Source: Branchiostoma lanceolatum
Lineage: Eukaryota; Chordata; Leptocardii; Amphioxiformes; Branchiostomatidae
Direction: 5' to 3'
Assembly (NCBI RefSeq): GCF_035083965.1
Contig: NC_089726.1
Coordinates: 6,639,501 to 6,703,500 of the forward strand
Length of the DNA stretch: 64,000 nucleotides
Positions 1 to 64,000 of the stretch are shown piece after piece. Below the pieces are notes generated by a model. That model saw nothing but the letters and a program-made list of their open reading frames with translations, was not told the DNA's origin and made no database searches. A program made the translations under genes and the position numbers. Each line of letters starts with the position of its first letter. Position 1 is the stretch's first letter.

Positions 1-243
1 GAATTATTGACAAGTTCTAATTTGTGAGTTCTGTGATTTTAAGGGGAGAGTACCTCTCTGTTCGTCTGTGAATGTGAAAAAAACATTATGCTACCCAATG
101 CAATGCTACCCAACACATGCGGTTTTCCTACTACTAGAACTGTGTTATTACCATATTACAACACATTTTTTGTCCAAAAGCTGCGAAGCGACAAAAAAAT
201 GTCACTTTCCCAAACATCAGATTTCAACAACTGAACAACTCAC

Positions 244-3200
244 CCGAAATCGTGTGGCTGTCTCAGGCGCTGGAATGATGGCAGGGGCCGTTAGCACCAC
301 CCCCGCGAACAGAGTGGGCCGTTCCATGGCCGCCAGGACGGCAATGGCTCCTCCCTAGAAGAACAGGTGGTGTGAGGAACACTTGTTAATGTTGCTGAAG
401 GTAGCAGAACACAGTTTTCGGCCTATGGGGATTTCTATAGTTAAGGGCCACAAGGTGACTGGCTTCGGACTGGTAAAAAATATAGTGCGGTGCACTTGAG
501 AAATACCAAAAACGAATATGTTTGAGTTTAGGGTACAACCTACAAATAACGCAAAAAAAAATTCTGTCGGCGTATCGCGTTTTGAGGCCCTCTTTGAAAT
601 GCCCCTCTGCGGAGGTCAAAAAACTGCAACCGGCTCACCCGAAAAGACAGTTACGTCATGAGGCGCATTTATACACGCCTTGGAAAACCTTCAAAGTCCA
701 AATCATACAGACTCAAAGTCGACACAATACTATACCACGCAGCATAGTTTACACTTGGCTGCCTCTCACATGCGACTTTCTACCAGGCGTTCAAGAATCT
801 AGCCGTACTACATTGTGTACCCGTGTCATAGACCCCCGGGGGTCGCGGATGAAAACTGTGTTCTGCTACCTTAATGTGTATTTACTCTGGTAATGTGGTG
901 GCCATTCTAGTATAGTGGTTGCGACGAAAGAACAAAAAAACAAAGATTTGGAAATTCTGAATCTGTTCAAAAAGTGTCATTCCATCATTATCAAAAGTAC
1001 GATCCCGGTTAAGTCGATCAAAAGTTAGACATCCAGGTAATAAGATATGCAATACAAAAGTTACACACGCAACTGGACAAGTTTTTAAATGGTCAGACGT
1101 TTCGTCTTTCGTCAGTGGCTGAAAAGAATCTGGTTGAACACAAGTTGGACTTTAGATTCTTTTTCAGTCACTGACGAAAGATAACGAATACTAGCTGAAA
1201 CTTTTGATCGTTTTCAAAACTTAATATCCAAGTGCTTGAATAACTTTTGTATTGTGCACTGTACTAGATGTTCGTCTTTCCATAGTTGACATACTTTACT
1301 AATTTCAACTTGGAGATGACTTCCGTATATGTATAAAAAATCGATAACTAACAAGCAGCCGTTTTCTGTTTCGTTAAATCCCTTTCAACTCTTACATGTA
1401 TATCAAAAGTCCTTTGTTAAATATAATCTACGGAATGTATAATTGACTACTCTAAAACCAACCATTTCTTTTTCCACAAAAAGGAACCAAACGACAAAAC
1501 ACAGATATAACCAGTATTTCTTTTGTGGGAAACATAAACCTTTTCCTCACCATAGAATGCCCGAAGATGAAGAGTGGAATGCCGGGATGCGCGCCCCGCA
1601 TCTTGTCGGCGTGCTGCAGCGCGTCCTGAACGTACTCGTCGAAACTCTTGATGTCGGCAGGGTAACCCTGGCTCTGTCCGTGCCCAACTGGAAGGAAAGA
1701 GAAAATACTGTTTCCATAAGGTCACTTGTCGAAAGCTTTCTTTTTTCTTCAATCAATGTAAAATCAACAAAATTCAGGCCCATACTCTAGCAGTGTTCTG
1801 CCACACTGATTTGAAAGAGATTGAAAAGTCTTTAAGTTTTAAGAGATTTTACGTTTTCTGACGCCTACCCCACACTTTGTACTTACCATGGTCGTGCGCA
1901 AAGACCAGGACTCCCTCTTGGTTCAGTTCTGTGGCGATTTCCTCATATCTCTGACAGTGTTCCGCCACCCCATGGACAATCATCAACAGTGCCCTGGAGG
2001 TATGCACAGGACAAAACATGTGGTTCAAACTGAATAGGAATACAAACGCAACACTTTTTGTATGCTTGTTTGCATTGCATACCCGGTAAACCACCTAATG
2101 GCCTCACACAACAGGTTTGTACTGAAGAGTACAAGCTGCATATCCGGACAGATGTATTTGATCCACTCACACCGGAAAGGACCCCTACTCTTTTCGATAA
2201 GTGTGGTGGGTTCTTTTACGTGCTCGTGGTGTGGCTCTCGAAGCGAAGGTAGGTACTCATTTTTACCTGAGTAAAGTGAGGAAAATCGTGTAAAGTGCCT
2301 TTCCCAGGGGCACAACGTCAACGGGATAAGTGCAGGGGACCCCGGATTCGAACCCAGGACCTCTGGGTTTTGGGCCAAACCCTGCCATTACGCCACCGCG
2401 ACACCATTTTGTTTTCATTGAGTTGAAGAAAAGATTTGAGGTATTGCCTATGTATACAAAAGGCTGGTTATCCGAACTTTTGTCCGCAGATTTGTTTAGA
2501 CAACCCCTGAGACTTATGGATCTTATCTACTCGTAGCCGACCTAATATCAATTAACGTTTTTACATGATAAGACTGGTCTGGATAAGTCCTTTGACAAAC
2601 AGCCGTAAAGACATGTCTGTGTAACAGAAAAGCCTGTGCGCTCTTGTGTCTTTAATGACTGCCCAGGATCGCTTAAGCTCAGCGAAACAAGTATCTATGT
2701 GTAACCGAATAATGATATTTCCATTAAGCTGAGTACGCTTGAGGTTATCCTGATTTTGGTGCCATAAAATGTTAACGTGGAAATTGTCCCCTTTGGGACA
2801 TCGCTTTTTGGATTCACTGCATTGATTGCTAACACTTTATGGACACTGACATACTTACGGACGCCTGGCTAATGTAAAAAAAGTGGCAGTTCGCTCATTT
2901 AGTCTCAAGAATCAGAATCGGAGAGTGGTTTTCAGACTGTCGGTCAGTTCTCGTAATTGACTGACAGATCACCAACTTGTCTTGTTTACATTCATTTTTC
3001 TTCTATCCATTTTGTAATTATGTATGTATGTATGTTGTCAATGCATTTTACTCTTATATTTATGTATTAGAGCAGAAGGCGTTACATAAGCAATTGTGCT
3101 TTTTGCCCCATTACTTTTAAAATATATTAAAAGAATTTAAAAAAACAACTGTCGGTATCATGGTCATTGCATCTACACACCTCGGTATTTGCGGTGCATT

Positions 3201-6200
3201 GCATTCAATAAAATGTAAAAGCTGTGTCAAGTTACATCCAATTTGATTTCACTAGTGTAATTAGAACATTTAATAACGTTAGCCATTTGAGTTTAAGCTT
3301 CATATATTTCTTTCACTTTACAGAAACGAAAGAAACACAGTGATACTAAGTTGCTGTTATGGTCACGACGAATTTCGCCTAGTAACGTTATGTAAAACAA
3401 TCTACGTATATTCATCCGAGTATACGAGTTTTTTATGGTAGATGCACTCTCATAAATATTACAGTAAGCGGGAAATTAAGCTTTGTATTTCGAGGTTACG
3501 TATGAATTATGTATTATAGGCCACACGAGATGCCGGTAGCGGCAACACAAACTTTCAAAAACACATAGAAGAACATCATTCTGGAGGATCACATATAATA
3601 TCATAATTGAGCAAGATCTTTGTCTCATCTACATACTACTTAGTAGTATTCTGTTAAAAAAGACACTGTATATAACTATAAGGCGGGCCAACATACCATA
3701 TTTTCTGTGATCTTCTATTTCTAGAGATTTTATGAAATATTCTATATTCGTTTTAGATTACGTTTACGGTTAATGAAGAAAACAATAGAATATATATCAT
3801 AAAGCAAACCAAGTTGAAATGGAAGACCCCCAGCATTCCAGGCTGATGGTATCTATGTTGCCCTTTCTTTGGCCTTACACCTTTCTTCTGTTATCAGAAA
3901 AACGCTAATAAGGTACGCCTCCGGGCTGTTATGTGTAGCTTTTGTTCACCGTTCCATCCCAAGGACGCTGTTAATGTTTTGTACATAGGCTGTGGTGCAC
4001 TTTGAAGCAGAAAAAACATTAACACTGCAGCGGAGAGGCATGACCTTTGTCATAGACAGAGGACAAACTGACTGAAAACTTATGCTTCCCATTTCCCTGT
4101 TGCACTAAAAAGCGCTTTGAATGCAAGTCCAAGTGCACTGTAGCTAGTCCATTGCCGATACTTAAGTTGGTGGCTTTTTGCGCAGGTAACGTTATACCAA
4201 GTCTATGGGACGTCCGACCCCACTGTGATGGACTCCGCATTGTTATCTCCATGAAAAATGGAGATATTGTTTTTGGTGTGTCTGTGTGTGTGTGTGTTTG
4301 TGTTTCCGGACTACTGTAGTCAGCATAACTCAAGAACCCCTGGATGGATTACGATGATATTTGGTATCTGGGTGGGTGTTGTGAAGCCGAAGGTCAGGGT
4401 CGATTTTGGGCCCCCTGGTATGTGACCTTGGTACTGCAGCAGAACTTCAATTTTTGTATCTTTTGACTTGGACGTGCTGTGGTCTTGATTTTTGGGTGGC
4501 AGATAGCCTGTGATGTAATAAAGAAGTGGTGTAGGTTTGGGCCCCCTAGCAGCTTTCTCTGGAACTGCAAGGGCGTTTTCGTGAAAATCTTCTATGGAGA
4601 ATAACTGAACAAAGGAACAACGGATTTCCATGATATTTAGTATGTACGTAGCTTAGATAGAGATATACACAATGAAGTACAAATTATGCTAATTGGGACT
4701 TAATTTGCATATCTAATGAGGAAAATCTTTATTTACAGTGTTTTCCATTATCAGACTCAAATACATGTAACATATGTAGTTTATGGAAAGTGGATCATCA
4801 ACAGGTACCAATTATGCAAATAGATTCCTAATTTGCATAATTAATGCAAAACACCATGTCTCATCTAATTGGAAAATTATAGGACTGTCAATATGATACT
4901 TAGTATGCAGGTAGCTTAGACAGAGATATGCATAATGAAGTGCAAATTATGCTAATTGTTCCTTAATTTGCATAGCTAATGAGGATTATCTATATTTGCA
5001 GTGTTTTCCATTATCAGACTCAAATACATGTAACATATGTAGTTAATGAAAAGCGGAGCATCAACAGATACCAATTATGCAAATAAATTCCTAATTTGCA
5101 TAATCAATGCAAAATACTATAATTCATCTAATTTCAAAATTATAGGACTGTCAACATTGCAACATGTAAGGTAGATAAAGGTGTTCATGACCAAGCATAT
5201 AGTATGCAAATGTGTAAGTCATTTGCATGAATAGAATTGTTCATGGAGATTTGAGGTCGTGGAACTCTTGTTTGATTCTTGTTTCACGTCAACAACATGC
5301 TAGCTATGGTGTACACAGTTGTTGACGTATAAGAAACGTTTCTGACGCCACAATAGCAAGCCTACAAGTTACGTAGCTCCTAAAATCATTAACGTTCCCC
5401 AAAAGACTTAACAAAATGCACAGCCCCTACACCTGCTGTTTGCTGTGTTTCCTGCACCTGTTGAGTGGTTGGAGTAAACATTCTGTGCCTTTGTGTAGAA
5501 TACATAAAGAATGTTTAATTGATGGTGCTAAATAGCTAGTAAACTGCAGCGAAACTGTTGATAGTAATTGTACTTCCGGGTGAAGGGAGCTGAATGGGAC
5601 ATGTCAGTCACATCGTACTCTGCCGCCATTTTGAACTGGTTCTATGGACACTATGCCATGAAAGACTTGGGGGTCAAGTCTAAATTTGTGACATACGCCG
5701 CGTGTATGAAAGTCAGCACATGGGGGAAAAGACACGTATATGGTAGCCTCCGTTGCAGTCCTTTTCCCCGCAGCGTTTTTTTTTCAATTTTTTTTTTTGG
5801 GGGGGGGGGCGCCACGTATCTGCTTGGGATCCCGTATCCGCCGTGCCTCTGTGTCCGCTATAGACCCTGTGTCCGCTGCTGGGGAAGGACTGCGTTTTGT
5901 CGCTTCCAGCAAAGGCCCATTAAAAATCACTTATCACCATTGCCATGGATGTGCGAACTTCCCGTAATAAACACGGCCAGCGCAGGAAAGTCTTCACGCC
6001 CCTTTGACCAGCGACAACGTTCTAACGGTTGCAGGGATGTCTTTTCAAAACACGACGGAAGGACACCTAAATGAACGAACCTTTCGCATTATTTTCCTTT
6101 GTACATCCATCGAAGTTGCTATCATGATTTTGTGCTTTTCGTGCAAGGAAACGTGGCTCAAACACGTCCCACAAAGCGTGAGAAAGCTGCAATACTTTCT

Positions 6201-9081
6201 CCGCGCACGCTGCGCTAGACAATGGCCGATCATAATCCCCAGCAGCGGACACAGGGTCTATAGCGGACACAGAGGCACGGCGGATACGGGATCCCAAGCA
6301 GATACGTGGCGCCCCCCCCCCCCCCCCCCCCAAAAAAAAATTGAAAAAAAAACGCTGCGGGGAAAAGGACTGCAACGGAGGCTACGTATATGGGGGCATA
6401 GCATAACTCAAGAACCTCTGGATGGATTGTAATGATAGTTGGTAAGTGGGTAGGTCTTGGGAAGACGAACTTCAAGATCCATTTCGGGCCCCCTGGTATA
6501 TGACCTTGTTCTAACAGAGGCCATTGCCATCGGCGTTTATAGAAAGTTTGGGAATAATTATAGACCCAGACAGGAGTGAGTTTGAGACCTAACCACACTA
6601 GACGTGCCACGTACTGCGACTTAAGTTGAGACGCTTTATTTAGACAAAGATAACTCTGCTGTGCCTAGGCCTGTCTTTTGTATGTAACACACACTCTGAA
6701 TGACGCACAACGTGCCCTATATAGCTTACATGGCCGCGCAATACTATAAACGGGATAGATCAAAATCAGATCAATTCGGACCATCGCACCACGACTGGGT
6801 GGGTGAGGGGAGGTATTTTGAAGGTGACATCATTGTGAGAGACCTAGGGCTGTCAAAGACTAGGCCAAGAAATTAAGCAACTTACTAAGCATTCGTGTAA
6901 TTGACAGAAATATTTCTCATTTTTTGATCGTTTCTTTTTTGAAGGATCAAATCCCGACCTTTTGTGTCCACGCGCCATACATGTCCAGGTCCATGTGGAA
7001 TATTGGAAATGGGGTGAAACCACTGATGCGAGAAGGTTAGCTGTCAACTGTTGAGCAAGCTTCTTCATTGCTGTGCAGATTCAATTTTTGTTCATCCAAA
7101 GGCACTGCGTCTAGATTTGGCAGTCCAGCAATCTTTATTACCGCAATAAACATATTTTGTATTTTCCTTGCCGCCGTAACTCTTGGACTTGGAGGGCGTA
7201 CTTTGCTAGTACATGTAGCAAGGGTTATATATGCAACTACCTTGCTGGTAGTTAGCCTGAATTCAATCAAGCCTCCTGTGACCGCTCGCCGCCCTAAAAC
7301 CGCCTCGCAACCCAAGAGGAGGAGGGGAGAGAAAACCCCGGACAGCTGGGGTTTGCGTTATACAGACTAGCTGGTAGTAACGTTATACATACTTGCCCGA
7401 GTTTACTGTATACATACTATAAGCAAACGTCATCCAAGAGTCGCCACGGCCGCCTCCGACTAAGATCGTATGTCCTCAGACCGTGCACTAGTAATGTATC
7501 ATACTCAAGCTCGGGCCTTTGCATCAATTAGTAATGGTAGGAATGGTACATTCTCCAAGCAGATGTTCCGGTCAGGGGTAGTAGTGGCCGCGATTAAATT
7601 TCTTTCATTGACCTCCCCCATGAAACAAATCGCGGCCGAAACCTCTGCTTGGAGACATGAATATGAATGTTACACGACATTACCACTGCCCAGTAGTCAT
7701 CTCAATCACTCACAGACAGACGGCACAGCATGCCTGGCACCGGACACGTCTACATCTACATAGCTGGCAGTCCGGCGTGATTGTCAGAAATTTCTACCCC
7801 GGGGTTAGCCTCCAAAACAGGCCTCCATAGCAGAGACTAGGAAGTCCCTTTAACACTGGTACCTTTGTTGTTTTGGGCCATCAGTTGTCATCAAATTAGT
7901 CTCTACCAGACTAACTTCGCCAGCATGATAGGGAGAATATTCGCCAGGGAAGTTTGGCCACCAAAGGGTTTCATTTGCAAGCGAATTATTGACCTTATCG
8001 TGGACTGACTCTACTGGTCAATTATTCCCGTCTTTTGCCGAATTCTACGATCCATACGCCCGTAGGAATGCCAGGTGGAGGCTATCATCAAGTGACGGTA
8101 GAGAAAACATCAGCCTGTAATGTCCAAACTCAAGGGGGGTCACCCCTACTCTAAGTGTGCAGAGGTTTGACGACCGTCTCAAATTCGTTGCTTTGTGTCT
8201 CGCGTTCTGACTGTATTCCGGTTGCAAATGTGTTGTAAACTACAGTTATACGGGATGTAACCACAAGTTGAAAACAGAACGCAATCAATACAAGAAAAAC
8301 GGCACAGTTAAGAGTCAGAAGTGAACCCCAGCCCGAAGTCTGCTTTAAAATAGTTGGAGAGGCTAGCGGCTTTGCTTGGGGGCGGTAAGGAGGCACGGTC
8401 ACCAATAACAAATCACGAGCCGCCATCCGGTAACCCGAGAAGCGGCAACAGCACGAGAGGTCGGGCAACCGCCCTTCTTCAACCCCCAAACTAAACAAAT
8501 CCCGGCCTGGAACTGTCTACAACCCGCTGTACGTGTCAACGAGGCTCTTTTTTTTACACTTAAAAGTGACAGTTGGCTATAACATGTGATTGGGACAGAA
8601 AGGGATCAGAAGGGTTAAAAAAAGGCGCCATATGTCAGTGAGCCCCAACTTGTCTGCTGCACCTGACGCTAACTGTTTGACAACAAAGCTAAACGGAAAA
8701 CAATCCCACAGCGATTGAGCGATTCCGCTTTCAAACAATACATACAAAATATCACATCAAACAGCACGATATAATGAATATCTACTATATTATCACAGTA
8801 CAGCTACTCACTTGTATCTTTAAGTTTAACCCTATGAAGTCAACGGCCATTAGGGAAGCCTAGTTTAGGTTTAGCACTTGAGGGTTAACGGTTATGTATA
8901 TAAACAGACTTGACACGTTACTGTTTTAAAACTAACATTACCTTGGTGTTTGCTCCTGTGGCTCCCAGTACTTGCAGAACAGGTACTGTCCCGTAGAGTT
9001 CACCAGGTGAGGCAACTTGGAGTAGAACACGCCCTGTGGGGTCTTCGGCCCGTCGACGCTGGTTCCGGAATCGCCCGACAT
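244..9081 (-). CDS. MGLL: Monoglyceride lipase-like serine hydrolase, copy A (3' end outside window)
   Basis: Alpha/beta-hydrolase of the monoglyceride lipase family, which hydrolyses monoacylglycerols (2-arachidonoylglycerol in vertebrates) at membranes. Exons read on the minus strand: 9081-8942, 1993-1887, 1687-1551, 354-244, giving the first 165 residues. The N-terminus has the family's TPQ...LPHLVN.GQYLFC.YW pattern. Next come the oxyanion-loop region VHGVAEH, the core [13 protein letters not shown], and the nucleophile elbow GHSMGG with the serine near residue 127. [11 protein letters not shown] follows the elbow. Exon phases (140, 107, 137, 111 nt) match copy B and the human exon breaks I recall. 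Intron 1 is about 7 kb and full of repeats. The exons carrying the catalytic Asp and His lie beyond base 1. The start ATG was chosen because the sequence after it aligns with the human N-terminus. Family assignment is strong; substrate is inferred. Confidence 0.9.
1057..1262. mobile_element. Foldback repeat with ACAAAAGTTAC ends
   Basis: CAATACAAAAGTTAC at the left and AACTTTTGTATTG at the right are inverted, with GTCAGTGGCTGAA and TTCAGTCACTGAC inside. Related sequence occurs at about 23722-23892 and 44605-44935. Confidence 0.65.
2083..2407 (-). mobile_element. tRNA-derived SINE
   Basis: On the minus strand it starts with a tRNA-like head: GTGTCGCGGTGGCGTAATGGCAGGG (A box) and GGGTTCGAATCCGGGG (B box). 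The body has CACACTTATCGAAAAGAGTAGGGGTCC and the tail GTTTGTACTCTTCAGTACAAAC. The same order is seen in copies at 16390, 20008 and 58085. Confidence 0.8.
4245..5275 (-). repeat. AT-rich interspersed repeat family, long copy
   Basis: Begins TCCATGAAAAATGGAGATATTG and has GGGCCCCCTGGTATGTGACC, then several near-repeats of AATTATGCAAAT / TTTGCATAATTAATGCAAA, ending GAGGTCGTGGAACTC. Related segments lie at 6397-6515, 13316-14450, 24165-24880, 25585-25860, 48890-49165 and 61555-61820. No coding capacity seen. Confidence 0.7.
5744..6384. mobile_element. Foldback (MULE-like) element with 9-bp target duplication
   Basis: Arms of about 145 bp in inverted orientation begin TAGCCTCCGTTGCAGTCC and end with its complement, GGAGGCTA. 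The arms include a long G/C plus A/T homopolymer tract and enclose about 340 bp. Direct repeats CGTATATGG flank it at 5735-5743 and 6385-6393. Long inverted arms with a 9-bp duplication are what Mutator-like elements leave. No transposase is encoded. Confidence 0.85.
7549..7656. mobile_element. Small palindromic element with CTCCAAGCAG ends
   Basis: Inverted arms CTCCAAGCAGATGTTCCGG and CCGAAACCTCTGCTTGGAG with GGCCGCGATT and its partner inside. Related by its ends to the TACTCTCC elements. No target duplication was found. Confidence 0.6.
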
Positions 9082-10417
9082 TTCCCGAGTAGCTCAGGTG
9101 ACCTTTTTACGGCGGAACGTCGTGTCTTCCCCTGTTCAAGTTTAGCGCCAGTCGTCTTTAAGTTAATATACACCTAGCTGTGGTGGTTAATCAACAACTG
9201 GGCTAAGATAAAGTTGCCTAGAGGGGGAGAGAGAGAGTCGAGGACTGTGACCCTAGCGCGCGTGGACCTGCTACTACACACAACCGGCTCGTCGAGTTTG
9301 ACCCCTCGAAGGACAAACATTCATCCAAGCGTGCATTCAATTACGTCATCACTTGTCACGCGCGGCCGGCGGATCAGTCCATTCTTGACAACCGTAGGGG
9401 GAGACTAGATTTTTCAAATCTCTCTAAAATGGTCATCGATTTCTATACTCTAGATGTTGAGTGGTTGAAAGTGTCATCAATTAAACAAAAGTCGGTCACA
9501 ACGGACTTTTGGTTCGTTTTATAACTTATACACTATGACACTGCATATATGATTGTCCTATGATAAGTGGAGTACTCGGTCCCTGAACCCGCACCCTTTT
9601 ATACTATGAAGGAAACTGATTTTGAAGCGGAAATAGTGAGATGGAAATATAAAGTGAGAGTCACTATGACGCGAGAACACATCATTCTCCATGTGGAACT
9701 CATGTGATAGACAAGAAACTTTCACTGAATCATGTTTAGAATCGTGTTTATTTACAGAATCGTTTGCAGTATCTGTATCTATAGCCTGTAACGTTATATA
9801 GAACCCTAGGCAGGGAGTCTCCTTTGACAGTGGCTACATATTATGAGGGCCAAAGGAAGGACATACTGAGTGGCTGTTAAGCATTTGAGTTTCAGCTTCA
9901 TACAAGTTACGTGAAAACATTGAACTGCGCAGCTGGGACATATGTGCAATATAGTTTGCGCACACTTTTTATGCTGCTTACAGTCTGTGCAGTCTAATAC
10001 TCTCCAAGCAGTAGGAGTGGGTCCGGCTGGTTTTTGACGTGTTTTTAGGCGATTTTGTCCCGTTTTCTTTATGTCGCAAACGCGACATAAAGAAAACGGG
10101 ACATAATAGAAAGCCCGACAAAAACGCCTAAAAACATCAAAAACCAGCCGGACCCACTCCTCTGCCTGGAGAGTAACAGTCTTAGACCATTGTGACGACT
10201 TATGTTTCAGTGTTGCCAGTGAATGTGATATTGTAAAAAAAAATATTCCACGTTTTCTAGCAATTTGAGATTACGGTGAAGGCTTAAATGATTTTTGGTG
10301 ACATTTTGTTCAAGTAAAACAAAGAAATTTATCTATGCATTGAACCGACATCTACAGAACACATATGATGTAGAGCTGTCACGGTCTCTTCAAGGGGTCA
10401 GCGCCTCCTACCGAGAA
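9082..10417. other. Spacer between the two lipase genes
   Basis: 1.3 kb between the copy A start and the copy B stop. It must hold the copy A promoter and the copy B 3' UTR. A TTTATT on the plus strand at 9747-9752 is a possible minus-strand AATAAA for copy B, about 670 bases after its stop. A palindromic element occupies 9998-10175. Confidence 0.5.
9998..10175. mobile_element. Palindromic foldback element, TACTCTCC subfamily
   Basis: Inverted arms with GAGTGGGTCCGGCTGG and AACGGGACA around a short centre. The ends are TACTCTCCAAGCAG and its near-complement. The flanks GCAGTCTAA and ACAGTCTTA match at 7 of 9 bases, an eroded target duplication. Confidence 0.8.
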
Positions 10418-13400
10418 CTATGAGGATGGCAGCCTGTCAATGATCCAGTCGATGATGTCTTTGCGGACCGCAGCCGCGTCCTCCGGTAACTCGTGGATTA
10501 TTTCATGCGACAAACCGGGATACATCTGCAAACGGCATGCCAAGATACTGCTGTAACTGTACATTCAAACGACCGAGCGGCCCAGCGACCGAGTGAACGA
10601 ACGGACGGACGAACAGAACAACAACCGCTAGTGTTGCAAAATGCGATAATAAAAGAATTTTGACAAAAAAATCCGACAGGAAAAAAAAGGTGGCGAATTT
10701 GTACTCTCTAAGCAGAGGTTAGGCTGCAACTTGTTTTGAACGTCTTTTTATGCGTTTTTTGTCGGTTCTCTATTTTGTCAGGTGTTCGTTTTGTCCGTCA
10801 GCCAAAGGAAAACCTGACAACTTAGAAAGCCCGTTAAAATCCACAAAAAGAGGCCAAAAAAAGCCGGAGCCCAACATCTGCTTGGAGAGTAGCAAATTTG
10901 TGGCCACATCCGTTACTGGGTAAGAATGGTAAAAAAAAGAAGATAGGAAAAAAGAAAATAAAAGTCAGGTTGGGCAAAGACTGATAACAACAAGGGAGCA
11001 TACAAAAACATATCTCGATGCAAGGAGAAAGCAAAACAAAACAGCACTGTAAAGCAAACCTAACGGGAACGGTCCTAATCCCGACATATGCCTAATCCCG
11101 ACACATCCCTAATCCCGACAGAGTTTGGAAAACAGATACCGGTATGTTACGGCCGATTGCTCGTATGCGATAAGGACCATAAAATGTTACCTTTATCTGT
11201 TTGTCCTCGCTGCCGATGATTTCGTAGAAGTGTGTGGACGCAGCCGGAGGTACCATGGGGTCGTCCCCGCCGTGTAACAGCAGCACGGGGGACGTGAAGG
11301 AGGCCGCCCCGGCCACCGCCCGCTCTATCGCCGAGCAACCTTCAACGGTGACGCGGAAGCGGTTGCCGAACTCATGGCGATTCAACGGGTCCTTTACGTC
11401 GCTGTCCATCTTTTGAGGAGAGACGAAACGAACAAACGCACGTAAGTTGCATTACAGGTTATCAGAAATCCAGGAGGAAAACAGGGGGAAGCAAAAATCC
11501 GAGCGACAACATGCTTGTGTTCTCCATGTTAACAGGCAAAAAGAAAACTACTTTCCTGTTAACATTACAAAACCCACACATCATAGAAAAAGTGGGATCA
11601 GCCGTCTTCCACTGTCTCGGAAAAAGAAGTCAAACCCAAATAAGATAGAATTTAGTGTTAGTTTTTAGACTAGAAAAGTCACATGCTATATTGTTATCAA
11701 TTGTCTGTCCGTCCTTCCATGTTACATGTACTTGCAATTAGCCTACGGGCAAGAACTTGCAATAAACTTATTATTATTATTATCATTAAGAATTAAGATG
11801 GAACACAGAAATCTGAGTGATATTTTCAAGTCAGTTATAAAACTTCTTGGTGATGTCTTTGTAAATCTGCTTGGTCATAATTAAAGATGAGCTAGTTTGT
11901 TGCTAATTATGATCTCCAACCAGATGTAGACTTCGGCTTATTGTTGTTACGCGGTTTTGAGGCGTTTTCTATGTCTTTTTAGTGTCTTCGCCTCTGTTTT
12001 AACTTTTACATATAACGCCTCAAAACACACGTAAAACCCTACATCTGCTTGAACAAAAATATGAAACCCATGGGTACCTTTTCGGGGTTTCTTGTGGCTG
12101 GATTGCGGCGCCCTGTCGTACCGGGGATGATCCGCAATGGATAAAAATACGCCAGAACCTTAAGACATAAGAGCTAAACAAAACAAAAACCCGTAAACAT
12201 TCATTCTGATAGAGGAAATATTAACGGAAAACCCGCGAGCAAATGCATTACAACACTACAGTCTACTAGTATTGATAGACAACTCAACAAGCAAACAAAC
12301 ATGACGGAGAAACAAACAAACAAACAAGCAACATGGCGGCGACCAGCAAAAATAGTATAGGCTTTGTAACAGGTGATACGGTGATATATTTGTCATCCTC
12401 GCAACCTAAGCTTATATCAGACATTTGTTTTTCAGAATAAATATATTTCTTCCACTCCCATTGTGGTGATACCAATACATGATTGTTTGTTGTCTAGCCT
12501 GTGTTACAACATCTCTCGCTGTCAGGCTAGAGGCTGATTGGGCGAAAGAAGAGACAAGATAACAAAACACCAACAATACTATTTGTTCTTCTTCACTTGT
12601 TTTTATAATAGCAAGAATGGACACAAACGTACTTGCCAGCCGACAGGTTCCCCGTTGGCTCTGAGAGAAGCTCCGGTACAGACCACACCAGCCAGCAGAT
12701 CGGGACGTTTGAGGGACACGAGAATGGTAACGAGAGCCCCCTGTGTGTGTGGAAAACATAACTCGTGAAGCTGCTGTGGATGGATCTATGATATTTGGTG
12801 AGAGGGTAAGTTCGATAATGCCCCCTATCCACCCAAGTCGCTTTCTAAGGTACTTAAGTGGAACTTTCCGTTTTGATATCTCGTGTTCTGAACATGTCCA
12901 GTATGATTAAGATTAAGATCGTGTTTGTAAATTGAAGCCAGAGTCTACTCTACCAGACTAATCTACCTTATCATTATCATTGTTGTTGTTGTTTTTGTAC
13001 GATTTAACTTCTCCTATATCTCCAAGCAGATGTTGGAAGATTTGCCCTTAACTTTCAGAAGTGACAAAGACATCCTCACCATGGAGTGTCCCACACAGAA
13101 GACAGGAATGCCCGGATGTCGGCGGCGTACTTGGCAGACATGTTGGATGACGTCATCCACATAGACGTCAAAGGACGTGACGTCAGCGCGATAGCCCTGG
13201 CTCTGACCGTGGCCAACTGCCACAGAAACAGACATGCGTATGAGAATATTTTTTAAAAGTCTCTTTCCACCTGATATACTACAGAGGAATTTCTAAAATG
13301 ATGATAACAATAACAACTAGAGTTCCACGACCTCATACCTTCGCCAAATGATTTTAACCTTTATGACTGACGTATTAGGAGTGTTTCTCATCAATCATAA

Positions 13401-16400
13401 ATCATACCAGTTCATTGTCTTAAAATATAACATGTCCAAAGTATGAGCTGAAGAAATTTATCATCAATTATGCAAATGAGGCCCTTATAAGCATAATTTG
13501 ATTCAACGATGTTCACATTCACATAACGTCCCGATGCCACAAAAAAGGATTAAATGTGTGAAATTGCCGTCTTTTGCCAGTGTGGAATAATAGAGGTTAC
13601 TCATTAAGTATGCAAATAAGGCCCACATTTGCATATTTTCTATCTATCAACAGTCCTCTCTTCCTCAGTTACAATTTGAATTGTCATATCATGGAACAAA
13701 GCGGATTTTTAAAGTTGCCTCATTAATTATGCAAATTAGAATCTGATTTGCATAATTATCGTCCAATCATACTAAGCATCACAAAAGCTATCCACATACC
13801 AAAAATCATGACCATCCATCAAGGCCATCATGTTATAGTATTTTCTCATTAATTATGCAAATGAGGTCTTCATTTGCATAGTTCATATCAATTAATATTT
13901 TTCTCTTCCTCAGTTACATATGTCACATGTTTCAGAGTCCTATCATGGAATTTGGCGGATGTATAAACTTTCCTCATTAATTATGCAAATTAGATACTGA
14001 TTTGAATAAGAAGTGTCTAATCATGTACATCATCACTCAAGCTATCTACCTACCAAAAATCATTACCATCCATCAAGCCCTTCTTGAGTTATTCCCTTTC
14101 AAAGTCAGACGCAAAACCTGCTCCTGCAGTTCCAAAAAAGCCGCTAGGGGGCCCAAACCCACACCACTTACTCTCTGTCCAAAGATCTATCTACCACTCA
14201 AAAATAAGTTCCATAGCATGTCCAGAACACGAGATATCAAAACAGGAAGTTCCGCTGCAGTACCGTAAGAAGCCGCTAGGGGGCCCAAAATCTCATCGTT
14301 TTTAGGTCTCATCAAAACCTACCAACATACCAAATATCAAGACAATCCATCAAGGCATTCTTGAGTTATCCTGTGCCACTACAAACAGACAAACAAACAG
14401 ACAAACAAACGCTACCCTCTGCATAACCTTCTCGGCGAAGGTAACAACATTCTTATTGCTTCACACAAAAAGGAGCAGAGGACTTAGCCTCCGATGCAGA
14501 CTCCTCCCGGCTGTTTTCTTTTTCAAGTTACAGTTTTTATACTTTTACATTTTTTTTCTTATTGCTGGCCGGGAAAGAAGCAATAAGAAAGAAAAAATGT
14601 AATAGTATAAAAATTGTAACTTGAAAAAGAAAACAGCCGGGAGGAGTCTGCATCGGAGGCTACAGAGGACTATTTCTGCCTTGTCTGTGCGTATATATAT
14701 ATCTGTCCCTCTGTCCCTCCAAATCATTAAGGAAGATTACGTCACGGCTGGTCTAGATTTTTTTAAACAAAGTTTAAGAACGTTAACAGAGAAAAAATAC
14801 TGCCACGGTGCCCAAAATCAACGTGTATCATCTCGCCCTTACTAGCAGACAACATGCCAAAGTACCTTATGCAAATACATCAAAGAGATCTTGACTTATT
14901 GCTGCGAACTGACACAGACCCAACCAATCGCAATACCCTGAAGTAGGTGAACCTAGAAACTACATAGTAGCTGTACAAAAGAGGGCGTGCAGGATAATTC
15001 TAGGTAAAAACTATGTTAGCTATGACAGAGCACAAGAACAGCTGTCACTCACTCCCCTGTACCTGAGACGGCGTAATCTTTGTGTGAAATTTCGCACGGT
15101 CGATCTCTAAATCCTCGAACCTTCTCTCATTGGCTCCCTCCGAAACGGGGAAGTGTTCACTGTAGAGACCTAAGGGCCCTGTCACACTTGTGCGTATATG
15201 CAAGTCCGCATGAGTTGCGTATTAACAAATTTTTGCTTTAGGTTAAGTCTGCAGCCGAAGAAGTCATTTCTTTGGTTCGATACCTAGGCTGCACAATGGT
15301 GGGTCAAAGTAGAAAACAGCTTCTTCCCTGCAAACTTTACATAAACAAACAAAAAATGTTCATGCGCAACTCATACGCACTTGATTATACGCGCAAGTGT
15401 GACAGGGCCTTAAGGTCAAAGGACGACTTCACACAGTTCAGATGCAGAATTTCTAGATTTAGAAAGACTGCCTTACCCTTTAGCGTAGACTTATTGAATG
15501 AATTGTAGTTTTTTATGAAGCGTAGTATTATTGTAAGAATTGTACAGTTATTGAATGAATTTTAATGAATCATGTCTCATACACCAATTCAGCCAGGAAA
15601 GGCTGCGATGGTATGTGTGTTGCAAATAAACCGGTCATACAAACCAGTCATACAGCCTCCTTCTCGGACGTAAAAAAGGGAAGGCAAAGCAACGGAAGAA
15701 AACATCTCATAAAGATGTCATAGAGTTTTGCAAAGTTGTTTTAGCGACATCAATAATGACAAATACTATGACTAACGACGATTGAGTATTACATCAATTT
15801 GATTCTGTAACACAACGAAACTCACCGTGGTCATGAGAGAAAACCTTTAGTCCACATGTCGCCATTTGCTTGGCAAACTCGTCGTACTGTAAACAGTTTT
15901 GCTTGAAGCCATGTGACAGAAATACAAGTGCCCTGGGGGGGGGGGAGGACACAGAAGAAACAAAATCATTCTAGAAAATTTCAGATTCATTGAGATTTTG
16001 TTCTGCGTTTATAGTGCTGGCCAGGCAGACCCACACTGAACTGTTAATGCAAAATAGGTAGATGTATAAAAGACTGCTCTGTCATTAGAAAAATACCGAA
16101 ACTCATGATCAGCCCCACTCGATTTTAATACTATACCAAATGCGTTTTGCTAGCCCTTATTGTATTAGTAATTAGGATGCTAGATTTTATTCAATACCTC
16201 TATCTTATGCTATGTTTGATAGTTGTTGCCATGCATTGTACCATGTACAATTATCGTGCAATAACGTTCTTTTTCTTCTTCTGAACCACCCCTACGGTAG
16301 GACTATAGCGGACCCGTTAAAGGTAGCCGTATCGAAAGTAAGTATCGAGAGCAATAGTATACTAAGCCTATCAGGACGATTCGGCACAAGTCAATTACTA

Positions 16401-17054
16401 GTCGTGGCGTGGCGGTGGCGTAATGGCAGGGTGTTTGGCTCTGGGTCCCCTGACTTGTCTCGTTGGGAAAGGCACTTAATTATAAGTCGAATTTCCTCAC
16501 TTCACTAAGGTAAAACAAGTGGACCTAGATTAGGTTAGGGACGTCCCTCGAGATAGGACGTTAAATGGAGGTCCCGTGTTTGAGGATCGAGAGCCACACC
16601 CCTGGCACGTAAAAGAAGCCACCACACTTATCGAAAAGAGTAGGGGTCTTTCCAAATAGATTAATCTGTCCAGATATGCAGTTTGTACTGTTCAGTACAA
16701 ACCTGGTGTGTTACGCCATGAGGCGGTTTTCCGGCCGTATGCAATACTGACAATAAACAGCAAGTCCAGGGGGGTTAACCCTAAGTCCAACCTAACCCTA
16801 ACCCGTCCTAGGTCTGGTGCCGAACTGTCCTGGTTTACTAGGAGTCATGTCAAGGTACCGAAACGTCCCGATACCGCCTCGGTCATACATGTGCGTGGAG
16901 AGTATACGTAGTGCTGGTACCTGGGGCTCTGTCCTGGCTGCAGGGTCGGCTCCCAGTCCTTACGGAACAGGTGTTGTCCGTGTGCGTTCACCAGGTGAGG
17001 CAAGGTAGCGTAGGGCACCCCCTGAGGAGTCTGCGGACCGCTGGACTGAGACAT
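10418..17054 (-). CDS. MGLL: Monoglyceride lipase-like serine hydrolase, copy B (complete, 297 aa)
   Basis: Complete paralogue of the downstream lipase gene. Exons: 17054-16921, 15932-15826, 13216-13080, 12740-12633, 12158-12078, 11409-11191, 10525-10418. They total 894 nt, or 297 residues plus TAG; human MGLL is about 303. The triad is intact: Ser125 in GHSMG, Asp239 in HGGDDP, and His269 in GLSHE followed by ELPED, which fits the human GAYHVLHKELPE pattern. [10 protein letters not shown] is conserved. Copy B is the more divergent copy. The HG loop reads SHGFKQN instead of HGxxEH. The elbow is followed by GALV rather than GGAIA, one residue shorter. Cap residues differ strongly. The first donor (AG|GTACCA) is weak. 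It lies head-to-tail upstream of copy A with 1.3 kb between them, so the pair arose by tandem duplication. Enzyme class is well supported; the substrate of this copy is uncertain. Confidence 0.92.
10702..10891. mobile_element. Palindromic foldback element, TACTCTCC subfamily
   Basis: The ends TACTCTCTAAGCAGAGGTT and CTGCTTGGAGAGTA are inverted; arms are more diverged than in the copy at 9998. The flanks GCGAATTTG and GCAAATTTG match at 8 of 9. Confidence 0.8.
11665..11790 (+). mobile_element. LINE 3'-end fragment with ATT tail
   Basis: CATGTACTTGCAATTAGCC, GGGCAAGAACTTGCAATAAA and a short ATT run are what I recall as the 3' terminus of CR1-type LINEs in lancelets. Only the end is present, as expected of a 5'-truncated insertion. 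Confidence 0.55.
11925..12060. mobile_element. Degenerate foldback element in lipase copy B
   Basis: CTCCAACCAGATGTAG at the left and CCTACATCTGCTTGA at the right are inverted, with TTTTGAGGCG and CGCCTCAAAA as inner arms. It looks like an eroded member of the same foldback group, close to exon 5. Confidence 0.55.
13316..14450 (+). repeat. AT-rich interspersed repeat family, long copy
   Basis: Starts AGAGTTCCACGACCTCATACC and ends CATAACCTTCTCGGCGAAGG, a small hairpin. The middle has alternating ATTAATTATGCAAAT and ATTTGCATA; the end has GCCGCTAGGGGGCCCAAA twice and an (ACAAACAG)n run. It lies in intron 2 of lipase copy B. Confidence 0.7.
14485..14662. mobile_element. Palindromic foldback element with 9-bp target duplication
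   Basis: Nearly perfect palindrome with ends TAGCCTCCGATGCAGACTCC, related to the ends of the element at 5744. CAGAGGACT is duplicated at 14476-14484 and 14663-14671 without a mismatch. It lies in intron 2 of lipase copy B. Confidence 0.87.
14960..15655 (+). mobile_element. Non-LTR retrotransposon (LINE) 3' fragment, interrupted
   Basis: 14968-15108 reads VAVQKRACRIILGKNYV, DRAQEQLSLTPLYLRRRNL and CVKFRTVDL, the conserved C-terminal region of CR1/L2/Jockey-type reverse transcriptase polyproteins. After a stop and frame shift, HWLPPKRG-like sequence follows. The coding trace resumes at 15413 with SKDDFTQFRCR and FSVDLLNEL. A nested element (about 15169-15411) splits it. A 3' UTR ends near 15650. 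Confidence 0.75.
15169..15411. mobile_element. DNA-transposon MITE nested in the LINE
   Basis: The ends AAGGGCCCTGTCACACTTG and AAGTGTGACAGGGCCTTAA are inverted; subterminal GCGTATA and CATGAGTTGCG also pair with the other side. The uninterrupted LINE text would read GACCTAAGGTCAAAG. CTAAG and TTAAG at the two borders suggest a target duplication of about 4-5 bases. Confidence 0.75.
16390..16745 (+). mobile_element. tRNA-derived SINE
   Basis: Head GTGGCGTGGCGGTGGCGTAATGGCAGGGTGTTTGG without a good B box; body CCACACTTATCGAAAAGAGTAGGGGTC; tail CAGTTTGTACTGTTCAGTACAAACCTGGTG. It lies in intron 1 of lipase copy B, just downstream of exon 1. Confidence 0.75.
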
Positions 17055-18310
17055 CGCGTACTGGTGTGGAGAAAACACACCGTTCTCTAACTGGAATGTT
17101 GTAACAAGACTTCTTACTCAGATAACAACTTCCCACGACCTGAACACTGTTCAAACAACTATGTTTAGTTTACTTAATATCTATATCTGTCAGAGGTTAA
17201 AGTTCACTGTAACACGTCCGTCATATCACGTGTTTGATGAGATCCGCTTGCATCTTGGACACGTGGAAGAAAGAGTTAACCTACCTTCCTACTATCCTTC
17301 TTCGTCTTTCTTTCTTCTTCTTCTTGTACTTTATTCCTCCCTTGGGAGAGCATTGCCGCTGATGAAGTATTTACAAATGGGATGCCATGACACCTAACAT
17401 GTGGTATATAGCGCTCCTGTTTTATAAAATAAATTATATTCCTATATATTGTCATTTCGTACTCATATTTACAATCTTTTGGAGGGCAGGTGAACGAACC
17501 TGCCAGGGGGTATCCCATGCCCCACACGTCTAGTCTACCGGTGACCATTAGGACACTTAAAAAATTATTCAATCAAATCTATCGTATCATATCTTTCTTT
17601 CATTCCTTCCTTCCTTGCCACCCTCTTTTTTCTTTCATTTTTTTTTTTATAAATTGAGAGAGGGCCAAGATTATGAAAGTGTGAGGTGGCATTGTCCTCG
17701 CCTCATTTTCTTGCGCCACTACCTCTGAAAAAAGGAACAAACTCAGTTCGAAGGTTGCGTGGTTTGTGCGTTGTTCTGAAATAACCGAACCATTTCCATT
17801 GTTTACATTCGACACGGTGGTAAGTTAGCCGAACAGCCTTGCAACAATGTCTCAAATTTCCAAACACATCAGCAATGGTAGCGTGTCGACAGTCAAAAAC
17901 GCCTCCAGCGGAATGCCGCGACACTGCAGCGCCCGTGTGGTGAAGTAGTCAATTCTGTGACCACCCTTGGAGGATAGGGTTGCACCATTAATGTATGCCC
18001 GGATGGGTCCTTGAGTAACACGCCACCACCCTCACGTAGCCCCCCTTGCGTCACAAACGAACCATGGCGACATCTTGAAACAAGCCAGCAACTTTCAAGA
18101 CTTTGGCGAGGTGACGGGAAGACGTATCATCTGGACTTAAAGGATCTCTGGATCTCCAAAGAAGTTTGCCGTGTTTAGATTTGTACTTCTTAGTTTCTGC
18201 TTGACGACGGCATATATTAGACAACAACCTGTCGAATCACGGAAGGGCCGAGTTAACGCTAACATTCTACAGCAACACGATGGAGCACACGAGTGATCTA
18301 AGAATGCAAG
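17055..18310. other. Divergent spacer between lipase copy B and the cadherin gene
   Basis: 1.26 kb separating two start codons that point away from each other, so it probably holds both promoters and 5' UTRs. No TATA box placed convincingly. A short CT-rich tract lies near 17290-17340 and a T-rich run near 17640. Confidence 0.5.
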
Positions 18311-18321
18311 ATGTCGTCTAA
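18280..18321 (+). promoter_or_regulatory. Candidate short upstream ORF overlapping the cadherin start
   Basis: ATG at 18280 opens a 13-codon frame that ends at TAA 18319-18321. It is out of frame with the cadherin ATG at 18311 and overlaps it. The second cadherin Met (18323) begins one base after this stop, so reinitiation there is possible. Whether the transcript includes 18280 is unknown. Confidence 0.4.
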
Positions 18322-18380
18322 GATGGCCAGGATTTTTTTCCGGTGTCTGCTACTTCTGATCTTGACGACAGCATGCTCAG
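18311..18380 (+). other. Cadherin exon 1: signal peptide
   Basis: Encodes MSSKMARIFFRCLLLLILTTACS: a basic start followed by a Leu/Ile-rich core and a small-residue cleavage region, a typical secretory signal. The donor is G|GTAAGT in phase 1. The second in-frame Met (18323) has the better initiation context (AAGATGG) and also leaves a complete signal peptide, so translation may start four residues later. Confidence 0.8.
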
Positions 18381-21300
18381 GTAAGTCTCAAACGTCCTAC
18401 AGGTGTATTACGCCACTTTAAGTTATCTAGAATCAAGTGCAGGTGGACGGGTAAGTCACATATGAACGATCTGCGGCATTTCTACCGACTCTGCAGGTGT
18501 TATTGCTGGGGCAATGACTAAGCCGAAGTGTCTAGTCCTTTATGACAGTTCACCCCTGAGTACCTTAGGTACGTACACCTGTCGACATCTGTAAACAGGT
18601 GAGGTGTAAATTCAATTTGTCTGTGAGGCGAAAAAATCGTCCACCTATTCGTGAAACAGGGAGGTGCAATGTGCAAATGTACAGCTTGTATATCACATGA
18701 AGCCGCTCTGATGAAAATCAGCGACGAGGCCTTGCAAAATAAGGTCGGCACGCAGGGAAGTAGGTTCTCTTTTTTTTAAATAAAAATAAAAATTTTGACT
18801 TTGGCAGGAGCGATCCAACAAATACAATTTAGAAACGTAAAACTGAAATGCACTGGTATTTTCAACATCATATTGTGACCATACAGATATACATTGTACT
18901 TACTTGTACAAGTATATAGATAAACAGAACAACTTTAAAGTGCAATATTTACTACATGTTTTTACACCGACTGTTCAACGAATCCTTCTGTTTACAGTGT
19001 GTGAAATACAGGAATTCTGTTTCTAATTTCAGAACTCAAATGCCAGATAAAAATATTATTTCCCTTGTCAGCGGCCAACAGACAAAAAGGCTGGTCGGTA
19101 GGTTTTTGCTAGGGTCGGTCGGGTAACCGAAAACACTGCATTTTTTATAGGCCTGAGGGTGTTGTTAGCCTACATCAAGAACGTGACATACCTGGATCCA
19201 TTCAGATCATATCAAAACGACTTGGGTGACTTCTACATGTTTGATTACAAGCCTGTTGTATAGTGTACATTGTACTCTATAGAACAGGTTTATGAATGAT
19301 GTTACTCTGTGCCAATTATCCCTTTTAGTGTGCAATCATGCAAACATCCTCTCAACTCGCATGTCAGAATATTTGTTTTTACAACATAAGATAATTGCAA
19401 TCTCGTAGTACCATTTAACGGATAATTTGTGGAGTATGTAGATGCAGTCATGTCGTTTAAAGTATAGGAGGAAATACACTTAACGTTACATCTACTACGT
19501 AACGTTATGTGTTATTGCAAAATTTGAAAGTTGGGTTTGTCAAGAGAGTTCGCTAATGAGGTGGAAACACAGACATGTGCCGACAGGGAACGGGAGACAT
19601 GACGTCAGCACTCCAGAACGTCAAGTTTAACCTGTTAACCGTCACTTCTAAAGGTTCCATCTGGAACAGCTCAATTTCAAACGCGTCGTTCAAGGGCGCC
19701 GCTTGTTGGAACACCCGTCCACACAGGGGTCCTTACACCACTTTTACTCACCCCCTAGTAGACTGTCTGAGTCTCTGTTCTCTTTGGCCCAGGAAAATTC
19801 ATGTTGTGTTTCCGTTAACGGTCTTGAAAAAACTGAGGGTCGGTAGGAGGAAAGGGATCGTCTTTTATTTAGAGTCGGCCATCAACATACTAGTAACAGG
19901 GTATCGACATAAAGGGAACCTAGGTTTGGTGGTTCTGTTTATATCACCTTTTTCTCTTGCAACGGAAATGACGAGAACATGTTGGAAAACGATGGCATCA
20001 ATTTTGAACCACTCACACCGGGAAGGACCCCTACTCTTTTCGCTAAGTGCGGTCGGTTCTTTAACGTGCTCGAGGTGTGGCTCTCCTCAAACACGGGACC
20101 TCCATTTAACGTCATATCCGAGGGACGTCCCTAACCGACGCTAGGTACTCATTTACACCGGAAAGTGAGGAAAGTCGGGTATATAAGTGCTATTCCCAAG
20201 GGCACAACATCAGGGCATATGGATGGTTTCGAACCCGAGACCTCTCGGTTGTGGGCGAAACACCCTACCGATTGCGCCACACGATGTCACTGATAAAACG
20301 TTACGTTCCTGTTTTCACCTGACGTTTAAAGTGACGTAGATGACACTGACTACATCACATCTGTCACATTCAGAATGATTTATGACTGCCATGCCCTCTT
20401 TTTGTCTAACGTCTAGTCGTTACGTGTTTACGTTGCAACTTAGATGTGTTTATCTTCTGTATCGAATTTGTGGAAATGTAGCGATACGTTACTTGCGACA
20501 AATCGCGCACAGTGTTACAATTTTACCAACCACGAGAAAATCATACATAAGACCCACAAGTGGGGGTGGGCTGAAAGAGACATACCGCCGTCTTCTGTGC
20601 AAACAAAAGTTGTAGATCACCTTTCTGGACATTCTTTCTCACTTTTCTGGTTGTTTGCGTTGTAACTTTAGCCGTTCCGATAGTGACCGCTCGGCCGGGA
20701 GACACCGATTTCTCTGTTTGTGTTTAAGAAAAGAGAACAGAGCAAGGCGTGTCAAGTGTCTTGTATACGTTACCGCGGTTGTTGCAAAAGACGTCTCGCA
20801 AGTAACAGAATTCTGATAGCAAGAGCTTGTAACGTTTGCTTCTTTAATTGTAAACTAGCGTTAGATTGCTGCGGTTGAAAGTAGAGTAACGTTCTATCAT
20901 GTGTATCTTTGCTACATGTATACAAACCTGTACTGTCGCGGTAGAAAACAGAAGTTTTGTGTGTGCGGTAACGTAAAGAAAGAAAGCTTTTCGCATGCCC
21001 GAATGGCACCTTAAGAGCCTTTTCAATGACGCAACGTTAACCTTAAGAGCCGGACGGGTGTTCAATTGTGGGTGGTCGGCAGTTTGTGCCGTATCCATGG
21101 CAACAGGGACTGGGCACAAAAAGTATAGATATCAGAGGACCGTATAGATGTCTTTGTGTCCTCATGGACGATTTTGCACCCTTTAGATAGAAGTCAATCA
21201 CCTCTGTCTTGTTGGGGTGAAAGCACAGCCCGTTTCCATAGCGACCATTGGCTTCCTTTGTATTGTAGAGACTTTGAGATAGATCTACTACAAAGTATGG

Positions 21301-24300
21301 CGGTTTTTTTATTGTGCTGGTGAGTGGAGCGAGGAAGACACATGGCAATAAAAAAACGCTTTGAGATACTTAGAAGCAGTTGCATAGACGACAGTTACAA
21401 CAAAGATATTGCTAGCTACATGTGTCTGATGTCCGCAAGTTTACGCTTGTCATCCCCTATTATTGATAGCCTGATCATAGTCTGTGTAACGAAAACTCCG
21501 CTGTCCGGGCATTTATGGCCCCTTCCCGCTGAAGGCCGGGGCCAGATGCTGGGCCGGCAACTATAGCGCGATTCTTTGGAAATCATTTCTTTCCAGTTAG
21601 GTTTCTGGGAAATCTGTAATTCTTCAAGCAGAGGAGGCGTTCCGACTGTTTTTTTACGTGTTTTAGGCGTTTTTGTCAGGCTTTCTACTCTGTCATTTGT
21701 CTCGTGGTGTTTGAAGAGACATTAAAAAAAGACAAAGTAGAAAGCCCGACAAAAACGCCTAAAAACACGTAAAAAAACAGCCGGAACACCTCCTCTGCTT
21801 GGAGAGTAGAAATCTGTAAGAACTCAGAGCAATGAACCGTACATCATAATAACAACGCATAGATACAGAGGCTGTCCGCATTTTCCCTTTCTTAAATCTT
21901 GCTGTATTCAAGTTTACACGTAACAAAGAAAAATGGCATAGCACACGTACCAAAAGGTGCATGACGTATAACCACCAAAAAACAAAGACTTTTGTCTGAT
22001 ATGATATACTTTACTTATATAACAATAAAAAAACATTGGCTATACTCCCTACGTCTACAAATTACTAAACAAAATCCACACTAAACGAAACTTTATAATC
22101 CCTTTCCCCAATGATCCCTGCGTTTCCTAAGCTCGCCATGTCTCTGTGGTATATTGTATTCCAATTTGTAAAAAAAGGAAACATAAGATATAGAAGCAGG
22201 CAGTTGTAAAGAGTGTTGACGATGTTCAAAGATCTTACCCAAGAGCATAATAACATTTGCATATATTTTCTTTCCACCTTAGCGGTGACGTTCACCTACA
22301 GCAGTGCGTCATACACAGTGGGCGAGGACGCCTCGGCTGGTGATTACGTCATCACGTCTGGTGACGTCACAGTGACGTGGACAACCAGCGGCGGGACCAC
22401 GCCGTTCGAGATCATCAGTCCCGTCGGCTCACCTTTCCAAGTGGACTCCACGGGGGCGGTGAGATTCTAACAAGCAAACAAACAAATAAAAAAAATAAAA
22501 AACGAACAGACACACAGACAGAAAGACAGGCAGACAGACAGATAGACAGACAGACAGACAGACAGATGGACGGACGGACGAAAGCAGACAGATACATCAT
22601 CACATCCCTAGCCTCTAGGATATAACGTGACATCGGCGAGCATCAATTTTTGTCCGTTTACAAAATTAAAAGGAAAAAACAAACGATTTCGACCATACTG
22701 TAAATCGTACAAAGCAGTTTCAAAATGAGCAAATATATGCCATAAATCAAATTGCAAAAAAATATCGGAAAACGGATACTGATGTCAGAGAATGCCAAAG
22801 TCAATTGTAGATTCAATGAACAAAAAGGAGAAATGAAAGAAATTTATTGTTCTGCATACCATACCCTTTGTGTGTAGTCATTTGCTCAACCTTCCTGACC
22901 ACTAAGATTCCGTAATGAAAGTATTTTCGCAAGCTCGCATCAGTTTTGATGTTTCTATAGGGAGGATGTCATCCGTATAATCGAATCCTCATGGCCTTAC
23001 ACGGAAAATGTACGAGAACATGTAAACACTAACGTTATAAGTGACGTAACAGAAGATTAGCTCCGAACCGTAAGGTCCTAGCAACGGCATGGTAACCGGG
23101 TTCGAACAGGCATTCCGAAGTTCGATCCCGTTTCACTGCTTCTAGTTCTTCGAAGCATTCGATACCTGAAATGATGTAGGGCGTAAGGGCCGAAGCAAAA
23201 CGTTTATAAATGGGGACGGATGGCAAAGTAGTCAGCGGGAAGTGATCAGAGGAGAAACCCGGTGCTAGAATAGGATGGATACCAGGTTATACGAGGGTGA
23301 GTCAGAAAGTATTTCCATTAGTATCATAGCAGGTGTGGGTGTGGTCATTTTGAAATCGACTCAATCGCTCACAAAAGTCAGAATGACAAATTGCGATCTT
23401 TCAGTCTCAAGAAGATGTGTGCCTTTACATTTGTGCCAAGTTTCAACTCATTACAAAAACGAATCCTCTATGATACTAATGACATTTCTTTCTGACCCCC
23501 CCCCCCCCTTGTATCAAACAATTTCAACTTGGAAATGTTTTGCCTATACAGGTGACCGTGGCTTCGTCCACCAGTTTGGACTACGAGACTACCAGCATGT
23601 ACGTAGTGACTGTACGGGCGAACGACATCACCGGCGTCACAGGTGAGAGCTTTTTTTACTGTTGATATTGAAAAGCACAAAGATTTTGCCCAAAAAGACA
23701 GTAGTAGATACGCTAGGTAACAGTTACCTCAGCAACTGGATAATTTTGTTAACATATCAATTCAGAGTTTTGGATCAATAGCTGGTGAACTCCAAATTCT
23801 GGTTCAGTCACTGACAAAAGACAGCGGGTGCTGTCGAAAAAGTCTGGCCGTTTACAAAATTATCCAGTTGCTTGAGTAACTCTTATCTTGTGTATCTTAC
23901 TACCCTACCTTGCCCCTAATCCTAACGACAACCCTAACATTAGTATATGGTATGGAGTATTTTATCAGTATCCACCAAATTTCAACTCATTGTAGTTATT
24001 ACTTTCCAGTCGACGTCGGCTTTTGAAAATCAGTAGGTAAGTGGCGGAAAAAAACAAGGGTTAACTGTGATCAGAGCTATGTGGGTAAAGTTCATTATGT
24101 CATGAATCCGCATGAAATAAAAATGCTTGATGAGAATTCCCTTGGTATTTCAAATAAAGAACAAGAGTTCGTAGACCTCATTTCTCCATGAACTATTCTG
24201 TTTTTGCAAATGACTTACACGTTTACATATTATATGCTTGGTCATAAACACCTTTAACAAACTTACACATGTCGCAATATTGACAGTAATATTATTTACC

Positions 24301-27300
24301 ACTTAGATGAATCATGGCGCTTTTGCATTGATTATGCAAATTATGAATTCATTTGCATAATTGGTATCTGTTGATGCTCCACTTGCCATAAACTACACAT
24401 GTTACATGCATTTGAGTCTTATGATTGAAAACACTGCAAATATAGATTTTCCTCATTAGTTATGCAAATTAAACCCCAATTAGCATAATTTGCACTTCAT
24501 TATGTACATCTCTGTCCAACCTACCTGCATACCAACTATCATGGAAATCCAACGTTCCTCTTATCAGTTACTCTCCTTAGAAGATTTTCACAATAACGCC
24601 CCAGCAGTTCCAGAACAAGCTGCCAGGGAGCCCAAACCTACACCACTTCTTCATTACATCACAAGCTATCTGCCACAAACAAAAATTAAGACCATAGGTG
24701 AAAAGATAGAAAAAAATCAAGTTCTGCTGCAGTACCTTACAAACCAAGGGGCCCAAAATCGACCTTGAATTTTGGCTTCACAACACCCGCCCACATACCA
24801 AATTACATCGTAATCCATCATATCAAGAGGTTTTTAAGTTATGCTGCTTATAGTAGTCCGGAAACACACACAGACACACCCAAAACTATATCCTCAAATG
24901 TTTACAAAAGTTTACAAAAGTTTACAAAAGTTTACAAACGTTTACAAAAGTTTACATAAGTTTACAAAAGTTTAAAAATGTTTACAAAAGTTTTAAAATG
25001 TTAACAAAAGTTTGCAAAAGTTTACAAAAGTTTACAAATGTTTAAAAAAGTTTACAAAAGTTTACAAATGTTTACAAAAGTTTACAAAAGTTTACAAAAG
25101 TTTACAAAAGTTTACAAATGTTTACAAAAGTTTACAAAAGTTTACAAAAGTTTACAAATGTTTACAAAAGTTTGCAAAAGTTTACAAATGTTTACAAAAG
25201 TTTACAAATGTTTACAAAAGTTAACAAATGTTTACAAAAGTTAACAAAAGTTTACAATTGTTTACAAATGTTTACAAATGCTTACAAATGTTTACAAATG
25301 CTTACAAATGATAACAGGTCACCATTGGATTGGATGCCTGAATTGCGCTGTGAAGTACAGCAAATACCGTACTATACCACAACTATATATACAGTAAAAT
25401 ATCATAGTACAGTTAAAACTTTTATGGTGAAAATTTTTAGCGATTCGGTCTTCTGTCAGCGTGCACGTATATGTAAATTCTGCAGTTGGTACATCATGCA
25501 TTTCTGGGTGCCAACTTCACAACATGGTTGGAGAGGAATTGAAATTTGTTCCTGTTATAAAACTTTTCATCTGCTCAAGTCCCCCTACCCATCACAAGCT
25601 GCCACCAAAAATCAAGACCACAGCACGTCCAGGTCAAAGGATACAGAAATTGCAGTTCTACTACAGTACCAAGGTCACATACCAGGGGGCCCAAAATCGA
25701 CCTTGAACACCCGCCCACATACCAAATACCATTGTAATCCATCAAGAGGCTCTTGAGTTATGCTGACTGGAGTGGTGCGGAAACACAAACAGACAAACAG
25801 ACAGACAGACAAACAGACACACTCAAAACTATATCTCCATTTTTCATGGAAATAGAAAATGGGCCTTCAGCAGAGCAAGTTGGCCCGCACACCTCAGGTT
25901 TCAGCTCAATTGTCCATGTTTTTCCCCTTCTCTCTCACCTAGCATAACTGGGTGTTGCCTGCAAAGTAATGATAATAATGTTTTTGATTTTTGCAGGCAT
26001 CCACAGAAGGCTTTATACTTGCCCCCAAATATCAGCTGTGCACTTTATTTCTTGGTGCGGTGCAGAACTTATTGATCACCCCTTGTATCTCTCCACACAG
26101 ACCAGGCTACGGTGACCATTATGGTGACGGACGCTGCCGAACCACCGACCTTCTCTAACCTACCCGCCTCCCGGGCCGTACCGGAGGACGTGTCGGTGGG
26201 CACGGCGGTCTACACGCTGAGCGCCGCCGACCCGGACGAGCCCGCCCAGACCCTGACGTACACCATCGTCAGCCAGACGCCGTCGGACAAGTTTCAGCTG
26301 AGCGGCGGCGTGGTGCAGGTGGGGGCGGCGCTGGACTACGAGAGCGAACAGACGTACACACTAACGCTCAGGTGAGGATTGCGTCGTTAGACGTACACGC
26401 TAACGCTCAGGTGATGATTGTGTCGTTAGAGGTGCACGCTGACGCTCAGGTGAGGATTGCGTCAAGTTGCGTAAGTTGTGTGGATTTTAACATGTTTTAT
26501 AACATAGCCCACAACTCTGACTGAGATGTAATATTTAACGTTTGATTTCACTAACCGCTACACTACGAGGGCGAACAGACGTTCACTGTTAGAAGACACT
26601 TCAAGTTACGTCGTTTTGTTTTATGTTAGCCAACATGTATTTTGTACGTCTATCTGTAACTTACATAGTTGACCGTACAAAAGTACATTTTGTTGCGTCA
26701 ATGAAGCTTCTATTAATGGGTGGAAAAGCTTTCGGCAGGAGCGGACTGGAGGTATGATAAAGTGGATATCAGGCTAGGTAATAAGTGTTGTCGTTAAAAC
26801 TAGATATACAAACAGCACACATACAGTGTACCTACGATATTCCCTTCCAGAGTTGAGGACGACACGTCAGGAACGCCCCTGTCGGCAGAGTCCACGCTGA
26901 CCGTCACTGTCAACGACGTCATCGACGAGATGCCGACGTTCTCGGCGTCGGCGTACTCCGGCAGCGTCGACGAGAACCAGGCGTTTGGCACGACGGTGAC
27001 GTGGGACGTCGCCGTAAGCGTCACAGACGGGGACGATGGGGACACCATCTCATACTCTCTCTCAGGTGACGTGTTTTAAGCCCCGTTTACACATAGCCTA
27101 ACATCGACATGGCTTCCGAACATCAGCCAGGTCTGACCAGTTTAAGATTAAAAGTCAAACCGAAAAGCAATTAAGAAACAAAGGAAAACTGCACAAAGTT
27201 GCACAAAATGTACAATGCTTGTACAGGAGAGTAGCTATTGGTATCATATTTATCTTGTTCTAGATCATGCACTAAAATGGCTCATTATGTTATCACAGGC

Positions 27301-30300
27301 GAATTCTTTTTTTGTTGACAGGAAAACGATATGGAACAACTTGCCATATTCGCCTACCTGCGAATCTGGTGTGTTACGCCGAAAGGCGGCTATAGTGGCT
27401 ATATAGATACATGTTGATTTGTAAACATTTGAAACATTTTGCCCTCTTTCCACCAATGCAGGGACGAACAACGACCACTTCGCCGTTGACAGCAGTACGG
27501 GTGCCGTGACCACCGCCAGGGTGCTGGAGCGGGACGGGGCGGACGGCGTGTCGGCCTACACGCTCGTTCTCACCGCCACGGACACGGCCGACAACACGGG
27601 CACCGCCACGCTCTCCGTCACGGTCAACGACGTGAACGATAACAGCGCCACCTGCGATCCTGACGTGTACTACAGCATAGTGGAGGAGAACACTGCAGCA
27701 GGTAGGGACCACGCTGATCTCCAAGTAGAAGTGTAGATGGTGTCGGCTTGTTTTGGACATTTTTTGTTCATATCGTGTGCGTTCTCTTTTTACTGTTGTC
27801 CGCCTCTTAGGATTTCTTAAATGACACCTAGTACGCTTGACTCACAAAATAGATCATCAAGAGGCCTGTATCGCCCCTCGTCTCGCCTCATGGCAGACAC
27901 AGACCCATGTCTCAGGGATCCTCACCTTTGACATATTACCCACAATTCATGTCGCTGCACATGCGACCTCTGAAGTGTGATCGACCTAATTGGCCCCGAT
28001 GTTAAAAAATTAAATCAAATTAAACTTCACTGTAAACGAAACGAGATGTGATGTTATTGTTCTTCCACAGCTGCGCCCGTTGCCCTGCTGAGCTGTACCG
28101 ATCCAGACGACGGTGTGAACTCTGACCTCATCTTCTCCATCGTCAGCGGCGACGACACTGCCGCAAAATTCGACATCGCCTCGGACACGGGGCAGATTAC
28201 GACATCGTCCACTGTGGTGGATTACGACACCGACGCCATGGATACGGCCGGTTTTCGGTACGTGCTGTACGTGAGCGTCACCGACCAGGCCGCGGATGTC
28301 TCCGACAGGCTCACCAGCACCGCGACGGTGGTCGTTGCGGTAAGGACATTCATATTTTCGCCAAGTCATTTCACGATTCTAACATCTGCTTTTAGTCTAG
28401 ATAGTCTAGATTCATGCAACAGAACGTCTTGGAGACAACAATGCTACACGACAGTCAGGACTTTCGAGGCGAGGCGTGTTGCCCACGCTAAGGACAAGAG
28501 AGCAAATGGAAAGACTAAGCAGGCTGTCAGGACAGTATGCAGGCGCTAGTGGGCGTGGTGGGAGGGAACATCATCCGCCGTAACGACGGGAGAACCAAGA
28601 GTCCATGAATATCACGTGGAGGACTCGAGGAAGAAGCCTGTTCGCTCCTCTGACCGCTTCGCTTGTCAAATATATATTTCCAACAGGGCAACACTACAAA
28701 CCTTCGTGTATCAACATTCCAAAGGGATGGTTACTAAAAGTGCACGCTATGTGTTTTCAGATAACGTCAACAAACGACAACGCGCCGACCTTCACAGGTT
28801 TCACGTCGTCAGTGGCGGTTGACGAAGACGCGCCCATCGGCACCACGATCCTGTCCGATCTGAGCGCGACGGATGCCGACAAGGGCGCGGACGGAGCCGT
28901 CAGTTTCTCCATGATAGCTGCTACAGGTAATTAACAACACGAGAGGAATGTGATACTGTTTTAAACAGCTAAAGTTTGTTTCAAAACAATCATGACAATT
29001 TTCCGCTGTCTCAACCACAGCCTTCTTCGGGTTTATAAATGACGGTGATGAAACAAAGTCGAGCTGTATACTAACAAATGTGGACTTGATACTGATTAAC
29101 ATGCGCACGATCCCACCATAGTTCGGCTGATTTTCTTCCCCTAATCACAACACTGTGTCATTTTTTTCTAGATGACGGAAATGGTATCTTCCACGTCGAC
29201 TCTTCAACCGGCGCCGTGTCCATTATGGGTCCACTAGACTACGAAACGGTCTCCAGTTACGAACTGACGCTAAAAGCCGAAGACGGCGGCGACCCCAGCC
29301 AGTCCGCCACCGCTACGCTCACCGTCAACGTCACCGACATCAATGACAACCCACCTACGTTCGACCGGGGTATCTACACGGTCGCCGTTGAGGAAGGCGC
29401 CGCCGGAGGGACCAGTGTCGCCACGCTGGCCGTGTCGGATGCAGACTCGAGCAGTTCCGTCTCGTACGAGTTCGTCTCCGGCAACGACGCCGACAAGTTC
29501 AAGTTCGGGACGACGAACACCAACGATGTGGAAGTGAAGACGACAATAGGTAGAATATCTAAAGAGAAAATTAAGATAACAAAGCAGTAGTCGTAGTTTT
29601 GGGTCACCTGACATACAGTCTACCGTGGATTGGCCAGGCTCTCTTCGGGACAGAGGGGGCTTTCCGCCGCAGGGTTAATCTTTGGCACCCGGAAGGAGTT
29701 TTACACGGAAGGAGTTTAATCATCGTCGTGGACCAATGAAACGCCTACAGCGTAAAACAACCAGCGGGTGTAAAAGAATACCCAGGCGGCAGAGAGCTCC
29801 GTCTGCCCCGAAGAAAGCTTGGCCAAAGATAGTCCGGCCCAACGACAATGGACTGGATGCCAGGTATCCATGCTACTGCGTTCGCCCCTTTGATCTCTTC
29901 ATTGCGGAATATTCTGCCTTGAAGCAATCCGGGGCTAGGATAAGATGGATTCCAGGCTAACAAAATGTACCCTTGATTGTGTAAAGAACTTTCCTTTTGA
30001 ATACTCAATAAAGTTGCTTCGAACTGTTTTCGACCAGATTGATATATTCCTCTTGCAGATTTGGACTCTGCCACTCCAGACGAAGGGGAGTACACGTTGG
30101 TTGTCCGGGTAACGGACGGAGGGACTCCGGCCCTCAGCGGCACCACCACGGTCTACGTCACCGTCACACCGACCAATCAGCACGACCCTACCTTTGCCGG
30201 TTCGGGTACAACTGCTGTACCGGTAAGTAGGCAAGGAAACTTATTTCTATTCTGCTGCTTAATGTAATGTTGACTGTTATGGTAAGCTTCACTCTGTTTT

Positions 30301-33300
30301 CGCAGATGATATCATATACCAAAGTATCCCGTAGGGATGCATGTACAGGCAAAACAAACGTACATAAAAAAACACAAGTCATAACTGATGTATTGTTGCA
30401 CAGATTGATGAAGATAGCCAGGTTGGGACGACCGTTGCCACAGTAACAGCGACAGACGACGACTTCGGCACACAAGGAGAAGTCAGCTACTCCATCATTG
30501 GTAAGAATATAACTACTTGCTTACTCGATAAAACTTTAGAAATGTACAGTTATTTTTGACTAGACGCTTGCTACAAATTATGTAGGTATCTACCAATACT
30601 ACATTCTATCCCGTCTCACCATGCAGACGTCATCCCTACGTCACTGTCCGGACACTTCCATGTCGACTCCGCCAGTGGGGAGGTCCTGCTGACGTCACAG
30701 GTGGACTACGATACCATGGGGGTCACCAAGGTGATCAACTTTGTGTTCGCAATCATCAAAGCATTGTCTTTACGCTAACGTTACTTCAGCGTACGAACAG
30801 GTTGGCTGGTATCCATCCTATTTTATATCCGCATCGCTCCACCGATCGCCTCCCTTCAAAGGGTACTCTAGAACAGAGAAACTATCGGTATTTGAATATT
30901 CACTTAAAATATAGGCGGGTGTTCGTTATAATTGACTCTAACGCACACGGTCCTGGTAACAGGGTTCAAACAGACATTCAGAAGATTGATCCCCGACCGT
31001 TACACTGCTTCTGAGAAATATTCTATTCCCGAGATGATGCAGGACACAGCGATCAAGATGTTTCAATGTGAACGGGATCAAGACTATTCTGCGGGGAAGC
31101 GACAAAAGGAGCGAACCGGGGCTAAAAAAGGATAAATACCGGGCTAACAAACAAGTTTGCATTCGCCTCAATGGGGTATCCTAACTGGAGAGTGTGATTT
31201 TGATCGTCAGATCGTGACCCTAACAGTCCAGGCAGCAGACGGTGGCTTAGACCAGCGTAGCGCCAACGCCACGGTGGAGGTCACTGTCAACGACGTGAAC
31301 GACAACGAGCCTGTCTGCACACCGAGTCTCTACAGCAGGACTCTTACCGAGGACGCTACAGACGGGACAGTGGTGGGTTCAAAATGTTTGCTATTCAAGG
31401 GCCTGGTCACCTTCATCGCACGACCGTCGTACGATTGTGAATTGAGGACAATCTTGGGGCGGTCGCGCATATGTCGTACACAGGAGTTGCCTTGTTACCG
31501 AATAGGATAACTTATTTCCTTGGTTGTTATGTCTCACCATCCACGAAAATCCTACCACAACAAAATCGTACGACAACCTAAGATGAATGTGACCTACGCA
31601 GATGTAAGGCTTGACTTGTTTCTGTGAATGTTTTGTGACGTTTTGTAAGTCTTTCCAAAGCTACATTATTGTCACTTATTGACAAGCTTACCATGGCTTC
31701 CAGTAATAGACGGCAACACTTGAAAGACGTTTACACAAATACATTTTTCTCACTTTTCTTTCTACAGGTTGCGTCTTTAAACTGCTCGGATGTGGAAACG
31801 TCGACCACGTTATCTTACAGTTTAACAGCGGGGAATTCTGGACCGTCGTTTGAAGTCAGCTCTACGGGGGTGGTTACCCTCATCGCCGGTAAGACCGTCA
31901 GTAGGTCAAGTTCGTTCCAAATCTAGCACCAGTCCAAGTTAAGTATAATCTCAACAAAGAATTAACTCTAAACTCTGAAGTGTAACCAACACCAGACCAC
32001 ATGGATAAGAAAATATTTGGCGTTGAAAATTGACGTCAACCTGGACGACATAAGTGCCCGGCTGACAGCCTAAGGCAGGAAGTACTGGAATAGTTGCTGT
32101 CGAGGCGCTATATGCTTCCCGGCGTAAGCGGCTTGTGGGTTACCCTGGGAGCCAGACTGACGTGGACCGACAGTCGGTTTCTTCGGCGACACAGAAGGTA
32201 GTATGCCCGCCATATCTAAATTAGCGCTCCGGGGATTTTAGTCCGAGCTACAACTACCCCGGAGCGCTAATTCAGATCAGCGGGCAAACTGCCCAGGGCT
32301 GCCGAAGAAATTCGACGCTGGCCCGCATCAGTTTGGCTCCCTGGGTACTTGTTGGTGTAAGTTGGTCAAATGTTATAGTAGAGAACAATGGCAGCCAGTA
32401 CCGTCGTTTGATACGTACAATAGTCTACAATAGCTTAGCTTCTGTACGACCGTCGCCCATCAAAACAGACCCTACTAACTTCTTTATCTCCACTTGTGTT
32501 CATGGACGCAGGGCACACGGTAGATTACGAGTCCGCCACGACCTCGTACAGTCTGATCGTGCAAGTCAGCGACGGCGCCCATTCCGTCGAAACCGCCGTC
32601 GCCGTCGATGTCCAGCCGATCAACGAGCACAGCCCGGCGTTTTCTGAGGCGTCATACAGCGTCAACGTGGCGGAGAACGCAACTGTTGGGGCATCTGTCG
32701 TGCAGGTGGTAGCTACTGACGCCGACAACGGAACGGATGGTAAATATAAGGAGGTTCACGGTTCTATGTACGCATGTCCAGCGAAATGCATTGTGGGTGA
32801 TATGTGAACGGTGAAGGCGTCTAATTAGAAAACAAGTTCTCGTCTCGACCATTGTCTCGATTTGCATAACAATGTCCAGACGTGTTTTGTTTATCGCTCA
32901 GGAGCCTTGACCTTTGAAATATTACCCACAATGCATTTCGCTGGACATACGTAATTAGAATCGGAAACGTCCCTATTCGTATGTACTGCACTAGAATTAG
33001 AATATCAGGAACTAGGAAATGCAAAATATGTCCCTCCGTTCTTTTTCAAGGATGTTCTCACGTGACCGCAGCATCTACCAGCAGTGCTTCCAAGCAGAGA
33101 CGGCAATGCTGTTGTTTCCCTTTAAGACCTTAAACAAATCGAGACGTAAGAAAAACATGATGATTTTTGGTATTCTACTATATAAATACTTAAGAATTCT
33201 AACATATTCAAAATGTATAATTATTTTGACGTTGCTGATCCTCTTTAGGTGCGCTAACCTACGCCATAGAGTCGGGTAACGGGGACGGAAAGTTCGCTGT

Positions 33301-36300
33301 GGACGCAGCGACAGGAGAGGTACAGGTCGCCGCTATCTTGGACAGGGAAACAATTACGTCATACATCCTGGTCCTTACCGCACAAGATGGCGGCGCCTCA
33401 CCCGGACCCAAGACTGGCACCACGACTTTATCAGTCACCATGACTGACGTCAACGACCACGAACCGGTCTGTTCTCCGTCGTTCCACGCTGTGTCAATTT
33501 CTGAAGGTACGGCGGTGGGTTCCACGGTTACCACGGTAACGTGCACGGATGATGACGACGGTGACAACGCAGTTGTCGCCTACGCAATCACATCCGGGAA
33601 CTCCAATGACAACTTTGCTGTAAACATTGCGTCAGGTGATGTAACGTTGAAGAACAGTTTGGATTTAGAAGATGTTCGCACATTTACGTTGATCGTAGAA
33701 GCTTCGGATTCTGGTTCACAAATGAAGCTCACCGGGACGGCGACTGTACACGTCACGCTGACGAATGTCAACGAGTTTGCTCCGAACTTTACCGAAGCGT
33801 CGTACTCGTCTTACGTGAGCGAAAACGTCACAGTGGGAACGTCTGTAGGACAAGTGTCGGCCACCGACGGTGATGTGAACGAAGAAGGAGATGTGACGTT
33901 TTCTATCGTGTCGGGAAACGACGGTACCGTCTTTGGGATAGATTCTTTTACGGGTGTCATTTCTACAGCCACGGTGTTAGATCGGGAGACCACAAGCTCA
34001 TACACTCTTGAAGTAGAAGCAAGAGATGGCGGAGACTTTTTGGGAACTTATCAATCGTCCACCGCTACCGTTGATATTACTGTAGATGATGTCAATGACA
34101 ACCCTCCAACGTTTGATCCCGCCGCAGTCTACATCGCTGTTCCCGAGTCCGCGACGACCGGCGCGTCGATAGCCCAACTCAGCTGCTCCGACTCTGACGT
34201 GGGTGAAAATCAAGAGCTGACATACGTCATATCCGCCGGAAATGACGTCGGCCTGTTCAGCTTGTCGTCTGAAGGTTTGATCTCCCTTGCCTACGGTCTA
34301 GACTACGAGACGTCCGCAACTCACGTCCTGACGGTGGTGGCGACCGACGGGGGGACGTCACCGCAGCTGAGCGGCACGGCGACGGTCTACGTCCAAGTGA
34401 CGTCAGTGAACGAGCATGACCCAGTCTTTGACCCGGCGTCCCCGGCAAACGCGTCCGTAAGTGTTCATCAAAATATTAGTCTTTTCAATATTTTGCTAAA
34501 ATTTGTTCCCCCTCCCCCAAAACTGTATATTACAAGTCGATACTCGAAAACTTCATCCACTTCAAGTTCAATTTGTGGGCACTTTCGACGTCCCCACTCT
34601 GTAGCAAAGATGAAGAGTACAATAGAAATATACATATCTAACGCATTACTGATATGTATGATTTAGGTCGACGAGGACTCTGCTGTTGGTATAACAGTCG
34701 CCACCGTCTCGGCAACGGACGACGACGCCGGCACCGATGGCGAACTGACGTACACAATCACCGGTAGGTAGCCCATCTCATTCTTCAATCACAGGGACAG
34801 ACCTACATGCTGTGTTCGGGCTAACGTATCTTGAATAAATGCTATGTGTGCATGACGAAAGTCTTTAACTGGTTTGATTTTCTTCCCCAGAAACGAGTCC
34901 AGCGGGTTTTGCCGGACATTTTGCCATCGGCTCTAGCAGTGGTGTCATCAACATGGCTTCACCAATAGACTACGACACTATGGGATCCGACAAGGTGGCC
35001 TGCGGTTCCCTTGAATATATTCCATCTTCATTATTTTGTTTAAAGAAGTAGACTTAACCTCTTTCAAACTATGAATCCTTCTAGTAGCAAAGACGATTTT
35101 GTTCGCTACATTGGTCTTGGGACTAGTCAATGACAGTTTTGTTGTTCATTTCCGTAAGGTGGTGACCCTGACAGTGCAGGCGGCGGACGGAGCCTCGGGT
35201 GCCGACCAGCGTACCGCCAACACTACGGTGGACGTCACCGTCAACGACGTGAACGACAACAGGCCTACCTGCGTGGAGAGACTGGTCAGCGTCGTCATGG
35301 ATGAGAACACCGCCAACGGGACAGTGGTTAGTACGCGAAATTACAAGATATTTACAGTACTGTTCAGGGCACAATGATATGAACGTGATCTTAAATGAAG
35401 AAGAAACTCGTTGACGATGCCCGAATGTGGAAGGTACCATAAGAGATTATTTCTTTAATTCAAAATCTAAGTACTTTTATATCCACCTAGGTTGCCTCCA
35501 TGAACTGCAGCGACGTGGACACATCGACGCTACTGTCTTACAACGTCACTTCCGGAGACTCGGGCTCATTCCAAGTCAGCTCATCGGGTGACGTGTTCCT
35601 AGCTTCCGGTTAGTCATACAATGCTATCTATGTTTTAAATTAAAGCTGCAACGACAACGTTTTTCTTTTTCGCCTCAATTTGCTAGCCTGGAATGTCGAG
35701 TCTCCTCTCCTCTATTTGCGTAGAGGAGACTCGGAAGCTGTAATAGGTTTGGATTCCAGGCTTTCAAATTGAGGCGAAAAAGAATTTTGCATCCTAGTCC
35801 CTATGCTGGACGACAGGAGACAGGTTGTTTAAAGTGCTACTTTCCGATTCCAACGATAATGACCATGAGTAAGACATGCGTTTCCAAATACAAATGTAGA
35901 GCAAAAAGAGCAGTACGCAATGAATATGACTGTAAGCTACATTATCTGATGTCACCACACTGTTCCTCAAAGGTAACACGGTAGATTACGAGGGGATCAC
36001 CACCACGTACATCCTGACCATTGACGTCAGCGACGGCGAACATTCCACTGACGTCACCGTCAGCGTCGACGTACGGCCCGTCAACGAACACGACCCCGTG
36101 TTTACGTCAGAGTCGTATAACGTCAGCGTGCAGGAGAACGTGACGGTGGGGACGGGTCTACTCCAGGTTACAGCAAGTGATGCTGATAGCAGGATGGACG
36201 GTACGTACACTGCACAAAATCCCGTCTTTGAGCATATCTTAAAGCATGCGTAAAGATTCCATTTTTCCGTCCCTGAAGAATTTAGGGACCCCTTTTTCAG

Positions 36301-39300
36301 AATCAGTCGACAACCTTGCCGTAATGCCGTTGCTTCTTGATACATGTAATACAAATATGATGCCACGTTTGATGTTCAGTTAGTTAAACTAATGAATAAT
36401 ATGCGGTGTTCTCCAGGTGAGGTGACTTTCTCCATCGTAGCTGGAAACGAAGACGAAAAGTTTGCCGTAGACGCGACGACTGGAGCCTTACAAACCGTCG
36501 CACCGCTGGACAGAGAAACGACTTCCTCTTACACACTCTCCATCATCGCCCAAGATGGCGGCGTCTCTCCGACAAGAAGTGCCTCTACGACGGTTTTTGT
36601 TACGGTTTCGGACGTCAATGACGTCACACCTGTCTGTTCCCCGTCGTTCTATGCGGTGTCCGTACCCGAGGGCGCTGACGTCATCTCCTTTGTTGCCATG
36701 GTAACATGTTCTGACGATGACGTCGGTGAAAATGCAGAGTTGGACTTCAGCATAACCGCCGGAAACTCCAACGAGACGTTTGCAATCAACAAAACCTCTG
36801 GAAAGATCACTACAGCCCAAAGTCTAGACCTTGAAATCACAAGCTTTTACTCCTTGGAAGTCCAGGTCAGTGACTCCGGCGCGCAAAGCCTCACGGGAAC
36901 GGCGACCATTTACGTCACCGTCACGAACGTCAACGACTTTGCTCCGACGTTCAGTGAAAGTTCTTACTCCTTCAACGTCAGCGAAAGTGAATCAATCGGC
37001 ACAGAGGTAGGTCAAGTCGTAGCGAGTGACGAAGACACCGACGAAGAGGGTGATGTGACGTATTCGATTGCATCTGGCAACGATGGGTTAGCCTTTGGCA
37101 TAGACTCCGTGTCTGGGGTTATCTCCATCGCAAAAGACGTAGACAGAGAAGCTGTGGCTTCGCACAGTCTTGAAGTGTTAGCGACCGACGGCGGAGACTC
37201 TTTCGGGACGTACCGAAATGCAACCACGAGAGTCAACATCACGATCATCGACGAAAACGACAACCCGCCGACCTTCGACCCAGTCGTGGCGTACACTTCC
37301 GTCTTAGAGTCTACGCCGGAAGGGACGTCACTTCTACAGCTCAACTGCACTGACGTGGATGTGGACGCCAACGGAGAGGTCTCATACGTCATATCCGCCG
37401 GAAATGACGAAGGTGTTTTTAACATATCATCGGACGGAATGATCTTCCTGGACAAGGAGGCGGACTTTGAGACGACGACGTCATACATCCTAACGGTAGT
37501 TGCAACTGACGGCGGGACGCCACACCTCAGCAGCACGGCGACTGTACATCTACAGGTGACAGCAGTGAACGAGCATGACCCACAGTTTAGCCCTTCGACG
37601 CCGTCAAACTTTTCGGTAAGCGACAAAATGATAAATTCAACAGTAGTAGAAAGTGATGACTTATAGGTTTTAACCATCTTTATCCTTGCGAACCTTTTTC
37701 CTGCAGATTATTTTCATTGTCCCTGTGAATATTCAAATCATGATTTTCAAACAAACACAGATCAATGAAGACGCCGCTGTTGGGACGACAATCGCGGTTG
37801 TGTCAGCAACGGACGATGACCAAGGATCGCATGGAGAAGTGTCCTACACGATCACAGGTAAGAACGGCATCTTTGTTCGCGTTTGCTACAACTTCTCGAT
37901 ATGTGTGTCTGCCTTTTGTAATCCAAAACTTTGCTGGATATATTTTTGTTGTCCTTAGGTACGAATCCTGGTCTTCTATCGGGGCATTTCAGCATCGACT
38001 CGCAAAGTGGAGAAATTCAACTGGTTTCACAACTGGACTACGACACCATGGGTGATTCTAAGGTACATAGACATAGACTATGAATGTGGTTGTTTACGGG
38101 GTTGCAAGTTTCGTTAGCATTTGCATAAGCGGTCTCAATGAAACTCCTTGCAAGAGTGGTCCCTCTCTGACACCACGTAAAGATCTAAAATGATATTATG
38201 AAATATGTCGTAACATTTTCAGTATGTATCGCAATTGTACCTCCCGTCTTAAGGTGGTGACGTTGACAGTTCAAGCCGTGGACGGAGGTTCCGGAGTTGA
38301 CCAACGAAGTGCGTCTACGACGGTCAATGTCACTGTCAACGACGTCAACGACAACAGTCCCGACTGTGTGGAGAACCTTCTACTCGTTCAGGCCGACGAA
38401 AACGCGGAAAACGGAACTACGGTAAAGTGGCATAGTTTTTCACCCGACCACTGAGTGGTTGGTCTTCAGAACTAATATTCGTTATCTTTTGGTACGCTCC
38501 TTAGACAAATCTCACATCAGTCTTCCTTTACTTTATTGAATTTCAGGTGGCGACTCTAAACTGCTCTGACATTGACATAGGAACAAACCTGTCGTACAGC
38601 ATCATCTCTGGAAACTTCGGACCGTCGTTTGACGTAACCACGAGTGGCACTGTTGTCGTCTTGGCAGGTATGTATGCGTGTGAGAAATTTTGGGTTGTGC
38701 ACTTTATATTGTGTTATGTGTATGTACGTCGGTGTACATTGGTGATTAGACTCACTGAAGAGATACTCTTCCACTGGTCGTGACAGAGAAGACAGACGCT
38801 ATATACAGTATTTACAGGTTCATTGTATCAGAGAAATTTCCCTAGCTCTTTTCTACAAGCACAATGAACAATGAACCACGGCTTAACGTCCCATCCTGAT
38901 AAAGACTGCGACCCTTTCCAGTAGCTACACAGCCGGGATACGAAATCACAACTTCTTGGTCCAGAGGCAGGGTCCCTAACCAGTGGACTACGCACGATGC
39001 AGCTTGAAGACACTCAAAACATGGCAGTCATAACGGTGCTACTGTGTTGTTTTCTCTTGTCGCAGGACATACCTTGGACTACGAGTCAAACAACAAGACG
39101 TACTACTTGACCGTGGAAGTCAGCGATGGTGACCACATAGTTGACGTCAACGTCGACGTCGCGATCCTGCCCGTGAACGAAGACACGCCGTTGTTCTCAG
39201 CTGACTCCTATAACGTCAGCGTGGCCGAAAATGCTACCCTGGGGTACACCTTATTGCAGGAGACTGCCACTGACGCAGACGAGGGAGTAGATGGTGAGGT

Positions 39301-42300
39301 TTCGAAATGTCTTTGATTTAACGAAGCTGTGATTACATCCAAGGGGCACAGGCGTCAAAGACGGAAAGTCCCAGGCCTAGAATGGACATGCTTGCCTCTG
39401 TTCAGTATACAGTAGTAGCAATGCTACGATGGAGTAAATGATGCCTACATTTGTTTACTGCAGTATCAACTTGCTCAGTTTTTTTACACATTCCTGACGA
39501 AAAGACTGCTCTTGCTTATTGTTTAAACGGAAAACATTCCCTTCCACGCTACAGGGTTGATATCCTACTCCATTGCGTCAGGTAATGAGGCCGGCAAATT
39601 TGCCATGGACGGAACAACTGGCGCCTTGCGGACTGTGGGAGACCTTGACAGAGAAAACACTGCCAGCTATGTGCTGGTTCTCCTGGCAACGGACGGGGGA
39701 CAGAATCCTGGTCATTTGACGGGGTCGACAACGGTCTACGTCACCGTGACAGACGTAAACGACAACACAGCAGTGTGTTCGCCGGCCCTGTTGGCCCTGT
39801 CGGTCTCCGAGGGGGCGGCGGTAGGTTCTACAGTGGGAAGCGTCACCTGCACCGACCAGGACGATGGTATCAACGCGGTGCTGTCGCACACGATCATTGC
39901 GGGAAACACAAACAGCTCTTTTGCCGTGAATAACTCAACGGGAGACATTACAGTGGCATCTGCACTAGATTTAGAAGTGACGCCTACGTATATCTTGGAG
40001 CTCATGGTCACAGATGAAGGAGACCCGGTTCTGACTGGCAGCGTGACCGTCCACGTCAAGCTCACGGATGACAACGACTTTGCACCTACCTTCACAGGTG
40101 CCTTCTTCTACTTCAACATCTCAGAGGATGCCGCCATTGGAACAACACTTGGACAAGTACCGGCCACTGACCAAGACCTCTACGAGGAAAGCATTTCGTA
40201 CACTATTATCAGCGGGGACGACGACAACGTCTTTCGCCTGGACACACGCACGGGAACACTAAGTCTCAAGGACAACGTCGATCGAGAAACTACTGACGTA
40301 TTTTCTCTGGTTGTCATGGCAACAGACAGCGAGGACAGCTCTGGCGTTAAACACAACGTAACAGCATTGATAAGCATCACCGTGCTAGACGTTAACGACA
40401 ACCCGCCAGTGTTCGTTCCCCATGTGTACTACGTGTCACTGTTTGAATCTGCGACAATCGGAGCTGCAGTCGCACAGCTCACGTGCACTGACAGCGACGA
40501 CGGGACTAACGCGAATGTGACGTACCTCATTTCCACCGGAAATGACGCATTGAAATTCAACGTGACGTACGATGGTGGTGAGATCACTCTGCAGGACTCG
40601 TTGGACTATGAGACGAGCACAGAATATGTCCTGACGGCTACAGCATCGGATGGAGGGACTCCATCTCTGACTGGGACCGCCACGGTATACGTACAGGTTG
40701 TTGCCGTCAACGAACATACGCCGGAAATCATCGTTCCGACGGGAGGATACGATGTCATCATCTCCGAAGACGTTCCGATAGGAGCGTCGGTAATATCCGT
40801 GACAGCCGTGGATTCCGACTCGGGTTCCGACGGCACAGTCGTGTACAGCATCGAGGACGGAAACTCTGAGCAGAAATTTGTCATCGATGAGCTTTCCGGG
40901 GAGATAGCAGTCGCTTTGCCACTGGATAGAGAATCCACAGACTCCTACTCGCTGATCGTCAAAGCTATGGACAGTCCGTCAAATTCGTCACAGGCACTGA
41001 GCAATTTCACAACGGTGAACATCACAATAGAAGATATAAACGACAACCATCCAGTCTTCACGCCGTCCGTATACACCACTTCCGTGTTGGAAGGTGCGTC
41101 GGTGGGTTCACAACTTATACAGCTAACGGCAACTGATGCTGATCTTGGAAACAACACTGTGTTAGACTATGCCATCACTGCTGGCGACACAAACGGCACG
41201 TTCAACCTTAGCGGTGATATTCTCGTCCTCGCGTCTGGTTTGGATCATTCTGTACGAAGCTACTACTCGCTCACTGTGACAGCAACCGACCGCGGTGTCC
41301 CTCCACTTTCGTCAACGGCGAACGTCGTGGTCAACGTCCTGGAAGAGAACAACTACTCTCCGGTCTTCGACAACGGCACGAACACCGTTTGGGTCTCGGA
41401 GGACGCTGCTGTGGGGACGACGATATACAACGTCAGCGCTACCGACGCCGACGTCGGAGATGGCGGCGAGCTGACGTACGTTGTGACGTCTGACGAAGAC
41501 GCATTCGGGATAACGCTTGTTATAGACTCCGCAACAGGTGTTGTGACGCTGGGGTCGTATCTCGACAGAGAAACGATTGATGAATACGTCTTGAACATTA
41601 CGGTGTACGACGGCGAAGTGACTGACAGCGGCACCCTTAAAGACGCCATTGTCGTAACCGTCATTGTCACAGACGTGAACGACAACAAACCAACATTTAC
41701 ACAGCCAGTATACACTGTTTACATCGACGAAAACGTATCCGTCGGTTCAAACATTACGACCGTTGAGGCAACTGACCCCGACTTGAACGGAAATGGAGAG
41801 GTGACGTACTCGATCGTTTCCGGCGACGGCATGGCATACTTTGACATAAACTCTACCATGGGGCTGATTTCAACCAGTACAGACGTGGACCGGGAGACCC
41901 TAGCACTCAACAACCTCGTCATACAAGCGACGGACGGCGGGAGTCCCGCAAAATCGTCTCTCTGCAGAGTAAAGATATACCTTAACGACTTGAACGACAA
42001 CACACCGACATTCGTTCCTTTGGAATACGTGGTGAGCGTGTTGGAAAACGCAGCGGTGGGGACACTGGTGACTCCTGTACAAGCCCTGGATCCGGATGAG
42101 TCGACGAATGCGCTGCTAACGTTCGCCATCTTTGAGGGCGACGACAACAACCAGTTCACAATTGACTCTTCTACGGGAACAATCCAAACTGCGGGCACCT
42201 TAGACAGGGAGTCCATCGAGAGGTAAGGGCCAATCTTGAAATGAATGAGTGCTAACGTAAGGTATGAGCTTCTCTGTGATCAAGCCAAACGTGTATTCAT

Positions 42301-45300
42301 TGTCATTTTGACATCAAGTCATGGACAAAACCGTCCAGCAAATTTGTCTTTTTGAAGACGACTTCAACAACCCTTTGTGTCCATGGATCTAGAACACCAT
42401 CCATATGGTCATCAACACTCTTTCCTACATGTTCTAATTTCGTATTTTCCTTTGAAATACCACCCACAGCTACACGCTGACCATCACAGCAACGGACAGC
42501 GGCATCCCTACAAACCTTACCGGCAGTGGTACCGTCCTAGTCACCGTTCTAGACGTGAACGACAACACGCCTGTCCTCACGCAAGCCAGCTACACCGCGT
42601 CGGTCAGCGAGGGGGTCTCCGTTGGCACGTCGGTGGTTCAAGTCGTCGCGTCGGACGAAGACGTCAACGAAAATGCGGAGATCGCGTACAGCATTACATC
42701 TGCAAGCCAGGCCGGCCATTTTGAAATCGACGCTGCCACTGGAGTTGTACGTACTTTGCAAGCACTAGATCGGGAGGCTCTAGACTCGTACACTCTTACT
42801 GTCCAGGCCGCGGACAATGGAAACCCCTCATTGGCTAATGACACTACGGTTACCATTACTGTTGATGACGAGAACGACAACACTCCGGCGTTCGCCTGGA
42901 ATCTTTACTCTTTTACGTTGGAAGAAAATGTTGCCGGAGGCACGTCCGTTGGCGACGTTAGCGCCAGTGATGACGACATCAATTCAAACGCCGATCTATC
43001 GTTCTCTATCATCACAGACGATTCGCAACACTTTGTGGTAAACTCAAACACAGGGCGGATATCTACCAGCTCTACGGCCAACATCGACCGGGAGACCATC
43101 TCACAATACAGCATCACGTGTAGAGTAGAAGACTCCGGGACGCCATCTTTGTTCAGTGACGTCACAGTACAGATTACCGCCTCTGACGTCAACGACAACG
43201 CGCCAATCTTTAACAACAACGACACGCTGACGGCTTCTTTGGCAGAAAACGCTGAGCAGGGAAACACCGTCATAAAGGTCTCGGCAACAGATCTCGATGA
43301 AGGCACCAATGCTGACGTCATCTACACCATATCGTCTGATCCGGCAAAGAACGGAGCGAAGGCGACGCAGTACTTCCGAATCAGTGAAACCACAGGAGTG
43401 GTCACATTCAGAGAGTCTGTCGACAGAGAAACTGAGCCCTTCATCGCCTTCGTCGTCATAGCAACGGATGCTGGGTCGCCAAGTCTGTCGTCTGAAACTG
43501 ACGTCAACATCACTATTGCTGACGTCAACGACAACAAACCAGTGCTCGATCAGACGTTCTACAGTATCGAACTGTCGACGGATTTCGATTCGTCAAAGGC
43601 AATAGTGACTCTAACGGCAACGGACGCCGACATAGGAACAAACACGGAGATTACGTTCAGTCTGACCGAATCATCGACGAACTTCAGGGTCGATCCGACG
43701 TCAGGTAGGGGTAAAGTTCGTCAAGCTTCTCATAGTAATCGTAAAGCTAACCGACTGTTATTCTTACCAACTATATCAGATGAAAATGTTGATACAACTA
43801 AATTCCATAGGCTTCTACATACTGTGTAGTTCAATTCATCGGGTTGAAGGACACAATATAATTACTCTCCAAGCAGAGGTTGGTGGAGAAGATTGTGACC
43901 TTCTTATCATATACCCTGTCGGCACTCTATACGGGCCATATGATAAAAAGGTCACAATCTTCTCCACTAAGCTTTGCTTGAGGAGTAAATATTGGCACCT
44001 TTTGCTTCCTGAGATGCCAAGATGGCTGTATTGTACTAAAAAAATGTGAAATTAATATTACTCTCATTACACACGTTTTCAAGCAGAAATCTTGGTAACC
44101 AGTTCATTCACACATGCATACCCCCTCCTCCAGGTGTCATCACAAGACTGACGCTGTCGGCCGACACCAGATACGTCATCTACGTCAGTGCGAGTGACGC
44201 TGGGATACCTCCTCTGACGTCATCCCCGGTCGCCACCGTTCGGATCGACACCTTTGACCCCGTCGCAACTCTCGTCAGCATGGAGCTGACCATGACCGTG
44301 GACGAGTTTCTCGCGAGACAAGACGAGTTTTTGCAGACCCTCCAGACGGCCATCCAACCGAGCTGCACGTCAACCTGCACTGTTGGACTGTCTCATTATG
44401 CCGAAAGGGAGGTGACAACTTCGGCAAGAAGGCGCAGAGAGTTGCTTCAGATGACAACTTCGAACACAACGTACGTACAGGTTTACTTACAACACCTTTC
44501 GTGTCTACATATAAGTCAATGTCAGTGCTTTTTTGACATTTGGGCAATAGTTTTCACATTTGGTCGAAGAGCAACATGGGAGTGCAGCTTGGAAAGATGT
44601 CAAATGGTGATTGACAAAAAAGCAGCGGATGCTGTCTGAAACGTCCGTTTACAAATCCAGTCCAGTTACTGAATTTCTAACATTCATAGACGATGTCATA
44701 TAGTCTTTGATAGGTTTAAAGGTAACACAAAAAGGGTAAGATTAATTAAGGGGCTTCACAGATTAATGTTAGGCGATGCGTAATTTCTCCCAGTATGTCG
44801 AATAAAGACCCAGCAAATACCCATTCGACTCCACATTCTATGCAGTCATTGACGAAAGAGAGCGGATGGTATCTAAAACGTCTAGCCATTAGCAAAACGT
44901 ATCCAGTCGCTTGGGTAACTTTTGTATTGTGTTCCGTATGACCTTGATGTCTAACCTTCATCGACGTTGCATCCATGTAATTATTTTAGGACTAACTACG
45001 TGACAGTGTACGTGTACGTGGAGACGTCCAACGCCACGACAGACTTCATCACCGGTCTGGGTGAAGACAAGACGTTCCTGCCGGCATCCAGGGTACTGGA
45101 GATGTTCCAGGCTGACGACGGGGCTCTACTGTCAGGTGATATTGGGTCGACTCTTTGATGTCGAAGCATATAAAAGTTATCATTTTAGAAAAGAGATTAA
45201 TGTTTTCCAACTGACACATTTTCACTGAGACGCTACCCCACCAAATGATAACGTCTAAAGAGAAAAGGTGACAGCAGGCTGTTTGAGAGCCTACCAATGC

Positions 45301-48300
45301 CAACACGACACCTCAGTGAACATGGCTCTAATGCCAAAGAAGGGACAAACCCCTTTTTCGACACCGGGAAGAAGAAATAAAGAAAATTGTTCATCGCTGA
45401 TGGCACCGAACGAGTTGTCTTCAATTGTACTGTACCCCAGTCTTGACAATTGATAGTAGTTTTAGTGATTAGAATATTGCCATGTACTACCATCAGCTTC
45501 CCGCGTATTTTCAATCACACAAGACATTGCTTTTGCAACGATGACTGTCGTCAAAAGATGTAAAGCTAGACGACTAATATAAATGTCCTCTCCAGACTCC
45601 AGCCTGGCTGATTTTGGCATCACCTCGGTGGCGGAGTACCCCCAGGAGGAGACCACAGTGCTGTGGATACAGACGGTACAGGGCATCGTGGTGGTGTCTG
45701 TCGGGGCGGGGCTACTGATCATACTGTTCGCCGTCATAGCCTGCTGCTGCACCTTCCGGGGCAGGAAAAAGAGGTACTAAAGGCTTTCCTCGTTCTAACA
45801 TCAACAGTGGTTAAGTCCCTTGTAATGCTAGGGTCAAATTTCCTAACCGGGGCTCGGCCGGGCTGTTTACGAAAACGAAAAATCAAAGTGTATGCCCATA
45901 CATTTGCACAAGCTATGCTCTTAAATAAACTTAGGTACGTTTATTTGTGTTTTTGTTGTCTTTTATATCATACTTTTCGTTCACAAAGACTGCCCGGCCG
46001 GGTCCCGGATGGGAAATGTGACCCTAGCATAAAGAAGTTATGTTCTTTCAAAAAGAAAAGCGATCACCAACATGCTTCCGGTCAGTCCTCTGACCCTTTT
46101 CAAGCTGAAATGATCCGAAGCCTATATGTTATGTGACGTCGGCAACGGGTGATTTGATTTTTGAACTACAGACATGTGTTTTTTTTCATGACGGAATTTG
46201 TTGCTTTTTGTCAGGAAACTTCCAATCAATAAAAAATCCAGAGCGAGAGAAGGATGGGAGGGAGAAAGACGTAAGTGCTGCTATATACTGTATATTTTTT
46301 TATTAGTTTCATTTTCTTTCACAAATATTAACCCAAAACATGTGTTATTTGTTAGTATGAGGTGGCCAAAAACAACATGACATGTTAACTTTTTTATCCT
46401 GGTTTATCGAAATGACAAAAACAGAGCTTTGGCGGAGTATGTATTGTTCGAAGGGAATATGACTTGCTATGTGTACAGTTAGAGCATAAATGTGGCGTTT
46501 TCGTTTTTCCCCAGCGTCCAGCTCGAAGAGAAAGGGAGGACATTCACAGGTTCTTCCTATCCATGCGGTAAGGAACTTCAGTCTTTCTCTATCTAAATTT
46601 CTACATTGGGACCAAATCCACACGTTGCAATTAGATTATCGACCCAAAAATAGAGTCCAAAATGACTGAATATGAATGCATATGCATCAAAGGTCTTTAC
46701 TACATGAAGTTTGTTGAGTTGAGTGTAATGAACTATTTCTCATTGTCTTATTGTGACGTAACGACAGTGATGTGTTCTCGAACGTTACTAGCCTCGATTT
46801 CTCCTTGCCGCTTTGTCGACGTTCGAGAGCACATCCTTGTTGGTACCTCACAATGAGACACTGAGAAGAAGGTAGGCATAGCGTTGGCAGGGAATAGAAT
46901 ACATCGTTTGTTTGTTCTGCATGTCTGGTATACCCTTGAGCTTAATCCACCAGTTTTGTACAAAAGCTACAAGCTGTGTCAGACCAGACTTATAGGTTTG
47001 ATCCATTCACACCGGGAAGGACCCCTATTCTTTTTTAATAAGTGTGGTGGGTTATTTAACGTACTTGAGGTGTAACGGGACCTTCGGCTTTACGTCCGAT
47101 CCGAGAGGATGCCCCTAATAAAAGTTAGGTACTCATTTTCACCAGAGTCGAGGGAGGATTGTACTAGGTGCCCTTCCCACGGGCATAACAATGGGGCCTG
47201 CTAGGGAGGGTTGTGTAGTAAAGATGATTATGAATTGATAACCAACCCGATGATAGTCACACACGAACACTATAACTCAAAAGGCAGTTATAATGTCCCA
47301 CTTCTACTATTTCACAGGGCCTTCCGAGAGCTCCTCGGCGGCCGGCCGACATAGGACCGACTAGACCGGCATATGCAGAGACCCCCAGAAGACACACCCC
47401 GTCGGAGAAAACATACGGAAGGAGCGTGAACCAACACCATGAAGAGGTTAGTTTTATTATAATTCGGCCATGTAGAAAACTTGCACACCTAATATTTCAA
47501 AATTGCTGCATCCCCTTTCCACTAGAGTCTGGGATCGCTGAACGACAGAACATTAACGTTTGACAAGTCGCTTAACGAATTTCATAATTCTTTTTTACGT
47601 TATGTATGTTGTCTTTGAAATCAAACTTTCACATTGTGCATCATATTTCAATTACAAAATCAAGGGTCACGTGCACACAAATCCAATTTTGGTCGTGATC
47701 GCCGTCAAGTACAAGGAGGAAAATGTTCTACTCTTTAAAAGTACAAATTGGTGGTGAAATATTGAATATATTCATCCTTTCCATCCTTTTCCATTTTCGC
47801 ACAAAATATTTCGTTCCTCTCCAGATAGATTTCTCTTTCCCCCATTTTCTATAGGATCATGATTGGTTTGACCAACCGGAAGGGCCGAAACCCTACACCG
47901 CACCACGCCACGAGTCGGACCGTCGGGACCTGGCGCACCCTCCCCCGTACGGCGCGGTGGCTCTGCCCGCCGCGTCAGAGTACAGCACTGGTGAACCGCG
48001 GGAACCACGACTTGTGGAGCCTCTCATGCCCAAGCAGCACGAACTCCAGTACGAGACCAAAAACCAGCCGTTGCCTGCCCGGAGTTCTCTAATGAGAGTC
48101 ACGCCCAACCGACACTTCGACGGCAGGACCGTTGATCCGAGTAAGTTTCAAAACATAATTTCTGTTGTTGCGTTACACGTATCAAATTAGTTGAATCACT
48201 GACAATATCAAAATACACACAGAAACATGGCCTGGTTGAACATATATATATATATTGTCAAAAGGCCAATGAAACGATTCTCGTGTTATGATTATATTTT

Positions 48301-48497
48301 TCTATTTCAGTCAGGCCATGTTTCTGTGTGTATTTTTTTTGTTTCAACTCATTATCAAAATCTATTCATTTGTACTTGCAGAAACAGGTAGAATGTACGA
48401 GTACAACACGACAACGGGTGAAAGACGATGGCTGTCAAAAGAGGAGCAGAGAGACATCGAAAAACAAGCCCTCCATCCGCCCGGATATGTACCATAA
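18311..48497 (+). CDS. Giant single-pass cadherin with about 33 EC repeats (about 3,931 aa, 37 exons)
   Basis: Calcium-dependent adhesion receptor of the large cadherin class. Exons: 18311-18380, 22283-22458, 23552-23642, 26101-26371, 26851-27065, 27462-27701, 28071-28339, 28761-28926, 29172-29549, 30059-30222, 30404-30500, 30627-30730, 31211-31372, 31768-31888, 32512-32739, 33249-34456, 34667-34763, 34891-34994, 35159-35326, 35491-35608, 35973-36200, 36417-37615, 37761-37857, 37959-38062, 38254-38421, 38547-38667, 39066-39293, 39555-42222, 42470-43704, 44134-44470, 44990-45135, 45596-45773, 46215-46270, 46515-46567, 47318-47446, 47855-48140, 48382-48497. The sum is 11,796 nt, exactly 3,932 codons. 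Order: signal peptide (1-23), EC1-EC33 with DRE, DxD and DxNDN calcium motifs, a juxtamembrane domain, one membrane segment (about 3689-3711) and a 220-residue tail. No EGF or LamG domain is seen, so it is not a Fat. The length resembles CDH23 or Dachsous, but orthology is not assigned. Alternative splicing would not be seen here. Confidence 0.9.
20008..20290 (-). mobile_element. tRNA-derived SINE
   Basis: The minus-strand head GTGTGGCGCAATCGGTAGGGTG and GGTTCGAAACC are good A and B boxes. The body CACTTAGCGAAAAGAGTAGGGGTCC matches the other copies. The 3' tail is shorter than in the copy at 16390. Confidence 0.8.
21618..21808. mobile_element. Palindromic foldback element, TACTCTCC subfamily
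   Basis: Arms share AAGCAGAGGAGGCGTTCC, TTTTACGTG, TTTAGGCG and AAAGCCCGACAAAAACGCC. An exact duplication GAAATCTGT flanks it at 21609-21617 and 21809-21817. It sits in cadherin intron 1. Confidence 0.85.
22510..22580. repeat. GACA-type microsatellite
   Basis: Imperfect (CAGA)n/(GACA)n tract in cadherin intron 2, ending in GGACGGACGG. Confidence 0.85.
23722..23892. mobile_element. Foldback repeat, same family as 1057-1262
   Basis: GTTACCTCAGCAACTGGATAATTTTG at the left is inverted against CAAAATTATCCAGTTGCTTGAGTAAC at the right, around TTCAGTCACTGACAAAAGACAGCGG. Confidence 0.65.
24165..24880 (+). repeat. AT-rich interspersed repeat family, copy in cadherin intron 3
   Basis: Has AAGAGTTCGTAGACCTCATTTC at its start, ATGCAAATT and TTTGCATAATTGG inside, and ATTACATCGTAATCCATC followed by the ACACAGACAC tract at its end. 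Confidence 0.65.
24896..25310. repeat. 10-bp minisatellite TTTACAAAAG / TTTACAAATG
   Basis: About 41 units of TTTACAAA[AT]G in tandem. A- and T-variants alternate in short blocks and a few units have TTTGCAAAAG or TTAACAAAAG. It is inside cadherin intron 3 and is not coding, although all frames are open because the unit lacks stops in this orientation. Confidence 0.93.
25585..25860 (+). repeat. AT-rich repeat family, 3' part
   Basis: Shares AAAATCAAGACCACAGCACGTCCAGG, GGGGGCCCAAAATCGACCTTGA and ATATCTCCATTTTTCATGGA with the other copies. Follows the 10-bp minisatellite in the same intron. Confidence 0.6.
26349..26465 (+). repeat. 39-bp tandem repeat over the exon 4 splice donor
   Basis: The unit ACGTACACACTAACGCTCAG plus GTGAGGATTGCGTCGTTAG occurs three times with few changes. 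The first copy is the real end of cadherin exon 4 (donor after 26371). The two others repeat the donor-like CTCAG|GTGATG and CTCAG|GTGAGG. Confidence 0.85.
30404..34456 (+). repeat. Cadherin exon module A (EC7-EC12), first of three tandem copies
   Basis: Six exons of 97, 104, 162, 121, 228 and 1208 nt, entering and leaving in phase 0. They encode EC7 to EC12 (about 640 residues). Landmarks recur in modules B and C: IDED at the start, VDYDTMG at the end of the second exon, TLTVQAADG in the third, LNCSD in the fourth, HTVDYES in the fifth, and a long sixth exon covering most of EC9 through EC12 without an intron, ending VNEHDP. EC boundaries do not coincide with most exon boundaries, so the unit duplicated was the exon block. 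Confidence 0.88.
32141..32347. mobile_element. Palindromic foldback element, TACCCTGGGAGCC subfamily
   Basis: The ends TACCCTGGGAGCCAGACTGA and TCAGTTTGGCTCCCTGGGTA are inverted. The core has TTAGCGCTCCGG and CCGGAGCGCTAA. The flanks CTTGTGGGT and CTTGTTGGT match at 8 of 9. It sits in the intron before cadherin exon 15. Confidence 0.82.
34667..37615 (+). repeat. Cadherin exon module B (EC13-EC18), second tandem copy
   Basis: Six exons of 97, 104, 168, 118, 228 and 1199 nt in the same phase series as modules A and C (0-1, 1-0, 0-0, 0-1, 1-1, 1-0). The second exon ends IDYDTMGSDK, the third starts VVTLTVQAADG, the fourth starts VASMNCSD, the fifth starts NTVDYEG and the sixth ends VNEHDPQF. 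The introns at equivalent positions show no obvious sequence match to those of A or C, so the duplication is not recent. Confidence 0.88.
35665..35782. mobile_element. Nested foldback element with CTAGCCTGGAAT arms
   Basis: Outer arms TTTTTCGCCTCAATTTG and CAAATTGAGGCGAAAAAG; inner arms TAGCCTGGAAT and ATTCCAGGCT; centre GAGTCTCCTCT and AGAGGAGACTC. Similar AGGATGGATTCCAGGCTAAC-type ends recur near 23262-23290, 29930-29960 and 31110-31145, suggesting a family. Confidence 0.65.
37761..42222 (+). repeat. Cadherin exon module C (EC19-EC24) with extended last exon
   Basis: Exons of 97, 104, 168, 121 and 228 nt repeat the A/B series exactly. The sixth exon is 2668 nt instead of about 1200. It does not stop at VNEH...P but continues without an intron through EC25-EC28 and into EC29. 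Either the intron that closes modules A and B was lost here, or the duplicated blocks A and B were inserted at a site that had no intron in C. EC20 starts VATLNCSD, and EC23 and EC24 keep DVNDNPP and VNEHTP. Confidence 0.87.
42470..43704 (+). other. Cadherin exon 29: end of EC29 to start of EC33
   Basis: A 1235-nt exon with canonical membrane-proximal repeats. The linkers are DVNDNTP, DENDNTP, DVNDNAP and DVNDNKP, with LDRE or VDRE motifs in each repeat. These repeats lack the alternating atypical linkers and the cysteines of EC7-EC24, so this part of the rod should be fully calcium-stiffened. Confidence 0.85.
43863..43987. mobile_element. Short foldback element, TACTCTCC subfamily
   Basis: The ends TACTCTCCAAGCAG and CTTTGCTTGAGGAGTA enclose inverted GGAGAAGATTGTGACCTT arms. 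No convincing target duplication. It lies in the cadherin intron before exon 30. Confidence 0.7.
44134..45135 (+). other. Cadherin exons 30-31: end of EC33 and juxtamembrane domain with a basic site
   Basis: After EC33 comes about 140 residues without EC motifs. The order looks like strand (MELTMTVDE), helix (FLARQDEFLQTLQTAIQ), strands, a run of four arginines at about 3597-3600 (SARRRREL), then strand (YVTVYVYVE), helix and strand. This resembles in outline the ferredoxin-like membrane-adjacent domains of CDH23 and PCDH15, and SEA domains; that match is an inference. RRRR fits a furin-type cleavage consensus. Confidence 0.6.
44605..44935. mobile_element. Diverged copies of the GACGAAAG foldback repeat
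   Basis: Two stretches, near 44605-44670 and 44825-44935, carry the AGCGGATG...AAACGTC...CCAGT core of the family. The second ends CTTGGGTAACTTTTGTATTGTG. Both are in the intron before cadherin exon 31. Confidence 0.5.
45596..45773 (+). other. Cadherin exon 32: transmembrane segment
   Basis: Encodes GIVVVSVGAGLLIILFAVIA followed by CCCTFRGRKKR. The hydrophobic run of about 20-23 residues (about 3689-3711) is bounded by three cysteines, possible palmitoylation sites, and a basic stop-transfer stretch. This sets type I orientation with the EC repeats outside. The exon ends in phase 2. Confidence 0.9.
46741..46861. mobile_element. Foldback element in the cadherin tail introns
   Basis: TCTTATTGTGA and TCACAATGAGA form outer arms; GATGTGTTCTCGAACGT and ACGTTCGAGAGCACATC form inner arms. 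No target duplication was seen. Confidence 0.55.
46975..47190 (-). mobile_element. SINE fragment, body and tail only
   Basis: On the minus strand it matches the SINE body (CACACTTATTAAAAAAGAATAGGGGTCC) and the CTGGTCTGACACAGC-type tail but lacks a recognisable tRNA head. In the intron before cadherin exon 35. Confidence 0.65.
48211..48336. repeat. Inverted repeat beside the last cadherin exon
   Basis: AAATACACACAGAAACATGG (48211-48230) continuing CCTG pairs with CAGGCCATGTTTCTGTGTGTATTT (48312-48335), a stem of about 24 bp with a loop of about 77 bp containing (AT)n. It fills most of the 241-bp final intron. Confidence 0.8.
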
Positions 48498-49226
48498 GAA
48501 AATAGCCATGTATACAACAGATGTAAAAGTACATGTATTGGTAATTGCAACATTTATATTTTGCTGTCAACGGTTAATTGTACCTTTTTTTGTTGTGCAT
48601 ATTTAGTAAGATACATTTGATCGTATCAATAAGTCTGGGTGCGACTGCCATAAGATTATCAGGAGGATAAAGCGCGAGTTTATAGAATAAACCTCAAATA
48701 TTTATGAATGACTGTCACGAGTTATTCATTTGACACAACATTTGTTACACACCGGTATTGTTAACAACTGTATTTGATTCAGCAACACATTATGATTACA
48801 ATTGATACGAATTGTCCGCAGGAAGCAATCATCGGTGTAATAATTATAGTGTTTGCGGTGTGGCTAAGGTGTTTGATACCCTCTTTAACTACCGACATGC
48901 CAAATATCAGACAAATCCATCAAAAGGATCTTGATTTACAGGTGCGAAGACACAGACCCGGACAGAAACAAGTTGTCAAAGTATGGAAGCCTCATATTAG
49001 CAAAGAAGGCTATTGTAGCATTTGCTCATAAACTATGTTTCCAAATGACGCAAAAATGAAATTCCCATCATTCATCACTACGGAATTATAGTCGTTTCTT
49101 ATCAATTATGCAAATTAGGTCTTCATTTGCATAAGTGATATCTATCGATATTCCTCTCATTAGTTACTGTAGCAGTAGTGAGCAGTGACATAATGGTACA
49201 CTGTTCGTTTGCTAAGGGCTGTAGAA
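48498..49226. other. Convergent spacer after the cadherin gene
   Basis: Contains the cadherin 3' UTR with AATAAA at 48686, and a fragment of the AT-rich repeat family near 48890-49165 (ATTATGCAAATTAGG, CATTTGCATAAG). The minisatellite follows at 49227. The 3' UTR of the oxidoreductase, if it extends past its stop, must run through the minisatellite toward this spacer. Confidence 0.55.
48686..48691 (+). terminator. Probable polyadenylation signal of the cadherin gene
   Basis: AATAAA lies 189 bases after the cadherin stop codon, at a usual 3'-UTR distance. It is the first canonical hexamer seen on the plus strand after the stop. Confidence 0.55.
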
Positions 49227-49974
49227 GAGCTTAGCTATAGGAGCCATCCGGATGTATGGTAATGACTGTCCTGTAGTCGAGCTCAGCTATAGGAACCATC
49301 CGGATGTACAGTAATGACTGTCCTGTAGTCGAGCTCAGCTATAGGAACCATCCGGATGTATGGTAATGACTGTCCTGTAGTCGAGCTCAGCTATAGGAGC
49401 CATCCGGATGTATGGTGATGACCCTGTCCTGTAGTCGAGCTCAGCTATAGGACCCATCCGGATGTATGGTGATGACCCTGTCCTGTAGTCGAGCTCAGCT
49501 ATAGGAGCCATGCGGATGTATGGTGATGACCCTGTCCTGTAGTCGAGCTCAGCTATAGGAGCCATCCGGATGTATGGTGATGACTGTCCTGTAGTCGAGC
49601 TCAGCTATAGGAGCCATCCGGATGTATGGTGATGACCCTGTCCTGTAGTCGAGCTCAGCTATAGGAGCCATCCGGATGTATGGTGATGACCCTGTCCTGT
49701 AGTCGAGCTCAGCTATAGGACCCATCCGGATGTATGGTGATGACCCTGTCCTGTAGTCGAGCTCAGCTGTAGGAGCCATCCGGACGTATGGTGATGACCC
49801 TGTCCTGTAGTCGAGCTCAGCTGTAGGAGCCATCCGGACGTATGGTGATGACCCTGTCCTGTAGTCGAGCTCAGCTGTAGGAGCCATCCGGACGTATGGT
49901 GATGACCCTGTCCTGTAGTCGAGCTCAGCTGTAGGAGCCATCCGGACGTATGGTGATGACCCTGTCCTGTAGTC
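49227..49974. repeat. 52/54-bp minisatellite derived from the oxidoreductase 3' end
   Basis: Fourteen head-to-tail units begin at 49227, 49279, 49331, 49383, 49437, 49491, 49545, 49597, 49651, 49705, 49759, 49813, 49867 and 49921. Units are 54 bp, or 52 bp where a CC is missing. On the minus strand a unit reads [17 protein letters not shown] plus TGA, the exact last 18 codons of the oxidoreductase. The gene itself uses the unit nearest its body (stop at 49927-49925). The other 13 lie after the stop. The five units nearest the stop (starts 49705-49921) share GTCCGGACGTA/CTGTAGGAG-type variants, so spread was local. Confidence 0.93.
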
Positions 49975-52900
49975 GAGCCTGCTCAGCTGCAAACACCAGC
50001 AGGTGACTCTGCAGGGTGTCCTGTGGTCCAGTCAGTACGGCAGAACTGTCACCGCTCTGTAAGGACATTTCATTAAAAGCATGAGGCAGTGAAGTTCATT
50101 CTCTAGAGTCCTTAGAAAGAAAATGCTTCAAAAGACAACATTAGAACAAAAATTTGAGTTAAGACATCAAGAAACCATCAGATACTATGATGAATTCTTT
50201 TGTAACTACATGACAACAACTCACTGTACTTGCTTGATAACACATTGCAACTGAGGTACCAGGCTTGTCAAGGGTTAAACAGTGTCCAGTTGTTGTTGAC
50301 AGCTGACTTTACACTTGATAATTGATTAAAACAAGTAATTCATCAGCTAGGCTGATTCCTGGTAGTATGTAGAATTTAACATGGTGTATTCCGTATCACC
50401 CAAGGTACCAGTCTGACCACGGGTCAGATCCCCCAATAGTCGAAGGCCGGATGGCAATCCGACCCGCTGGCAGGCTTGGACCAAGGTAGATTTGGAACAA
50501 ATTGATCAAGTTGTTATAAACTGTATTAACAGCATTGACTCCAACATCCAAAACCGGTTTTTGAATTTCCGACAGCGGTGCAACTGGCACATGCGAAGCG
50601 CATTCGAATCATCCTGGCCCAGGTATGACATAAACACATCTATATTCTACTGACATGCTTATAAATACCAACCTATAGTCTGATGTATTGAGCATTTGGC
50701 TGTAAGCTTTGCTTCTCATTGTTTCACACGTTTCACTGTTACAATTATACCCTTACCTGAACAGCCCTGACAAAGGCATCTATGAGGAAGAAGTCTGCAC
50801 CGCCGTGCATTCCACGCATCATGTTAGGGGGCGCAGTTTCACAGCGGTGCTCCGTTGATTTCTGTGTCAGGAAGTCATAGACATACACGGGGCCAGGACC
50901 AGAGCAGCGTAGTTCCCCCTGGATGGAAGGACACAACAGGAGATGAGAAAAAGAACAAGCATAAAATCATAGTTATACAACAAGCTCTTCTGTTGTATTT
51001 CAGGAAGTCATATAAGTTGCATGTATAGACATACACTGTGCCTGCACCTGAGATGAGCTACTTGAATATAACATGAACAGGAACACTTCATACAGCCAAG
51101 CTATTCCATATTCTGTGTGTTCGTAAAAGAAAAAGAAACGTCTTCATTTACTTCAGAGTTCCAAATCTTTACATTCAAGCATTTCATATTTAACTCAAAC
51201 ACATCACACATTCACATAAACTTGTTGCCGGAGAGATTTCTGATGTTAGAATTTTTAGGCTTTTCCTGGAACATTTCAATACTTGTACCGTTACCTTTGT
51301 GCCAGAGATCCTAGTCTGTCTCTCACAGATCTCCTGAGTGAAGGCCACCATGTTGAAGGAAGCTGTCTGGCCTCCATCAAACTGGAAGTTCACCACCTAA
51401 AAATAACAAGAATGCTCATGCTTCAAATTTGCTTTAGATGTAAGACCATGTACTGGCTGACATATAAGCTATCCTCATGTCTGAATTAGTTTCTACCCCA
51501 TCATAGGTTTTGCAAGTCTGCAGGGTGCTTTTGCTGGAGTGAGATTCATATATTCATTTGTTCAGTGTTGGCCAATCTGGTCTCAGGGGCCTGGACCTGA
51601 GGAAGCATGTTTCCTTCCTGTTTCAGCACGGGCAATAGGGTACGGTATTTATGTTGGGTAACCGCCGCGGTGCATGTTTTCGCTTAAATGCTCCTGTCGC
51701 TCACTCCGGAAATGCCCCACCCCTCAGACAGACTCCCCGCTCGTGCCTTCGGCATCACTTCGGGTTTTGCTCGGAAGCTTGGCACGGCTGATCCCCGCGC
51801 CGAGTACTTTGTCACGATCGGAACTTCAGCAGCTATTCAACGACAATACCTTTGCCTACCACCTGTGGTTTCAGTAGCACTGGGTGTATGTTTACAGCTC
51901 TTTGACTTTAACCAACGAAGGTACCCCCTGAACATGGGACCCCCATTTTACGTTCCTTCTGAAAGACAGGTGCAGCCCTATTAACTGAGATGCCCTTCCC
52001 GGGATTGCACCGTGGTCTCCCGATTACCAACTAACTGAAATGAAGAGCTTAACAATCAGAGGCTGCTACCAGTTGAGCTACAGCTAACAGAAAGGGAGTA
52101 CTATAATCCAGTTTTAGTCTTTATTTCATTCTTCCAGATCATCAAGTGTAACATATCCTGTACTCATATCAGCTGGACATAACATAACATAATAAACATC
52201 TCCATGTCTCTGGTTATGAAATTAGCCAATGTATAAGGAGGTTGTTAGATATATAAGAAAATGTACCTGATTGGAAACGACGTCGTTGTCACACTCGTAC
52301 ACACAGCGTCCGTACGGCCCAGTTCTCAGTGCCTCGGTAAGGTTCTCCATGTCCACTGGCTCCTGGGGGCACACCACACTGACTGGCCAGCCGGTATGAC
52401 CCTGGAAGGACACACAGAATGAGGCATGATTACTTTGTTGTCTTAAACATGCAACATTTCACCGCAAAAGTGACACCTACATCGGCCACATACAGCAAAG
52501 AGAAGCAGCTGATAGGCACGGAAACGTATACGAAAAGCTTTAATGTCCAACATTCAAAGAAATCTTTGTTAGTGGGTTATTTTCCCAGACCATAAAGTAT
52601 AACCATATAATGTCACCTGTTGGACCATCTTCATGTAGATCATCTTGGCAGAATAAGGACAGGTGTTCTCCACTTGGCAGTCCAGACACCTGCTGGCTGC
52701 ACCTGCTGGCTGGAGGAAACAAAAATACCTCCTTCTACCAAAGTTTTTTAGTTACATCTTTGTAATCCTGCACTAGTTGTAATGGCCCATTGTTGAATTG
52801 TTACATGTGACATTGTATAAGCAGGATTTTTCAAATATTACAAATTCTCTAAATGCAATACTTCCTGCAACAGCAAGGTGAAGATAGTGTCCTGTTCCAT

Positions 52901-55900
52901 TTCTCATCTTCAGGACATAAAAAAAATTCATGTACACAATGTTTCTGTTACAGTAATACAGTAATACAGTACTTTGGAAGGAAAGTATTCTGCATTTGTT
53001 GAAGAGTTAGCTTTCGGCTATAGGAATTGTGCTTTGCAATTATTAGAACGTATAAAGTTAGTTGTTGTGACGTCTCCAAAGATGAAGTTTTTACCTTGTT
53101 CTCAGGCTTGAAGTGCGTGAGACTTCCAAAGGAAGACACCTTGACACACCTGTACAAATAGACAAATGCTTTCATAAGTCTGATTATGGTATCAATGTCT
53201 ACCTTTGCAACACCCCCAAAAGCTGCCTTTCTTTTAGCGTAGTGCTTTAACTTTAAAGCCCTAAAGCTGCGCAATGTGATGGTGGACCAAGGCAGCCATG
53301 AAGCACAATGTGTAGATTTTACATTGTCACCACAATTTCAAAAGACCAACCAACCTACAAAATGGAGTAATGACAGAGTATCTGCTGGCAACACAGAGAA
53401 ATTAGCAGTTTAAACACCTAAAATCACCAAACATTGAGAGAAGGTAATAAGATCAGATGACAGCTGAGACCGAGAGTTATGTCAGCTCTCATAATTGTTA
53501 TGTCAGCTCTCATAATTCAAACGAGTACCCTAAGACCACCACTGCTAATGCAGCATCAGCAATCCCTGGAGGCATGCACACTTCAGATATCCCGGTATTC
53601 TAAACACTGTGTCAGGAAGTCAGATAACATTACATGTATAGATGTACATGGGGGTCAGCACCTGAGATGAGTTATATAACAAACTCGTACACTTCATATC
53701 CAGCCATATTCTGTGTGCTAGTGAAAAAAAAAAAACATCTTCATTTACTTCAGAGGTCTAAATGTTTACATTAAAGTATTTCATTTCATACACTCAAGCA
53801 CATCTCCCCTTCACAAAATTACTGTGTTGATATTAGGCCTCAATAATACAATTTTTTAAAATGTAGCAGTCTCAGAGTACCCAGTGGAAATATGAGAGTT
53901 GACTTTAAGACTATATGAATTTCAGCAACTTGTGTGATGTGTTGGAGAGTTTGACAGGCAAAAAAAGCATCCATCACCAAACCTTGCACCACTGAGCCAG
54001 TAGCGAATGAGGTCAACGTCGTGGCAGCTTTTGGCGAGAAGCGAGAAGCTACTGCCTGCTGTGTTCCGCCAGTTTCCCCGCACGTAGGAGTGCGCAAAGT
54101 GCCAGAACCCCACCTACGAGTCATGCAAGGGACAATTTTTAATGATTATTCCTAAAAAACTAAAAAGACAAGAGGCTAGTTCAAACCTAACCTTGACTTA
54201 GCGAGCCAGTAGGAAATGAGGTCGACATCGTGGCAGCTTTTAGCAAGAAGTGAGAAGCTACTCTCTTCTGTTTTTCTCCAGTTGCCGCGTACAAAGGAAT
54301 GTGCAAAGTGCCAGAATCCCACCTAGGGTTGAGCAAGGAAGGATTGTCATTGAGAATTACACTGTCATGATCAATCAATCAATCAATTCAATTCAATTCA
54401 ATCAATCAATCAAACACCAATTCAATCAATCAAACACCAATTCAATCAATAAATCAAACTTGAAATCTGCTAGTGGTTGTATCATGTAACGTCACATGTA
54501 GATGGAAAACTGTGATGCACATTCTACAGCAGTGTACATAATTCTCATCTTATTCAAAGGACACCATAGAACTGAATAGATTTACAAATGCAAGAAAAAA
54601 TTGTTCTCACCGGTTCCATGTGCTGGATGTGAACTACGTCTCCGATGACTCCACTGTCAATCAGTTCCTACAAAACACAATCAGGATAATTGTCAATATT
54701 GAACAACAGAGGGAACATGACTAGGTCATTATGATTGACTAGGTCATTATGGTTCCCTCCCAAAAAAGGGGAAAGCTTCTCATATCATGGAAAATATCAC
54801 AAAGTTTGAACAAAACAAAGTGATGTATTTTCTGTTTGAGTCCAGACATTTGATTGCATCATATCAACTTAACATGGAATTAAGTTACTCATTGTCATCC
54901 TTAATTATTACAATAAGAATTTTAAAAGAATTTTTTAAAACTCGAAGACGGTATAAACAAAAGGAGGCTGAAGACTAGATCTGCTTCTTGAAGTTTAACA
55001 GTTTATTGAAATGTGTGCATGTTGTTAACAACATTGTTTAACTTTTAGCACTATTGATAGTTATCTGACCTTGATCTTCCTGACAGGTGGAAAATATCTC
55101 AGCACGTGGCACACGGACAGGATGACGTTGTTCCTCTTACAGGCTGACACAATCTCACGGCAGTCCTCCTCTGTAACCTGGGAAAGTGTATGGTATCACA
55201 GACTGTATGTAAGATGATTCCACCTTGTCACATACTCTAAAAGGGGATCCAGAATGTTTGCAGGGATCTAATTTTGCTGTAGTAAAGGAACTGGCAGGCG
55301 GGCAGAAGACAGAACAAAAACGTTTGTGGTAGTTTTAAGTTTGTGGTGAAGAGGCCACCTCAAAAACTGTGAACACAAAGCCTCTGTAACATTTCCCCAT
55401 TTTATATTACATTTCTTATTACAGTTCATGACTGTGTGTGCCTGCCATTCTGAAAAAGATGGTGCATAAAGAGATCTGGAATGCAACATCCCCCAGTATT
55501 ATTCACTCCTGCATATGTGAGTAATACCTGGGGCCCTGGGGGGGAGGGGGGGGGGGTGCTGCACAAGAGATCACGCTGTTTTTTCAAAGTGACAGATACA
55601 TGTAACCTGGTGGTTACTAGAACTGGATTTTTAGCTGTTGTAGGCCATACTGCACAGAGTAGCATCGCTACATTCACTATGATTTATATTTTGTAAAGGA
55701 AGTACTTTCACAAAGCTGCTGTAAATTTCAATTTTGCGGTCAATATCACAGATGACATAGTTTAGCTAATTTCAAGTCAAACCCTTGTGCATGAAAGGAC
55801 CACTGGGGAAGATGGAGAGGTTTGACAAGAGATCCATATAAGTGCTTCAGCTGAGTTGGTGTCATAGAATAAAATCAGTTACCTATTCATTTCATTGTGA

Positions 55901-57964
55901 AACATACAGAGCGACATGGCTTGCAGGTGTCCTATTCTGAGAGACAAAACAAGCAGTTTTTTTCTTTTCTATGTTGGTGAGCAAACTTAATCCCCTTTAG
56001 ATACGCTGTCTTCAAAAGAGTTATCTTTACACAAACTACGTTCAAGGAATATACGCACTGCCATGGGTTTCTCCAGTAGAATATGGTAGCCTCGGTCAGC
56101 GAACGCCACGGCAGGAGCCTTGTGCAGCTGATCTGGGGTTGCTATGACAACACAATCAGCAAACTTCTCCCTCTCCGCAGCTTCCTGCCAGTCTGGACAA
56201 ATTGATGTGGTTAAGACATTGATATCCATGTAACATAATTCCACCAGGGTACATAATTCCGCCACCATGAAAATGTCCATCCAAACGGTTCTCCAACCCA
56301 ACGTCCCAATGATGAACCCAACATCCCCTGTGTAATACACTCCTGTATATCTAAACTGTGCATACCTCCCTAGAGATGTTTCAAACTCACTGTTTTTCAA
56401 AGTGGCAGATTTAAGTATCCTGGCAGATTAATGTTAATGGATGTTATATATGTATCAGGAAATGCTGATGGTACAGTTTATGGCAGGATGGAGAAGTAAA
56501 ACTGGCAACCCCGTGCATGAGCCTCCTTGGTATGAGGGAGCGTCAGGAATAAGCCTCAAGCATATGGATAGTCAAGGCACCCTAGCTAATTTTTCTACTT
56601 CAAAATGACAACTACAGACAAAAAGGAAAATAGAAATAGGTAATTTAAGCAAATTATCCTTTGAAATGACTTAATGACATAAAATGCATCTCAGTCACTA
56701 AAAGGCTTTTCCCAACTAATTGGAACCAGCAGGAGATCAACTGTGAGGCTACTACCAGTTGAGCTACAGGGACATTAAAAAGACTGAAGGTACCAAGGGG
56801 GTAGTTTTACCTGTAAAGACATTCTCCTGAGGAATGTTGTACTGCTGCTGAAGACGTTGGCACCTGAACAGCCGCGGATCCGCAACACCAACCACCTGCA
56901 AAATGAAAGGAAGAACATATCACTACTGACATGTCCCCTTGTTGTAAGCGTTAATGAAAAACCTTGGTTACCCGGCCATATGTATCAAATTCTGTGGATC
57001 CATGGCTGGGGGTTCGATCCACAGGTCAGCCCCAGCTTGGACATGTTGTAAGGGATTGCATTTGTCATTTCGGATGGTGACGTAAAGCTAGCCCCAAACT
57101 TCAGCACGTAAAAGAACATAACACACTTATCGAGAAGAGTGGGGGTGACCCGGTGTGCTTGGCTCAATATGCAAGCCATAGCAAAGCTGCATTTCACTTA
57201 CTACCACTAGCTACTTGAATTGAAAAAGCATTATGCTTCACCTCAATTGAGGATGACTGCTTCACCTTACTAATCACTACTTGGAGTGAAGAAAGTAGAA
57301 ATGAGGGTCCATCCATGACCATTTGAAAAAAAAGGAAGTTGATGAATTAATTTTTGAAGCGACTTAATTTTGTGATAGAAGGAAAAAGTGTTTTAGTTCA
57401 CAGTTAAAACAATTCTGTAGTACGATACATTGGAAATGTATATTTGTGGTGTCATGCATTCTCGATGGAGGGGTCACCACAAAATCTGCGAAAATAAGAC
57501 CACCGAAAACATTTAAAGATTTACGGTGCATCCAATTGATGTGCTTTTATATAACCAAATCAAACTAGAGGATACATGTATAAGCAGGTGATTCTGTATC
57601 TGTATCTGTATCTATATAGCCGGTATAACCACCATTCGGCGTAACACACCAGCTTGGCAGGCACGCGGCGCAGCAGCAGCTGGTTATATTACGCCAAACG
57701 ATCTGTCACGTCTAACCTTCGCATATCTAACTGCATGCATTGCTTAAAGCTGTCTAATGTCATTGGATGCTTCCACGGTACTTGGTTGCAATGAGTTCCA
57801 CTCTACAATCATTCTAGGAAAATACGAATTTTTGAACACATCAATCCTAGGTTGATTGTTCCTGTTCTACTTACCTGGAAGTTCTCACTGTTGTCGAGGG
57901 AGAACCTCGAATAGACCTCCCCTCTGCTCCCTGCACCAACTATCAGGGCCCGGACTGGAGCCAT
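49925..57964 (-). CDS. Gfo/Idh/MocA-family NAD(P)-dependent oxidoreductase (427 aa, 12 exons plus one alternative exon)
   Basis: Two-domain sugar/polyol-type oxidoreductase with a Rossmann N-terminal domain. Exons: 57964-57875, 56895-56811, 56192-56059, 55177-55070, 54667-54611, 54322-54192 (or alternative 54113-53983), 53149-53095, 52709-52617, 52401-52267, 51396-51295, 50918-50757, 50056-49925. They total 1,284 nt. The dinucleotide motif is GAGSRG (residues 10-15) in [10 protein letters not shown]. The catalytic Lys is in LLEKPMA (Lys100), and the family's HxxD is in CHDVDLI (His189). [10 protein letters not shown] and a cysteine cluster [14 protein letters not shown] (228, 231, 237) follow. 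Closest in feel to the bacterial YteT/StrI-like branch; substrate unknown. No signal peptide, so probably cytosolic. The last 18 codons have been amplified downstream as a minisatellite. It is divergent from the first Kelch gene. Confidence 0.9.
51890..52083 (-). mobile_element. Second tRNA-derived SINE type
   Basis: The minus-strand head GCTGTAGCTCAACTGGTAGCAGCC is a strong A box; GGTGCAATCCCGGG follows as a B box. A partial relative, GAGGCTACTACCAGTTGAGCTACAGG, lies at about 56743-56770. Both are in oxidoreductase introns. Confidence 0.6.
53983..54113 (-). other. Oxidoreductase exon 6b (alternative copy, downstream)
   Basis: 131 nt with the same phases as exon 6a, acceptor CTCGTAG and donor AG|GTTTGG. 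Encodes [18 protein letters not shown] and continues through [14 protein letters not shown]. It is separated from exon 6a by only 78 bases. Both copies are open and intact with usable splice sites. Including both would shift the reading frame, so they should be mutually exclusive. Confidence 0.88.
54192..54322 (-). other. Oxidoreductase exon 6a (alternative copy, upstream)
   Basis: 131 nt, phase 0 in and phase 2 out, with acceptor CCCTAG and donor AG|GTTAGG. Encodes [18 protein letters not shown] and continues through [14 protein letters not shown]. It contains the family's HDxD active-site region. 35 of its 43 full codons give the same residue as in exon 6b. Confidence 0.88.
54370..54465. 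repeat. Imperfect CAAT microsatellite
   Basis: Runs of ATCAATCAATC and ATTCAATTCA with two copies of AAACACCAATTCAATCAAT, in oxidoreductase intron 5 just upstream of exon 6a. Confidence 0.8.
57005..57160 (+). mobile_element. SINE fragment in oxidoreductase intron 1
   Basis: Shares CAGCACGTAAAAGAACATAACACACTTATCGAGAAGAGTGGGGGTGA with the full SINE copies, so a 5'-truncated member. Confidence 0.6.
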
Positions 57965-59152
57965 GACCTCACAAGTGGGGTCAGATCAGTGGGCAGAGTG
58001 TCAAAATCTAACATAAAATGGAACGGACAGAATTGAACAGGTTAGAGCAGTTCACTTGATGATTTGTTCAGACTGAACAAATCATCAAGTGGCATTGCGT
58101 GGCGTAAATGTAGGGGGTTTTGCCCAGTAACAAGAAGTCCCCGAGTTCCAATCCTCCGATATGCCCTGCCAAAATACCCTTGGGAATTTTTTCACTTCTT
58201 ATACTTAGGTTCCCAAGTTGTGCGATTTATGGGGAGTTTGAGCCAAACCTCCAGCATGTAAAAGAACTATTATTGAAAAGAGAAGGGGGCCGAACCTCCC
58301 GGTGCATGTGAGTGGATCAAATAATTCTGCCCGGATATGCAGCTTTTACTCTTCAGTACAAACCTGATGTGTTACGCCATGAGGTGGTTTAAATAGCGGG
58401 TATGAAATACTAATATACAACACAAAATTGTTATTCATTAAAAGAGATCGATGTGGCACGTGGAATCTGGTAAAAGGATCAATCCATCAACAAGACGAGA
58501 TAATCTGTGTTCTGTTTCCACCATTTACATACCTGCTGACTGTACACTTTGTTCTGTTTCGAACCCAACTGTGCTGAGATCAGTATGTCAGTATGTCCCG
58601 AGGCTATGGCTAGTGACACGCCCCACACGTCACAAGTTATGTGGTTTCCACACGTCTCGAGTTACGTGAGCTAAATCATTAACAGTGCGATCAACATTAA
58701 CTCGTGATTCGCCAACATACAATAAACATTGAGCCAAAATCTAGCAGACGACAATGCAAAGGGTAACGTTGTATTACGTATCAAATAAGCAAATGACAGT
58801 ATTCAGAGCCGCCAGCAGATCGTCAAAGCAAGTTCTCACTACGTTTGAAGCCATCAACTATTACAGATCGTATCAAATAAGACTTAAAGTGTTACGTTAC
58901 CAAGTTAGTGTGTCCAAGGAGGTTTGGTGTGTCGCTGCTTGCTGAACGCGGAAGTAAGTAATGGTTACAACTAGATGAACTGTACGACTGTAGTTTGCAG
59001 GGGTGTTATACTTTGGTTCTTGTATTCGTATCATTCATTGGCATCAATATGGTATGGATATAACTTTAGATAGCTAACAAACATATGTGATCTGAATTAA
59101 AATACTGCAACACGAAAGTCAGTTGACCGAGGCAAATAAGTATTCATAGAAT
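57965..59152. other. Divergent spacer between the oxidoreductase and first Kelch gene
   Basis: 1.19 kb between two start codons facing away from each other. A tRNA-derived SINE fills about 58085-58405. The stretch 58867-59038 is similar to 61883-62034 upstream of the second Kelch gene, including GGAAGTA...GGTTACA, CTGTAGTTTG, GGGGTGTTAT and CGTATCATTC, so this looks like conserved promoter DNA carried in the duplication. Confidence 0.6.
58085..58405 (+). mobile_element. tRNA-derived SINE upstream of the first Kelch gene
   Basis: Head GTGGCATTGCGTGGCGTAAATGTAGGG and B box-like GAGTTCCAATCCTCC; body CAGCATGTAAAAGAAC and AAAAGAGAAGGGGGC; tail CTTTTACTCTTCAGTACAAACCTGATGTGTTACGCC. Confidence 0.75.
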
Positions 59153-60964
59153 ATGAATACCCCCCCCTTTAACTATTTGGCACAGCCCAATACCACAAGA
59201 CTCATCATCATCATGGCTGCCGCAGAGCAAATCCCGCGTTCCTACAAAGACTGTGACTTCAGGGTCGGGTTTTTTGACACCATTGGTGACTTACAGAAAG
59301 CTGGAATACTGCAGGATGTTGTCATTGAGGTCGAGGGCCGCCAGTTTCCCTGTCATCGGCTTGTCCTGTCGGCGGCCAGCCCCTACTTCAGGGCCATGTT
59401 TACCAGCGACATGGCGGAGAGCCGACAGAAGACGGTTGTTTTGCAAGGTTTGGATGCTGTCATGTGGGAAGAGATCCTCAGTTACATCTACACAGGAACC
59501 CTCCATGTGTCCCTGGACAAAGTACAGCCCCTGTACCAGGCAGCCGACCTCCTCCAACTCGACTATGTGAGAGACACATGCAGCAGCTACATGGCCATGA
59601 GCGTGGAGAGCTCCACATGTGTGGGCCTGTACAAGTTTGCTGATGTCTACTCTGTAGACGTTGTTCTGAACCGTAGTTTACCGTGTATCTGTAGGCGCTT
59701 TGCTGAGGTTGCCTTCACCGAGGAGTTCTACAGCCTGAGTGTAAATCAGCTGACTGAGATCATCAGCCACGATGAGCTGGATGTTAAAGAGGAGACAACA
59801 GTCTGGGAGGCTGTGGTGAGATGGGTGCAGCACAGCAGGGAGGACAGACTGCACCACCTACCCAGTATCCTCCTTCACATCCGATTCAACCTGCTGACCT
59901 CGGATGACACAGCAGCCATCCTGGAACACCCCCTGATCAGGGAGAATCCTGGAACTTCTGAGGTTAGGAATCTGGTACTGAGGGGGACCTCCAACCAAAA
60001 GAGGAGAGTTGGGATGGACGCACAGGAAATGGTCCTGCTTTTTAGGACTGTGGAAACTACCCCAAACACAACTGAAATGCACTGTATGGACCCTGGGTCA
60101 GGATATTACATCAAGTACAGTTACAACCTACCTACGGTCATGGCGGCAACAGTTACCAGTGAGAATGATATATACATCCTCGTTGAAGAGTCATATGACC
60201 AGCTGTCCTTGCTTCAGTACAACCATATGGAAAATGCCTGGGTACAAAAGTCTTCAATAGACAGGAACAGAAAGGAAGAGCCCTTTGCAATTGATAAGTC
60301 TTTTGTATATCTTCTTGAAGTTGATGGTCATTTCTATTACCTACATGTAGCTGTCAATTGGAAAGTGAGAAAAGGAGTGTTCGTGATGATGAAAAAGTTT
60401 CAGTGGCTCACGAACCAATGGCAGGACTGTTCAAAGCCTGAGCATGGCGGACTGGGTGGTAGTACAGTAGCCGTGTCGTGCGGTCAGTATATCTATCTCT
60501 TCACAAACACTGAAATGCATCGCTATGACCCAAGTCAGGACCAGTGGAGCAAGGGAACCCCGCCAAGAACCATTCCTCAGTTCTCGACAGCCGTTGCCAT
60601 AGGAACGGAGATCTTCTGCGCAGATCTGCCCTTTAAAAACACGGTGGTGTACGATGTTGAGACAGATAGCTGGTGCGAGCTTCCAGGGTGGTTGGACCAA
60701 ACAATCGATAAATTATGTCCCATTCTCTGTACAAATGGAGGCCAGCTGCATGCATTGGTAGAACTGAACCCGTACAATGATGACGACTCAGGAGGAGGTG
60801 GTCAGCATGCATATGTGTATGACAGGCTTGCAGGTGCTTGGAGGGACCTGCAGGTCAGCCTGCCTAGTTGGAATCATCAGGATTTGTGCGCGCATGTGTA
60901 CCCTGTGGCACGCATGTACACGCACCTACCAGACCGGGATGACGATATGGACACAAGGAATTGA
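59153..60964 (+). CDS. BTB-BACK-Kelch protein, first copy (603 aa, intronless)
   Basis: Kelch-like protein, typically a CUL3 E3-ligase substrate adaptor. BTB/POZ spans about residues 46-153, including VVIEVEGRQFPCHRLVLSAA, SPYFRAMF and the helix LDKVQPLYQAADLLQLDYV. BACK spans about 158-260, including FAEVAFTEEFYSLSVNQL and TVWEAVVRWVQHS. Degenerate Kelch repeats run from about 290 to 590, with motifs such as MHRYDPSQDQW and VVYDVETDSWCELPG. No intron is present. The first ATG (59153) is used here; an internal ATG at 59213 (MAAAEQ) has a better context and is also plausible. The second copy shares both. A KLHL number is not assigned. It is divergent from the oxidoreductase at 57964. Confidence 0.93.
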   Translation: MNTPPFNYLAQPNTTRLIIIMAAAEQIPRSYKDCDFRVGFFDTIGDLQKAGILQDVVIEVEGRQFPCHRLVLSAASPYFRAMFTSDMAESRQKTVVLQGLDAVMWEEILSYIYTGTLHVSLDKVQPLYQAADLLQLDYVRDTCSSYMAMSVESSTCVGLYKFADVYSVDVVLNRSLPCICRRFAEVAFTEEFYSLSVNQLTEIISHDELDVKEETTVWEAVVRWVQHSREDRLHHLPSILLHIRFNLLTSDDTAAILEHPLIRENPGTSEVRNLVLRGTSNQKRRVGMDAQEMVLLFRTVETTPNTTEMHCMDPGSGYYIKYSYNLPTVMAATVTSENDIYILVEESYDQLSLLQYNHMENAWVQKSSIDRNRKEEPFAIDKSFVYLLEVDGHFYYLHVAVNWKVRKGVFVMMKKFQWLTNQWQDCSKPEHGGLGGSTVAVSCGQYIYLFTNTEMHRYDPSQDQWSKGTPPRTIPQFSTAVAIGTEIFCADLPFKNTVVYDVETDSWCELPGWLDQTIDKLCPILCTNGGQLHALVELNPYNDDDSGGGGQHAYVYDRLAGAWRDLQVSLPSWNHQDLCAHVYPVARMYTHLPDRDDDMDTRN

Positions 60965-61365
60965 TACTAAGTATTATCAGGAGAGCTCTTAGCCTTAGGG
61001 TAGATGGTCTTGCAAGACTTATATTCTAGCACTTTGATCTCCACGAGCAACAATGGTTTACTATAGTAGTCAAATTTCTCTCTGCTGAAGTAGCCTTTTG
61101 GCACCGAATTTGTATTGGTCACAGGCAATACATGGTTAGGTAGCAGGGAGAATGTTAAAGAGAAGGAACATCTTACCATCCATGATAACTGATATTCTAT
61201 TGACATTGGTGACCAGGGATCATATTATCCAAGGTCCAGTTACATTTTTCTGTTCTATGTCAACAAAATTAGTGTTGTATGATTATGTGACCTAAAAATC
61301 TGTTTGGTCTTAAAGGAGATTAATCCATCACTGCAAATATGATGAATACAATAGTCATAGAGTGA

Positions 61366-61371
61366 AATAAA
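61366..61371 (+). terminator. Probable polyadenylation signal of the first Kelch gene
   Basis: AATAAA about 400 bases after the stop at 60964, within GTGAAATAAAAGTTG. It is the clearest hexamer in the spacer before the second copy. Confidence 0.5.
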
Positions 61372-61554
61372 AGTTGTCAAAATGCATCTTCCAAACTGAA
61401 CTGTGAATCCCAACATAATAATTTCAGAAGCAAGTCACTTCATGTATGATTTAGCTAAACCGATGCAAGGTGTCCAGTAGTTACTGTTCACAAAAACAGG
61501 ATGTTTCTGTCAGCAGCAGGGTTTCAAAAATTGAACCTTGGCAGTAGCCATGGC

Positions 61555-61820
61555 AACTCTTGCAGCAATCTGCCACCAATCAAGACCATTGTACGTCCAG
61601 GGCAAAAGATACAAAAAACGGAAATTCTGCTGTAGTACCAAGGTCACATCCTAGGGGGCCCAAAATCGACCTTGACCTTCGTCTTCCAAACACCTAACCA
61701 CATACCAAAGTATCATCATAATCCATGAGTTAACGTTATCCTGACTTAAAAAATCCGGGAACTCAAACACCGTGGACACAGCCAAAACAATATCTCCATT
61801 TTTCATGGAGATGATTATTT
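61555..61820 (+). repeat. AT-rich repeat family, 3' part
   Basis: GGGGGCCCAAAATCGACCTTGACC, TCATCATAATCCATGAG and CAATATCTCCATTTTTCATGGAGA match the 3' portion of the family between the two Kelch genes. Confidence 0.65.
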
Positions 61821-62129
61821 TAGAACAGTATTGATTGCCAGCGGGTAGTCCATACTTTCGAAGTCAGCAACAGTATTACTGATCGTATCATTCATGACTT
61901 TAAGTGTTAAACGTTAATACGAAGGAAGTGTCAGTCCTAGCTTGGTCCAAGGAAGTAGTGGTTACAGATAGGCGGACTGTGCCACTGTAGTTTGAAGGGG
62001 TGTTATCCTTACTTAGACTATTCGTATCATTCAGTTACATCAAAGTTATGCAGACTTTAATAACGACGAACAAGCATTTCTGAACACGTTTGAGCATTTT
62101 TCAACACAACATTAAGGTGTCCAGGGCAA

Positions 62130-64000
62130 ATGGCTAGTCCCTCCATCAATTTGGAACAGCCCAGTAACGTTACCACGCGAATCATCATCAACATGGCTGC
62201 CGCAGAGCAAGAGAACCACGACAGACCAGTTCGCCCGCGTTCCTACAAAGACAGCGTCGATAGACATGGGTTTCTTGACAGAATTGATGACTTACAGAAA
62301 GCTGGGGTACTGCAAGATGTTATCATTGAGGTCGAGGGCCGCCAGTTTCCCTGCCATCGGCTTGTTCTGTCCGCGGCCAGCCCCTACTTCAGGGCCATGT
62401 TTACCAGCGGTATGGCGGAAAGCCGACAGAAAACAGTTGTTTTGCAGGTAATATGTTAGGGTTGGCGTGACGTGTGGTTAGAATAGATTGACACATGAAA
62501 CTTTCAAATATGCTTCGTATCTTAGAGAACCCATCAAACAAGGGAAGTCCATTGTTTCCTCAATAAATGTAACAGTGTGGTTCAAACTTCACTGTTACTG
62601 ACTAGTCTGACTCTCTAATGGGTCCGGACTTTTTACTTACTAATAGGTTTTAGCCTTGTGGTGTTGCGTTGGCGGCCCAGGTTCGATTCCCGGGAGCCAG
62701 AATACTGCACTACTCACCTCGTGCGTTTCAGTGGTACCCATGGCCACACCGGTCATGTGAGTAATGGCAAATGTGCCGCACAGAGTTTCGAGGACAAAAT
62801 ATCTAAAAAGACAGCGGCTATTGACACAGGCTAGCCTGTCAATTTTCCCCAGCTATTGACAGGCTGAATTTTTCCCCAGCTATTGACAGGCTTAAGCATT
62901 TATATACTTGTACATACATGATGTACTGTGATATACTTCCATGCTGTTTGGTAACAGTCTGAACATTGTCCTGCAGGGTTTGGATGCAGACATGTTTGGG
63001 GAGATTATGAGTTACTTCTACTCGGGAAACCTCCATGTGTCCCTGGACAAAGTACAGCTACTGTACCAAACAGCCGACTTCCTCCAAGTGGGATATGTGA
63101 AAGACACCTGCAGCAGCTACATGGTCATGAACACTGAGCGCTCCACATGTATGGACCTGTACCAGTTTGCTGATGTCTTCTCCGTAGATCTTGTCCGGAA
63201 GCGTAGTCTGCAGTGTATCTGTAGGCACTTTGCTGAGGTTGCCTTCACCGAGGAGTTCTACAGCCTGAGTGTGAATCAGCTGACTGAGATCATCAGCCAT
63301 GATTTTCTGGATGTTGAAGAGGAGAGAACAGTCTGGGAGGCTGTGTTGAGATGGGTGCAGCACAGCAGGGAGGACAGAGTGCACCACCTACCCAGCATCC
63401 TCCCTCACATCCGCTTCATTCTGCTGACCAAAGATGAAAGAGCAGCCATCATGGAACACCCCCTGGTCAGGGAGAATCCTGGGTATTCTGTGGTCAGGAA
63501 TCCGATACTAAGGTTCTACCTGAACCCCAGTACTACTTTTTTGAAAAGAGTTGGTATGAAAGCAGAGGAAATGGTCATAATTTTCAGGAGAGTGGTAGAT
63601 GACAGATTTAATACTGAAATGTTATGTGTGAACCCTAGCAGTAGTTGGGTAGGTTGTGGCATCAAGTACAGCTACAACCTGCCTGAAATCATCACGGCAA
63701 CAGCTACCAGCGAGAATGATATCTACATCCTCACAGAAGAGTCAGACTCAGAGGAAGTCGTGTCTGTGCTACAGTACAACCATGTGGGCAACGTGTGGGA
63801 GCAAAAGTCCTCAATTCATAGGTACACCTCGGAACACCGCGTGGGTAGGCCTGTTGAATATCTCATTGAAGTTGGTGGGCAGCTTTATTACTTGGCTATA
63901 CATACCATGCCGTTATCATCGACAAAGAGTGTTACTACGGTGTTGAAAAAGTATCAGTGGCTGACCGATCAATGGCAGGACTGTTTGAAGCCTACAAATG
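62130..64000 (+). CDS. BTB-BACK-Kelch protein, second copy (3' end outside window)
   Basis: Tandem paralogue of the first Kelch gene. Exon 1 is 62130-62447, ending VVLQ with donor CAG|GTAATA. Exon 2 starts at 62977 (acceptor CTGCAG, then GLDADMFGEI) and stays open to base 64000, about 447 residues in all. BTB and BACK are close to copy 1, with whole stretches such as AEVAFTEEFYSLSVNQL identical. The Kelch part is more diverged and carries small length changes. The N-terminus has an extra segment (ENHDRPVRP) after MAAAEQ. The intron falls between Gln and Gly, exactly where copy 1 reads CAAGGT with no intron. The remaining Kelch blades are beyond the window. Confidence 0.9.
62448..62976 (+). 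other. Intron of the second Kelch gene, containing a tRNA-like B box
   Basis: 529-bp intron with GTAATA and CTGCAG ends. Around 62680-62700 it has GGTTCGATTCCCGGGAGCC, a tRNA-type B box, probably from a SINE fragment. Around 62815-62893 the unit CAGCTATTGACAGGCT is repeated with CCTGTCAATTTTCCCC spacers. Confidence 0.6.

Follow-up and report, generated by a model that had tools for sequence, protein, structure and literature searches.

The window analysed here, a stretch of 64,000 nucleotides of lancelet DNA, carries on its minus strand, from position 57964 to position 49925, a gene that we modelled from the sequence with 12 coding exons and with introns that are all of the GT-AG type. Exon 1 (57875..57964, 90 nt) contains the ATG start and the beginning of an NAD-binding Rossmann domain; it is followed by exon 2 (56811..56895, 85 nt), exon 3 (56059..56192, 134 nt), exon 4 (55070..55177, 108 nt) and exon 5 (54611..54667, 57 nt). 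Exon 6 is present in two copies, exon 6a (54192..54322) and exon 6b (53983..54113), which are separated by an intron of only 78 nt (54114..54191). Downstream of them lie exon 7 (53095..53149, 55 nt), exon 8 (52617..52709, 93 nt), exon 9 (52267..52401, 135 nt), exon 10 (51295..51396, 102 nt), exon 11 (50757..50918, 162 nt) and the coding part of exon 12 (49925..50056, 132 nt), which ends with a TGA stop. With either 6a or 6b alone, the predicted product has 427 residues and the C-terminal end RPDGSYS. The last 18 codons of exon 12 are at the same time the first unit of a minisatellite (49219-49978) with 14.2 copies of 54 nt and 96% matches, and its units, read on the minus strand, repeat these 18 codons including the TGA stop. 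A tblastn search detected seven further copies of the C-terminal 17 residues in the minisatellite, with 88-100% identity. Thus, the stop is followed by an array of copies of the gene's own C-terminal coding sequence. An interspersed repeat of about 210-220 nt occurs twice in the same orientation and with 75% identity, in the intron between exons 10 and 11 (51000-51219) and in the intron between exons 6b and 7 (53612-53818). On the plus strand, several long open reading frames (28115-43829) have what we take, judging by their motifs, to be cadherin-type repeats of a large cadherin gene, and a single open reading frame of 603 residues (59153-60964) presumably encodes a BTB-Kelch protein, again judging by motifs. 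Scans of the 64-kb window for tRNA genes and Rfam families found nothing.

The 12-exon gene is predicted to encode an NAD(P)-dependent oxidoreductase of the Gfo/Idh/MocA family. Pfam PF01408 matches residues 5-126 of both isoforms with 83.1 bits against a cut-off of 24, and the C-terminal alpha/beta domain of the family is also found by Pfam in the encoded protein. The family's catalytic lysine lies in an EKP motif encoded by exon 3; this motif and H189, the histidine of the catalytic helix, are present in both isoforms and invariant in homologues, the EKP motif in all 36 that were aligned for it. The usual catalytic aspartate of the DxxxH motif is absent; alignments put either Lys186 or Ala185 at its position, and K186 is invariant in 64 of 64 homologues. 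An aspartate is typical of the family and not required, and RgNanOx and YjhC are reported to have a histidine at the same place (PMC7535918). Nine NCBIfam models match the 6b isoform, with which alone this search was made, all of them far below their cut-offs, the best being UDP-N-acetylglucosamine 3-dehydrogenase with 101.4 of 450 bits; therefore, these models name no substrate for the enzyme. In exon 8, residues 228-237 include cysteines that are invariant in the subfamily (C227, C230 and C236 in the archaeal homologue L001) and form a CLDC...CPYS motif. These cysteines perhaps make up a metal site, and we know of no such motif in other Gfo/Idh/MocA enzymes.

The earlier note on this DNA had singled out exons 6a and 6b as a mutually exclusive pair. 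The coordinates it gave for the pair (53983-54322), the length of 131 nt for each copy and the distance of 78 nt between them are exact, and each copy is preceded by AG and followed by GT. Likewise, its count of 35 identical residues in 43 was confirmed on the 43 full codons, which leaves eight replacements. The two copies share 104 of 131 bases, begin in phase 0 and end in phase 2, and each is continuous with exons 5 and 7. The claim that exactly one of them must be used holds in part: the reading frame breaks when both or neither are included and is restored in exon 7 after 6a or 6b, but this is a condition for a full-length protein and not an observation of splicing. Joint inclusion of 6a and 6b leads to a stop at codon 287, which by exon lengths falls in exon 8, and skipping of both leads to a stop at codon 174, in exon 7 by the same reckoning. 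Both stops precede the last exon junction by a long way. By the usual rule, mRNAs with such stops are targets of decay, so that double or empty mRNAs of this gene would be expected to be degraded.

Between the two copies 27 of 131 bases differ, 5, 6 and 16 of them at codon positions 1, 2 and 3, respectively, and 12 codons differ silently against eight by replacement. These differences correspond to a dN of 0.127 and a dS of 0.930 by the NG86 method, and to a dN of 0.121 and a dS of 1.289 by YN00, with dN/dS at 0.09-0.14. A self-BLASTN comparison aligns the pair with an E value of 7e-31, and in a search of 50000-58000 for repeats of at least 40 nt the pair is the longer of two direct-repeat families (141 nt at 80%). 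In gene direction, the ungapped similarity extends at most 3 nt before and at most 7 nt after the exon, and the introns flanking 6a and 6b match near chance, at 18 of 60 positions upstream and 20 of 60 downstream. When both isoforms were compared with the whole window by tblastn at an E value of 0.1, no third copy of the exon and no other duplicated coding exon were found; the matches were restricted to the known exons, with 6a and 6b matching each other, and to the copies of the end of exon 12. That the pair is an artefact of assembly, such as two haplotypes placed in series, is a reading we dismiss as extremely improbable: lancelet genomes are highly polymorphic and the comparison rests on a single assembly, but similarity that stops at the exon edges, with introns at chance, is strong evidence against a doubling of alleles during assembly, and a dS near 1 does not fit two alleles either.

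The pattern of these differences points to coding constraint on both copies. In 2000 simulations in which all 27 differences were neutral, a mean of 18.0 codons were replaced, and in another 2000 in which one copy was neutral and the other changed only silently, the mean was 15.7; none of the 2000 runs in either set had eight or fewer replaced codons. In addition, the neutral copy gained a stop in 67.5% of the all-neutral and in 62.4% of the one-neutral simulations. With so few replacements in none of the simulations, both copies are maintained coding exons, and each has thus remained coding ever since the duplication, which was not recent. A dead remnant that still resembles an exon would be expected to behave like the one-neutral-copy simulations, which never matched the data, and since both copies are open and both have splice sites, we regard it as highly unlikely that one of them is such a remnant.

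For a comparison with homologues, prokaryotic genomes were scanned with the 6b isoform alone; 80 loci were retained, which are up to 58% identical in their best segment, and 64 of them were aligned with both isoforms after 16 had been dropped for scores below 250 bits or lengths below 380 residues. Thorarchaeota account for many of the best matches, with 49-58% identity in their best segment, and Ktedonobacteria, Lentisphaeria, Planctomycetes and others are interspersed among them (L001, L002, L003, L009, L010, L011, L015, L024, L029 and L048), and such a patchy spread may reflect horizontal transfer. Within the exon, 14 positions are at least 95% conserved in the 64 homologues, among them H163, H166, S167, R170, G171, W173, K186, C188, H189, D190 and D192. 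Exons 6a and 6b agree at all 14, which fits the earlier suggestion that the swap would tune the activity rather than abolish it. Variability in the family is higher at the eight differing positions than at those that 6a and 6b share (mean entropy 1.65 vs 0.70; Mann-Whitney p 0.007; 64 homologues), even though position 199, where all 64 have a gap, was assigned an entropy of 0, a choice that works against the difference. A whole-protein profile made from the 64 homologues, with the window sequences excluded, scores the two isoforms almost equally, at 609.4 bits for 6a and 607.6 bits for 6b. On the exon segment alone, 6a scores 91.8 and 6b 89.3 bits against 89.7-111.8 for the 64 homologues on which the profile was trained, so that both isoforms stand at the low end of the family and 6b just below all 64. 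By these scores, there is no clear difference in decay between the two copies.

How inclusion of both exons could be prevented is suggested by the intron between them. At 78 nt it is an outlier, the other introns of the gene ranging from 215 to 979 nt, and a limit of about 50 nt has been proposed for the distance from donor to branch point below which splicing is sterically hindered (PMC7969005; PMC5740500). With a simple ad hoc pattern, the best branch-point candidates, which lie past the last internal AG of this intron, are 46, 49 and 53 nt from the donor, and two weaker candidates, at 31 and 39 nt, are each part of an AG dinucleotide. The best candidates thus straddle the proposed limit, and steric exclusion in this intron is plausible, if marginal. 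An incompatibility of splice-site types was set aside because all introns are GT-AG, by a criterion that does not separate out minor-type GT-AG introns. Two alternative acceptors within the 78-nt intron (TTTTAG ending at 32 and at 40) were rejected as coding acceptors as well, since the added intron sequence would put an in-frame TAG triplet directly before 6b. By a simple U1 pairing energy the donors of 6a (-6.5) and 6b (-6.2) are alike and middling in a gene whose donors range from -3.2 to -13.7, and the acceptors have 15 and 13 pyrimidines in 20 positions, respectively; by these two scores, the splice sites of 6a and 6b give no sign of a regulated choice. Competing RNA pairing between introns showed no excess either, 15, 15 and 9 of 20 shuffles being as strong for the three intron pairs.

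Both exons might also be used with exclusivity left unenforced. In that case the 5-6a-6b-7 and 5-7 products would be made freely and removed by nonsense-mediated decay, and the gene would also control its dose by unproductive splicing. The positions of the two premature stops agree with this, as do the borderline branch-point distances, and among 377 human clusters whose exon lengths are not multiples of three, 83 are reported to have reads that join the alternative exons (PMC5740500). However, an intron of 78 nt, far below the 215-979 nt of the others, suggests that its length has been held down, and we consider unenforced exclusivity improbable, though by no means as remote as a dead exon copy.

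To place the exchanged residues, we used a structural model of L001, which is 55% identical to the lancelet protein (pLDDT 92.6). It has a strand at 150-158, a helix at 161-169, a loop at 170-181, a second helix at 182-198 and a further strand from 202. The phase 0 end of exon 5 coincides with the end of the first of these strands, and exon 6 covers residues 159-202 of the lancelet protein (159-201 of L001). In the model, therefore, exon 6 is one structural unit made of a helix, the active-site loop and the catalytic helix. From 6a to 6b the differences are F168Y, K175N, E177A, E178G and S195R, together with residues 199-201, so that the loop reads KTEE in 6a and NTAG in 6b and the helix end ISYWLAKS and IRYWLSGA, respectively. 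Three of the eight differences (175, 177 and 178) are clustered within four residues of the loop, directly after R174, which is the same in both forms and is followed in 6a by one positive and two negative side chains and in 6b by none. The other five lie outside the loop, one in the first helix (168) and the rest (195, 199-201) in the distal part of the catalytic helix and the linker.

Characterised relatives indicate what such a change could mean. In an alignment from a PDB sequence search with the 6b isoform only, W173-R174 is paired with W162-K163 of RgNanOx, whose catalytic His178 is matched by H189. Lys163 of RgNanOx is reported to bind NAD+, a modelled complex has it also binding the carboxylate of the substrate, and the K163A mutant is described as inactive (PMC7535918). 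In Pl-scyllo-IDH, Arg178 lies in a flexible loop that covers the active site and is reported to bind scyllo-inositol and NADH; with the R178A mutation, kcat/Km drops from 190 to 12 for scyllo-inositol and increases from 17.4 to 49.5 for L-glucose, and the mutagenesis primers printed in the same paper, as we read them, place this arginine, too, directly after a tryptophan (PMC5969746). These two enzymes and levoglucosan dehydrogenase differ from the lancelet protein in being bacterial, hence without spliced isoforms, and they are 18-24% identical to the protein of our gene model. With a change of charge right after the kept R174, a shift in substrate preference or in the hold on the cofactor would be the most specific hypothesis for the loop differences, and the replacements at 168, 195 and 199-201 could possibly change stability or subunit contacts. 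We give about even chances to a real difference between the isoforms in substrate or cofactor handling, which the earlier note had proposed. The two isoforms could instead be near-equivalent in function, the duplicate being kept by history or by tissue-specific control of splicing and the replacements being tolerated. This alternative, which concerns only the last step of the interpretation, agrees with the greater variability of the differing positions and with the occurrence of most of the 6a and 6b residues among the 64 homologues, where F and Y at 168 are split 44 to 20 and both residues of K/N at 175, E/A at 177, E/G at 178 and S/R at 195 are found. On the other hand, the loop that contains residues 175-178 sets substrate preference in a relative (PMC5969746), and three of the eight differences cluster there; we think near-equivalence a serious possibility, though not the likelier outcome.

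Taken together, coding constraint on both copies, their near-equal fit to the family, the frame incompatibility and the short intron make mutually exclusive exons the best explanation, as had been proposed, and exons 6a and 6b probably give two active proteins. Tandem duplication of one exon would have produced 6a and 6b, and mutually exclusive splicing would now yield two full-length, catalytically competent Gfo/Idh/MocA isoforms. Exclusivity would be due in part to the 78-nt intron, whose shortness would make it hard to join 6a to 6b, and in part to nonsense-mediated decay of double or empty products. The swap would exchange a single block in which the flexible loop that covers the active site is flanked by the first helix and the catalytic helix. 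Catalytic residues would be kept, and the changes at 175, 177 and 178, beside an Arg174 expected to contact substrate and cofactor, would be accompanied by those at 168, 195 and 199-201. Depending on tissue or stage, the choice of exon would then probably shift the substrate preference, the kinetics or the hold on the cofactor.

The earlier note had found the swapping of a catalytic exon unfamiliar in this family. In metabolic enzymes in general, swaps of active-site exons are known, most sharply in COQ-2, and the novelty is smaller than the tone of the note suggested; for Gfo/Idh/MocA enzymes, none of the literature matches listed, judged by title and the start of the abstract, describes mutually exclusive exons, which is weak evidence since the slash in the family name probably blocks matching. 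In C. elegans, exons 6a and 6e of coq-2 are described as mutually exclusive and as changing a few active-site residues so that the substrate is switched (PMC8659336). The likeness is thus a mutually exclusive exon pair that alters few active-site residues of a metabolic enzyme. However, COQ-2 is a prenyltransferase and not an oxidoreductase, and RNA use and the switch of substrate are reported for it, whereas the lancelet gene is known from its sequence alone. In the human enzymes KHK, ACOX1, PKM and PFKP an exon is likewise duplicated at or beside the active or a regulatory site, with the ligand residues mostly kept in both copies; these belong to other enzyme families, and the PKM and PFKP isoforms are reported to differ at an allosteric-site residue (PMC9741552). 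Exons 4a and 4b of OGDH are mutually exclusive exons of a metabolic dehydrogenase with a donor-to-branch-point distance below about 50 nt, but the human branch points have been mapped, at 25-41 nt, whereas the lancelet gene has only candidates at 46-53 nt (PMC7969005). In an amphioxus, exons IIIb and IIIc of Fgfr are reported to be mutually exclusive and derived from tandem duplication (PMC5703972), although Fgfr is a receptor and not a metabolic enzyme. The lancelet oxidoreductase gene represents a known kind of gene device, here in the Gfo/Idh/MocA family, for which the matches listed showed no earlier report. It is tempting to speculate that splicing swaps the whole active-site module to switch between two substrates or reaction directions across tissues, as in COQ-2, and that this would be the first such case in the family; we offer this only tentatively and think it rather doubtful.

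We consider the finding to be of moderate interest because the swapped block comprises the substrate loop and the catalytic helix in an enzyme family that is widespread. Gfo/Idh/MocA enzymes exist in very large numbers, and their assignment in animals is poor. If the two isoforms differ in substrate, they would form a natural pair with only eight differing residues around one pocket, which would provide a clean test of which loop residues determine the choice of substrate, and the gene would be another example of a metabolic enzyme diversified by splicing instead of gene duplication.
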